From Lachnospiraceae bacterium (GTDB lineage Bacteria > Bacillota > Clostridia > Lachnospirales > Lachnospiraceae), in contig JAFZLB010000093.1 in assembly GCA_017551665.1 (NCBI GenBank), positions 1 to 42,161 of the forward strand: a stretch of DNA of 42,161 bases, read 5' to 3'. A program made the position numbers and the translations under genes. Of the stretch, positions 1-42,161 are shown one piece after another (the first letter of the stretch is position 1; every line of letters begins with the position of its first letter). The notes under the pieces were generated by a model, which saw only the letters and a list, made by a program, of their open reading frames with translations, searched no databases and was not told where the DNA came from.

Positions 1-53
1 AACATGAATTACTATACACGAGAATAGACAAAAGAAGAATAAGGCGATAGGGC

Positions 54-138
54 GTAAGAGTAATTTCCAAGTGGAAATGCCTGCAAGACTTGTTTCCACT
101 TCGCCCCCTTCAGAGTGGAATTTACTTTTTCACTTCAC
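54..138. repeat. Palindromic repeat cluster, left copy
   Basis: This stretch contains nested inverted repeats. An inner 9-bp perfect stem pairs 69-77 with 93-101 (AAGTGGAAA / TTTCCACTT). An outer 11-bp stem with one mismatch pairs 58-68 with 116-126. The outer right arm runs directly into TTTTT at 126-130, so on the plus strand it resembles an intrinsic terminator for a gene lying to the left of the window. Bases 110-138 are repeated exactly, as the reverse complement, at 42023-42051. I see no gene in 1-217. Confidence 0.8.
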
Positions 139-164
139 GACTGTGTTCTTTCACGCAAATATGC

Positions 165-193
165 TTGACTTCTTTCCGCGAGTGTTCTATAAT
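165..193 (+). promoter_or_regulatory. Promoter of tRNA-Lys
   Basis: A near-consensus sigma-A promoter: -35 TTGACT at 165-170, a 17-nt spacer, and -10 TATAAT at 188-193. Transcription would start near 200, about 18 nt before the mature tRNA 5' end. Confidence 0.85.
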
Positions 194-217
194 CGTTTAC
201 GCTGCACATAAAAAAGC

Positions 218-290
218 GCACCCCTAGCTCAGTTGGTAGAGCACCTGACTCTTAATCAGGTTGTCCAGGGTTCGAGGCCCTGGGGGTGCA
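218..290 (+). tRNA. tRNA-Lys (anticodon CTT)
   Basis: A full 73-nt cloverleaf can be drawn. The acceptor stem is GCACCCC (218-224) with GGGGTGC (283-289) and discriminator A290. The D arm is GCTC/GAGC, the anticodon stem CCTGA (244-248) pairs with TCAGG (256-260), and the loop CTCTTAA places anticodon CTT at 251-253. The T arm is CAGGG-TTCGAGG-CCCTG. CCA is not encoded, which fits with a cca gene at 28167-29555 in this window. The gene has its own promoter and terminator and therefore appears monocistronic. Confidence 0.97.
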
Positions 291-298
291 CGCCGGGT

Positions 299-341
299 AC
301 CGTGTCCGTTCTGTTGTTGAACGGGTGCGGTATTCTTTTTT
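299..341 (+). terminator. Intrinsic terminator after tRNA-Lys
   Basis: A 13-bp stem (299-311 with 319-331, including G-U pairs) and a 7-nt loop are followed by ATTCTTTTTT. It begins nine bases after the tRNA 3' end, which fits termination of the tRNA transcript. Confidence 0.85.
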
Positions 342-350
342 GCGCCCAAA

Positions 351-379
351 TTGCGGAAAACGCCTGTTTATGGTAGGAT
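351..379 (+). promoter_or_regulatory. Promoter of the 420-4614 gene run
   Basis: TTGCGG (351-356), a 17-nt spacer and TAGGAT (374-379), with TGG just before the -10 giving an extended -10. It lies 41 nt upstream of the first ATG at 420, which has the GGGGGG-type ribosome site at about 406-412. Confidence 0.5.
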
Positions 380-419
380 GAAGCGAGGGTTTTTTGATTT
401 GTGACAGGGGGGATTCCCG

Positions 420-1436
420 ATGAAAATCAACATCTATTACGGCGGGCGCGGCATCATCGACGACCCGACGCTTTATGTGATCGGCCGGATGGCGCGGGTG
501 TTCGAGGAACTCAACGTCCGGGTGGAACAGTTCAATCTCTTCGAGCTCAAAAACGGCATCACGACGCTGGCCGCTTCCCTGAAGGACGCGGACGGAATCG
601 TGCTGGCGTCCACGGTGGAATGGTACGGCGTCGGCGGACTTCTGACCCAGTTCCTGGACGCCTGCTGGCTCTACGGCAATAAGGAAAAGATCAGCCAGTT
701 ATACATGATGCCGGTGGCAATGTCGACGACCTACGGCGAGCGGGACGGTATGACCTACCTCTCGACGGCCTGGGAAATCCTGGGCGGCATGCCCTGCGAC
801 GGTGTCTGCGGCTATATCGCGGAGACCCAGACGCTGGAAAACAATACCGCTTACAATGATCTGATCGAAAAGAAGGCGGAAAACTTTTACCGCTCCATCA
901 ACCAGAAGCTTCCGGGACTGCCCAATTCCAACCAGGCGGTGAAGACGCGGATTTCTCTGACGAAGTCCCCGGACTTAACGCCGCAGGAATCCGAGCAGCT
1001 CTCCCAGTACGCTTCGGACGAGAGCTATGTGCAGACACAAAAAGAGGACATCCAGGAACTGACCAGCCTGTTCCGCTCCCGTCTGGGCGCGGCCTCCGGC
1101 GGAGAGGGGAGCGTGTCTTATCCGGACTGCTTCGGGAAGGCCTATCAGGCGGCACCCGGCGTCCGCGCCGCGTATTACATCAACATCACCGACGGCCAGC
1201 CCGGGAAAAGCTTCCGCGTCATCGCGGAGGGCAACAGCTGCCGGGCGGAGGAAACGGAAGCCGCGGTGGAAGGCGATGTCACCTTGAGCCTCACGAAGGA
1301 AGTGCTGGAAAACATCGTCAACGGCCGCATGACCTTCCAGCGCGCCTTTATGGCGGGGAATCTGAAACTGAAGGGCGACTTCACGCTGCTGCGGCAGATG
1401 GACCGGCTCTTCCCCTTTATGGAAGCTAAGGAATAA
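420..1436 (+). CDS. Flavodoxin-like NAD(P)H-dependent oxidoreductase fused to an SCP2-like domain
   Basis: The protein has 338 residues. Residues 1 to about 165 look like the flavodoxin/NADPH-dependent FMN reductase fold: an N-terminal beta strand (KINIYYGG), a buried strand ending in DADGIVLASTVEWYGVGG, and a second loop near YMMPVAMSTTYGER. Residues of about 235-335 resemble the SCP2 sterol-carrier fold, ending in a typical LTKEVLENIVNGRMTFQRAF segment followed by GNLKLKGD. SCP2 folds bind lipids in a hydrophobic tunnel, so a redox enzyme acting on a hydrophobic substrate is an inference. It starts at an ATG after a purine-rich site and ends directly against the rhomboid gene at 1437, suggesting co-transcription. 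The function is not known to me; the domain calls are moderately firm. Confidence 0.8.
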   Translation: MKINIYYGGRGIIDDPTLYVIGRMARVFEELNVRVEQFNLFELKNGITTLAASLKDADGIVLASTVEWYGVGGLLTQFLDACWLYGNKEKISQLYMMPVAMSTTYGERDGMTYLSTAWEILGGMPCDGVCGYIAETQTLENNTAYNDLIEKKAENFYRSINQKLPGLPNSNQAVKTRISLTKSPDLTPQESEQLSQYASDESYVQTQKEDIQELTSLFRSRLGAASGGEGSVSYPDCFGKAYQAAPGVRAAYYINITDGQPGKSFRVIAEGNSCRAEETEAAVEGDVTLSLTKEVLENIVNGRMTFQRAFMAGNLKLKGDFTLLRQMDRLFPFMEAKE

Positions 1437-2051
1437 ATGTACTACGCCTTTGACCGCAGATGGCTCAGTTCTGTCGTGACCGTGACTCTTGTCGCGCTGA
1501 ACATTCTCATTTTTCTTCTGTCGCTGCTGCTGCCGGATACGATCCACGACGCCGGTGTGCTGAACGTGTATCTGGTGCTGGAAGAGGGAGAAGTGAACCG
1601 GCTGCTGTCCGCCACCTTTCTGCACGCGGACTTTATGCATCTGTTCAGCAACATGATTCTGCTCTTTTATCTGGGGGCGGTGGTCGAGCGCAACGTCGGA
1701 CATATTCTGTTCGCGCTGCTGTATCTGGTCAGCGGCATCACCGGAAACGTGCTCACGCTGGTGTATGAGGTGGCGCAGCGGGAATCCTGGGAATCCCTGG
1801 GGGCCTCCGGCGCGGTCTTCGGTGTCATGGGAGCGATGCTCGTCTTGCTGCTGAAGCTGCCGAAGGCGCAGCGGAACGGCTCTTCGCTGCTGCGGCGTGT
1901 CGGCTTTATGGTGGTGTATTCCCTCTTTATGGGGATGCGCTCGAACGCGGTCAACAACATCGCGCATATCGGCGGACTGCTGACGGGGGCGCTGTTGGCC
2001 TTTGTGATGACGTACCGGAATGACCGGATTGATGTTAGGGCAATGCTGTAA
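1437..2051 (+). CDS. Rhomboid-family intramembrane serine protease
   Basis: The 204-residue protein is very hydrophobic with about six membrane segments. It carries the rhomboid signature in order: HADFMHLFSNM (residues 63-73, with H68 and N72 matching the oxyanion-side residues of the family), the catalytic serine in GASGA (S124), and the catalytic histidine in IAHIGG (H177). Rhomboids cleave single-pass membrane proteins inside the lipid bilayer; the substrate here cannot be read from the sequence. Its start codon immediately follows the stop codon of the upstream gene (TAA then ATG), so translation is probably coupled. There is no extra cytosolic domain, so this is the minimal form. Confidence 0.92.
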   Translation: MYYAFDRRWLSSVVTVTLVALNILIFLLSLLLPDTIHDAGVLNVYLVLEEGEVNRLLSATFLHADFMHLFSNMILLFYLGAVVERNVGHILFALLYLVSGITGNVLTLVYEVAQRESWESLGASGAVFGVMGAMLVLLLKLPKAQRNGSSLLRRVGFMVVYSLFMGMRSNAVNNIAHIGGLLTGALLAFVMTYRNDRIDVRAML

Positions 2052-2066
2052 GAGGAGGACACAAAC

Positions 2067-2471
2067 ATGTCGGACTGTATTTTCTGCAAAATCGCAAACG
2101 GTGAGATTCCCTCTCACAAGGTCTATGAGGACGAGTGCTGCATCGCCATCCTCGATGTCTGTCCCGTGGCGAAGGGGCACACGCTGGTGATTCCGAAGCA
2201 GCACGCGCAGGATCTGTTCGCGCTTTCGGAAGAGGAAGCCGCGGAGATTATGAAGCGCGTGCGTCATGTGGCGGGCCTGCTCTCCGACGGGCTCAAGCCG
2301 GACGGCGTGAATCTCATGCAGAACAACGGCGCGGCGGCCGGACAGACGGTCATGCACTTCCACATGCACGTGATTCCGCGCTTTGCCGGAGACGATGTGA
2401 AGATCAACTGGCACATGCCGCAGGCGGATACGGAAACGCTGGCCGCGCTGTGCAAGGAAATCACGGGCTGA
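2067..2471 (+). CDS. HIT (histidine triad) family nucleotide-binding hydrolase
   Basis: A 134-residue protein of ordinary size for the HIT/HINT branch. It begins with CIFCKIANGEIPSHKVYED, which is typical of the family, and ends with the triad HFHMHVIPR, where three alternating histidines form the active site. Two cysteines in CIFCK near the N-terminus may help bind zinc, as in some family members. Such enzymes hydrolyse purine nucleoside phosphoramidates and adenylates in the cytoplasm. A strong GAGGAGG-type site lies just before the ATG, 15 nt after the rhomboid gene. The family call is firm, the physiological role is not. Confidence 0.95.
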   Translation: MSDCIFCKIANGEIPSHKVYEDECCIAILDVCPVAKGHTLVIPKQHAQDLFALSEEEAAEIMKRVRHVAGLLSDGLKPDGVNLMQNNGAAAGQTVMHFHMHVIPRFAGDDVKINWHMPQADTETLAALCKEITG

Positions 2472-2493
2472 GAACAGAACGGGAGGATACGCC

Positions 2494-3762
2494 ATGCGCA
2501 CACCGGCGCTTGTATTGTTCATTTTGATGTATGTACTGATCGTGGCCATGCCGAAGCGCCGCGTGTGGACGGCCTGCGGCTGCGCGGTACTGTTCCTTGT
2601 GCTCGGCATCCTTCCCCTCGGGCAGCTCCCTTCGGCCATCAACTGGAACGTGCTGATGATGATTTCCGGCACGATGCTCATCGTGGATTATTTCATTGAT
2701 TCCCTGATGCCCAACAAAATCGCGGAGTTTTTGCTGGATCACTCGAAAAACGTGATGATGGTGACGATTTACATGTCCCTGTTTGCGGGCGTGATCTCCG
2801 CCTTCATTGACAACGTGGCGACGGTGCTGATGGTGGCGCCGGTGGGCCTGGCGATCTGCAAAAAGCTGGGCATTTCGCCGATACCCATGATTCTTTCCAT
2901 CGCCGTTTCTTCGAATTTGCAGGGCGCGGCAACGCTTGTCGGCGACACGACTTCCATTCTGCTCGGCGATTACGCGGGCATGGACTTCACTTCCTTCTTC
3001 TGGATGAAGGGGCGTCCCGGCATGTTCTTCGCGACGGAGCTGGGTGCCGTTGCGACCGTGCCCATCATGATGATTCTCTTCCGCAAGGACCGGGAGCCGG
3101 TGTCGAACGAAGAGCACACGGCGGTGCGGGACATGATGCCCACGGTGATGCTGTTGGCGATGGTGGCGCTTCTGATCGGCGCGTCCTTCATCGAGGACAA
3201 GCCGGATGTGACGAACGGCCTGATCTGCCTGGTGCTGGCGCTTTTGACGATGGCGATCGATTACCTGCGCAAGAAGGATTCCGCATCTTTCCTGCGCGCC
3301 TTCAAAAGTGTGGATGTGGAGACGCTGCTGTTGCTCACGGCGCTGTTTGTCGTCATCGGCGGCGTGACGGCTGTCGGCATCATTGACGAATTCGCTTCCC
3401 TCATCGTTTCCGTCGGGGGCAATAATATTTTCCTGCTGTACACCATCATCGTCTGGGGCTCCGTGGCGATCTCCGCCTTTGTGGACAACATCCCCTATGT
3501 GGCGACGATGCTGCCCGTGCTCTCCGGCGTCACAAGGCAGTTGGGCATCGAGCCCTATCTGCTGTATTTCGGTCTTCTGATCGGCGCGACGCTCGGCGGC
3601 AACTTAACGCCCATCGGCGCTTCCGCCAACATCACCGCCATGGGGATGCTGCGCAAGGAAGGGCATGACGCGGGCTTCAAGGACTTCTTCCGCATCGGCA
3701 TTCCCTTTACGCTGACGGCGGTCGCGGCGGGTTATCTCTTTGTCTGGATCTTCTGGAGATAA
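2494..3762 (+). CDS. ArsB/NhaD/SLC13-type ion transporter family permease
   Basis: The 422-residue integral membrane protein has about eleven hydrophobic segments. It shows the internal two-fold repeat of the ion transporter superfamily: SAFIDNVATVLMVAPV near residue 105 and SAFVDNIPYVATMLPV near residue 330, each followed about 40 residues later by a glycine-rich re-entrant motif (QGAATLVGDTTSILLGD and GGNLTPIGASANI). The conserved DN pair in each half is typical of the family. Substrates in the family include arsenite, sodium/proton exchange and dicarboxylates, and I cannot choose between them. It sits 22 nt after the HIT gene and 6 nt before rsmA, in the same direction. Confidence 0.85.
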   Translation: MRTPALVLFILMYVLIVAMPKRRVWTACGCAVLFLVLGILPLGQLPSAINWNVLMMISGTMLIVDYFIDSLMPNKIAEFLLDHSKNVMMVTIYMSLFAGVISAFIDNVATVLMVAPVGLAICKKLGISPIPMILSIAVSSNLQGAATLVGDTTSILLGDYAGMDFTSFFWMKGRPGMFFATELGAVATVPIMMILFRKDREPVSNEEHTAVRDMMPTVMLLAMVALLIGASFIEDKPDVTNGLICLVLALLTMAIDYLRKKDSASFLRAFKSVDVETLLLLTALFVVIGGVTAVGIIDEFASLIVSVGGNNIFLLYTIIVWGSVAISAFVDNIPYVATMLPVLSGVTRQLGIEPYLLYFGLLIGATLGGNLTPIGASANITAMGMLRKEGHDAGFKDFFRIGIPFTLTAVAAGYLFVWIFWR

Positions 3763-3768
3763 GGCGGC

Positions 3769-4614
3769 ATGGTGCACGCGAAGAAACGCTTCGGCCAAAA
3801 CTTCCTGATCGACGAGGACATCACGGAACAGATCGCGGACAGCGCCTGTCTGACGAGGGAGGACACCGTTCTGGAAATCGGCCCCGGTACCGGCGCGCTG
3901 ACGAAGCGCCTGGCTGCCCGCGCCGGAAGGGTTCTGGCCGTGGAAATCGACGAGAGTCTCGGGAAGACGCTGGAAGAGACGCTTGGCGGCATGGAGCATG
4001 TCAGCGTGCTGTATCAGGATATCTTAAAGTGTGATCTCGACGCGCTTCGCGCAGACCATAACGACGGCAGGGCGTTCAAGGTGGTCGCGAACCTGCCGTA
4101 TTACATTTCCACCCCCGTGATTATGAAGCTGCTGCAGGACACCGTACCGCCCCTTTCCTGCACCGTCATGGTGCAAAAGGAAATGGGGGAGCGGATGTGC
4201 GCGTCGCCCGGCGGCAAGGAATACGGTGCCCTCTCCGTGGCCGTGCAGTATTACGCGAGGCCGGAGCTGATCTGCGAGGTGCCGCCCTCTGCCTTCCGGC
4301 CGCAGCCGAAGGTGACAAGCGCCGTCATCCGCCTCGTGCCGCTGGAAAGCGCGCCCGTCAGCGTGAAGGACAGGGACTTTTTCTTCCGCGTCACGGAAGG
4401 TGCCTTCGCGCACCGCAGGAAAACGCTGGTCAACAGCCTGAGCGCGGACGCGTCCCTCGGACTGTCAAAGGAGCGGATTGCGGAGGCACTGCGGGCACTG
4501 GCCGGAGACGGCCTGTTGTCTCAGGGCGGAAAAGAAGCGCCGCCGGAGAACATCCGCGCCGAGCGCCTTTCCATCAGGGCCTTCGCGGCGCTGGCCGACC
4601 GTCTCGGAGAATGA
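3769..4614 (+). CDS. rsmA: 16S rRNA dimethyladenosine transferase RsmA (KsgA)
   Basis: This SAM-dependent methyltransferase dimethylates two adjacent adenines (A1518 and A1519, E. coli numbering) in the 3' hairpin of 16S rRNA during small-subunit assembly. The 281-residue protein has the expected motifs: KKRFGQNFL at residues 5-13, the SAM-binding EIGPGTGALT at 36-45, and the catalytic NLPYYIS at 108-114. The C-terminal domain includes FRPQPKVTSAVIRL, which is typical of the family. The ATG lies 6 nt after the permease stop codon, so it is probably the last gene of the 420-4614 run. Confidence 0.97.
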   Translation: MVHAKKRFGQNFLIDEDITEQIADSACLTREDTVLEIGPGTGALTKRLAARAGRVLAVEIDESLGKTLEETLGGMEHVSVLYQDILKCDLDALRADHNDGRAFKVVANLPYYISTPVIMKLLQDTVPPLSCTVMVQKEMGERMCASPGGKEYGALSVAVQYYARPELICEVPPSAFRPQPKVTSAVIRLVPLESAPVSVKDRDFFFRVTEGAFAHRRKTLVNSLSADASLGLSKERIAEALRALAGDGLLSQGGKEAPPENIRAERLSIRAFAALADRLGE

Positions 4615-4668
4615 TAGGAACCGGTTTTACCTATAACTATTTATATCTTCCTTCCGCGGGGAAAACGT

Positions 4669-4676
4669 GTTACAAT
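4669..4676 (+). promoter_or_regulatory. Possible promoter of the FIST gene
   Basis: An extended -10, TGT followed by TACAAT at 4671-4676, lies 33 nt upstream of the ATG at 4710. No good -35 is visible at the expected distance. A purine-rich ribosome site (GAGAGGAA) precedes the start. Confidence 0.5.
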
Positions 4677-4709
4677 AGAGTCCCGGACGGGTAAGAGAGG
4701 AACAGCGGC

Positions 4710-5987
4710 ATGAAACAGTTTCAATTTGAGATTCGCGGAACCGAATGGGTGCAGTCGGAAATGAAGGCGGCCCGGAACTGGCTGGACGAGAATCCGGCTT
4801 CTTCCGTGCTGATCAATGTCTACGCGGGTCTGATTGAAAAACGCCGTCTGGAAAAGGTTGTCGCGGAGCTCCGCCAGACCTTCCCGGAAGCCATGATCGC
4901 CGGTCTTTCCTCTGCCGGTGAGATTGTGCACGGAGAGCTTGTGGCACAGTCCATCCTCGTCATTATCAGCGTCTTTGAAACGACAAAGGTCACGATGCAC
5001 ACCTACCGGCTGAAGGCGGGAGAGGAAGTCGCCACCGGCCAGGAAATCGCGGCCATGATCGACATGACGCCGGAAATCAAGGCCGTGGAACTCTTCGCCG
5101 ACAGCTGGCAAATCTCCACGGAAAAGCTGTTCCCGGAACTGAACAAATGCAATTCCCGCGTCAAAATGTTCGGCGCGGCCCCCTATGCCCATGATGTCAA
5201 AAACCGGATGTTTGTTTTCACCGGGGAGGATATGGAGAATGTGACGCTGATCATCATGCTGTACGCCGGCAAGGATTTTCACGTCACGACGGATTACTGC
5301 ATCGGCTGGCAGCCCGTGGGGAAACCCATGACCGTCACAAAGGCCGACGGTGCGACGTTGTATGAGCTGGACGGCAGACCGGCCATCGAGATTTACCAGA
5401 AATATCTGCAGATCGCCCCGGACGATCATTTCTACGATAATTCCTTTGAGTTCCCGTTCCTCTTGTACGCGAATGATACCTATATGCTCCGTGTGCCCTT
5501 CTCCTGCACGGCGGACGGCGCCATCGGTCTTGTGGCACCGGTGAAGGAAGGGGATACGATGTTTTTGTCCTACGGCGACTTCCCGACCATCCTTTCCGAG
5601 CTTGTGGAAGCCGCGCGGCGGATGGAGCGCTTCCGTCCGCAGTATATTCGTCTGTATGACTGCGCCACGCGGAAGTTTTTCTGGAAAAAGAACGCCAATA
5701 AGGAGCTGCAGCCCTTCCAGAGGGTGGCGGAAACCGGCGGCTTTTATTCCGGCGGGGAGTTGTTGCGCGTGAACGGACAGATGATTCATTTCAGCTCCAC
5801 CCTTCTCATTGTGGGTGCCAGAGAGGGCACGAACGGTGCGAGGGAATCCGTGATGGCCAGGCGGATTACGGACGCGGAGGATACGCCGGAGATGCACACC
5901 TCCGTGGTGCGCAGGATGGCGCATTACATCAATGTCCTCACGCAAGAGGCCGAGGAAGCGAAGAATAAGTTACAAATGCAACAATAA
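4710..5987 (+). CDS. FIST domain (FIST_N and FIST_C) sensory protein
   Basis: A 425-residue soluble protein. The N-terminal half has the FIST_N pattern with AMIAGLSSAGEI (about residues 61-72) and the C-terminal half has FIST_C features. FIST modules are thought to bind small ligands, perhaps amino acids, and are usually attached to signalling outputs. Here the protein ends with an amphipathic helix (residues of about 395-425, VVRRMAHYINVLTQEAEEAK) that looks like the coiled-coil linker normally leading into a GGDEF, EAL or kinase domain, but a stop codon follows. There is no output domain downstream in any frame that I can see. It may be a stand-alone sensor that works by protein contact, or a truncated form. 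Confidence 0.85.
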   Translation: MKQFQFEIRGTEWVQSEMKAARNWLDENPASSVLINVYAGLIEKRRLEKVVAELRQTFPEAMIAGLSSAGEIVHGELVAQSILVIISVFETTKVTMHTYRLKAGEEVATGQEIAAMIDMTPEIKAVELFADSWQISTEKLFPELNKCNSRVKMFGAAPYAHDVKNRMFVFTGEDMENVTLIIMLYAGKDFHVTTDYCIGWQPVGKPMTVTKADGATLYELDGRPAIEIYQKYLQIAPDDHFYDNSFEFPFLLYANDTYMLRVPFSCTADGAIGLVAPVKEGDTMFLSYGDFPTILSELVEAARRMERFRPQYIRLYDCATRKFFWKKNANKELQPFQRVAETGGFYSGGELLRVNGQMIHFSSTLLIVGAREGTNGARESVMARRITDAEDTPEMHTSVVRRMAHYINVLTQEAEEAKNKLQMQQ

Positions 5988-6001
5988 AACCTCCTTCCCT
6001 G

Positions 6002-6010
6002 TGGTATGAT
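6002..6010 (+). promoter_or_regulatory. Extended -10 promoter of the alpha/beta hydrolase
   Basis: TGG followed by TATGAT (6005-6010) matches the TGTGGTATAAT-like box seen elsewhere in the window. No -35 is evident. The ATG is at 6043, after TTGGGGA. Confidence 0.45.
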
Positions 6011-6042
6011 GACCCGTATATGGTGTATGGGGGTATTGGGGA

Positions 6043-6669
6043 ATGGAAAACAGATCATTCGAAGAGGTCCGGCTGGAAGCATTCGAGGCCGGGATCGAAC
6101 TCCGGAAAATCAGAAAACTGGCGGTGATTTTTCCCGGCATCGGCTATCGTACGGATAAGCCGCTGCTGTATTACGCCGCGCGTCTTGCGGTTTCCCACGG
6201 CTATGCCGTGCGGGAGGTGCATTATCGCGGCTTTCCGGAGGAGGTCAACAAGCGCAATGCCACGGGACGGCGGGAGCTGGCGGAGCTGGCGATGGAGCAG
6301 ACGAGGGAGCTCTGGCGCGGGGCACACGGCGAATCCGTGGAGGAGATTCTCTTCATTTCGAAGAGCATCGGGACGACGGTGGCCTGCGCGTACGCGGAAG
6401 AACTCGGACGCCATGTACGGCATGTGCTGTTTACGCCGCTGGAAGAGACCGTGCTGACGGGGGTGACGGATGCCCTGGCCTTCCACGGCGCGTCGGACAA
6501 GTACGCGCGGACGGAGGTCATCCGGGAGGCGATGGCGGCACAGGGGATTCCCCTGCATGTGTATGAGGGTGCCAATCACTCCCTGGAAACGAATGATACG
6601 CTGAAGGATATCGTGATCCTGTCTGAGGTGATGAAACGCACCGATGCCTTCCTCAGCGTGGATGTGTGA
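6043..6669 (+). CDS. Small alpha/beta hydrolase
   Basis: A 208-residue cytoplasmic protein with an alpha/beta hydrolase layout: an early strand with an oxyanion turn (LAVIFPGIGY, residues 26-35), a nucleophile elbow ISKSIGT where S108 is the likely nucleophile (with SxSxG in place of the usual GxSxG), an acidic residue D152 in HGASDKY, and H179 in GANHSLE. These three are correctly ordered for a catalytic triad. It has no signal peptide or membrane segment. The substrate is unknown; esterase, thioesterase or peptidase-type activity are all possible. It is probably a single gene, or co-transcribed with the epimerase that starts 71 nt downstream. Confidence 0.8.
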   Translation: MENRSFEEVRLEAFEAGIELRKIRKLAVIFPGIGYRTDKPLLYYAARLAVSHGYAVREVHYRGFPEEVNKRNATGRRELAELAMEQTRELWRGAHGESVEEILFISKSIGTTVACAYAEELGRHVRHVLFTPLEETVLTGVTDALAFHGASDKYARTEVIREAMAAQGIPLHVYEGANHSLETNDTLKDIVILSEVMKRTDAFLSVDV

Positions 6670-6740
6670 GGCGGGGCTTTGACGGACGCGGGGCCTGCGC
6701 CTGTCGAAGGGAACGTGGCGGCACCGGAAACGGAGGGGCT

Positions 6741-7754
6741 ATGAAAGTCTTTATTCTCGGCGGAACGGGATTGATCGGGAGCGCGGCGGCCGCGGAGCTG
6801 CTTTCGAAGGGGCACGCGGTGAAGAGTATTGCATTACCGCCCCTGCCCGCGGGCGCGTCCCTGCCGGAGGGCATGGAGCTTTCCTTTGGCAATGCGTTGG
6901 AGATGAGTGATGAAGAGTGGCGTGCGCAGCTTGCGGGCTGTGACGCCTTTGTTTTTGCCGCCGGCGTGGACGAGCGTGTGGAAGCGCCGCCCCCGGTTTA
7001 TGAGCTGTACCGGAAATGCAATATTGACCCGGTGCGGCGGCTGCTGGCACTGGGCAAGGAATGCGGCGTCCGCCATGCCGTGATCTGCGGTTCTTATTTT
7101 TCTTACTTTGCCAAAGAGCGTCCGTCCATGCGTCTGGCGGACATTCATCCTTACATCCGCTCCCGCCTCGAGCAGGAGGAAGTGGCGCTCTCCTTTGCGG
7201 ACGCGGACATGAGCGTCGCCGTTCTGGAATTGCCTTATATTTTCGGGACGCAGCCCGGCAGAAAGCCGGTCTGGATGTTTCTGGCGGAAATGATACGGAA
7301 CGCGAGAGGCGCGGTGCTGTACCCGAAAGGCGGTTCCGCCATGGTGACGGTGCGCCAGACGGGAGAAGCCGTCGCGGGCGCAGTGACAAAGACAAAGGGC
7401 GGCGTCTGCTACCCGATCGGCTGGCGTAATGTGCACTGGAACAGCATGCTGCGCGTCATGTGCGAGGCACTGGGCGTTCCGGACAAAAAAATCCTCAACA
7501 TCCCGGGCCTTGCCTTTACCCTCGGCACAAAGCGCATGTGGAAACGGCAGACGCAGGACGGCATCGACGGCGGCCTGTATCTGCCAAAGCTTGCGGATAT
7601 CATGTGCAGTGAATTCTTTATTGACAAAACCCTGGGCGCAGTCCCCCTCGGCGTCACGGCGGATGACATCCCCGCCGCCATCCGCGACTCCATGCGCCTT
7701 TGCGCGGACATCCTCGACGGCCGCACCGAAGCGCTTGGGATGAAGGGGGAGTGA
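6741..7754 (+). CDS. Atypical extended-SDR NAD(P)-binding epimerase/dehydratase-like protein
   Basis: The start chosen is the ATG at 6741, after GGAGGGG, which places the first strand and the nucleotide-binding GGTGLIG (residues 7-13) at the N-terminus; the frame is open further upstream but that part is unlike the family. The protein has 337 residues. The Rossmann fold is followed by VFAAGVDE and a CGSYFSY segment. Where extended SDRs normally have YxxxK, this protein has Y138-IRS-R142, so the catalytic lysine appears replaced by arginine, which makes the reaction uncertain. The last 16 codons and 3' flank (7707-7758) are repeated at 8699-8750, on the far side of the MNT/HEPN genes. Confidence 0.75.
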   Translation: MKVFILGGTGLIGSAAAAELLSKGHAVKSIALPPLPAGASLPEGMELSFGNALEMSDEEWRAQLAGCDAFVFAAGVDERVEAPPPVYELYRKCNIDPVRRLLALGKECGVRHAVICGSYFSYFAKERPSMRLADIHPYIRSRLEQEEVALSFADADMSVAVLELPYIFGTQPGRKPVWMFLAEMIRNARGAVLYPKGGSAMVTVRQTGEAVAGAVTKTKGGVCYPIGWRNVHWNSMLRVMCEALGVPDKKILNIPGLAFTLGTKRMWKRQTQDGIDGGLYLPKLADIMCSEFFIDKTLGAVPLGVTADDIPAAIRDSMRLCADILDGRTEALGMKGE

Positions 7755-7758
7755 GCGC
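7707..7758 (+). repeat. Direct repeat, left copy (3' end of the epimerase gene)
   Basis: These 52 nt match 8699-8750 with three mismatches. They cover the last 16 codons, the stop codon and four following bases of the epimerase gene. Two mismatches are synonymous and one changes the last codon (GAG here, GCG in the right copy). Confidence 0.9.
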
Positions 7759-7771
7759 CGCGGATTTATTA

Positions 7772-7799
7772 TTGCATTTCCGGTCAAATCCTATACAAT
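7772..7799 (+). promoter_or_regulatory. Promoter of the MNT/HEPN pair
   Basis: TTGCAT (7772-7777), a 16-nt spacer, and TACAAT (7794-7799). The expected start of transcription is near 7806, which is past the GTG at 7804 and supports the ATG at 7843 as the true start of the nucleotidyltransferase. Confidence 0.6.
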
Positions 7800-7842
7800 A
7801 ATAGTGAAACATCGAATCCGCGTTTTATACAAGAGAAGCGTT

Positions 7843-8223
7843 ATGGGTACATTAAAACCGATGCGTATCGGAAACCGGACAATACGTGTTGCCGGAGTGA
7901 AACAAAAATATATAGGGAATATTATTCACGCCGCGGAGCAATGCCGGTATATTGAACGCATTGTTTTGTTTGGCTCCAGCGTTCAGGATACATGCACGGT
8001 TGATTCGGATATTGATCTTGCGGTTTTCGGCAATGTCTCGAAGTCGAAGTGTCTGACATCGAAACAATACAGGGAATTCACACAAAAAATCTACAGCTTT
8101 GACAATCATGAACAGGCCTATGATATTCTGTATTTTAAGTCGTCTGATCAAAACAACCGCTTTATCATGAATGAAATTGACAAGGGAGAAACCATATATG
8201 TCCGGGAAAAAACCACTGCCTGA
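7843..8223 (+). CDS. MNT-type nucleotidyltransferase (partner of HEPN protein)
   Basis: A 126-residue small nucleotidyltransferase of the polymerase-beta superfamily. The core motif G44-S45 followed ten residues later by D56-x-D58 is intact, and the third carboxylate is probably D94 in YDILYF, so the enzyme should be catalytically competent. In MNT/HEPN toxin-antitoxin pairs the MNT protein neutralises its HEPN partner, in some cases by adding AMP units to it. I chose ATG 7843 (site AAGAGAAG just upstream) over GTG 7804, because the latter overlaps the predicted promoter. It overlaps the HEPN gene by 26 nt. The DNA is clearly AT-richer than its neighbours, which suggests transfer. Confidence 0.85.
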   Translation: MGTLKPMRIGNRTIRVAGVKQKYIGNIIHAAEQCRYIERIVLFGSSVQDTCTVDSDIDLAVFGNVSKSKCLTSKQYREFTQKIYSFDNHEQAYDILYFKSSDQNNRFIMNEIDKGETIYVREKTTA

Positions 8224-8653
8224 CAAACCGGAATTGGTACCTGCGCAGATACAGGCAGATCTTTTTATCGCGAAGGCCACCATAAAAGAGGCAAAGAGAC
8301 AAACGCCGCGTCTGTCCAAAACGATGAAGGGGCAGGCAGGGTATCATCTGCAACAGGCCACAGAGAAGTTGATTAAAATTCAATTGTACCGGTCAAACAA
8401 ATCACTGGATTTTAGCAAAATATTTAATCACAGAATCGGTGATTTAATTCTTTACGGAAGGTCTTTGGGAATTGATCTTATCGTTCCGCCATACATAGAA
8501 AATTATGCCGAGATCATTTCCGGGTGGGAAGCAGAGGGACGCTATGATCCGCATTTTGTTGTGCGGATTGATACCTTGGAAAAGTGCGCCGCCATTGTGT
8601 CGGAGTGGTTTGATTCCGTAACCAAACCGATGCGCCACCCTCACAGCCGTTAG
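8198..8653 (+). CDS. HEPN domain protein
   Basis: A 151-residue, mostly helical protein. The central segment GQAGYHLQQATEKLIKIQL and the later NHRIGDLILYGRSLG match the HEPN pattern, and GRYDPHF near the C-terminus corresponds to the RYP-like stretch of that family. I find no canonical Rx4-6H RNase motif: GRYDPH has only three residues between R and H. It may therefore be a non-nucleolytic HEPN, like the two-protein HI0073/HI0074-type nucleotidyltransferase systems, and not a classic toxin. The start used is ATG 8198 with AAGGGAG upstream; an in-frame ATG at 8171 lies deeper in the MNT gene. Confidence 0.8.
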   Translation: MSGKKPLPDKPELVPAQIQADLFIAKATIKEAKRQTPRLSKTMKGQAGYHLQQATEKLIKIQLYRSNKSLDFSKIFNHRIGDLILYGRSLGIDLIVPPYIENYAEIISGWEAEGRYDPHFVVRIDTLEKCAAIVSEWFDSVTKPMRHPHSR

Positions 8654-8672
8654 CGCCATCAAGGGGGCGGGG

Positions 8673-8745
8673 CTACCGTATATCTTCGACGAGACGCCGA
8701 CATCCTCGACGGCCGTACCGAAGCGCTGGGGATGAAGGGGGCGTG
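8673..8745 (+). pseudogene. Remnant of an epimerase gene copy
   Basis: Bases 8673-8699 read LPYIF-D-E-T-P in one frame, resembling LPYIFGTQP in the intact epimerase, and 8695-8745 read DADILDGRTEALGMKGA and stop in another frame, nearly identical to the epimerase C-terminus. The middle of the gene is missing and the two parts are out of frame. The C-terminal match is strong; the LPYIF match is short and could be chance. Confidence 0.55.
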
Positions 8746-8750
8746 AGCGC
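8699..8750 (+). repeat. Direct repeat, right copy
   Basis: Matches 7707-7758 at 49 of 52 positions. Together the two copies bracket the AT-rich MNT/HEPN islet (about 940 nt between them). Confidence 0.9.
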
Positions 8751-8762
8751 GCGAAACCCGAA

Positions 8763-9764
8763 TCAGTGCCCCTGCAGCGCTTCCGGGAGCCGTTTCTTCA
8801 GTGCTTCCGTGTCCATCCATTCCGTGTTGGTGGCGGAGCTGTAGACAAAGCCCTCCGGAACCGGCTTCCCGCCGGGCACGATCTCCACATCCCCTTTGAA
8901 ATAAATCTGCGGGTAAATGATGTAATGCCTGTCGTATTCGTAGGTGTAAGGCGCGTCCTCCGCCGTCACCATGACCTCGTCGAGCTTCTCCCCGGGACGG
9001 ATGCCGACTTCCCTTGTGCCGATGCCGGGCGACATGGCCTCCGCCAGATCTTTGACATAAAAGGAAGGGATTTTGGAAATAAAAGTCTCTCCGCCTTTCG
9101 CGTTGGCCAGCGCGTGCATCACGAGCGCCACACCCTCTTCGAGCGAAATCCAGAAGCGGGTCATCCGGTAATCCGTCACCGGCAGTTCCTTTTCGCCCCG
9201 GTCAATCAGTTCCTTGAAGAAGGGGATGATGGAGCCGCGGCTGCCCGCCACATTGCCGTAGCGCACGATGGAAAAGTTCACGTCCTTGCCGCCGGCGTAG
9301 GAATTGGCTGCGATGAAAAGCTTATCGCTCACCATCTTCGTGGCACCGTAGAGATTCACGGGATTCACGGCCTTGTCCGTGGAGAGCGCCACCACGCGCT
9401 TCACCCCGCGGTTTAAGACCGCGTTGATGACGTTTTCCGCGCCGTTGACGTTGGTGCGGATGGCCTCGGAGGGATTATACTCACAGGCCGGCACCTGCTT
9501 TAAGGCCGCCGCGTGCACGCAATAATCCACCCCTTCCATCGCGCGGTCCAGCCTTGCGGCATCCCGCACATCGCCGATGAAGAAGCGGATCTGCTCCGTG
9601 CGCGAGGCAAAGGGTTCCTCCTGCGCCATGACGAACTGCTTATACTCATCCCTGGAATAAATGATGACCTTCTTCGGCTTCTCTTTGTTCAACAGATACG
9701 CGGCAAATTTCCGTCCGAAGGAACCGGTGCCGCCGGTGATCAGAATGGTTTTGTTTTCCAGCAT
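8763..9764 (-). CDS. pseB: UDP-N-acetylglucosamine 4,6-dehydratase (inverting), PseB-like
   Basis: PseB carries out the first step of pseudaminic acid synthesis and related pathways, converting UDP-GlcNAc to a UDP-4-keto-6-deoxy-AltNAc-type sugar using NADP. The 333-residue protein has ITGGTGSFG (9-17), the catalytic set STDKAVNPVNLYGATK with D130, K131, Y139 and K143, at the spacing known for H. pylori FlaA1, and the family signatures VRYGNVAGSRGS, MTRFWISLEEGV and GIRPGEKLDEV. It is the last gene of the minus-strand glycan operon, 18 nt after the FAD oxidoreductase. Later pseudaminic-acid genes (PseC, PseI, PseF) are not in the window, so the product could equally be another 2,6-dideoxy or amino sugar. 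Confidence 0.9.
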   Translation of the reverse strand: MLENKTILITGGTGSFGRKFAAYLLNKEKPKKVIIYSRDEYKQFVMAQEEPFASRTEQIRFFIGDVRDAARLDRAMEGVDYCVHAAALKQVPACEYNPSEAIRTNVNGAENVINAVLNRGVKRVVALSTDKAVNPVNLYGATKMVSDKLFIAANSYAGGKDVNFSIVRYGNVAGSRGSIIPFFKELIDRGEKELPVTDYRMTRFWISLEEGVALVMHALANAKGGETFISKIPSFYVKDLAEAMSPGIGTREVGIRPGEKLDEVMVTAEDAPYTYEYDRHYIIYPQIYFKGDVEIVPGGKPVPEGFVYSSATNTEWMDTEALKKRLPEALQGH

Positions 9765-9782
9765 GTGTTTCTCTCCCCTGCC

Positions 9783-11012
9783 TTATGTTTGTTCTGTTTT
9801 ATCATACCACAGGCACAGCTGCTTTGCCAGTTGCATGGCGCGTTCCACGACAACATCCGAATTGAAATGCGCATGCTCTCCCCAGCGTCCGAGACCGTAC
9901 ACCCGGTGTTCCTTCGCAAAGTCCAGCAGGCGCCGCATGACGGCGGGCTTTTCCAGGGTGTTCAGCGGGTAGGCATAGGGCCGGAGGAAGGCGCTTTTTT
10001 CGTCGGCCTCTCCCGCGAAGCGTTCCATACGCGTTTCCGTCCAGACGCCGCGGGCGCCCCGCAGGAAATTGTGACGCAAAAGGACGCGGTGATGCGGCAC
10101 GCTTTCGTCCGGCACATAGATCCAGTGCGCCTTGTCGTCCGTTTCCGTCGCGTCATAAGCAATCACGATGCCCGTGTGCTTCAGCTTTTGCAGGGATGCC
10201 TTCAGATCCTCCGGCATGCCCGGGAAGCGTTCCAGGGAGGTCCAGGGAACGGTCGTGACAATGAGATCCGCCTCATAAGCGCTGCCGTCCCGCGTCGTCA
10301 CCGCGCAGCGGTCAAAATCAATCTCCGCCACCCGTTTTCCGTACTGCAGCGCGTCTCCCAGCGCGTCCGCCATCCGCCGCCAGAGCTCCCCGTAGCCGTA
10401 TTGCTTCGGGTAATAAAAGCGCGCGTGCCCGGGCTGCTTCGCGTGGGCGCGGCCCGTGAGGCAGGAGCGCAGCGTATCCTCAAAGCTGACATCCGGCAGC
10501 TTCTCCAGCCAGTAGGTGCCGAGCGCGTCAAGCTCCTCCCCGAACATCTTGCGGTTGTATGGCAGCATGTATTCTTCCGCGATCCTGTCCCCCAGCTTCC
10601 AGCGGATCCAGTCCCGGAAGGCCGCGGGCGCTTCGCTGCCCGTGACGCAGCCCGCACGGGCGATGCTCATCAGGTATTCCACCTGCGAATCCGTGTCCAG
10701 CTGCCAGAGATTTGCCTCGAAGGGATGGGAGATCAGCTGTCCCCGGATGCGGATTCTGCTGTCGCGTTCAAACAACGCCCACTCCGTTTCCGGCATGAAG
10801 CGGAACAGAAACGCCGTTACTTCGGGCCGCACCACATCCAGAAAATGTCCGCCGCCGGTATCCAGGGGCGCGCCGTTCACTTCCGCGGAACGGCAGAGCC
10901 CGCCGGCTTCCCCTTCCGCCTCCAGCACCGTGATCCGGCTGACACCGCTGTCCTTCAGCGCATGGGCCAGGCTCAGCCCCGCGGGTCCCGCGCCGAGAAT
11001 CAATACCTTCAT
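9783..11012 (-). CDS. FAD-dependent NAD(P)-binding oxidoreductase, UGM/protoporphyrinogen-oxidase-like
   Basis: A 409-residue flavoprotein. The N-terminus has the dinucleotide-binding GAGPAGLSLAHAL (residues 7-19) followed by an acidic residue in VLEAEGEAGGLC, and the second motif DTGGGHFLDV. The fold family includes UDP-galactopyranose mutases and protoporphyrinogen oxidases. In glycan loci such proteins are often mutase-like, but the usual UGM active-site details cannot be confirmed by eye. The YPKQYGYGELWRRM segment is typical of the wider amine-oxidase-like group. It overlaps the GT-C gene by an ATGA (11009-11012), so the two are translationally coupled. Confidence 0.8.
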   Translation of the reverse strand: MKVLILGAGPAGLSLAHALKDSGVSRITVLEAEGEAGGLCRSAEVNGAPLDTGGGHFLDVVRPEVTAFLFRFMPETEWALFERDSRIRIRGQLISHPFEANLWQLDTDSQVEYLMSIARAGCVTGSEAPAAFRDWIRWKLGDRIAEEYMLPYNRKMFGEELDALGTYWLEKLPDVSFEDTLRSCLTGRAHAKQPGHARFYYPKQYGYGELWRRMADALGDALQYGKRVAEIDFDRCAVTTRDGSAYEADLIVTTVPWTSLERFPGMPEDLKASLQKLKHTGIVIAYDATETDDKAHWIYVPDESVPHHRVLLRHNFLRGARGVWTETRMERFAGEADEKSAFLRPYAYPLNTLEKPAVMRRLLDFAKEHRVYGLGRWGEHAHFNSDVVVERAMQLAKQLCLWYDKTEQT

Positions 11013-12553
11013 GGCTTTTCTTCCTCCGTGTTCAGACGAATGAATGCACCGTCCGCGGATTCCGCAAGCAGCGTCCGCAAATACGCCCGCATGGCAGGCG
11101 CGTACGCCTCCGGTGTCTTGTCCAGCTTCTCCTTCACACCCGCGCGGTTCAGATAAATCCCCTCATACATTTCGTAGCGCGCAAGCACATCCTCCAAAGT
11201 ATCCTCCGGTGCAATCGCGCCGTCAAAGACCACATCCATGCGGAAATACAGATACTCGGCACGGTAGGTGGTCTGATGCTCCAGGATGACGGAGCGGGGA
11301 TGAACCTCCCGGTACTCCGCCTCATAGGAAGTGCGCATCTTCTCATACGCCGTCGCCGGCACGCCCCCGCTCAGCCATGCATAGGCACAGGAAAACAGCG
11401 CCAGTGCCACAAGCGCCGTTGCGGCATATAATCCCCGGGGCTTTCTCCCGCTGCCGATCCGCTCCCACACAATCATGAGGAGCCCGATCAGAATCAGCGT
11501 TGTGGCCGGGGCAAAAAAGCGCGCGCTGAAGGGATCCATGCCGGAACGGAAGCGGATAAAGATAAAAATGATATCATAGGCCAGACCCGTGAGAATGAAC
11601 AGCGCCGCCTCGTCCGTCTTCTTCCTGCGGTACAGCAGATACAGCAGCAGCAAAAACAGCGCAAAGCAAAGCACCCGCTGCGCCTTGATCGTGTTGACGG
11701 CAAAGAGCGGGTACTCCTGCAGGTGAAAAAGGCTGAGCAGCTCATCCTGCAGGGCCTGATACAGCTCCGCTTTCAGCTCCCAGAGCTTATCCGTCATCTC
11801 CGCGCGGGGCAGCCCCGTCGCGTATCCGACCTTACGAAGATTCATGAGCAGATACGCGCCTTCCGTCAGCGCGGCGGCAAAGCCCGCGGCGGCAAAGCGG
11901 ATCAGCTTATTCTTTAGCGCGGCATCCCCGCGTTTCTTTCTGAGGAAATATGCCAGCAGGCAGAGCCAGACAAGGCCCGCGATGAAAGTCAGAAACAGCC
12001 CGAAGTAACGCAGCAGAAACAGCGCGGTCAGGTCCAGATACAGCAGCAGATACCAGCGTGTTTTCGGCACTTCCTCCGTGATGATTTTTGCCAGCAGGAA
12101 GGGCAGGACAATGAGGGCCGGCACAAAGGCGTTCTCGCTCAGCGAAACATCATAGATGCCGAGGATGCCCGCGTTCAGGAACAGCAAAGCGTAAGCCCAG
12201 GATGTTCTTTTGAAATGCAGTCCGAAAAACAGCAGCGCAAGCCCCACGAGCAGAGAGGCCAGAATTTTGGAGGCCAGAAACATGTTGGCAATGCCGGTGA
12301 TCTTCGCGACAGCCGCCACCAGCACGGGATAACCGACGGGCCACCAGGAAAAGAAGGCGGAACCGCCGGCGGCGCCGTTGAAATTCATGCCGTAGCCCTG
12401 CACCAGGGCATTGGCCTCGCGCAGGTAATTGGAGGCATCATAGGAAAATGTCGCCTCGCTGACATAGGCGCGGTCAAAGATCAGGAAGGTATAAAACGCC
12501 CAGAACAGAACAAGACAGACAATATAGCTGTATTTCTCACTGCGGGCGGACAT
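11009..12553 (-). CDS. GT-C family integral membrane glycosyltransferase (PMT/ArnT-like)
   Basis: The 514-residue protein has about ten membrane segments and resembles enzymes that use a polyprenyl-phosphate sugar donor on the outer face of the membrane. The first extracytoplasmic loop carries FSYDASNYLREA, where the aspartate is the likely catalytic residue of GT-C enzymes, and WWPVGYPVLVA matches the family PxGYP pattern. The C-terminal part (about residues 400-514) is a soluble region. It overlaps the neighbouring GT2 gene by 17 nt and that gene could make its lipid-linked donor. The sugar and acceptor are unknown. Confidence 0.8.
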   Translation of the reverse strand: MSARSEKYSYIVCLVLFWAFYTFLIFDRAYVSEATFSYDASNYLREANALVQGYGMNFNGAAGGSAFFSWWPVGYPVLVAAVAKITGIANMFLASKILASLLVGLALLFFGLHFKRTSWAYALLFLNAGILGIYDVSLSENAFVPALIVLPFLLAKIITEEVPKTRWYLLLYLDLTALFLLRYFGLFLTFIAGLVWLCLLAYFLRKKRGDAALKNKLIRFAAAGFAAALTEGAYLLMNLRKVGYATGLPRAEMTDKLWELKAELYQALQDELLSLFHLQEYPLFAVNTIKAQRVLCFALFLLLLYLLYRRKKTDEAALFILTGLAYDIIFIFIRFRSGMDPFSARFFAPATTLILIGLLMIVWERIGSGRKPRGLYAATALVALALFSCAYAWLSGGVPATAYEKMRTSYEAEYREVHPRSVILEHQTTYRAEYLYFRMDVVFDGAIAPEDTLEDVLARYEMYEGIYLNRAGVKEKLDKTPEAYAPAMRAYLRTLLAESADGAFIRLNTEEEKP

Positions 12554-13247
12554 GCTTTTCGTTTCCTTTTAACTGAAACAGAATCCGCAGCGCCTCCGTG
12601 ACGGAAGCGGCCTTCAGGCTGGATTTGCCTGCCCGGTAGTGAATCGGGACTTCGATCTGCCGGCAGTTCCTGCAATAAAACTTCATCTCGGTCTGGTACA
12701 TGTGTCCGGTGGACAGGAACTTGGAAAAATCAAACTGCGCAAGCACGTCACGCCGGAAGCCCTCAAAGCCGCTGGTCATGTCCTTCAGCTTCGTTCCGAG
12801 GACGAGGTTGGACAGCAGCGTCCCGCCGTAGGACAGGATCTTGCGGTAGAGCGGATCGTTCTTCATCCCGCCGCCCGGAATAAAGCGCGAGCCCCAGACA
12901 CAGTCGTACCCGGCCTGCAGCTTTTCGATGAACTGCGGAATCTCCCGCGGCAGATGGCTTCCGCCGCCGTCCATCTCAATGATGTATTCCGCGCCGTCTT
13001 CTAAGGCCTGCCGGTATCCCTCCAGATAGCAGCTGATCACACCGGTGGATTGCGCAAAAAAAATGCACTTCACCCGGCCGGTGTGCTCAAAGGAACGGAT
13101 GATCTCCTCCGTGCGGTCCTTGGAATAGGCGTCCACCACGGGATACAGATACAGTGCATCATACGGCAGCGCAAGAATCTGCTGTATGACCCGTTTCATC
13201 GTGCGTTCTTCATTTGCCACAGGCATTACAACAATCGTCTTTTTCAT
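12537..13247 (-). CDS. DPM1-like GT2 glycosyltransferase (polyprenyl-phosphate sugar synthase type)
   Basis: A 236-residue GT-A fold protein without membrane segments. It starts IVVMPVANEERTMKRVI (residues 4-20), has the donor-metal region EMDGGGSHLPREIPQF, and SRFIPGGGMKND, which are features of the dolichyl-phosphate-mannose-synthase group. The usual DADLQHPP-like motif is altered to EMDGGGSHL. Members transfer a sugar from a nucleotide donor to undecaprenyl phosphate on the cytoplasmic face. Its stop lies inside the GT-C gene, so the two probably function together. The sugar cannot be deduced. Confidence 0.85.
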   Translation of the reverse strand: MKKTIVVMPVANEERTMKRVIQQILALPYDALYLYPVVDAYSKDRTEEIIRSFEHTGRVKCIFFAQSTGVISCYLEGYRQALEDGAEYIIEMDGGGSHLPREIPQFIEKLQAGYDCVWGSRFIPGGGMKNDPLYRKILSYGGTLLSNLVLGTKLKDMTSGFEGFRRDVLAQFDFSKFLSTGHMYQTEMKFYCRNCRQIEVPIHYRAGKSSLKAASVTEALRILFQLKGNEKHVRPQ

Positions 13248-13297
13248 GGTCTTCTAACTGTAGCAGAAACCGCTCTTTGTTTCAATCCCGCGGGAAA

Positions 13298-14344
13298 TCA
13301 GCGGAAATGATCCCGGTACCACCAGAGCATCCTGTAATACGCGTAAAAACGCGGATGCGATTTCATCTGCATGTTGATCAGCTTCTTTTCCTCCGGATGC
13401 ACTTCTTTTTCATAGTACGGATTGCTGCGGAACAGCGGGAAGCAGCAGCGCATTTCTTCCCCGAGCGCCTTGCAGAAGCGGTAGCCGCCTTTCACATGCG
13501 GACGCGCCTGCATGGCGGAAAAGAGCGTGTTGATGTAAAACAGCCGCGTGAAGCTGTATTCGATTTCATCGCGGCAGGAGGAGAGCGTCCCGTCCGCCTT
13601 TGCGAGGGCCAGGAGCATCCGCCCCGCGACCGCACGGTCCTCCAGACGCTTCAGGCTCACGGTATGCACCGTGGAGCTGTCGTGCTGGTAATAGTAATAC
13701 AGGGGTTCCTCCAGATAGGCGTAACGTCCGACACGCGCCATGAGATACGCGCCGACGGCATTGTCCTCGTAAAAGATCTTCTCCGGAAAGAGCTTTCCCC
13801 CCGGACAGGCGGCAGCCGCCTGCAAAAGAAGTTCCCGGCGGAAGATTTTGACGGCCAGGGAACCGGGGGCCAGCACACGCGCTTTCAGGCTCTCCTTTGT
13901 CCGTTCGCCGGCCTGCTCCCTTGTGCTGTTTTTGTCCACTTTCCCGATTTCAAAGCTGTGGGATGTCACCATGGAATAATCACAGCCGGCGGCGTCCGCG
14001 TGTTCCTTTTCCGCGAGCGTCAGCAGCTTCTCATAGTATTCCGGTGCCACCCAGTCGTCCGCGTCGATAAAGGAAATCCACTCCCCCCGGGCCTGCTTCA
14101 ATCCGCTGTTCTTTGCGCCTCCCTGGTGAAGGTTTTCCGGATGCCGCAGGGCAAAAAAATGCCCGGGATGCTTCGCCTCATAGGATTGCAGAATCTCAAA
14201 GGATGCATCCGTCGAAGCGTCATCCACGGCGATGATTTCCACATCATCCGGCGGAATCGTCTGGTTCAGCAGCGAATCCAGGCAAAAGGTCAGTTTTCCC
14301 TCCGCCGCCATATTATATACGGGTACGATCACACTCAGTCGCAT
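13298..14344 (-). CDS. GT2 family glycosyltransferase
   Basis: The start is ATG 14344, which puts the GT2 N-terminal strand MRLSVIVPVYN at residue 1; the frame is open further upstream but overlaps the promoter. The 348-residue protein has VDDASTDAS (residues 40-48), GGAKNSGLKQARGEWISF and the DxD-like DADDW, all typical of the GT-A catalytic domain, and then a helical C-terminal part with no clear membrane segment. It is the first gene of the minus-strand operon, 50 nt before the next gene. The start codon is only 9 nt from a good -10 box and has no ribosome site, so the transcript may be leaderless. Confidence 0.9.
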   Translation of the reverse strand: MRLSVIVPVYNMAAEGKLTFCLDSLLNQTIPPDDVEIIAVDDASTDASFEILQSYEAKHPGHFFALRHPENLHQGGAKNSGLKQARGEWISFIDADDWVAPEYYEKLLTLAEKEHADAAGCDYSMVTSHSFEIGKVDKNSTREQAGERTKESLKARVLAPGSLAVKIFRRELLLQAAAACPGGKLFPEKIFYEDNAVGAYLMARVGRYAYLEEPLYYYYQHDSSTVHTVSLKRLEDRAVAGRMLLALAKADGTLSSCRDEIEYSFTRLFYINTLFSAMQARPHVKGGYRFCKALGEEMRCCFPLFRSNPYYEKEVHPEEKKLINMQMKSHPRFYAYYRMLWWYRDHFR

Positions 14345-14353
14345 CGGAATTTG

Positions 14354-14362
14354 ATTATACCA
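14354..14362 (-). promoter_or_regulatory. Extended -10 promoter of the minus-strand glycan operon
   Basis: On the minus strand the sequence reads TGTGGTATAAT, with TATAAT at 14359-14354 and TGG just upstream. Only 9 nt separate it from ATG 14344. There is no good -35 hexamer; a 22-bp palindrome (14375-14396) lies where it should be. Confidence 0.75.
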
Positions 14363-14374
14363 CACTCCCCTCCT

Positions 14375-14396
14375 GTCCTGCCATCCATGGCAGGAC
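14375..14396. promoter_or_regulatory. Perfect palindrome overlapping the -35 region, possible operator
   Basis: Two 10-nt arms (GTCCTGCCAT and ATGGCAGGAC) pair perfectly around a 2-nt centre. The palindrome covers the -35 region of the minus-strand promoter and could be a repressor or activator site. It also lies between two divergent transcription units. Nothing else is seen in 14345-14565 beyond a 12-bp palindrome (GCCGGATCCGGC at 14479-14490). Confidence 0.55.
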
Positions 14397-14519
14397 GCAA
14401 AACAGTCGGGTCGGTAGTATCGCACATCCGTGTACAGATACCCCGAAACCGCCGCGGAAGGCAAACCGGCGGGGAGATGCCGGATCCGGCGGGGCGGGTG
14501 GCGGAACAGAGGAAGAGTG

Positions 14520-14528
14520 TGCTATACT
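14520..14528 (+). promoter_or_regulatory. Extended -10 promoter of the 14566 gene
   Basis: TGC followed by TATACT (14523-14528), about 40 nt before the start, in the same extended -10 form as other promoters here. No -35 hexamer is evident. Confidence 0.5.
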
Positions 14529-14565
14529 GGTTTTTGAATTTTGGGAGCGGAACGGTTTTTCATGC

Positions 14566-15693
14566 GTGAGCAGAATGAGTAAACGAATCTACGTCTGTCA
14601 TACCTTTTATCATGTCTATGTCAGCTGCCTGAAGGAGCTGCATTTGCTGCACCGGGCGGATCTTTCGCGGGAAAAGGCGGCGGAGGGCAGCGGCGCTTTG
14701 GGGCGTGCGCATCTGATGCTGTCAAAGATGTCCAATGACTTTTCCGGCATGCTGCCGCGCGCAAAGGAATGCCCGCTGTTTGAAGAGGTGTTTGAATTCG
14801 ACGAAAAGCGGGACAGCTTCTTTCCGGAGCTCGCCCCACTGAAGGAGAATACCGGCAGCATTTTGAAAAACATGCGCAACCGCATCCGCTTCTGCAAACG
14901 CTTCCCGGAGCTGCTGGAGCCTTACATTCCGGTGGATTTCCGTTCCTATGATGACATATACGTCTTCTGTGACATTGATCCCGTGGGCTATTATCTGAAC
15001 GGCAAAAAGATTCCGTATCACGCCGTGGAGGACGGACTGGACACGCTCGTTTATGCCAATGACGCCGTGTATGACAACAAAAGCTTTTTCGGACTGAAAA
15101 CATGGATGGCCGCGCGGGGATGGATTCATATCCAGAGCGGCTATTCAAAGTATTGTCTGGATATGGAGGTCAATGATCTTTCCAAAATCAAAAGGACCAA
15201 CAAAAAAATGAAGGAGTTGCAGCGCGCGTTACTGACGGCGGAACTGGCGCAGACGGACAAAAAGCTGCTGCTGGATCTGTTTGTGGCGGATATCGGGAAA
15301 CTGCGCGCACAGCTTGCGGATGAGACGGACAGAGACCGTGTTCTGGTGCTTTCGGAACCCTTATGCGAAGACCGCGAAATACGGAAAAAGCTGCATCTGG
15401 ATATCATTGAGGCCTGGCGTCATACGGACAAAGGAGAAGCCGCCGTTTATTTCAAGCAGCACCCGAGAGATGACGTGGACTATACGCGGATTCTTCCGGA
15501 CGATGTCATCCTGCTGGACAAAAGCTTTCCGATGGAGATGCTGTATCTGATCGAAGGACTGCACTTTGCGCGCGTCGTCACCGTCTACACCGTGCTGAAC
15601 GCCTTTGAGATCGCGGACGAAAAGATCATGCTGGGGGACGCGTTCATGGACAAATACGAAGACCCGTCAAAGCACTGGATGGGGGAGAATTAG
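14566..15693 (+). CDS. Putative GT52/sialyltransferase-like glycosyltransferase
   Basis: A 375-residue cytosolic protein with no membrane segment. It begins with KRIYVCHTFYHVYVSCL, a start pattern seen in GT52-like transferases. In the middle is HAVEDGLDTL and later YFKQHPRDDVDY. These resemble the D/E-D/E-G and H-P motifs shared by bacterial GT-B sialyltransferases (GT38, GT52, GT80), and a third motif may be the serine-rich DKSFPMEML. TagF-like glycerophosphotransferases also have HP motifs, so the family is not certain. The gene stands alone and converges on the carrier-protein gene with a 10-nt gap. The start could be GTG 14566 or ATG 14575; neither has a strong ribosome site. Confidence 0.7.
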   Translation: MSRMSKRIYVCHTFYHVYVSCLKELHLLHRADLSREKAAEGSGALGRAHLMLSKMSNDFSGMLPRAKECPLFEEVFEFDEKRDSFFPELAPLKENTGSILKNMRNRIRFCKRFPELLEPYIPVDFRSYDDIYVFCDIDPVGYYLNGKKIPYHAVEDGLDTLVYANDAVYDNKSFFGLKTWMAARGWIHIQSGYSKYCLDMEVNDLSKIKRTNKKMKELQRALLTAELAQTDKKLLLDLFVADIGKLRAQLADETDRDRVLVLSEPLCEDREIRKKLHLDIIEAWRHTDKGEAAVYFKQHPRDDVDYTRILPDDVILLDKSFPMEMLYLIEGLHFARVVTVYTVLNAFEIADEKIMLGDAFMDKYEDPSKHWMGEN

Positions 15694-15703
15694 CGCCTGC
15701 CCT

Positions 15704-15937
15704 TCAGTTTGTCTGTTCCAGATATCTTTGCACCAGACGCCACATGTGTTCCGCCGACACGAAGTGATCCGGATCAACATCCTCTCCGTCAATCTCCACA
15801 CCGTACGTGGCTTCGATCGCCTCGATGATATCAAAGATGTCCAGGGAATCCAGGACGCCGCTTTCCACAAGATCATCCCCCGACGCAAAGTCCACATGCG
15901 GTTTCAGCTGTTGCAGCATGGCAAGAAATTCGTTCAT
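15704..15937 (-). CDS. Acyl carrier protein (DltC-like)
   Basis: A 77-residue acidic protein with the carrier fold. The phosphopantetheine attachment motif is ESGVLDSLDIFDII with S31 as the modified serine, in the usual DSL setting. It overlaps the adenylation gene by an ATGA, the stop of one joining the start of the other, so the two are coupled. The likely role is to receive an activated amino acid or acyl group and present it to a transferase. It is short and lacks any extra domains; it is not the fatty-acid AcpP type judging by its genomic partners. Confidence 0.88.
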   Translation of the reverse strand: MNEFLAMLQQLKPHVDFASGDDLVESGVLDSLDIFDIIEAIEATYGVEIDGEDVDPDHFVSAEHMWRLVQRYLEQTN

Positions 15938-17457
15938 TTCACCGGGCTTCCTTTCACATATTCCTCTTTCAGCTTTTGGCGGTCGATTTTGCCGTTCAGA
16001 TTCATGGGCATGACGGCGGTGTGCACCAGACGCGTCGGGATCATGTAATCGGGCAGCTTTTCCCGGAGATATTCCAGCAGCGTCTGCTCCGCGACATCGC
16101 CCGCATAAACGGCGATGATATCATTCGTTTCATGATCAAACAGGCAGCAGGCATTGCTCACGCCTGCGGCGGCTCGCAGGTGGGTTTCGATTTCCCCGAG
16201 TTCAATCCGGTGCCCCAGCCGTTTGATCTGATCATCCTTTCTGCCTGCAAAGATGAGGTTTCCGTCCGCGTCCTCATAAGCGAGGTCACCGGTGCGGTAC
16301 ATGGTTTCCGTCCAGGCGGTCTGTGCGGGATTCTGCACGAAGACCGCTGCGGTTCTTTCCGGCGCGTTGTAGTAACCCTGCGAAAGACACTGTCCGGTGA
16401 TGCAGAGTTCCCCGATCTCGCCGGGGGCGCAGCGCCTGTCATTTTCAAAGAGCAGGATCGTGCTGTTTTCGCAGGCCGCACCCAGCGGAAGCGCTTCGTC
16501 ATCCGCGAAGTCGCGGCGGATTTCATAATAGGTGCAGGCGTAGGTCGCTTCCGTCGGACCGTACATATTGACATAGAGCGCGTCCGGGATGTGCTTGCGC
16601 CAGACGTTCAGATGCTTGCAGGGCATGACCTCGCCGCAGAAGATCACGGTTTTCACGCAGTCCGGCACGCAGACATCAAAGGCCTTGCAGTTGACGACGT
16701 TGCAGAGCGCGGACGGCACCCAGATGAGGGTGTTGATCGCATGCTCCGCCACGTAGCGCAGGATTTTCTTCGGGAAGGTGTAGTAGGTCTTTGGCGGAAT
16801 GAACGTCGTTGCGCCGGTGTACAGCGGAATGAACAGATCCGGCACGGAGGCGTCAAAATAAAAGGGTGCCTGATTGCAGAAGGAGCTGTGTTCATCAAAG
16901 CCATAGCGCTCACAGATCCATTCCGTGAAATCCGTGACGGCAAGATGGGAAATGGTCACGCCCTTCGGGACGCCGGTGGAACCGCTGGTGAACAGGACGT
17001 AGAGCAGATCCGTTGATTTCATCCGCCGACGGATGCCGGTAAGCAGTGCCTCATCGGGCGTGACCGAAGAGGCCTCGTCCAGGGTCAGGACCGCCGCGGA
17101 AGTCTGAAGCTGCAGCGCCTTGTCATGGCTGTCTGCGTCACAAAGAATCACGGCGGGGTCCAGGCAGTCCGTAATCAGCCGGACACGGTCCGCGGGCATC
17201 CCCGCGTCAACGGGAACGTAAAAGCATCCCGCGTAGACGGCACCGAGAAAGGCCGCGAGACAGGCGGCACGCTTTTCCATATAGACGAGCACCGGCCGGC
17301 AGGGCGCGGTTTGTCCGGCGACGGAAGTGCCGATGGCGCGTGCCTCGCGGGACAGGCGCTCATAGGAATAAGACTCCGTCATGTCGGCAAACGCGGCCTT
17401 TTCCGGGCAGCGCCGCAGTGTCTGTTCAAAATAATCCAGAACGGTGTGATGCATCAT
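15934..17457 (-). CDS. Amino-acid adenylation enzyme (DltA/NRPS A-domain-like)
   Basis: A 507-residue ANL-superfamily enzyme that activates a carboxylic acid with ATP and loads it on a carrier protein. All main motifs are present: LFTSGSTGVPKG (155-166), YGPTE (299-303), YRTGD (387-391) and GRKDDQIKRLGHRIELGEIE, with the C-terminal lysine of NGKIDRQKL. The pocket motif has FYFDASVPD, where D202 matches the aspartate that holds the alpha-amino group in amino-acid-activating domains, so an amino acid is the likely substrate; its identity cannot be read. It is coupled by ATGA overlaps to the carrier protein and to the acyltransferase. D-alanylation genes (dltB, dltD) are absent, so this is probably not the dlt system. 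Confidence 0.9.
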   Translation of the reverse strand: MMHHTVLDYFEQTLRRCPEKAAFADMTESYSYERLSREARAIGTSVAGQTAPCRPVLVYMEKRAACLAAFLGAVYAGCFYVPVDAGMPADRVRLITDCLDPAVILCDADSHDKALQLQTSAAVLTLDEASSVTPDEALLTGIRRRMKSTDLLYVLFTSGSTGVPKGVTISHLAVTDFTEWICERYGFDEHSSFCNQAPFYFDASVPDLFIPLYTGATTFIPPKTYYTFPKKILRYVAEHAINTLIWVPSALCNVVNCKAFDVCVPDCVKTVIFCGEVMPCKHLNVWRKHIPDALYVNMYGPTEATYACTYYEIRRDFADDEALPLGAACENSTILLFENDRRCAPGEIGELCITGQCLSQGYYNAPERTAAVFVQNPAQTAWTETMYRTGDLAYEDADGNLIFAGRKDDQIKRLGHRIELGEIETHLRAAAGVSNACCLFDHETNDIIAVYAGDVAEQTLLEYLREKLPDYMIPTRLVHTAVMPMNLNGKIDRQKLKEEYVKGSPVK

Positions 17458-18257
17458 ATTTCTCCAAAGCCTTCAAACAGCGATTCCCGCGACACCGTGA
17501 AGTCATACAGCAGCCGGCAGCGGTTGTGCAGGATGTCCTCCCGGATCGGATCAAAGCTTTTGCCGAGCTGTACCACGCGGCTTTCAATCCCCTGAAAGCG
17601 GTGTACCGTGGCGATTCCCTTCTCTTCCAGAACCGCGCCGATCCGGTTGAACTGTTCCGTCGTGCCCACTTCCGGCCGTCGCGCGGCGTAATCACAGGTA
17701 CGTGCTTCCCCCCGGCCTTCGGCGGTGACATAGGTTCCCGTAAATTGCTTCGCAAAGCGGTAAGGCACCCGGCAGACCGTTTCGACATAATGCACGAAGG
17801 TCATGGAGTGCACATAGTCCGTGCCCAGCATGAGCTGTGTGACATTCCGCTCCTTACAGTAGGCAAAGGGCGAATCTTCGCCGAAGGAATGCGTATTCGT
17901 CATGCCGCAGAGCAACTCCCGGTCCTTCCCCCATACGGCAAAGGAATGCATGGGGTGCAGGGTTCTGCGAAAATCCCCGCGGGAAAGTGCCGTGTTGCCG
18001 AGGACACCGGTCGTGCCTTTCGTATGCAGATAATCATAATGCCCGTGGTTGCTGAATTCAAAGCTGAACACGGGCAGCAGCAGCGTGCCTTCTTCTCCGA
18101 GGACGGACTGAAACGCGTCGATCAGCAGGGAGGGGTCAAAGCGCATTCCGTTCTTTTTGCAGAGGAACGCGAGGCGGACGGTTTCCGAGGAAAGCCAAAC
18201 AGAGTCCCCTGTGCGCAGATCAAACGACGCTGCAAATTCGCGGTAAAAATCCTTCAT
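17454..18257 (-). CDS. AAC(3)-family N-acyltransferase
   Basis: The start is ATG 18257, which overlaps the stop of the DUF4910 gene as ATGA; the frame extends further upstream but only as an unlikely N-terminal tail. The 267-residue protein matches the aminoglycoside N3-acetyltransferase fold family: the TLLLPVFSF strand, RRTLHPMHSFAVWG, THSFGEDSPFAYC and LMLGTDYVHSMTFVHYVE. These motifs are shared by antibiotic-resistance enzymes and by sugar-modifying enzymes in glycan loci. The setting beside an adenylation enzyme and a carrier protein points to transfer of an acyl group to an amino sugar, and not to drug resistance. This is inference. Confidence 0.85.
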   Translation of the reverse strand: MKDFYREFAASFDLRTGDSVWLSSETVRLAFLCKKNGMRFDPSLLIDAFQSVLGEEGTLLLPVFSFEFSNHGHYDYLHTKGTTGVLGNTALSRGDFRRTLHPMHSFAVWGKDRELLCGMTNTHSFGEDSPFAYCKERNVTQLMLGTDYVHSMTFVHYVETVCRVPYRFAKQFTGTYVTAEGRGEARTCDYAARRPEVGTTEQFNRIGAVLEEKGIATVHRFQGIESRVVQLGKSFDPIREDILHNRCRLLYDFTVSRESLFEGFGEI

Positions 18258-19603
18258 GGTTCCGGCAGTCCTGTCTCCTGCGTTGTCAGCAGACCGTGTT
18301 CTTTCAGTGATTCGATCACGGGAATCAGATCCCTGACCGGCACCTCCGCGCGTTCCGCAATCCATAAGAGATCATTGCTGCCGTCCGCGTAGGCGATGAA
18401 CAGGCGCATGGGCTGCAGGGCGTCATAGATTCCTTTTTTGCTGACGGTGGGGTACAGACCGCGTTTGCCGAGCTGCGGCTCGCAGGGAACCGTCATCCGG
18501 TAATGCCGGTTGTATTCCAGGGCCTCGATGACCTCGCACATGACATCGAAGCTGCCCTGTAAGCCCTCCGGCGAAACGATGCTCATGTTGTCCGCGGAGG
18601 TGTGATATTCCGGATACTGCGCAAAGCGGGAGCGGCTGAAACAGACCATGGGCAGATTGACATTCGCCGCGTTGTACTGGCGCTCGTCGCTGCCGCCGCC
18701 GCCTTCCAGAAAGCGGTAGGTGCGCACGTTCTCCCTTGTCCGCAACACCTGTGCCAGCACGCGGTCCGCGAGCGTGTTTCCATATTTGGACTGTGTATGC
18801 GAATAGGCTTTTGCGTCCCCGACACAGGAGAGGACAAAGCCCGCCTTCATGTGCTTGCGTAAATGCTCCAGATGCGTGCTGAGGTATGAGATGGCGCCGA
18901 TTGTCTCCGGATACAGCAGGAAGCGGTAGGCATACCTGCGGCGGGGCATGGCAGCCACATGCCGGATGAGCGCCGTCATCAGCGCCGGGCCGGAACATTC
19001 GTTGTTGGCCATGGAGGAGTGACAGATGTAGGAGGAGAAGAGGACTTCGCCATCCCCCATACCCTCCGTCGCGGGGACCAGCAGCTCGCCCGTGGTGAGC
19101 GAACCTTCCTTCAGTTCTGAATCAATGAACATCCGGTAATTGCCCTCCGGCAGGGCATCCAGCTGCTTTTTCGACATACAGAAGCCATAGCGTTCTTTGT
19201 AATACGAGGTCACGTAGGGAATGACCTCCGGATTGTCTTCCTGGGTATAGACGTACTGCTTTAATTCCTCCAGCGGAACGACGCGGTCGACGGGGGTGGC
19301 ATAGCCCAGCACATGCAGATTGTTGTTCCGCATGTCGATGACCCGGCTTCCGTCCGGCCCTTCGATATAGGCTTCCCGGATCACCCATTCCTTCGGCACC
19401 GTCCAGTCAAAGACCCGTGTGCCGCTGGGGATTTCGGAAACGGTAAAGGACAGTCCAGCGTCCGCGATCTCTTCATTGACCATCCGGAGCGTCTGACGGT
19501 TCCCCTCGCCGGTGAGCGAGCGCGTGAGCGGAAAAATCCCGGCCGCGAAATCGTATGCGCGCTGCCCTTCAGGGGCGGCATTGTTCTTTGCTTCTTCAGA
19601 CAT
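18254..19603 (-). CDS. DUF4910/DUF2172 aminopeptidase-like protein
   Basis: A 449-residue protein starting at ATG 19603. It matches the aminopeptidase-like DUF4910 family: an N-terminal region with FPLTRSLTGEGNRQTL, the insert TVPKEWVIREAYI, then YICHSSMANNECSGP, GGGSDERQYNAANVNLP and QYPEYHTSADN, where H, D and H residues are likely metal ligands. The last 70 residues look like a winged helix. As I recall, a related gene (Cj1295) in Campylobacter jejuni affects an acyl decoration on flagellin pseudaminic acid. It is the first gene of the four-gene cassette. The start codon lies only 7 nt from a -10-like box, with no ribosome site. Confidence 0.85.
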   Translation of the reverse strand: MSEEAKNNAAPEGQRAYDFAAGIFPLTRSLTGEGNRQTLRMVNEEIADAGLSFTVSEIPSGTRVFDWTVPKEWVIREAYIEGPDGSRVIDMRNNNLHVLGYATPVDRVVPLEELKQYVYTQEDNPEVIPYVTSYYKERYGFCMSKKQLDALPEGNYRMFIDSELKEGSLTTGELLVPATEGMGDGEVLFSSYICHSSMANNECSGPALMTALIRHVAAMPRRRYAYRFLLYPETIGAISYLSTHLEHLRKHMKAGFVLSCVGDAKAYSHTQSKYGNTLADRVLAQVLRTRENVRTYRFLEGGGGSDERQYNAANVNLPMVCFSRSRFAQYPEYHTSADNMSIVSPEGLQGSFDVMCEVIEALEYNRHYRMTVPCEPQLGKRGLYPTVSKKGIYDALQPMRLFIAYADGSNDLLWIAERAEVPVRDLIPVIESLKEHGLLTTQETGLPEP

Positions 19604-19610
19604 GCTATAT

Positions 19611-19619
19611 ATGATACCA
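19611..19619 (-). promoter_or_regulatory. Possible promoter of the DUF4910 operon
   Basis: On the minus strand GTGG is followed by TATCAT (19616-19611), seven nt before ATG 19603. It overlaps the divergent plus-strand promoter for the 19688 gene, so the two may compete. Confidence 0.45.
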
Positions 19620-19622
19620 CGA

Positions 19623-19651
19623 TTGCATCCGTTTCGCCAGAAAGGTATAAT
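19623..19651 (+). promoter_or_regulatory. Promoter of the DUF6044-like gene
   Basis: TTGCAT (19623-19628), a 17-nt spacer, and TATAAT (19646-19651). The same -35 hexamer TTGCAT occurs in the MNT/HEPN promoter. Confidence 0.75.
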
Positions 19652-19687
19652 AACCAACAAAGAAGAAGAGGGGGGAGTCTGTCGGTT

Positions 19688-21460
19688 TTGGAGCGAAAAA
19701 GCAGGAACATCAGGCATTGGACCGTGTTTGCCGCCGGCGCGCTGCTTGCGTTGCAGCTGCTGGTGTTCCTTGTGTTCCGCGGAGAATCCTACATCCAGGT
19801 GCATGACAATCTGGATCTGTTTCCGGCACATTTTGAGATGATGAAGCGTGCGGGCGCGTTTTTTGCGGGCAATGCCACGCTGCCGATGCTGCACGGGATT
19901 TCCAGGGATCTCTTCGGCTCCGAATGGTCTTTGTACAATATCTGGTATGCTTTTTTACCGGGCATTGCGGCCTATTTCACCGGCTACTTTCTGAAAATCC
20001 TCATCGGCACCGCGTCTTTTGTGCTGTTGGCGCGGGAGGTGTACGGGGAGCGTTTTGCGGCGCATCGCGGCATTTTCCTGCTGAGCGGTCTGGCCTTTGG
20101 CATGATTCCCGTCTTTCCGGCCTACGGCATCGCCTTCACCTCCGTGCCGCTCATTGTCTGGCTTTTGGTCAGGCTGTACCGCGCAAAGACGTGGAAGGAA
20201 GCGCTGCCGTATTATGCGGGCGTATTCTGTTACCCGCTGCTTTCGTATTTTTCCTATCACGGCTTTTTCATTCTCTGCTATATGGTGCTTGCAGTGATCA
20301 TTTTGTGGCTGCGCGACAGACGCTTTCCGAAGCGGTTTTTTTTCGCGACCGGCATTTTGTCCGTAGGCTTTATGCTCTTTGAGTGGCGGCTGTTCCGGGC
20401 CATGCTCTTTGGCAACACCGTCACCATCCGCACGACCATGGAGCACGGCGAGGTGTCGTTCGGAGAGGCGATGCGGCTGGCAGTGGAGGAGTTTTTCGTG
20501 CCCTCCGTTTATAACACGGAGTCTTTTCATTCCGCGGATACCCATACCCTGATCGCCCTGCCCGTCGTTCTGGCGGGGCTTGTGGTCTGCAACGCGCTGC
20601 ATCTGCGCAGGGGGGAAAAGAAAAAAATCCTCACGGACCCGCTGAACGGTCTGGTGCTGTGGATCCTGCTCAACTGCCTGAATTACGGGCTGTATCAGTT
20701 CGCGCCGTACCGGACGCTGTTTGAGACACTGGTGCCGAAACTCACGGGATTTGAGTTTTCGCGGACCAACTTCTTCAACTCCTTTTTGTGGTACGCGGCC
20801 CTGGCGGTGGTGCTCTGCCGTCTGGCTGCCTCCGCAAAGGGAAAACTGCGGATGGCACCCGGCCTCGCGGCCCTTGCGGCGGCGCTTGTCGTGATGTTTT
20901 TTCCGCAGGTATACAATGACTTTTATCATACCTGTTATAACCAGGCCTACCGCATTCTGAAGCGGCAGGAGACGAGTACGTTGAATTACCGGGAGTTTTA
21001 TTCGGCGGCGTTTTTTGACCGCATCAAAGAGGACATGGGCTATGCGGGCGAGTGGTCCGCGGCCTACGGCATGCACCCTGCGGTGTTGCAATACAACGGC
21101 ATCGCCACGGTGGACGGCTATCTCGGGATGTATTCCGTGGAATACCGGGAGCAGTGGGGGCGCGTGATCGCCCCGGCCATGGCATCTTCCCCCTGGCTGA
21201 AGGCTTATTTTGAGGGCTGGGGCGCGAGGGCCTATCTCTATTCCGGCTCCGACGAAAACACCTACGCGCCGCTGCGTGTGATGGCATTGCAGGATGAACG
21301 CCTTTCGGCGGATGCGGCGGCATTGAAGGAACTGGACTGCCGTTACATCTTCTCCCGCGTGCGCTTCTCCAATGAGACGGAGGAGGGTCTGTCGCTGAAA
21401 GAGGGGTATGAGGATGAACAGGGGCCCTATGTGATTTATGTGTACGAGATAACGGGGTGA
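19688..21460 (+). CDS. Large polytopic membrane protein, DUF6044-like
   Basis: About 590 residues if translation starts at TTG 19688, 12 nt after AGGGGGGAG; the frame is open further upstream but would lie before the predicted promoter. It has roughly ten to eleven membrane segments and a C-terminal soluble domain of about 170 residues. The first loop contains the motif VHDNLDLFPAHFEMMKRAG and later LPMLHGISRDLFGSEWSLYN, which are typical of the DUF6044 family as I know it. The acidic HDN motif in the first loop recalls GT-C transferases, so a lipid-linked sugar transferase is possible, but no function is established. It ends 15 nt before rarA. Confidence 0.8.
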   Translation: MERKSRNIRHWTVFAAGALLALQLLVFLVFRGESYIQVHDNLDLFPAHFEMMKRAGAFFAGNATLPMLHGISRDLFGSEWSLYNIWYAFLPGIAAYFTGYFLKILIGTASFVLLAREVYGERFAAHRGIFLLSGLAFGMIPVFPAYGIAFTSVPLIVWLLVRLYRAKTWKEALPYYAGVFCYPLLSYFSYHGFFILCYMVLAVIILWLRDRRFPKRFFFATGILSVGFMLFEWRLFRAMLFGNTVTIRTTMEHGEVSFGEAMRLAVEEFFVPSVYNTESFHSADTHTLIALPVVLAGLVVCNALHLRRGEKKKILTDPLNGLVLWILLNCLNYGLYQFAPYRTLFETLVPKLTGFEFSRTNFFNSFLWYAALAVVLCRLAASAKGKLRMAPGLAALAAALVVMFFPQVYNDFYHTCYNQAYRILKRQETSTLNYREFYSAAFFDRIKEDMGYAGEWSAAYGMHPAVLQYNGIATVDGYLGMYSVEYREQWGRVIAPAMASSPWLKAYFEGWGARAYLYSGSDENTYAPLRVMALQDERLSADAAALKELDCRYIFSRVRFSNETEEGLSLKEGYEDEQGPYVIYVYEITG

Positions 21461-21474
21461 ACAGGTAACAGCAG

Positions 21475-22827
21475 ATGAAACAGATGAGCATCTTTGACAG
21501 ACAAATCGACGAAGCGAGGCCGCTGGCGGAGCGGCTGCGTCCGGCGTCGCTGGAGGAGTTCGCGGGGCAGCGGCATCTGATCGGAGAGGGGAAGGTGCTG
21601 CGGCGGCTGATCGAATCCGACCGCGTATCCTCCATGATATTCTGGGGACCGCCGGGGGTGGGCAAGACGACGCTCGCCCGCATCATCGCGGAAAAAACGA
21701 AGGCGGAGTTCATCAACTTCTCCGCGGTGACCAGCGGCATCAAGGAGATTCGGGAGGTGATGAAGCAGGCGGATGAGAACCGTTTTTCCGGCCTGCGCAC
21801 CATCCTCTTCGTGGATGAAATCCACCGCTTCAATAAGGCACAGCAGGACGCCTTTCTGCCCTTTGTGGAAAAGGGCGCCATCATCCTTATCGGTGCCACA
21901 ACGGAAAATCCCTCCTTTGAAATCAACTCCGCGCTGCTTTCCCGCTGCAAGGTCTTTGTGCTGCAGGCGCTGACGGAAGAGGATTTGACGGAGCTTCTGA
22001 TGCGTGCGCTGAAAGACCAAAGGGGCTTCGGCGCGCAGAACATCGAAATCGAAGAAGACAGCATCCGCATGATCGCGGCTTTCGCGAACGGCGACGCCCG
22101 CACCGCACTCTCCACGCTGGAGATGGTGGTCTTAAACGGCGAGATTCGCGTGGAAGGGAAGGGAAAGGACGCGAAGGAGAGCGTCACCGTCACAAAGGAG
22201 ATCATCGGGCAGTGTATCTCCAAAAAGTCCCTGCTCTATGACAAAAACGGCGAAGAGCATTACAACCTGATTTCCGCCCTGCACAAATCCATGCGCAATT
22301 CCGACCCGGACGCCGCCGTGTACTGGCTGGCCAGGATGCTGGAGGCGGGGGAGGACCCGCTCTATATCGCAAGGCGCGTCGTGCGCTTCGCTTCGGAGGA
22401 TGTGGGGCTCGCGGACCCGCGGGCCGTGGAGCTGGCCGTCGCCTGTTATCAGGCCTGCCACTTCATCGGCATGCCGGAATGCAGCGTGCATCTCACGGAG
22501 GCGGTGATTTATTTGAGCCTCGCGCCCAAGTCCAATGCCTGCGACGTGGCGTGGCTCGAGGCGAGCGCGGACGCGCGGGAGATGCTCGCGGAGCCGGTGC
22601 CTTTGCAGATCCGCAACGCCCCCACAAAGCTGATGCGGGAACTGGGCTACAACAAAGGCTATCAGTATGCCCATGATTACGAGGAAAAAATGACGGCCAT
22701 GCAGTGCCTGCCGGACAGCCTTGCGGGAAAGGAATATTATCATCCGACGGAGGAGGGTCTGGAGGGACGCTTCAAGACGAGGAACGAACAGATCAAAGCC
22801 TGGAAGGAAGGGCAGAGAAAGAAATAG
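21475..22827 (+). CDS. rarA: Replication-associated recombination factor RarA (MgsA)
   Basis: RarA is a AAA+ ATPase that acts at stalled or gapped replication forks. The 450-residue protein has the N-terminal MKQMSIFDRQIDEARPLAERLRP typical of RarA, Walker A WGPPGVGKTTLA, Walker B FVDEIHRFNKAQQDAFLP, sensor ATTENPSFE and the arginine-finger region ALLSRCKVF, followed by a C-terminal MgsA-type domain (SEDVGLADPRAV, CQACHFIGMPE). It is likely co-transcribed with the upstream membrane gene or uses a close promoter. It ends 5 nt before the stop of the converging dacF gene, with a terminator inside that gene. Confidence 0.96.
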   Translation: MKQMSIFDRQIDEARPLAERLRPASLEEFAGQRHLIGEGKVLRRLIESDRVSSMIFWGPPGVGKTTLARIIAEKTKAEFINFSAVTSGIKEIREVMKQADENRFSGLRTILFVDEIHRFNKAQQDAFLPFVEKGAIILIGATTENPSFEINSALLSRCKVFVLQALTEEDLTELLMRALKDQRGFGAQNIEIEEDSIRMIAAFANGDARTALSTLEMVVLNGEIRVEGKGKDAKESVTVTKEIIGQCISKKSLLYDKNGEEHYNLISALHKSMRNSDPDAAVYWLARMLEAGEDPLYIARRVVRFASEDVGLADPRAVELAVACYQACHFIGMPECSVHLTEAVIYLSLAPKSNACDVAWLEASADAREMLAEPVPLQIRNAPTKLMRELGYNKGYQYAHDYEEKMTAMQCLPDSLAGKEYYHPTEEGLEGRFKTRNEQIKAWKEGQRKK

Positions 22828-22831
22828 TCTC

Positions 22832-24205
22832 TTACATCAGGCGCGGACCGCGCCTGCTTTCTTTTTTGCGGCGCGCAAGACGCCGTTTGTTGCGGTATTC
22901 ACGGCTGGTAAAGTGGCGGAATCCGCCTTCCGCGACACAGGAAACCACGGTAATCAGGACAAGCAACAGGAGCATGCGCGTCAGCCGGGTATCGAGGCGA
23001 AGAAAGGTCGTGGACGGCCCCGGCATGGGCGCGGCCGCATTGTCTATCCGAACGATATTCGCCTCGCCCACCGGATGTCCGTTCCAGGTATAGTCCAGCA
23101 CCGCCACCTGTCCCTGTTCTCCCGCGGTGACATTGCGTTCGACGGCGGCGTTGTCCGGTGCGGCGCCTGTGGGCAGCACCAGCGTATCCCCCGGAGAAAA
23201 CGAGAGGGAGGAAGAGGTCCTGCCGAAGACCGAGGCGGACGGAACATAAAAGTCCGGCAACGAGGGGAAGACCGATTCCTCCAGTCCCCGCGCGGAGATC
23301 CGCTGGAAATTGCGGAAGCCGTATTCCAGAAGCGCGACGCTGTCCGTGTACTGTGCCGGTGCCGCCTCAAAAAGCACCACGCAGATCAGGCGCATGCCCT
23401 CACGTTCCGCACAGGTCACAAGGCAGTCCCCGGCCTGGTCCGTAAAGCCGGTCTTGCCGCCGATCACGCCCTCAAGGGATACCTCGCCGGTGACCATCCG
23501 GTGGCGGTTGTTGATATAAAAATCCTTTGCCTGGGTGGTATCGCTGTGCAGATGATAGCGCCCGCAGCCTGCGATCTCCGCAAGGGTCAGATGATCAAAA
23601 TAGGCGGCGCTGATGACGGCAAGATCATAAGCGCTCGTATAATGTCCGTCCTCATGCAGCCCGTTCGGATTTTGGAAATGCGTGTCCGTCAGCCCCAGCG
23701 ATGCGGCGCGCTCGTTCATCATCTGCGCGAAGCTCTCGATGCTGCCCGCCACATGCTCCGCGATGCCGTTGGAGACCTCGTTGGCGCTGCCGACCATGAT
23801 GGCGTAGAGGGCCTGTTCCATTGTAATCGTGTCACCGGGCAAAAGTCCCACGCGGGAGCCGTCCGGCGGCACGAGGTTCACCGCTTCTTTGGACATGGTC
23901 AGCGTCTCGCTTAAAGAGGCGTTTTCGATGGCGACGAGTGCCGTCATCAGCTTTGTGGTGCTGGCGGGGTAGACAGGTTCATGTATGTTTTTGGCGTACA
24001 GCACCACCCCCGTCTCCGCTTCCATGACGATGGCGGCTTTGGCGGCAGTGACGGGGCCTTCCGGCCAGCCGGCCACTTCGTTGGTCTCTACGGGAATCTG
24101 CTTGCGCTCATCCTCCGTGGCCTGCGCCCGCAGGGGGAAGAGCAGCGCCAGCGTCACGCAAAGCAGCAGTGCCCGGACCATGAATTGTGTTCCCTGTTTT
24201 CTCAT
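22832..24205 (-). CDS. dacF: D-alanyl-D-alanine carboxypeptidase, DacF-type (PBP5 family)
   Basis: This enzyme trims the terminal D-Ala from peptidoglycan stem peptides on the outside of the membrane. The 457-residue protein has a signal peptide ending near residue 29 (LFPLRAQA), then S82-TT-K85, S140-A-N142 and K251-T-G253, the three serine-peptidase S11 motifs in correct order. After the catalytic domain comes a C-terminal domain with a strand-rich part, a membrane helix near residues 412-428 and a very basic tail (RRLARRKKESRRG), an arrangement that differs slightly from the usual amphipathic anchor. The start codon is 7 nt from a -10 box with no ribosome site. Confidence 0.93.
   Translation of the reverse strand: MRKQGTQFMVRALLLCVTLALLFPLRAQATEDERKQIPVETNEVAGWPEGPVTAAKAAIVMEAETGVVLYAKNIHEPVYPASTTKLMTALVAIENASLSETLTMSKEAVNLVPPDGSRVGLLPGDTITMEQALYAIMVGSANEVSNGIAEHVAGSIESFAQMMNERAASLGLTDTHFQNPNGLHEDGHYTSAYDLAVISAAYFDHLTLAEIAGCGRYHLHSDTTQAKDFYINNRHRMVTGEVSLEGVIGGKTGFTDQAGDCLVTCAEREGMRLICVVLFEAAPAQYTDSVALLEYGFRNFQRISARGLEESVFPSLPDFYVPSASVFGRTSSSLSFSPGDTLVLPTGAAPDNAAVERNVTAGEQGQVAVLDYTWNGHPVGEANIVRIDNAAAPMPGPSTTFLRLDTRLTRMLLLLVLITVVSCVAEGGFRHFTSREYRNKRRLARRKKESRRGPRLM
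22838..22867 (+). terminator. Intrinsic terminator of rarA inside the dacF coding end
   Basis: CAGGCGC (22838-22844) pairs with GCGCCTG (22850-22856) around a 5-nt loop, followed by CTTTCTTTTTT. The hairpin lies in the last codons of the converging dacF gene. Confidence 0.75.
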
Positions 24206-24212
24206 ACCTATA

Positions 24213-24221
24213 AGTATAACA
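24213..24221 (-). promoter_or_regulatory. Extended -10 promoter of dacF
   Basis: On the minus strand TGT is followed by TATACT (24218-24213), and the ATG (24205) follows after seven nt, TATAGGT. No ribosome site fits, so the transcript may be leaderless. Confidence 0.6.
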
Positions 24222-24234
24222 CAGGGGAGAAATG

Positions 24235-24243
24235 TGGTATAAT
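24235..24243 (+). promoter_or_regulatory. Extended -10 promoter of trmB
   Basis: TGG followed by TATAAT (24238-24243). Nine nt, GGAGTAACT, separate it from the ATG at 24253. The GGAG would lie before the expected start of transcription. The promoter faces away from the dacF promoter on the opposite strand. Confidence 0.6.
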
Positions 24244-24252
24244 GGAGTAACT

Positions 24253-24894
24253 ATGCGTTTGCGAAACATTCCGGGCGCCCGGGAAGCGGTGGCCGCCTCT
24301 CCTTTTTGTGTGCAGGACACACACGCGTACAGGGGACGCTGGCGGGAGCTCTTCCCCGGGAAGGAGCGCCTGTATCTGGAAATCGGCTGCGGGAAGGGAC
24401 GCTTTCTGATCGAAACGGCGGCACTTCGCCCGACGGACGCGTTTTTGGGGATGGAGCGCTTTTCCACCGTGCTGTACAAGGCGCTTCGGAAGCTGCCGGA
24501 ACCGGCGCCGGACAATCTCCGCTTTCTCCTGCTGGACGCGGAGATCCTGACGGAGATCTTTGACCGGGGAGAGGTGGACGGGATTTACTTAAACTTCTCG
24601 GATCCCTGGCCCAAGGAACGGCACCGGGAACGGAGGCTCACAAGCGCGCGTTTTTTGCGCAGGTACCGGGAGATTCTGTCAGAGGACGCGGTGATTGAGT
24701 TTAAGACGGACAACCGCTCCCTTTTTGATTTTTCGCTGGAAGAGGCGGAGCGGGAAGGCTGCCGCATCCTGCAAAAAACATTTGACCTGCACGCGGATGA
24801 AGCGATGCGGGAGGGCAATGTAATGACGGAATATGAGGAACGCTTTGTATCCGCCGGACATCCGGTGTGCAAGTATGTGATCCAAGTGTCGTAA
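24253..24894 (+). CDS. trmB: tRNA (guanine(46)-N7)-methyltransferase
   Basis: This SAM-dependent enzyme adds the m7G46 modification in the tRNA variable loop. The 213-residue protein begins MRLRNIPGAREAV, has the SAM-binding EIGCGKGRF (residues 43-51), and the family signature LNFSDPWPKERHRERRL near residue 116, with the tRNA-contacting FKTDNRSLF later. The start is ATG 24253; an upstream in-frame ATG (24232) lies within the promoter. It is followed 86 nt later by trxA. Confidence 0.95.
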   Translation: MRLRNIPGAREAVAASPFCVQDTHAYRGRWRELFPGKERLYLEIGCGKGRFLIETAALRPTDAFLGMERFSTVLYKALRKLPEPAPDNLRFLLLDAEILTEIFDRGEVDGIYLNFSDPWPKERHRERRLTSARFLRRYREILSEDAVIEFKTDNRSLFDFSLEEAEREGCRILQKTFDLHADEAMREGNVMTEYEERFVSAGHPVCKYVIQVS

Positions 24895-24979
24895 GACATT
24901 TCTGCGGTCATGCTTGCATGAACCGCGAGGCAATGAAGCAATCCGGGGATCACGAAACAACATGAAGGAGGAAAAATAA

Positions 24980-25300
24980 ATGTCACTCGTATTTACAAGC
25001 GAAAACTTTGACGCGGAGGTGCTGCAGAGCGATCTGCCCGTGATGGTGGATTTTTACGCGGACTGGTGCGGCCCCTGCAAGATGATGAGCCCGATGGTGG
25101 ATGAGATCGCCACGGCGCAGGAAGGAAAACTCAAGGTGGGGAAGCTCAACGTGGATATGGCCCAGGACATCGCCACCCGCTACGCTGTGATGTCCATCCC
25201 GACCTTCATCTTCTTCAAAAACGGCGAAGTCGTGCACAAGACGGTGGGTGCGCTGCCGCAGGATGCCTTTGAGCAGGAAGTCGCGCATGTCCTCGGATAA
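24980..25300 (+). CDS. trxA: Thioredoxin
   Basis: A 106-residue cytoplasmic disulfide reductase of standard length. The active site is WCGPC with C30 and C33, and the fold landmarks VDFYADWCGPCKM, the cis-proline MSIPTF and FKNGE are present. It has an unusually strong AAGGAGG site. An 86-nt gap before it holds a small imperfect hairpin (24904-24926) but no clear promoter. Its last 14 nt overlap the start of the SH3 gene. Confidence 0.96.
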   Translation: MSLVFTSENFDAEVLQSDLPVMVDFYADWCGPCKMMSPMVDEIATAQEGKLKVGKLNVDMAQDIATRYAVMSIPTFIFFKNGEVVHKTVGALPQDAFEQEVAHVLG

Positions 25301-25931
25301 AAAGCTTTCAAAAACCGTTGCGGAGATCGAAATCGAGGATCCGCTGGATTTTCTGACGGTTGCGGAGAAGGAGGAGTATATCCGGAAGCATCTTCCGCGG
25401 GAGGAAGGAGTAGTCCCGGATCCTCCGGAGGATGCGGCCGGGGACAATGCGTTTACGGAAGAGGAGATGCTTCCGGAGGAGGAAATACTGCCGGAGGAGG
25501 AAACGATTCCGGAAGAAGACTTTTTTTCGGAGGAACCGGAACAGGTGGGAAGAAGAGATGAGGCAGCGGAAGTGCCCGTGAGCGGGGACCGCACACTGTC
25601 GATTGCCGTAAAGCTCGGCGCGCTGGTGATCGCGCTGCTGCTGACCTATATTGTCTGGCTGTTGTTTTTGAGACCCGTTGTCCGCAGTGTCTTCGGATGG
25701 AACAGTTGGGAGGCTGTGCAGGAAGAAGAGAGCGCGCAGGAAATGCACGTGCTGACGACTTCGCAGCTCAATCTGCGCAACGGCCCGTCCACACAGACCG
25801 GAGAGATTGTGGTGACGGTGCCGGAGGGAACCAGGCTCACAAAGATCGCGGAAGCGGACGGCTGGACGACGGTGCTGTACGAAGGACAGACGCTGTATTG
25901 TTCCAGCGAATATCTGAAGGCGGCGGAATAG
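25287..25931 (+). CDS. Single-pass membrane protein with C-terminal SH3-like domain
   Basis: A 214-residue protein starting at ATG 25287, inside the 3' end of trxA. Residues of about 30-85 are a highly acidic, proline-containing region (repeats of the type LPEEEILPEEETIPEED). One membrane helix lies near residues 107-127 (KLGALVIALLLTYIVWLLF). The last 65 residues form an SH3b-like module (LNLRNGPSTQTGEIV, LTKIAEADGWTTVLYEG). The acidic part is probably cytoplasmic and the SH3 domain outside, where such modules bind cell-wall peptides. It sits 2 nt before murI, a cell-wall precursor gene, which supports a link to the wall but does not prove it. Confidence 0.8.
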   Translation: MSSDKKLSKTVAEIEIEDPLDFLTVAEKEEYIRKHLPREEGVVPDPPEDAAGDNAFTEEEMLPEEEILPEEETIPEEDFFSEEPEQVGRRDEAAEVPVSGDRTLSIAVKLGALVIALLLTYIVWLLFLRPVVRSVFGWNSWEAVQEEESAQEMHVLTTSQLNLRNGPSTQTGEIVVTVPEGTRLTKIAEADGWTTVLYEGQTLYCSSEYLKAAE

Positions 25932-25933
25932 GT

Positions 25934-26722
25934 ATGGCGCGAATCGGTTTTTTTGATTCCGGTGTCGGCGGCATCACCGTATTGCATGAGGCAATGCGGA
26001 TGCTTGAGGCGCCGGAATACCTGTATTACATGGATACGGCCCATGTTCCCTACGGCACGAAGACCGCGGAGGAAATCAGGGCTTACGCGGCGGACATCGT
26101 TTCCTTTTTGCGGGAGAAAGGCGCGGATCTCATCGTCATTGCCTGCAATACGGCGACGAGTGCCGCGGCGGCGGCGCTCCGGGAGCGCTTCGATCTCCCG
26201 ATCGTGGGAATGGAGCCTGCCGTGAAGCCCGCGCTTGCGCTTACGCCGGAAGAGGGGCGCGACCGGGTGCTGGTGCTGGCGACGCCGCTGACACTGCGGG
26301 AGCAGAAGCTGCAGGATCTGATCGCGCGCTACGACGCGGCGCATCGCGTGGATTTGCTGGCACTGCCGGAACTCGTGACCTTTGCGGAGGAAGGGCAGTT
26401 TGACACGGAAGCGGTGCGGGCGTATCTGTGCGAGAGCCTGCGGGAGACGGAAACGGAGCGTTACCGCGCCGTGGTGCCGGGATGTACCCATTTCCGGTAT
26501 TTTCTGCCCCTGCTGAAGGAACGGTTTCCGGAAGGAACCGCGTTCATCGACGGAACGGAAGGAACGGTGCGTCGGATCGCGGAGCTGCTGCAACTGCCCC
26601 TTGCGGAACGGGCACCGGCGCCGGCAAAGGTGACGTACTATGATTCCGGCAGGGAAATCACGGAAGAGGATGAATTGCGGCGGATTGCCGCGTTACAGGA
26701 ACAGTTGGGAGGTTTATTTTAA
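25934..26722 (+). CDS. murI: Glutamate racemase
   Basis: MurI makes D-glutamate for peptidoglycan by a cofactor-independent two-base mechanism. The 262-residue protein starts at ATG 25934, putting the landmark GFFDSGVGG at residues 5-13. The two catalytic cysteines are C71 in ACNTATS and C184 in GCTHF, both at expected places. Its stop overlaps the proS start by one base (TAATG), so the two genes are coupled. Confidence 0.96.
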   Translation: MARIGFFDSGVGGITVLHEAMRMLEAPEYLYYMDTAHVPYGTKTAEEIRAYAADIVSFLREKGADLIVIACNTATSAAAAALRERFDLPIVGMEPAVKPALALTPEEGRDRVLVLATPLTLREQKLQDLIARYDAAHRVDLLALPELVTFAEEGQFDTEAVRAYLCESLRETETERYRAVVPGCTHFRYFLPLLKERFPEGTAFIDGTEGTVRRIAELLQLPLAERAPAPAKVTYYDSGREITEEDELRRIAALQEQLGGLF

Positions 26723-28167
26723 TGGACAAAAAGTTAGTAGAGGAAATCACATCGCGCGAGGAGAACTTCACGCAGTGGTACACGGACGTGGTACTGAAGG
26801 CGGACTTAATCTCCTATTCCGGCATCAAGGGATTTACGGTGATGCGCCCGGACGGCTATGCCATCTGGGAACAGATCCAGCAGCATCTGGACGCGCGTTT
26901 CAAACAGACCGGCGTGCGGAATGTCTACATGCCGATGCTGATTCCGGAAAGTCTGTTGCAAAAAGAGAAGGATCATGTGGAGGGTTTCGCGCCGGAGGTC
27001 GCATGGGTGACGCACGGCGGACAGGAGGAACTGACGGAGCGTCTTTGCGTGCGCCCCACCTCGGAGACCCTGTTTTGTGATTATTACAAGGACAGCATCC
27101 GCTCCTACAAGGAACTGCCGCAGCTGCTGAACCAGTGGTGCAGCGTGGTGCGCTGGGAGAAGGAAACGCGTCCCTTCCTGCGCGGCAGGGAATTCCTCTG
27201 GCAGGAGGGACATACGGCGCACGCCACCGCGGAGGAAGCGGAGGAACGCACGCAGCAGATGCTGCAGGTCTACGCGGATTTCTGCAGCGAAGACCTGGCG
27301 CTCCCGACGATCATGGGACAGAAGACGGAAAAGGAGAAATTCGCGGGGGCGAAGGCCACGTATACGATTGAAGCCATGATGCATGACTGCCGCGCGCTGC
27401 AGGCCGGCACCAGCCACAACTTCGGGGACGGCTTCGCGCAGGCCTTCGGCATCCAGTACGCCGGCAAGGACAATCAGCTGCATCATGTCCACCAGACCTC
27501 CTGGGGCATGACGACGCGCATGATCGGCGCCATCATCATGGTGCACGGGGACAATGAGGGTCTGGTGCTGCCGCCGAAGATCGCGCCGGTGCAGATCGTC
27601 ATCGTGCCGGTACAGCAGAAAAAGGAAGGCGTGATGGAAGCGGCGGAAAGTCTGCTTACGGCACTGAAGGAGAAGCTGCCGGAGCGTGCGCTGCGCTTTA
27701 AGATCGACGATACGGACCGCTCGCCAGGCTTTAAGTTCGCGGAGGCGGAGATGCGCGGGATTCCGCTGCGCATTGAGTTGGGGCCGAGAGATATCGCGGA
27801 AGGGCAGTGTGTCATGGTGCGCAGGGATACCAGGGAGAAGGTGACCTGCCCGATTGCGGAAGCGCCGGAACGTGCGGACGCGCTGCTTTCACAGATGCAG
27901 AAGGAGCTGTATGACCGTGCCCTCGCGCATCTGGAATCCCATATCGAGGATACGAAGGACGCGGCGTCCTTTGAGGAATACTTCAAGGAAACCAAGGGCT
28001 TTGCCCGTGCCATGTGGTGCGGGGACCGTGCCTGCGAGGATAAGATCAAGGAAGACTACGGTGTCACCAGCCGCTGCATTCCCTTCGGACAGAAGCGCCT
28101 GTCGGACAGCTGTGTCTGCTGCGGAAAAGAGGCGAAGCACATGGTGCTCTGGGGCAGAAGCTACTGA
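26722..28167 (+). CDS. proS: Prolyl-tRNA synthetase, short (type 3) form
   Basis: The 481-residue enzyme charges tRNA-Pro. It has the class II motifs (motif 2 in RWEKETRPFLRGREFLWQEGHTAHAT, motif 3 in WGMTTRMIGA) and a C-terminal anticodon-binding domain followed by a cysteine-bearing tail (CGDRACE, CVCCGKE), which may bind zinc. There is no inserted editing (INS) domain, so it is the archaeal/eukaryotic-like short form found in some bacteria and not the E. coli type. It joins cca by a one-base overlap (TGATG). Confidence 0.96.
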   Translation: MDKKLVEEITSREENFTQWYTDVVLKADLISYSGIKGFTVMRPDGYAIWEQIQQHLDARFKQTGVRNVYMPMLIPESLLQKEKDHVEGFAPEVAWVTHGGQEELTERLCVRPTSETLFCDYYKDSIRSYKELPQLLNQWCSVVRWEKETRPFLRGREFLWQEGHTAHATAEEAEERTQQMLQVYADFCSEDLALPTIMGQKTEKEKFAGAKATYTIEAMMHDCRALQAGTSHNFGDGFAQAFGIQYAGKDNQLHHVHQTSWGMTTRMIGAIIMVHGDNEGLVLPPKIAPVQIVIVPVQQKKEGVMEAAESLLTALKEKLPERALRFKIDDTDRSPGFKFAEAEMRGIPLRIELGPRDIAEGQCVMVRRDTREKVTCPIAEAPERADALLSQMQKELYDRALAHLESHIEDTKDAASFEEYFKETKGFARAMWCGDRACEDKIKEDYGVTSRCIPFGQKRLSDSCVCCGKEAKHMVLWGRSY

Positions 28168-29555
28168 TGCATATTTCGATACCGGATTACATTCACAGCG
28201 TCCTTGCCACCCTGCGCGACGCGGGGCATGAGGCTTATATCGTCGGCGGCTGCGTCCGGGACGCGATCTTAAACAGAAGGCCGGCGGACTGGGACGTGAC
28301 GACTTCCGCGAGGCCCGAGGAAGTGCAGCGGCTGTTTCGTCGCACGCTGCCGACGGGCATCGAACACGGCACAGTCACGGTGATGGAAGGAAAGAACGCG
28401 GTCGAGGTCACGACCTACCGCATCGACGGGGTGTATGAGGACGCCAGGCACCCGAAGGAAGTCACCTTCACGTCCTCGCTGACGGAGGATCTGCGCCGCA
28501 GGGATTTTACGATCAATGCCATGGCCTGGCATCCGGAGAAGGGATTACAGGATCCCTTCGAGGGCAGGAAGGATTTGGAACGAAAGCTCGTCCGCGCCGT
28601 CGGGAACCCGAAGGAGCGTTTTACGGAGGACGCGCTGCGTGTGATGCGTGCCTTCCGCTTCGCGGCACAGCTGGATTTTGCGGTGGAAGAGGAAACCTGT
28701 GCCGCCGCGAAGGAGCTGGCGCCGAACTTAAAACACATCAGCGCGGAACGCATCCGGGACGAGCTGCAGAAGCTGATCTGCTCGCCGCATCCGGAAATGG
28801 TACGGGAGCTGTACCGCGCGGGCATTACGGCATTGATTTTGCCGGAGTTTGACCGCTGCATGGAGACGCCGCAGAACAATCCGCATCACTGCATGAATGT
28901 AGGGGAACACATTCTCGCGACGATGTGCGCCATCCGTGCGGACGTGCTGCTGCGCTGGACGATGCTGCTGCATGACATCGCAAAGCCGGATACCCGTACG
29001 ACGGATGATCAGGGCACCGATCATTTTTACCGGCATCCGGAAGTGGGTGCGGAGACGGCGCGGAAGATCTTACGGCGCATGAAACTCGACAACCGCACGA
29101 TCAAACGGGCCTGCACCCTCATCCGCTGGCACGACATGCATCTGGGCAATCACGCCCCCGTGGAGGAGCAGATCCGCAAGGGGATGCACGCCGTGGGCAG
29201 GGAGGATTTCCCGCTGCTGTTTGAGGTCGTGGCCGCGGACGACGCCGCGAAGTCCCCGCGCATTGCGGAGGAAAAAAAGGAAGCGCTGCGGCGGATGCGC
29301 GAAGCCTGGGTGAGCGTCTGCGCGCGGGGGGACGCCGTGCAGATTTCGGAGCTTGCGGTATCCGGCGCGGAACTGATTTCCGCGGGCATTGCGGAGGGAC
29401 CGCTCATCGGCGAGGTGCTGACGGCGATGCTGGAGCAGGTGCTCAAAAAACCGGAGCTGAACACCCGCGAGACACTGACGAATCCGTCGCGGTTGAAGCA
29501 GTTTCTGAATACGGCGCAGGCGAGGATGAAAAAGAAAGATGGGGGAGAAGGATGA
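28167..29555 (+). CDS. cca: CCA-adding tRNA nucleotidyltransferase with HD domain
   Basis: This enzyme adds or repairs CCA at the tRNA 3' end, which the tRNA-Lys in this window lacks. The 462-residue protein has the class II core GGCVRDAILNRRPADWDVTT near residues 23-42, the RRDFTINAMAWH motif and the tRNA-contact helix region RAFRFAAQLDF. A C-terminal HD-type phosphohydrolase domain is present (HDIAKPDTRT, near residue 270). It overlaps the PEGA gene by an ATGA. Confidence 0.95.
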   Translation: MHISIPDYIHSVLATLRDAGHEAYIVGGCVRDAILNRRPADWDVTTSARPEEVQRLFRRTLPTGIEHGTVTVMEGKNAVEVTTYRIDGVYEDARHPKEVTFTSSLTEDLRRRDFTINAMAWHPEKGLQDPFEGRKDLERKLVRAVGNPKERFTEDALRVMRAFRFAAQLDFAVEEETCAAAKELAPNLKHISAERIRDELQKLICSPHPEMVRELYRAGITALILPEFDRCMETPQNNPHHCMNVGEHILATMCAIRADVLLRWTMLLHDIAKPDTRTTDDQGTDHFYRHPEVGAETARKILRRMKLDNRTIKRACTLIRWHDMHLGNHAPVEEQIRKGMHAVGREDFPLLFEVVAADDAAKSPRIAEEKKEALRRMREAWVSVCARGDAVQISELAVSGAELISAGIAEGPLIGEVLTAMLEQVLKKPELNTRETLTNPSRLKQFLNTAQARMKKKDGGEG

Positions 29556-31390
29556 ACCGCAGGAAACGGATCCTGTCATACGGACTGATACTGCTGCTGT
29601 TTTGCCTTGCGGCAAAGCCCCTGCAGGCGCAGGAGGAACCCGCGGAGGGCAGTACGGACGCGCCTTTGACCGAGACCCTGCCGGAGGGGACGGAGCTGTT
29701 CGGCACGGAAGAGGACGGGGCGGATGCCGCGGACAGTGCGGCAACGGAGGCGCTGCCGCCGGTCATCCCGGAGGAGGAAGTCGAAGTCCCCGAAGAGACC
29801 ATCATCACACTCGTGGGGAAATATGACTCCGCGGATACGGCACCCGTGGTGCGCATCAACGAGGAGCTGCAGACCATCACCTTCCGCAATCACGACATCG
29901 GCCGCAATTATACGCTGAGCTATGACGAAACAACGCGTTTTCTGGATGTTTTCGGGAAGGAGACCAATATCGCGCAGCTGAAGCCGGGTGATCTTGTGGA
30001 CGTGACCTTCTTAAAGAGCAGCAAGCATCTGAACTCCCTGCAAAACAGTTACGGAGATAGGGCGTTTACTTACGAAGGACTCCGGGAATACAAGCTCCCT
30101 GCGAAGATCAGCGTCGGGACGAGTGCGGAATCCATGGCGAATATCCTGGGCAGCAAGTATCTTCTGGATCTGCGCACGCTCATTCTCGTGAACGGTGTCG
30201 AATCCACCGTGGCCGCCATTCTGGAAGGCGATGAAATCACGGTCTGCGGCGTGGACCGTGAGATCTACGCGGTGACGGTGACGCGGGGACACGGCTATTT
30301 AAGCCTTTCCTCCGATACGGTGGGCGGCGTTTCGCTGGTGGGTGCCTGGATTCAGCTGGATCATTCCGTCATCCGCAAGATCACGCCGCAGATGCTGATG
30401 ACGGCGCCGGAGGGCGAATACACACTCAGCATTACCGGCAACGGCGCGGATTACAGCACACAGGTCATGATCACGCGGGGGCGCGAGACCGTCGTGGATA
30501 CCTCCGGGGTTCAGATTGAGCCGCCGAAGACGGGCAGTATCAAATTTGAGATCACGCCCGCGGATGCGGAGCTGCGCGTGGACGGCAGTATCGTGGACAA
30601 GGAGCAGGAAATGGCGCTCTCTTACGGCATTCATACCCTGGAGCTGAACGCGGAGGGCTATGTGTCGATCCTGCGCTATCTCAAGGTCGGAAGCAACCGG
30701 GCCGTCGTGCGTCTGGGAATGGAGCGTGATCCGAACGCGCAGCAGTCGCAGCAGAATTCCGGCACGGGGGCAACGGCACAGGATACGTCGGAGACTTCGA
30801 ATCATGTGATCTCCGAGGTTTCGCTTGTGACGGCGGATTCCTCCGGCAGCACGGACAGCGGCGAAAGCACGGCGACGGACGCGAACAGCGGAACCACAGG
30901 CACGACGGACGCGTCGGGCGGTGAGACAGCCGGAACGGGCAGCACGGCAAATGACGCGGGAACCTCGACGGACACCGCGGGGACGGGCACCGGACAAACG
31001 ACCGGCGACAATACCAATACCGGACAGGGAGACAACACCGGCGATACGCAGCAGCAGAACGGACCGCAGCAAAACAACGGGCAGCAGGACACGGGCGGAC
31101 AGCAGCAGGGGCAGACGGCGGATACGGGAGGCCAGAACAACGGACAGACCGCACCGCAGATCGTCTATAAAATCTATGTGGACGAGCCCGCGGGAGCCCT
31201 GATGTTCCTGGACGGTAATTACATCGGCTATATCCCCGGTTCCTTTGACAAGGTCAGCGGCATTCACACCGTAACCCTGCAGCGGCCGGGATACAATACC
31301 ATGAGTTATAATATCGAACTGGATGAAACTCCGGCAGACAGAACCTTCCGTTTCCCGGAGTTGGAGCCGGAGGACGGCGGGGAGCATTGA
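29552..31390 (+). CDS. Exported PEGA-domain protein with a low-complexity linker
   Basis: A 612-residue exported protein. Residues 1-27 form a signal peptide ending at LQAQ. After an acidic, proline-rich part comes a mixed domain of unknown type with a repeat of DEITVCGVDREIYAVTVTRG. A PEGA-like module lies near residues 330-385 (GSIKFEITPADAELRVDG), then about 125 residues rich in Gly, Thr, Ser, Gln and Asn, and a second PEGA module at the C-terminus (YVDEPAGALMFLDGNYIGYIPG). PEGA modules occur in surface and envelope proteins. Translational coupling to cca is an odd pairing. No sortase motif or anchor is visible. The function is unknown. Confidence 0.8.
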   Translation: MNRRKRILSYGLILLLFCLAAKPLQAQEEPAEGSTDAPLTETLPEGTELFGTEEDGADAADSAATEALPPVIPEEEVEVPEETIITLVGKYDSADTAPVVRINEELQTITFRNHDIGRNYTLSYDETTRFLDVFGKETNIAQLKPGDLVDVTFLKSSKHLNSLQNSYGDRAFTYEGLREYKLPAKISVGTSAESMANILGSKYLLDLRTLILVNGVESTVAAILEGDEITVCGVDREIYAVTVTRGHGYLSLSSDTVGGVSLVGAWIQLDHSVIRKITPQMLMTAPEGEYTLSITGNGADYSTQVMITRGRETVVDTSGVQIEPPKTGSIKFEITPADAELRVDGSIVDKEQEMALSYGIHTLELNAEGYVSILRYLKVGSNRAVVRLGMERDPNAQQSQQNSGTGATAQDTSETSNHVISEVSLVTADSSGSTDSGESTATDANSGTTGTTDASGGETAGTGSTANDAGTSTDTAGTGTGQTTGDNTNTGQGDNTGDTQQQNGPQQNNGQQDTGGQQQGQTADTGGQNNGQTAPQIVYKIYVDEPAGALMFLDGNYIGYIPGSFDKVSGIHTVTLQRPGYNTMSYNIELDETPADRTFRFPELEPEDGGEH

Positions 31391-31426
31391 CAGGCTTTTT
31401 GCGATTCATATAAGATATAGGAGATG

Positions 31427-32359
31427 ATGAAAACACTCAGCATTGTGGTGCCCTGCTTTAACGAGGAGCCGAATATCACAGATTTTTACGAGGAGATCCT
31501 GAAGGTCGCGCCTGCCCTGGAGGAACAGGGGACCGCCTTCACGCTCACCTTTGTGGACGACGGGAGCACGGACGGCACGGCGGAGGCCGTGCGTACGCTG
31601 CATGCCCGCGACGGACGGGTGCATCTGCTGCGCTTTTCCCGCAACTTCGGCAAGGAAGCGGCCATTTATGCCGGCCTGGAAAAATCGGAAGGAGAAGTTG
31701 TGGTGGTGATGGACTGTGATCTGCAGGACCCGCCCTCGCTTCTGCCGGAAATGCTGCGCCTGATCTTGGAGGAGGGCTATGACAGCGTGGGGACCCGTCG
31801 CGTGACAAGGAAGGGAGAGCCTCCGATCCGCTCCTTTTTTGCCAGGCGCTTCTATCGCTGGATCAACCGGATGTCCCATACGGAAATCGTGGACGGCGCC
31901 AGGGATTACCGGATGATGACAAGACAGTTTGTGGATGCCGTGCTGGAGGTCAAAGAGTATAACCGCTTTTCCAAGGGCATCTTCAGCTGGGTCGGGTTTA
32001 ATAACAAATGGTTGGAATATGAAAACGTGGAGCGTCGCAAAGGGGAAACGAAGTGGTCCTTCCGAAAACTCTTCGTTTACGCCATCGAAGGGATCGTTGC
32101 CTTCACCACGGCGCCGCTGGCCTTTGCCTCTGTCTTTGGTGTCGTGTGCTGTATTGTGGCTCTGCTCTTCCTGCTGATTATCTTTGTCCGCGCACTGGTG
32201 CTGGGGGATCCGACACCCGGCTGGCCCTCCATGGTCTGTATCATCCTGCTGGTCAGCGGTGTGCAGATGTTTTGTATCGGTATCGTCGGACAGTACCTGT
32301 CCAAAACGTATCTCGAAGTAAAAAAACGACCGATATATTTACTTCGCGAGGAGTTGTAA
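31427..32359 (+). CDS. GtrB/DPM1-like GT2 transferase with C-terminal membrane helices
   Basis: A 310-residue protein that begins MKTLSIVVPCFNEEPN. It has DDGSTDGTAEAV and the donor region MDCDLQDPPSLLPEML (with the DLQDPP signature of the family), FSRNFGKEAAIYAGL, and two membrane helices near residues 220-280. Enzymes of this type load a sugar onto undecaprenyl phosphate for later transfer outside the membrane. ATG 31427 and ATG 31424 are both possible; AGGAG at 31419-31423 is close for either. It opens the second glycan operon 37 nt after the PEGA gene. Confidence 0.93.
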   Translation: MKTLSIVVPCFNEEPNITDFYEEILKVAPALEEQGTAFTLTFVDDGSTDGTAEAVRTLHARDGRVHLLRFSRNFGKEAAIYAGLEKSEGEVVVVMDCDLQDPPSLLPEMLRLILEEGYDSVGTRRVTRKGEPPIRSFFARRFYRWINRMSHTEIVDGARDYRMMTRQFVDAVLEVKEYNRFSKGIFSWVGFNNKWLEYENVERRKGETKWSFRKLFVYAIEGIVAFTTAPLAFASVFGVVCCIVALLFLLIIFVRALVLGDPTPGWPSMVCIILLVSGVQMFCIGIVGQYLSKTYLEVKKRPIYLLREEL

Positions 32360-32368
32360 ACAAGCCGT

Positions 32369-33127
32369 ATGACCAGTATCGTGATCCCCGTACATAACGC
32401 CCGTGATTATATTGCGGAAACGATCGAAAGCGTCCGGGCACAGACCGATCATGAGTGGGAACTGATTCTCGTGGATGACGCTTCCACCGATGACTCCGCC
32501 GCACTGATCCGGAAAATCATCGCGGGGTCAAAGGAGATGATCAGCCTGATACCGCTGTCTGCGGAGGAAGGCGGTTCCGCGGCAAGAGCCCGCAACGCGG
32601 GGATTGAAGCCGCGCTCGGTCGCTACATTGCCTTTTTGGACGCGGATGATCTCTGGATGCCGGAAAAGCTTTCCCGGACGCTGGCCTTTATGAAGGAGAG
32701 GGAAGCGGCCTTTGCCTTTACCTCTTATGCCTTCGGTGATGAAGCGGCGCGTCCGACGGGGAAGGAAGTGCGGGTGCCGGAAACGCTGACCTTTGAAGAG
32801 GCGCTGTCCCGCACCGTCATTTTTACGTCAACCGTCATCTTCGACACGAAGCGGATTGCGAAGAAATGGATCCGGATGCCGGAGATCGAGAGTGAGGACA
32901 CGGCCACCTGGTGGCGGATTTTACGACGGGGTGTGACGGCACAGGGACTGGACGAGGTGCTGACGGTGTATCGCAGAAGCGGGAAGTCGCTTTCTTCCAA
33001 TAAGCTGAAGGCGGTGAAGCGGATCTGGCGTCTGTACCGTGATCCGGGCGTGGCGGGACTGTCCCTGCCTTCGTCGGTCAAGCAGTTTTTCGGCTGGGCC
33101 TTTCGCGCCACGGCGCGCAGGATATAG
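32369..33127 (+). CDS. GT2 family glycosyltransferase
   Basis: A 252-residue soluble GT-A enzyme with TSIVIPVHNARDYIAETIES (residues 2-21), DDASTDDSAAL and the DADDLW acceptor-side motif, all standard. It lacks membrane helices and is one of five small GT2 enzymes in this operon. The start is an ATG 9 nt after the previous stop, with weak ribosome-site potential, so coupling is likely. It probably adds one sugar in the repeat unit; the sugar is unknown. Confidence 0.9.
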   Translation: MTSIVIPVHNARDYIAETIESVRAQTDHEWELILVDDASTDDSAALIRKIIAGSKEMISLIPLSAEEGGSAARARNAGIEAALGRYIAFLDADDLWMPEKLSRTLAFMKEREAAFAFTSYAFGDEAARPTGKEVRVPETLTFEEALSRTVIFTSTVIFDTKRIAKKWIRMPEIESEDTATWWRILRRGVTAQGLDEVLTVYRRSGKSLSSNKLKAVKRIWRLYRDPGVAGLSLPSSVKQFFGWAFRATARRI

Positions 33128-33130
33128 GGG

Positions 33131-34537
33131 ATGTACGGAAAAATCGAATCCGCAAAACGGGTCCTGGTACTCCATATGGATGCGGCACTGCTGCTGATTC
33201 AGACCGGCATTTATGCCTACGGCTGGTTTTACGATTACTATCCGATTTTGGAGCAGACGCGCTACACGAACGACGGCGTTCTGATCGGTGCCGGCATGCA
33301 TCTGTATGTCAGGGGTCATATCCTGGTGCTGGCGCTGTATTTTGTCCTGGAGGTGTTCTTCTTCCGGACCTACGGCGGCAAAAACAGCGGCTACCAGAGG
33401 CCGCTCAGGGTGTTTTCCTCCCATATCTTTTCCCTGTTTCTGGTGAATACGCTGACATATTTCCAGCTGTCCCTCATGCGCAACTGGCTGGTGCCCGTGC
33501 GGATGATGCTGCTGATTTACGTGACACAGCTCGCGGTTTCCATTGTCTGGATTTATCTGACGGACGTACTTTACCGCAGGGTTTTTCCGCCGAGGAAGAT
33601 GCTGCTCATCGGCGGGGAACAGCCCGTCGAAGGCATCATCGGCAAATTCGAATCCGGCAAAGGACGCTATATTATTGAGAAGAGCATTCGTCTGCAGGAC
33701 GGGCCGGAAGCGGTGGAAGCGGCTCTGGACGCGATGCCCGGCGGCGTGGTGCTCTGGGATCTGCCGGTGGAGGAGCGTAACCGCCTGCTGAAGGAGTGTT
33801 ACGCCCGTCATATCCGCGTGTATATCATGCCGCGGATTACGGATGTGATTATGAAGGGCGCGGATCAGATGCACCTCTTTGACACTCCTATTTTTATGAT
33901 ACAGGAATATGCGCTGCGGATCGAACAGCGCGTCATCAAAAGGACCATTGACATTGTGATGTCCCTGACGCTGCTCATTCTCCTTTCGCCCGTGATGCTG
34001 TTGACGGCCCTGATCGTCAAGGCCTATGACAGAGGGCCGGTGTTGTATGAGCAGACCCGCTGCACCCTGCATCGCAGGGAATTCAAAATGATCAAGTTCC
34101 GCAGCATGCGGACGGACGCGGAGGCGGACGGCGTGGCGAGGCTGGCTGCCAAGCAGGATCCGCGGATTACGCCCTTCGGCAGATTCATTCGCAGCTGCCG
34201 CATCGATGAACTGCCGCAGCTTTGGAACATTCTTCGGGGGGACATGTCCTTTATCGGACCGCGTCCCGAACGCCCCGAAATCATTGCCGAATATTTGAAG
34301 GAAATGCCGGAATTTGCCTATCGCACGCGGGTGAAGGCGGGACTGGCGGGCTATGCCCAGGTCTACGGCAAGTATAATACGACACCCTATGATAAGCTGA
34401 AGCTGGATCTGACCTATATTGAGAACTATTCCGTGTGGCTGGATTTACGGCTGATGCTGCTGACGCTGCGCATCCTGTTCACTGCCGAGAGTACGGAGGG
34501 TGTGGACATTGCCGGCGAGGAAGCGGGGGAGAAATGA
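33131..34537 (+). CDS. Polyprenyl glycosyl-1-phosphate transferase (initiating sugar transferase)
   Basis: A 468-residue membrane enzyme that starts glycan synthesis by placing a sugar-1-phosphate on undecaprenyl phosphate. The N-terminal half has about five hydrophobic segments, followed by a CoA-binding-like loop (LLIGGEQPVEGI). The C-terminal catalytic part has the family features: KRTIDIVMSLTLLILLSPVML, KMIKFRSMRTDAE, SCRIDELPQLWNILRGDMSFIGPRPE, and KAGLAGYAQVYGKY. This is the WbaP/WcaJ-like layout. It overlaps the chain-length gene by ATGA. Confidence 0.94.
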   Translation: MYGKIESAKRVLVLHMDAALLLIQTGIYAYGWFYDYYPILEQTRYTNDGVLIGAGMHLYVRGHILVLALYFVLEVFFFRTYGGKNSGYQRPLRVFSSHIFSLFLVNTLTYFQLSLMRNWLVPVRMMLLIYVTQLAVSIVWIYLTDVLYRRVFPPRKMLLIGGEQPVEGIIGKFESGKGRYIIEKSIRLQDGPEAVEAALDAMPGGVVLWDLPVEERNRLLKECYARHIRVYIMPRITDVIMKGADQMHLFDTPIFMIQEYALRIEQRVIKRTIDIVMSLTLLILLSPVMLLTALIVKAYDRGPVLYEQTRCTLHRREFKMIKFRSMRTDAEADGVARLAAKQDPRITPFGRFIRSCRIDELPQLWNILRGDMSFIGPRPERPEIIAEYLKEMPEFAYRTRVKAGLAGYAQVYGKYNTTPYDKLKLDLTYIENYSVWLDLRLMLLTLRILFTAESTEGVDIAGEEAGEK

Positions 34538-35679
34538 CGGAAGAAAAACGACAACTGATGCGGGAACGCGTGAATCTGCGCGTGTTTTATCTGCGGCTGC
34601 TGAAGCAGCTGTGGATTTTGCCTGTGGCGGCGCTGGCCGGTGCCGTCTGCGGCTTTTTGCTGTATCTGGGCGTGACGAAGCTGACGCAGCCTTTGCTGTA
34701 TGAAGCGGTCGCGAAGATTTATGTTCATTACAGAGAAAACGCGCAGCAGGAACTGATCTACAATAATTACAACAGTTCCACATGGAGAGATCTGCTGGAA
34801 ACAGAGGTAGTGCAACAACATCTGACGGAGGAGGATGTCATTGCCAAAGCCGAGGAAGCCTTTCGCAGCAATATCTCTTCGGATGCGGACATGCAACTCC
34901 TGTTGGAACAGGCACCTGCACCACGTCTGGATCTAAGACACGAGGATGAAGAAAGCGTGGATGTGTCCGTTTATTCCGATGTGCGGATCCTGCACGTCAC
35001 CGGTGTCAGCAGAACGGCAGAAACAGCGGCGTACCGTGCGATGCTATATGCTGAGGCGCTCATGCGCTATGCCGAAGAAGACGAGGTGATCCGCAACACG
35101 GAAGTCCTGGGGTATACGACGCCTGTGCCGCGCATCTATCCGGAGCGCCGGCTGATAGCGGCAATTACAGGTGCTATTCTTGGAGCTCTCATCGCCTTTT
35201 TCATCCTGCGCATCCGTTTCATTTTAAATAACGCTATTTATGTACCGGAGGACGCGAACAGACGATACGGTATCCCGGTGCTGGCGGTCCTGCCTCGGGA
35301 AGGACAAGGTATTGAATCATATCCTGCGCAATTAAAACAGGAATTGAGCCTGCACATAAAAGAATTACAGACGATAGGAAAAAAATGGCTGATTTTAAGA
35401 GCACAAGATACAGATGTTACGAATTCGGTGCCCGCTGTTGCCGACGTACTCCGCAAGTATGCCGATGACACAATCGAAGACGATGTTATTTTATCTGAAA
35501 AGTCGACCGCAGAAGTCAAAACGGCGGATGTTGTTTTGCTGGAAGTCAGAAGCGGAGCGCGATTGGGGGAAATGTACGAGCATTTGATCGCGGAAGCGGC
35601 CGCCGGTGGCAATCCGGTGAAAGGCATTATATTGACCGGAGCAGACAATAGTTTTCTGAAACAGTATTACAGGATGTGA
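34534..35679 (+). CDS. Chain-length determinant (YveK/CpsC/Wzz-like) with degenerate kinase-like tail
   Basis: The start is ATG 34534, overlapping the previous stop as ATGA; the 381-residue protein then begins MTEEKRQLMRERVNLRVF. It has membrane helices near residues 26-48 and 206-227, bracketing an extracytoplasmic region with a helical segment. The last 140 residues look like a worn tyrosine-kinase (BY-kinase) domain: the strand KKWLILRAQDTDVTNS has no Walker A GxGKS/T, but ADVVLLEVRSGARLGEMYEHL and a final GIILTGADNSFLKQYYRM resemble the Walker B-proximal part and the tyrosine-bearing tail. No separate kinase gene is present. The DNA is somewhat AT-richer than its neighbours. Confidence 0.8.
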   Translation: MTEEKRQLMRERVNLRVFYLRLLKQLWILPVAALAGAVCGFLLYLGVTKLTQPLLYEAVAKIYVHYRENAQQELIYNNYNSSTWRDLLETEVVQQHLTEEDVIAKAEEAFRSNISSDADMQLLLEQAPAPRLDLRHEDEESVDVSVYSDVRILHVTGVSRTAETAAYRAMLYAEALMRYAEEDEVIRNTEVLGYTTPVPRIYPERRLIAAITGAILGALIAFFILRIRFILNNAIYVPEDANRRYGIPVLAVLPREGQGIESYPAQLKQELSLHIKELQTIGKKWLILRAQDTDVTNSVPAVADVLRKYADDTIEDDVILSEKSTAEVKTADVVLLEVRSGARLGEMYEHLIAEAAAGGNPVKGIILTGADNSFLKQYYRM

Positions 35680-35692
35680 GCGGGAAAAGGGT

Positions 35693-36556
35693 TTGGATAC
35701 GGAAAAGAAAACACAAGATGTAGATAACAAACGCTTGCAAATCCTGGTGGCCGCGCTCAATGAGAACACGACGACGCTGGCCAACCGGATGGGCTTGGAA
35801 TGTGACGCGATTGTGATCAACCAATGTAATGAAACGGCGGAATCTATGTATCATTACAAAGGTTATCAAATCAAATGCTATCACAGAGAGAGTCGCGGCG
35901 TAGGAAGATCGAGGAATGAAGCCCTGGAGCACGCGGACGCGGCGCTCTTACTTTTCAGTGATGAGGACATCGTGTACCGTCCCGGCTACGCAAAGGAAGT
36001 GATTGCCGCTTTCGACCGGAATCCGCAGGCGGATCTCATCCTGTTCAATGTACGGCAGTCCGAGGGAAGGGAAACCTATCAAAACAAGGACAACGGGCGG
36101 GTGCGCTGGTATAATTACGGGAGATACCCGGCCTACGCGGTCGCGGCAAGGACGCAGCGCCTGAAGGAAAGCGGTGTCCGCTTTTCGCTTTTGTTCGGCG
36201 GGGGCGCGGCTTATTCCAACGGCGAAGACTCCCTGTTTCTGCGGGACTGTCTGCGGAAGGGCTTAAGGATTTACCGCAACATCGCACTCATCGGCTGCGA
36301 GACAAAACGGGATTCCACCTGGTTTGAAGGATATACGGACAGGTTCTTCCATGACAGAGGGGTGTTGTATCATTATCTTTACGGACGGATGGCCTATCCG
36401 TTCGCACTGCGGTGGCTCATCAAAAACCGCGCAAGCTTCTGCGCGGAAAAACCGTTCGCGGAATGCAAGAGACTGTTGAAAGAGGGAATCGCGCATGGTC
36501 GTGTATCTGATTCTGACAATCGGAACGATCGGACTGGCGTCGCTGACGGTACCTGA
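35693..36556 (+). CDS. GT2 family glycosyltransferase
   Basis: A 287-residue protein apparently starting at TTG 35693 (site GAAAAGGG just upstream), since the first ATG would remove the GT2 strand LQILVAALNENTTTL. It has SRGVGRSRNEALEHA, the DxD-like SDEDIV and the late FLRDCLRKGLRIY, a variant of the GT2 A-type fold. A YveK gene is immediately upstream. Its last 62 nt overlap the EpsG gene in another frame, which is a longer overlap than elsewhere in the operon. The substrate is unknown. Confidence 0.82.
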   Translation: MDTEKKTQDVDNKRLQILVAALNENTTTLANRMGLECDAIVINQCNETAESMYHYKGYQIKCYHRESRGVGRSRNEALEHADAALLLFSDEDIVYRPGYAKEVIAAFDRNPQADLILFNVRQSEGRETYQNKDNGRVRWYNYGRYPAYAVAARTQRLKESGVRFSLLFGGGAAYSNGEDSLFLRDCLRKGLRIYRNIALIGCETKRDSTWFEGYTDRFFHDRGVLYHYLYGRMAYPFALRWLIKNRASFCAEKPFAECKRLLKEGIAHGRVSDSDNRNDRTGVADGT

Positions 36557-37592
36557 GGAAGGTCCCGGCAGCAGGGCACAGGCACTGAACCGGACGGTCT
36601 GCCTTGCGGTGTTTCTTTTGCTGTTTGCCGTTTCGGCGCTGCGCTACCGCGTCGGCAATGATTACTGGTGGTATACGGAGATCATGCATGAGATCGGTGT
36701 CATGCATCATCCCGGAGCCCATGGCATTGTGCCGACAGAGCCCCTGTTCAACGGGATCGTCTGGCTGATTTACAACGCCACGGGAACGGAGAATTATCTG
36801 CTGGTTTTTGCGCTGATGAGCTTTCTGACGGCCGCGGGCTTTATGTATGTCATCCGCCGGCAGAGCGTGAACTTCTTTCTTTCCTTTACCATGTTCCTTT
36901 TGCTCTGCTTTTATTTCCAGTCCTTCAGCACGGTGCGCTATTACGCGGCCATGCCGCTGGCACTGATGGCACTGCCGTATGTAAAAAAGGGAGACTGGCC
37001 GCGTGTCCTTTTGTTTGTCATCGTCGGCGGTCTGCTGCACAAAACACTCTTTGCCGTTCTTTTGCTGTATCCGCTGGCGAAAGTGAAGTGGAACCGTGTT
37101 GTCGTCGCCGCGGGTTTGGCCGCCTGTGTGCTGGTCCTGCTCTTTTCCTCCCGGGTGATGGAGCTGGCCTTTCTGCTGTATCCGACATGGCGCAACGCCT
37201 GGAATATCGAGGTGTCGTTCAGCGTGCTCAATGTGGCGCGCTGTGCCCTGGTGCTGCTGTTTGTGCTGTGGAACGCGCGGCGGGAGACGGAGATCGGGAC
37301 AGACGCGGAAATCGTGATGCTGACGAAAATGACCGTGATGGCGCTGGCGTTGCATGTGTTTGCCTGGTTTATCCCCCAGCTGTCCCGCATCACATATTAT
37401 CTGATCATCCCGCAGATTTTTCTGGTGCCGCGGGTGCTTTCGCACGTCAGGGACGCGCGGGCAAGGAAGCTGCAGACGGCGCTGGTGCTTGCGGCCTGCC
37501 TGCTGTATTTTGCGCGTTATATGCTGCACGCGGGAGACGACGGCATTCTGGTGCTGCCGTATCGCAGTTTTCTGTTTTCCGTAACAGAGTAG
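36495..37592 (+). CDS. EpsG-family glycan polymerase-like membrane protein
   Basis: A 365-residue membrane protein with about ten hydrophobic segments. The loop ALRYRVGNDYWWYTEIMHE and the paired helices around FYFQSFSTVRYYAAMPLALMAL are typical of EpsG, which is thought to polymerise exopolysaccharide repeat units. The ATG is preceded by GAGGGAATCGCGC, a usable site, even though it lies within the upstream gene. The stop overlaps the strong AGGAGG of the next gene. No separate Wzx-type flippase is present in the window. Confidence 0.88.
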   Translation: MVVYLILTIGTIGLASLTVPEEGPGSRAQALNRTVCLAVFLLLFAVSALRYRVGNDYWWYTEIMHEIGVMHHPGAHGIVPTEPLFNGIVWLIYNATGTENYLLVFALMSFLTAAGFMYVIRRQSVNFFLSFTMFLLLCFYFQSFSTVRYYAAMPLALMALPYVKKGDWPRVLLFVIVGGLLHKTLFAVLLLYPLAKVKWNRVVVAAGLAACVLVLLFSSRVMELAFLLYPTWRNAWNIEVSFSVLNVARCALVLLFVLWNARRETEIGTDAEIVMLTKMTVMALALHVFAWFIPQLSRITYYLIIPQIFLVPRVLSHVRDARARKLQTALVLAACLLYFARYMLHAGDDGILVLPYRSFLFSVTE

Positions 37593-37601
37593 GAGGCGCC
37601 T

Positions 37602-38480
37602 GTGAATTTGAAGGGACAAATCCGGTTTCATATCGTCGTGGTATCGTACAACGCGGGGAAAAAGCTCCGCGAGACGCTGGAAAACATTCTCGCCCAGGAC
37701 TATCCGTATGTGGACGTGACCGTCCGGGACGGGGGCTCCTCGGACGGTTCCGTTGAGGAAGTCGCGCCCCTGATTATGTCCTCCGGAAAGATCCGGCTGG
37801 CCACCCGGGCGGACAAGGGCATTTACGACGCGATGAATCTGGCGGTGCGGGAACTCGTCGACGAAGAGGATGTCCTCTCTTATGTGCTGTTCTTGAACTG
37901 CGGCGACCGCTTCTACGATCACGAGGTTCTGAAACGGGCGGACAAACGCATCCGGGCCTGGAACCGGCGCCTCGCGATGCGCGCGCAGCTGTCCCCGGAA
38001 CGCTTCTGCGCGGACGTCTGCTACGGCGACACCTTTGAGCGGGTCACGGGTCAGACCGTCAAGGCGAATCCCCACATGGACGACTTCGCCTGCTACCGTC
38101 ACCTCCCCTGCCACCAGTCCGTCTTTTACGCCCTTCCCCTGCTCCGGGAAGAGCCCTTCGACTGCCGCTTCAAGGTCCGCGCGGACTACGAGCAATTCCT
38201 CCGCCTCAAATACAAACGCCACGCCAACATCTGCTACCTGAACATGACAGTTGCAGATTATGAGGGGAAAGGTTATTCTGATACCAACAAAGAACTGTCA
38301 GAAGATGAACGCAAAAAAATCATTGCCATGTACTTGCCTAAGCGTAAGATCGTGAAATATGATGCGTATCGTAAAGCAACCTTACAACCCTTACGCGAAA
38401 GAATAGCAGGCAACCCCAAAACCGCCGGCATATACCAGAAAGTAAAGGAAGTAATCTATGAACGTTTTGTGGCTCATTAA
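37602..38480 (+). CDS. GT2 family glycosyltransferase (WcaE-like)
   Basis: A 292-residue soluble enzyme starting at GTG 37602, five nt after AGGAGG. The sequence has FHIVVVSYNAGKKLRETL, DGGSSDGSVEEV, RADKGIYDAMN and LNCGDRFYDHEVL, the pattern of WcaE-like transferases. The last 70 codons (from about 38240) are clearly AT-richer and use different codons than the first part, which may mark a recombination joint. It overlaps the next gene by 23 nt. Confidence 0.88.
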   Translation: MNLKGQIRFHIVVVSYNAGKKLRETLENILAQDYPYVDVTVRDGGSSDGSVEEVAPLIMSSGKIRLATRADKGIYDAMNLAVRELVDEEDVLSYVLFLNCGDRFYDHEVLKRADKRIRAWNRRLAMRAQLSPERFCADVCYGDTFERVTGQTVKANPHMDDFACYRHLPCHQSVFYALPLLREEPFDCRFKVRADYEQFLRLKYKRHANICYLNMTVADYEGKGYSDTNKELSEDERKKIIAMYLPKRKIVKYDAYRKATLQPLRERIAGNPKTAGIYQKVKEVIYERFVAH

Positions 38481-39798
38481 CATCATGTTGCCCGCCTACG
38501 CCGTGGCGAAGAAACAACCCTTTTCCGTCCGCGAGGGCTGGGTCTACGGTCTGTATGAACAGGTGCGGAGGCACCGGGACGCGGAAGGCGGGGAGGAAAT
38601 CACGCTCGGCATCTGTTTTCCGGCTAAGAGAAACTCCGGCCGGGAGATCATCGACGGTGTGAGCTTCTACGGCTTTAAGGAGGATCTGTCGACACCGGAG
38701 AAGTATGAGCGGGGTCTGGAGAAACGCTTCGCGAAGATCATTGCGGATTTTCAGCCGGACCTCGTGCATGTCTTCGGGGCGGAGTTCCCGCACGCGCTGG
38801 CGATGGTCCGGGCGTTTGAACAGCCGGAGCGGACACTGATCGGCATGCAGGGGATTTGTACGGAAATCGCGAAGGAGTACCGCGCGGATCTGCCGGAGAG
38901 CGTGTGGAACCGTACGACCTTTCGTGACGCGGTCAGAAGGGATTCGCTTCGGCAGCAGCAGGAGAAGATGAAGGTAAGGGGCGTGAGAGAGCGGAGCGCG
39001 CTGCTGCTGGCGGCGCATATCACGGGACGTACGGAGTTTGACAGGGAATTTACGCGCAGACTTTGTCCCCGTGCGACCTATCATCCGATGAACGAGACGA
39101 TGCGCTCCGTTTTTTATGAGGGAGAGTGGAGCTTTGAAAACGCGACACCGCATACCCTGTTTATGACGCAGGGGGATATTCCCCTGAAGGGGTTGCATTT
39201 TGTGCTAAGGGCGATGCCGTATCTGCTGGGGCTTTATCCGGATCTGCATCTGTATGTGGCGGGCAATCCGGTATTTGAAAGCCACGGCGGAGAAGAAGAA
39301 GGGCAGAGCCTGCAGAAGAAGGGACTGAAAAAACGCGTGCCGGAGGATCTGAAGGTCGGCGCGTACGGCGAGTACCTTTCGCAACTGGCGGAGAATCCCC
39401 TGTTGAGGGAGCATGTGACCTTCCTGGGGATTCTGGACGCGGAGGGAATCCGGAGCGCGATGCTGCGGGCGCATGCGCTGATCTGCCCGTCGGTGGTGGA
39501 GAATTCCCCCAATTCCGTCTGCGAGGCGATGCTGTTGGGAGTGCCGGTGATTGCGTCGGATGCCGGAGGTATTCCGTCCCTGCTGGCGGACCGGCAGGAG
39601 GGAATCCTGTTCAAAAAAACCTCGGTGAAGGATCTGCAGACGGCGGTGCAGACGCTGTTTGACGATCCGGCGCTGGCGGCGCGTCTGGGTGCGGCGGCCA
39701 GAAAGCGTGCGCTTCTGACCCATGACCCGGACACAAATTACCGCAGACTCTGTGAGATTTACCGGACGATGGAAGAACAGCCGGTGGCGGATCTATGA
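38458..39798 (+). CDS. GT4 family glycosyltransferase
   Basis: A 446-residue GT-B enzyme. It begins MNVLWLINIMLPAYAVAKK, has the N-terminal domain motif FQPDLVHVFGAEFPHA, TQGDIPLKGLHFVL, and the C-terminal donor-binding EX7E region CPSVVENSPNSVCEAMLLG, typical of retaining GT4 transferases. There are no membrane segments. Its start overlaps the preceding GT2 gene by 23 nt and its stop overlaps the next gene as ATGA. It probably adds a sugar to the growing repeat unit. Confidence 0.92.
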   Translation: MNVLWLINIMLPAYAVAKKQPFSVREGWVYGLYEQVRRHRDAEGGEEITLGICFPAKRNSGREIIDGVSFYGFKEDLSTPEKYERGLEKRFAKIIADFQPDLVHVFGAEFPHALAMVRAFEQPERTLIGMQGICTEIAKEYRADLPESVWNRTTFRDAVRRDSLRQQQEKMKVRGVRERSALLLAAHITGRTEFDREFTRRLCPRATYHPMNETMRSVFYEGEWSFENATPHTLFMTQGDIPLKGLHFVLRAMPYLLGLYPDLHLYVAGNPVFESHGGEEEGQSLQKKGLKKRVPEDLKVGAYGEYLSQLAENPLLREHVTFLGILDAEGIRSAMLRAHALICPSVVENSPNSVCEAMLLGVPVIASDAGGIPSLLADRQEGILFKKTSVKDLQTAVQTLFDDPALAARLGAAARKRALLTHDPDTNYRRLCEIYRTMEEQPVADL

Positions 39799-40994
39799 AG
39801 ATTACCTTTGTATCCAATTACATCAATCATCATCAGGCACCGCTGTGTTCCGCGCTTTTTTCGGTGCTTGGTGACGATTTTACCTTCATTGAAACGGAGC
39901 AGATGACGCAGGAACGCACGGACCTGGGATGGACACAGGACGCGGAGATGCTTGCGTATTGCAGGAACTGGGAGCGGGAGCGGAGGTTCTGCGAGAAGCT
40001 GTTTCTGACAAGCGATGTGGTGCTTTTGGGATGGAGCCGTCTGCCGGCACAGCTGATCGAAGAGCGGTTGTCCTCGGGGAAGATCACCCTGCGTGTCACG
40101 GAGCGCATTTACAAAGAGGGGCAGTGGAAGGCCGTCTCTCCGCGGGGCTTAAAGGAAAAATACAAAGAGCATATCCGCTACCGGAGAAAGCCGGTTTATC
40201 TGCTTTGCGCGGGAGGCTATGTGGCCTCCGACTTCGCGCTGATTCACGCCTATCCCGAAAAAAGATACCGCTGGGGCTATTTTCCGGAATTCAAAAAACG
40301 TTCGTCGACGCAGTGGGACGACGCGCAGGCAAGGGAAGTGAAGCTTTGCTTTGCCGGCAGGATGATTGACTGGAAGCATCCGGAATATGCCCTGAAGCTC
40401 GCGAAGCGTCTGAAGGCACTGGACGTTCCTTTTTCGCTGGACATGGTGGGCGACGGTCCCTTGCGGAAGGTACTGGAGGCCTGGACAAAGAAGCGGGGAC
40501 TCGGGTCCTGCGTCCGCTTTCATCGCGCGGTGACGCCGCGGGAAGCCCGTGCCATCATGGAGGAATCCCACATCTTTCTGTTTCCGAGCAATCACCTGGA
40601 GGGCTGGGGCGTTGTCGTGAACGAGGCGATGAACAGCGCGCTGGCGATTGTGGCCTGTGAGAGCGCCGGCAGTGTTCCCTTCCTGATCGAAGACGGCACG
40701 AACGGGCTGACCTTTCCGGAGGGAGAATACGCCGCCTTTGAACGGCAGGGCTTACGGCTTGTCTTTGACAGAGCGCTCTGCAGGACGCTGGGGATGGCGG
40801 CATACGAGACCGTTGAAAAAGAGTGGAACCCGCAGGCGGCGGCCGGACGTCTCATCGCCTTATGCAAGGCTTTGCTGAAGGAGGGAAAGGCAATGCCGTT
40901 TCCGGGAGCCGGTCCCTTAAGCGCCGCGCCCGTGCTGCGTCCGAAGAAAGCGAAAAGAAGGCGTAAGGAACCCAACCGTCAGGACCACATGTAA
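39795..40994 (+). CDS. GT4 family glycosyltransferase
   Basis: A 399-residue GT-B enzyme beginning MKITFVSNYINHHQAPLCSAL. It has KLCFAGRMIDWKHPEYAL, DMVGDGPLRKVLEAW, and an EX7E-like region SNHLEGWGVVVNEAMNSA. The last 35 residues are a basic tail (RPKKAKRRRKEPN) that may bind membranes or nucleic acid. It is coupled to the previous gene by ATGA and lies 13 nt before the last GT2 gene. Confidence 0.92.
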   Translation: MKITFVSNYINHHQAPLCSALFSVLGDDFTFIETEQMTQERTDLGWTQDAEMLAYCRNWERERRFCEKLFLTSDVVLLGWSRLPAQLIEERLSSGKITLRVTERIYKEGQWKAVSPRGLKEKYKEHIRYRRKPVYLLCAGGYVASDFALIHAYPEKRYRWGYFPEFKKRSSTQWDDAQAREVKLCFAGRMIDWKHPEYALKLAKRLKALDVPFSLDMVGDGPLRKVLEAWTKKRGLGSCVRFHRAVTPREARAIMEESHIFLFPSNHLEGWGVVVNEAMNSALAIVACESAGSVPFLIEDGTNGLTFPEGEYAAFERQGLRLVFDRALCRTLGMAAYETVEKEWNPQAAAGRLIALCKALLKEGKAMPFPGAGPLSAAPVLRPKKAKRRRKEPNRQDHM

Positions 40995-41007
40995 GGGGCA
41001 TTTCCGC

Positions 41008-42015
41008 ATGGAGTTTACGGAGAAAATCAGCGTCATTATCCCGACCTACAATATGGCGGACACGCTCGTGCGTGCGGCGGAATCCGTCTGCACGCAGACC
41101 TATCCCGCTTCGCTTACGGAGGTGATCATCGTGGACAACGGCTCCACGGACGAAACGCCGCGTGTCGCGAAGGAACTCTCTGAAAAATACCCGCAGCTGC
41201 GCGTGATCCGCAGGGAAGAAGGCGATGTCTCCGCGGCGCGCAATGCCGGCATCCGGGAAGCGACGGGCGCGTATCTCGGCTTTGTGGACAGTGACGATTA
41301 TGTGATGCCGGAGATGTATGAACTGCTGATGGCCGCGCTCATGCGGCACGGTACCGCCATGGCGCAGGTCGCCCGGCGCGAGGTTTCGCCGGCGGGAGAG
41401 GCGCTGGAGGACATGGTGGTGCCGCCGGCGCGGGAGATCGTGACGGACACGACTTCTTTTCTGAAAACGCTGCTGCTGCATGAGGGCGATACTTCTTTCT
41501 GCACAAAGCTCATCGCGCGGGAGCTGTTTACGGAAGAGACCATGTTTCCGGAGGGCGTGCGCAACGAGGACTTCCGGCTGATGATCCGGATGCTCGGCAA
41601 AACGGACCGCATCGTCTGTCTGCCGGAGCGCTGCTATCATGTGGTGCATGTCCTTGGCTCCGGCTCCCGTCCGGATCCCTCGAAGGCGGAGGTCTTTCCG
41701 CCGGGCTTTGCCGGTGCGGTGGAAGGCGCGGACGAGGCGGAGGCGCTTGTCGCGGAACGCTATCCGCAGTTTACGGAAATCGCGCGGCGTTTTGCGCTGG
41801 TGCAGCGGCTGGATTATCTGCTGCACATTCCCGTCTCACAGATGACAGCGGACAATGATATGTACCGCGGCGTGGTGCGGTATGTGAAGGCGCACCGCGC
41901 GGAGATCAAAAGCAATTCTTTTCTGACGGAAAAGGAACAGAAAAACCTGCGGATTCTGTCCTTTGCACCGAAGCTGTCCCGCCGGGCACACAAGCTTTTG
42001 ATGAAGCTTCGCTGA
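41008..42015 (+). CDS. GT2 family glycosyltransferase
   Basis: A 335-residue enzyme with KISVIIPTYNMADTLVRA, DNGSTDETPRVA, GDVSAARNAGIREATG and the VDSDDYV motif, a standard inverting GT-A transferase. No membrane segments are present. It is the last gene in the window; the stop codon at 42013-42015 is followed by the right copy of the palindromic repeat, which lacks a T-run on the plus strand and so is not an obvious terminator for this gene. Confidence 0.92.
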   Translation: MEFTEKISVIIPTYNMADTLVRAAESVCTQTYPASLTEVIIVDNGSTDETPRVAKELSEKYPQLRVIRREEGDVSAARNAGIREATGAYLGFVDSDDYVMPEMYELLMAALMRHGTAMAQVARREVSPAGEALEDMVVPPAREIVTDTTSFLKTLLLHEGDTSFCTKLIARELFTEETMFPEGVRNEDFRLMIRMLGKTDRIVCLPERCYHVVHVLGSGSRPDPSKAEVFPPGFAGAVEGADEAEALVAERYPQFTEIARRFALVQRLDYLLHIPVSQMTADNDMYRGVVRYVKAHRAEIKSNSFLTEKEQKNLRILSFAPKLSRRAHKLLMKLR

Positions 42016-42022
42016 AACAGGG

Positions 42023-42085
42023 GTGAAGTGAAAAAGTAAATTCCACTCTGAAACCAGGTCCATACGGAGTGGAATTTACTCTTAC
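42023..42085. repeat. Palindromic repeat cluster, right copy
   Basis: A perfect 14-bp stem pairs 42035-42048 with 42067-42080 around an 18-nt loop. Bases 42023-42051 are the exact reverse complement of 110-138. On the minus strand the stem is followed by TTTTT, so it resembles a terminator for transcription coming from the right. A smaller stem (AGTGG-AAA-CCACT) is at 42122-42134. I see no gene in 42016-42161. Confidence 0.8.
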
Positions 42086-42161
42086 AAACAGCGCCAAAAT
42101 AGAACATACGATCTGTAAAAAAGTGGAAACCACTCGTACATTTAAACATACGGCTGGATTA

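Follow-up and report, generated by a model that had tools for sequence, protein, structure and literature searches.

Bacteria vary widely in the acyl groups that their pseudaminic and legionaminic acids carry. In the butirosin pathway (BtrI/BtrJ/BtrK/BtrH), an amino acid is tailored while bound to a carrier and then passed to an amino sugar. The usual acyl donor of AAC(3)-family enzymes is acetyl-CoA. In Campylobacter jejuni, the formation of di-O-methylglyceroyl pseudaminic acid requires Cj1295, which is listed as an aminopeptidase in a locus table where Cj1296/7 appears as an N-acetyltransferase; upon loss of Cj1295, flagellin carries Pse5Ac7Ac or its acetamidino form, and the authors proposed that Cj1295 removes the C5 acetamido group (PMC3068675). 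Across 16,130 C. jejuni genomes, the presence of Cj1295 tracks the pseudaminic acid genes (PMC13130089). In Clostridium acetobutylicum, the DUF4910 protein CA_C2195 (structure 3k9t) is described near an acyl carrier protein, aminosugar N-acetyltransferases and a nonulosonic acid synthase (PMC4000134, section 10).

In the window, which is the whole stretch of 42,161 nucleotides analysed here, genes for a DUF4910/HTH_47 protein, an AAC(3)-family protein, an adenylation enzyme and a carrier form a minus-strand run from 19603 to 15704. The first gene (18254..19603) encodes a 449-aa protein of an M28-like fold family with a DUF2172 insert (PF16254, 289 bits; PF09940, 117 bits; HTH_47, PF16221, 75 bits; all over the cut-off), the second (17454..18257) a putative N-acyltransferase of 267 aa, the third (15934..17457) a stand-alone DltA-like adenylation enzyme of 507 aa and the fourth (15704..15937) a carrier protein of 77 aa. 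The earlier note on this DNA had described the four genes as joined by ATGA overlaps, and at all three junctions (minus strand 18254..18257, 17454..17457 and 15934..15937) the stop of each gene does overlap the ATG of the next. Each of the three inner starts is preceded by a purine-rich stretch. For the DUF4910 gene, the start at 19603 is unsure, because it has no clear ribosome site and the frame stays open upstream to 19894. The set is beyond chance, as the same four families recur jointly in other genomes.

Compared by description, the locus resembles the Cj1295 system in that a DUF4910-type protein is linked to a variable acyl group of pseudaminic acid and shares its locus table with an N-acetyltransferase, Cj1296/7; it differs in that the Campylobacter group is 2,3-di-O-methylglyceroyl with flagellin as target (PMC3068675), whereas the cassette includes an adenylation enzyme with an alpha-amino-binding Asp and its nearest transferase is GT52-like. 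The cassette would be a variant of this known, Cj1295-type modification, and we consider it probable that it works as an N-acyl exchange system for a pseudaminic-type (nonulosonic) sugar. The catalytic steps that we infer, and their order, are as follows. The DUF4910 protein would remove an existing N-acyl group or make it replaceable, in all likelihood the group that derives from GlcNAc and becomes N5; the adenylation enzyme would activate an amino acid and load it onto the phosphopantetheine of the carrier; the AAC(3)-family protein would transfer the acyl group from the carrier to the amine set free in this way; and the modified sugar would be put on a surface glycan by a glycosyltransferase, for which the GT52-like gene is the candidate. 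Activation, carrier loading and transfer to an amino sugar had already been suggested, and the sequence comparisons are in favour of that reading. The DUF4910 protein had been thought to act later; since loss of Cj1295 leaves Pse5Ac7Ac or the acetamidino form (PMC3068675), it more likely acts before the transfer. The four-gene set is a minimal system that can be assayed and, if the proposal is true, it would represent one mechanism by which surface sugars become diverse in Lachnospiraceae of the gut and in flagellated relatives.

The DUF4910 protein matches 3k9t at 5.6e-93. Both histidines among the zinc ligands of that structure (His189, Asp195, His324) are kept, as His194 and His333, whereas Asp195 is replaced by Asn200, which is followed by Glu201. 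An Asn at the position of Asp195 was present in 17/17 sequences of a family-wide sample and in 96 of 100 distinct DUF4910 sequences in total, a figure to which one search pattern with a bias towards this motif contributed. Moreover, in this family other residues stand where M28 enzymes usually have their catalytic ones, as described for 3k9t (PMC4000134, section 6). These two features, the missing M28 residues and the change to Asn200, weaken the deacylase step, and from its sequence we regard the protein as a candidate sugar N-deacylase. They favour instead a DUF4910 subunit that transfers acyl groups or serves as a scaffold and removes nothing, with acylation taking place at an amine that is already free (the PseC product, the future N7); transacylation is also suggested in PMC4000134, section 10. 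We judge this to be quite unlikely, as a GNAT domain fused to the host PseF (PF13302, 44.9 bits; among the models listed at E 1e-20 there was none for PseH) would take the PseH role at N7, and the known Cj1295-dependent group sits at C5 (PMC3068675). The CA_C2195 neighbourhood differs from the cassette in that its table contains an ATP-grasp ligase and has no adenylation enzyme of the stand-alone type (PMC4000134).

The adenylation protein belongs to the amino acid adenylation family (TIGR01733, 353 bits against a cut-off of 317) and, as the earlier note had stated, keeps the alpha-amino-binding aspartate: D202 (FDASVPD, codon 16852-16854) aligns with Asp197 of solved DltA. Likewise, the carrier (PF00550, 24.7 bits against a cut-off of 20.8, weak but over) has the expected phosphopantetheine serine, Ser31 in GVLDSL (codon 15845-15847), in an alignment with four other cassette carriers. 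The ten-residue code of the enzyme, read from alignments, is D A P W I C M Y A K, which matches no specificity code known to us, and we therefore do not claim an amino acid for it; that it is small and neutral is a guess. The Trp at the fourth code position is common to 41 of the 42 adenylation sequences compared and carries little information. The protein gave no match as a query in a first scan of the genome contigs. The AAC(3)-family protein (PF02522, 105 bits, cut-off 25) falls within the AAC(3)-fold superfamily, with YokD, AAC(3) and FrbF as solved matches; its residues H101, P102, S105, T153 and E159 are invariant among five cassette sequences, and its sequence makes it a candidate carrier-to-sugar acyltransferase, a role against which the usual use of acetyl-CoA by this family speaks. 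Small peptide or antibiotic pathways typically include adenylation and carrier proteins, and resistance enzymes belong to the AAC(3) family, so that the AAC(3) protein could serve for self-protection; such a pathway seems extremely improbable, as the NCBIfam AAC(3) resistance models scored only 40 bits (cut-off 270), 36 bits (cut-off 420) and 21 bits (cut-off 480), no peptide synthetase genes were present among the window ORFs scanned, and the neighbours are sugar genes. Those window ORFs that were scanned against Pfam showed neither condensation nor thioesterase domains beside the adenylation gene.

As the earlier note had advised, the cassette was searched for in other genomes, and of 94 distinct DUF4910 loci, most of them picked for similarity to the query, 20 had the full set. 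These counts lean to close relatives, because the named loci comprise the best 80 among 581 confirmed ones and one scan pattern includes the NNE motif; three duplicate loci had been dropped before counting. In a less biased family-wide HMM sample (17 strong DUF4910 matches in 16 of 299 genomes), the full set was present at 5 of the 17. With thresholds set by us (250 bits for adenylation, distance limits of 6 kb and 10 kb), 21/94 loci had a strong same-strand adenylation match no more than 6 kb away, and all 21 had an AAC match. For comparison of neighbourhoods, 21 cassette rows were used, namely the 20 full sets without L179 (split adenylation gene) and with L175 (carrier not found) and L199 (outside the 94); L115/L164 and L129/L143 are near-copies or share common neighbourhoods. 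L117 and L124, with split or cut adenylation genes, were counted among the 42 without a strong adenylation gene. Among the titles and abstract openings listed in a literature search of the journals covered, none dealt with the four-gene set.

The link to pseB-type genes suggested before is supported by these neighbourhoods. Nonulosonic acid genes occurred in 11 of the 21 cassette rows, and these or GT52-type/GT2 genes in 17 of 21 in the stretch examined; the setting mostly beside unrelated peptide genes that would have spoken against the original reading was not seen. Among 21 rows of related adenylation genes outside cassettes, nonulosonic or GT52/GT2 genes occurred in three, two of which are DUF4910 loci with the adenylation gene farther away. 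Pse-type matches lay within 10 kb in 42 of the 94 DUF4910 loci and in 10 of the 20 full sets, at a threshold of 120 bits that may admit some other sugar aminotransferases and dehydratases. In the window, the gene for the inverting UDP-GlcNAc 4,6-dehydratase PseB (8763..9764, minus strand; TIGR03589, 509 bits, cut-off 408) is the only nearby Pse gene, at 6 kb. An exopolysaccharide cluster is also present, at 31-42 kb. A 4-amino sugar of its exopolysaccharide would be an example of a different amino sugar that the AAC(3), adenylation and carrier proteins might acylate, making the Pse link indirect; besides this cluster, Pse and GT genes are both absent from the stretch examined in five of the 20 full sets (two of the five are short stretches), and L183, which is closely related to the set, is surrounded by housekeeping-type genes with no Pse genes within the 21 kb examined. 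The difference between 11/21 and 3/21 rows and the Pse-type matches at 42/94 loci argue against this explanation, and we consider it unlikely.

Convergent with the cassette lies a GT52/polysialyltransferase-like gene (14566..15693, plus strand, likely ATG at 14575; PF07922, 47.7 bits, and PF07388, 26.9 bits, both over the cut-off), whose product is, by homology, a candidate nonulosonic acid transferase. Its homologues adjoin cassettes in relatives, as found by tblastn, the copy in L118 being just below the Pfam cut-off (23.8 of 26.1). A GT2 glycosyltransferase gene (13298..14464, minus strand; PF00535, 120 bits) pairs with it in relatives, with homologues that adjoin its GT52-type partner or lie close to it in L042, L118, L129, L143, L175, L177 and L046. 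An ORF at 13214-14569 on the plus strand was dropped in favour of this GT2 gene, to which its matches are antisense.

Like DltABCD, the cassette combines a stand-alone adenylation enzyme with a small carrier, and equivalents of both Asp197 and Cys269 of DltA are kept. Among the single-enzyme NCBIfam models, DltA gave the best score for the adenylation protein (318-332 bits), which would suit a Dlt-like D-alanylation of teichoic acid or a wall glycan from which the MBOAT protein has been lost. However, the score stays below the DltA cut-offs of 476 and 560 (TIGR01734, 318 bits against 560), an AAC(3)-type transferase is in place, MBOAT-type genes were found in 0/21 cassette rows versus 16/21 non-cassette rows, and the host has a separate DltA-like gene adjoining MBOAT (L102), making this a very improbable account. 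MBOAT genes adjoin the adenylation relatives without DUF4910 in 16 of 19 cases, L088, L089 and L098 having none, and MBOAT-like matches also occur in five DUF4910 loci without a full set (L106, L107, L128, L148, L153). In L089, two large ORFs of peptide-synthetase size carry further adenylation matches.

The host genome encodes PseC (458 bits), PseF (285), PseI (497) and PseG (167), all above their NCBIfam cut-offs and on other contigs than the window, so that with PseB the five enzymes checked are present; the PseG match spans positions 28-197 of the 280 in the profile, and the ORF contains a repeat insert. The earlier statement that there is no flagellin holds for the window and fails for the genome, where five Flagellin_N matches were found. 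In this draft, which is 91% complete, no MptE-like/Maf protein was detected with PF01973 or with the L136 protein, and PF01973 does detect Maf-like genes in L109, L136 and L140.

In the cassette and related adenylation rows, the class of the adenylation enzyme goes along with particular accessory genes. A PF01177 racemase was present in 6/6 DAKWAG rows and in none of the 36 others, and a BtrK-like decarboxylase in 3/7 DVKW rows and 0/35 others, in addition to L117 with its split DVK-type gene. All three cassettes with a Ser code have a methyltransferase, flagellin and a Maf-like gene. This link is partial, because 4 of the 7 DVKW rows lack the decarboxylase and four Ser-code MBOAT rows lack such a methyltransferase. 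That an amino acid is activated, as proposed before, fits D202 of the window enzyme and fails as a family rule, since Ser occupies this position in 3 of the 21 cassette enzymes. The decarboxylase, found in L113, L117, L099 and L100 (with a 29% match in L108), recalls butirosin synthesis, as these four relatives carry it and BtrK is the best solved match (L113 protein compared); the differences are that the window has no match to it, that the ligase and transferase belong to other families and that the cassette would act on a surface sugar.

Since adenylation classes go with accessory genes, the core of the cassette seems to accept different acyl groups, and the sets of relatives with different loading enzymes suggest a way for bacteria to vary the decoration of sialic-acid-like sugars. 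A bolder reading, which we advance tentatively and rate somewhat short of an even chance, is that the acyl groups of nonulosonic acids form a combinatorial code, in which the DUF4910/AAC(3)/carrier core would take at least five adenylation classes, with class-specific tailoring, and 4-aminobutyryl or D-acidic-aminoacyl pseudaminic acids would be made; no report of these was found in the parts of the literature searched. The tailoring genes would be the racemase, the BtrK-like carrier decarboxylase, the methyltransferase and a GNAT. Most of the adenylation classes concerned also occur in MBOAT acylation systems. A match between adenylation code and accessory gene would allow the acyl group to be predicted from sequence.

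A common history of the four proteins had been expected. Over 19 sets (without L164, a near-copy of L115, and without L175 and L179), their pairwise distances were not correlated (Spearman -0.10 to 0.17, permutation p 0.10-0.73), and on the adenylation tree, a quick tree with some long branches, the cassette label changed 12 times, eight of the changes being forced by starred branches, with 82 of 500 shuffles as low. Both results run counter to that expectation, and we read cassette evolution as a probable exchange of parts, one ancient operon being unsupported. The gene orders of the sets are DCAP, DAPC, DCPA, CAPD, DPCA and DPAC (D, DUF4910; C, AAC; A, adenylation; P, carrier), and a further set, L199, belongs to another family of the phylum and adjoins nonulosonic acid genes.

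The cassette (19603..15704, minus strand) encodes, from first to fourth gene, a DUF4910/DUF2172/HTH_47 protein of 449 aa, an AAC(3)-family protein (AAC) of 267 aa, an adenylation enzyme of 507 aa and a carrier of 77 aa. Neighbouring genes overlap by ATGA at each junction and a purine-rich stretch lies 5' of each of the three inner starts, while the DUF4910 gene start at 19603 is placed less surely. The carrier matched its model weakly (24.7 bits, cut-off 20.8), has Ser31 at the usual position and could be aligned with four other cassette carriers. The adenylation enzyme reached 353 bits with the general model for amino acid adenylation, over its cut-off, and missed the DltA equivalog cut-off (318 of 560 bits); its D202 and Cys274 align with DltA Asp197 and Cys269. 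In DltA, Cys269 helps to select D-alanine; a literature search on this role gave no match. The AAC(3) protein scored far below the resistance-enzyme cut-offs for AAC(3).

The four-gene unit proposed in an earlier note proved to be real and recurring. A family-wide HMM sample gave 17 strong DUF4910 matches in 16 of 299 genomes, five of them with the full set (the window and loci L034, L037, L038 and L042). A named collection added 80 loci, the best 80 of 581, and 94 distinct loci were scored after 3 duplicates had been taken out. Among these 94 (80 being the best of 581), all four genes were found at 20 and all but the carrier at 1; 42 had AAC without a strong adenylation match (250 bits), 31 had neither, and none had adenylation without AAC. 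Nonulosonic acid genes lay within 10 kb of 10 of the 20 full sets and GT52 or its GT2 partner accompanied 9, so that 15 had either. Gene content was constant and gene order variable. The named relatives, again from the best 80 of 581, were mostly unclassified Lachnospiraceae; some records carried the names Agathobacter, Petralouisia muris, Acetatifactor and Eubacterium. A phylum sample of 398 genomes added one set, L199, which belongs to another family and is flanked by NeuB and a PseF/PseG-like gene on its neighbouring DNA.

As controls we used 19 loci from the family adenylation search, namely 18 of the 19 ranking next below the five cassettes (genome G391 skipped) and host locus L102. None of the 19 had a DUF4910 or an AAC match, and a nonulosonic-type match of at least 120 bits was present in two, one of them an aminotransferase only. 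An MBOAT-like gene was found in 16 of the 19, the three MBOAT queries being confirmed by Pfam, and in none of 22 cassettes; therefore, related loading enzymes serve two outputs, Dlt-type MBOAT loci and DUF4910/AAC(3) loci. An MBOAT-like gene was also present at five DUF4910 loci where the set was incomplete. In a quickly built tree of 42 adenylation proteins, cassette membership switches at least 12 times, 8 of these forced by well-supported branches, and clusters no more than in shuffles, of which 82 of 500 were as low. One supported clade, made up of the window, L037 and L183, contains cassettes only. Distances of the four cassette proteins across 19 sets did not correlate. At L102, on host contig C34 and outside any DUF4910 set, the host has another stand-alone adenylation gene (code DAKWAGLGRK), accompanied by MBOAT and by an Asp/Glu-type racemase, and MBOAT locus L086 has a formyltransferase-domain gene (10976-11833) between its adenylation and carrier genes.

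The first residues of the adenylation code define specificity classes among the 42 proteins. DAPW comprises the window, L037, L183 and L135, with no MBOAT locus; in L135 a GNAT gene separates the adenylation and carrier genes. DN(L/V)(W/F) covers seven cassettes and five other loci; L034 contains a radical SAM gene, and in L038 one is fused to NeuB. This fusion (L038 7976-10096) joins a NeuB-SAF protein to a radical SAM/SPASM protein, and in L034 the gene after the carrier is an unfused relative of its radical SAM part. DAKWAG has six rows, two cassettes and four MBOAT loci, and the racemase link holds across both kinds: an Asp/Glu-type racemase is nearby in 6/6 against 0/36 of the others (Fisher 1.9e-7), the six rows forming one clade and thus not being six independent events. 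Both cassette racemases were over the cysteate-racemase and the general amino acid racemase cut-offs. In the seven DVKW rows, a decarboxylase was found in cassette L113 and MBOAT loci L099 and L100, and in none of the other four. Cassette L117, in which the DVK-type gene is split, also has one. The closest solved match of the L113 enzyme is BtrK (2.3e-36; next family 3.3e-22), a decarboxylase of carrier-bound glutamate. L108, with PseB, PseC and AAC and without a strong adenylation match, has a 29% match to the decarboxylase. In SM(L/T)W (three cassettes and four MBOAT loci) Ser stands in place of the amino-binding Asp, so that the earlier claim of an amino acid substrate does not extend to every cassette. 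Each of the three SM(L/T)W cassettes lies in an island with flagellin, a Maf-like protein (PF01973; in L136, 122 of 670 against the PseD model), a methyltransferase and Pse genes, and this methyltransferase is absent from all four MBOAT loci. The island recalls the di-O-methylglyceroyl pseudaminic acid of C. jejuni, dependent there on the DUF4910-type protein Cj1295 (PMC3068675). Cassette L199 has its own code, DLQW.

The window cassette is probably an N-acyl exchange unit for a pseudaminic-type sugar. The N5 of pseudaminic acid is the former acetamido nitrogen of UDP-GlcNAc, whereas PseC and PseH provide N7. The chemistry had been guessed well in the earlier note, apart from the late action given to DUF4910: the acetyl at N5 would be removed first, before the new group goes on. 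Such prior loss of the acetyl, which a new N5 group requires, would suit a zinc-hydrolase-like DUF4910 and agrees with the view of the Cj1295 authors (PMC3068675). Against a hydrolase step, the usual M28 catalytic residues are missing from the DUF4910 family (PMC4000134). Zinc ligand Asp195 of the solved DUF4910 structure 3k9t (CA_C2195, Clostridium acetobutylicum) is replaced in the window by Asn, followed by Glu, as in 17/17 of the family sample; overall, 96 of 100 sequences have Asn at this position, 3 have Asp and one is unread, in a sample biased by a search pattern that contained the motif. Because of these missing residues and the replaced ligand, the order of steps and the sugar position are inferences. 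Amino acyl groups on such sugars have precedents: glycine and N-acetylglutamine on pseudaminic acid and, in C. botulinum flagellin, N-methyl-glutamyl on legionaminic acid (PMC5207245), and alanyl on legionaminic acid in Vibrio vulnificus (PMC7371886). In 2014 DUF4910 was tied, together with genes for carriers and acetyltransferases, to modified carbohydrates (PMC4000134), and Aeromonas flagellar glycosylation islands contain carrier and AMP-dependent synthetase genes (PMC7874193). Among the literature matches listed, none described the four-gene unit, its adenylation specificity classes or adenylation enzymes common to it and MBOAT loci.

The window is an entire contig, and the draft genome to which it belongs has 2.57 Mb. 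A GT52/polysialyltransferase-like gene (14566-15693, plus strand) is convergent with the carrier gene, and next to it lies a GT2 gene (13298-14464, minus strand). Beyond, one minus-strand gene group holds a further GT2, a 514 aa protein that no Pfam family matched over cut-off, an FAD amine-oxidoreductase-type protein and PseB. PseC is on host contig C77, and C71 holds PseI, PseG and a PseF to which a GNAT domain is fused. Because Pse genes are present in the window and on other contigs, the host should make CMP-pseudaminic acid. GT52 enzymes are sialyltransferases, and the GT52-like gene is the best local candidate for attaching this sugar. Five Flagellin_N matches occur on other host contigs; an MptE-like/Maf protein was sought in the host genome and not found. 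A dispersed repeat gave 29 DNA matches in this genome, itself counted and some being two pieces of one copy. One copy (L030 17800-18130, contig C71) is in frame within the pseG ORF, at about residues 31-126 of the translated stretch, and a second, of 87% identity, lies at L030 19751-19869 near the start of a rimM-looking ORF. Elsewhere in the window, a small nucleotidyltransferase gene (7804-8223) overlaps a 160 aa ORF without a Pfam family (8171-8653) in a toxin-antitoxin-like arrangement. The family match of a glutamate racemase ORF (25697-26722) begins at residue 83, so that the protein is either extended at its N terminus or starts further on. An exopolysaccharide-type cluster with a polyprenyl glycosylphosphotransferase, EpsG and several glycosyltransferases (31424-42015) reaches towards the contig end.
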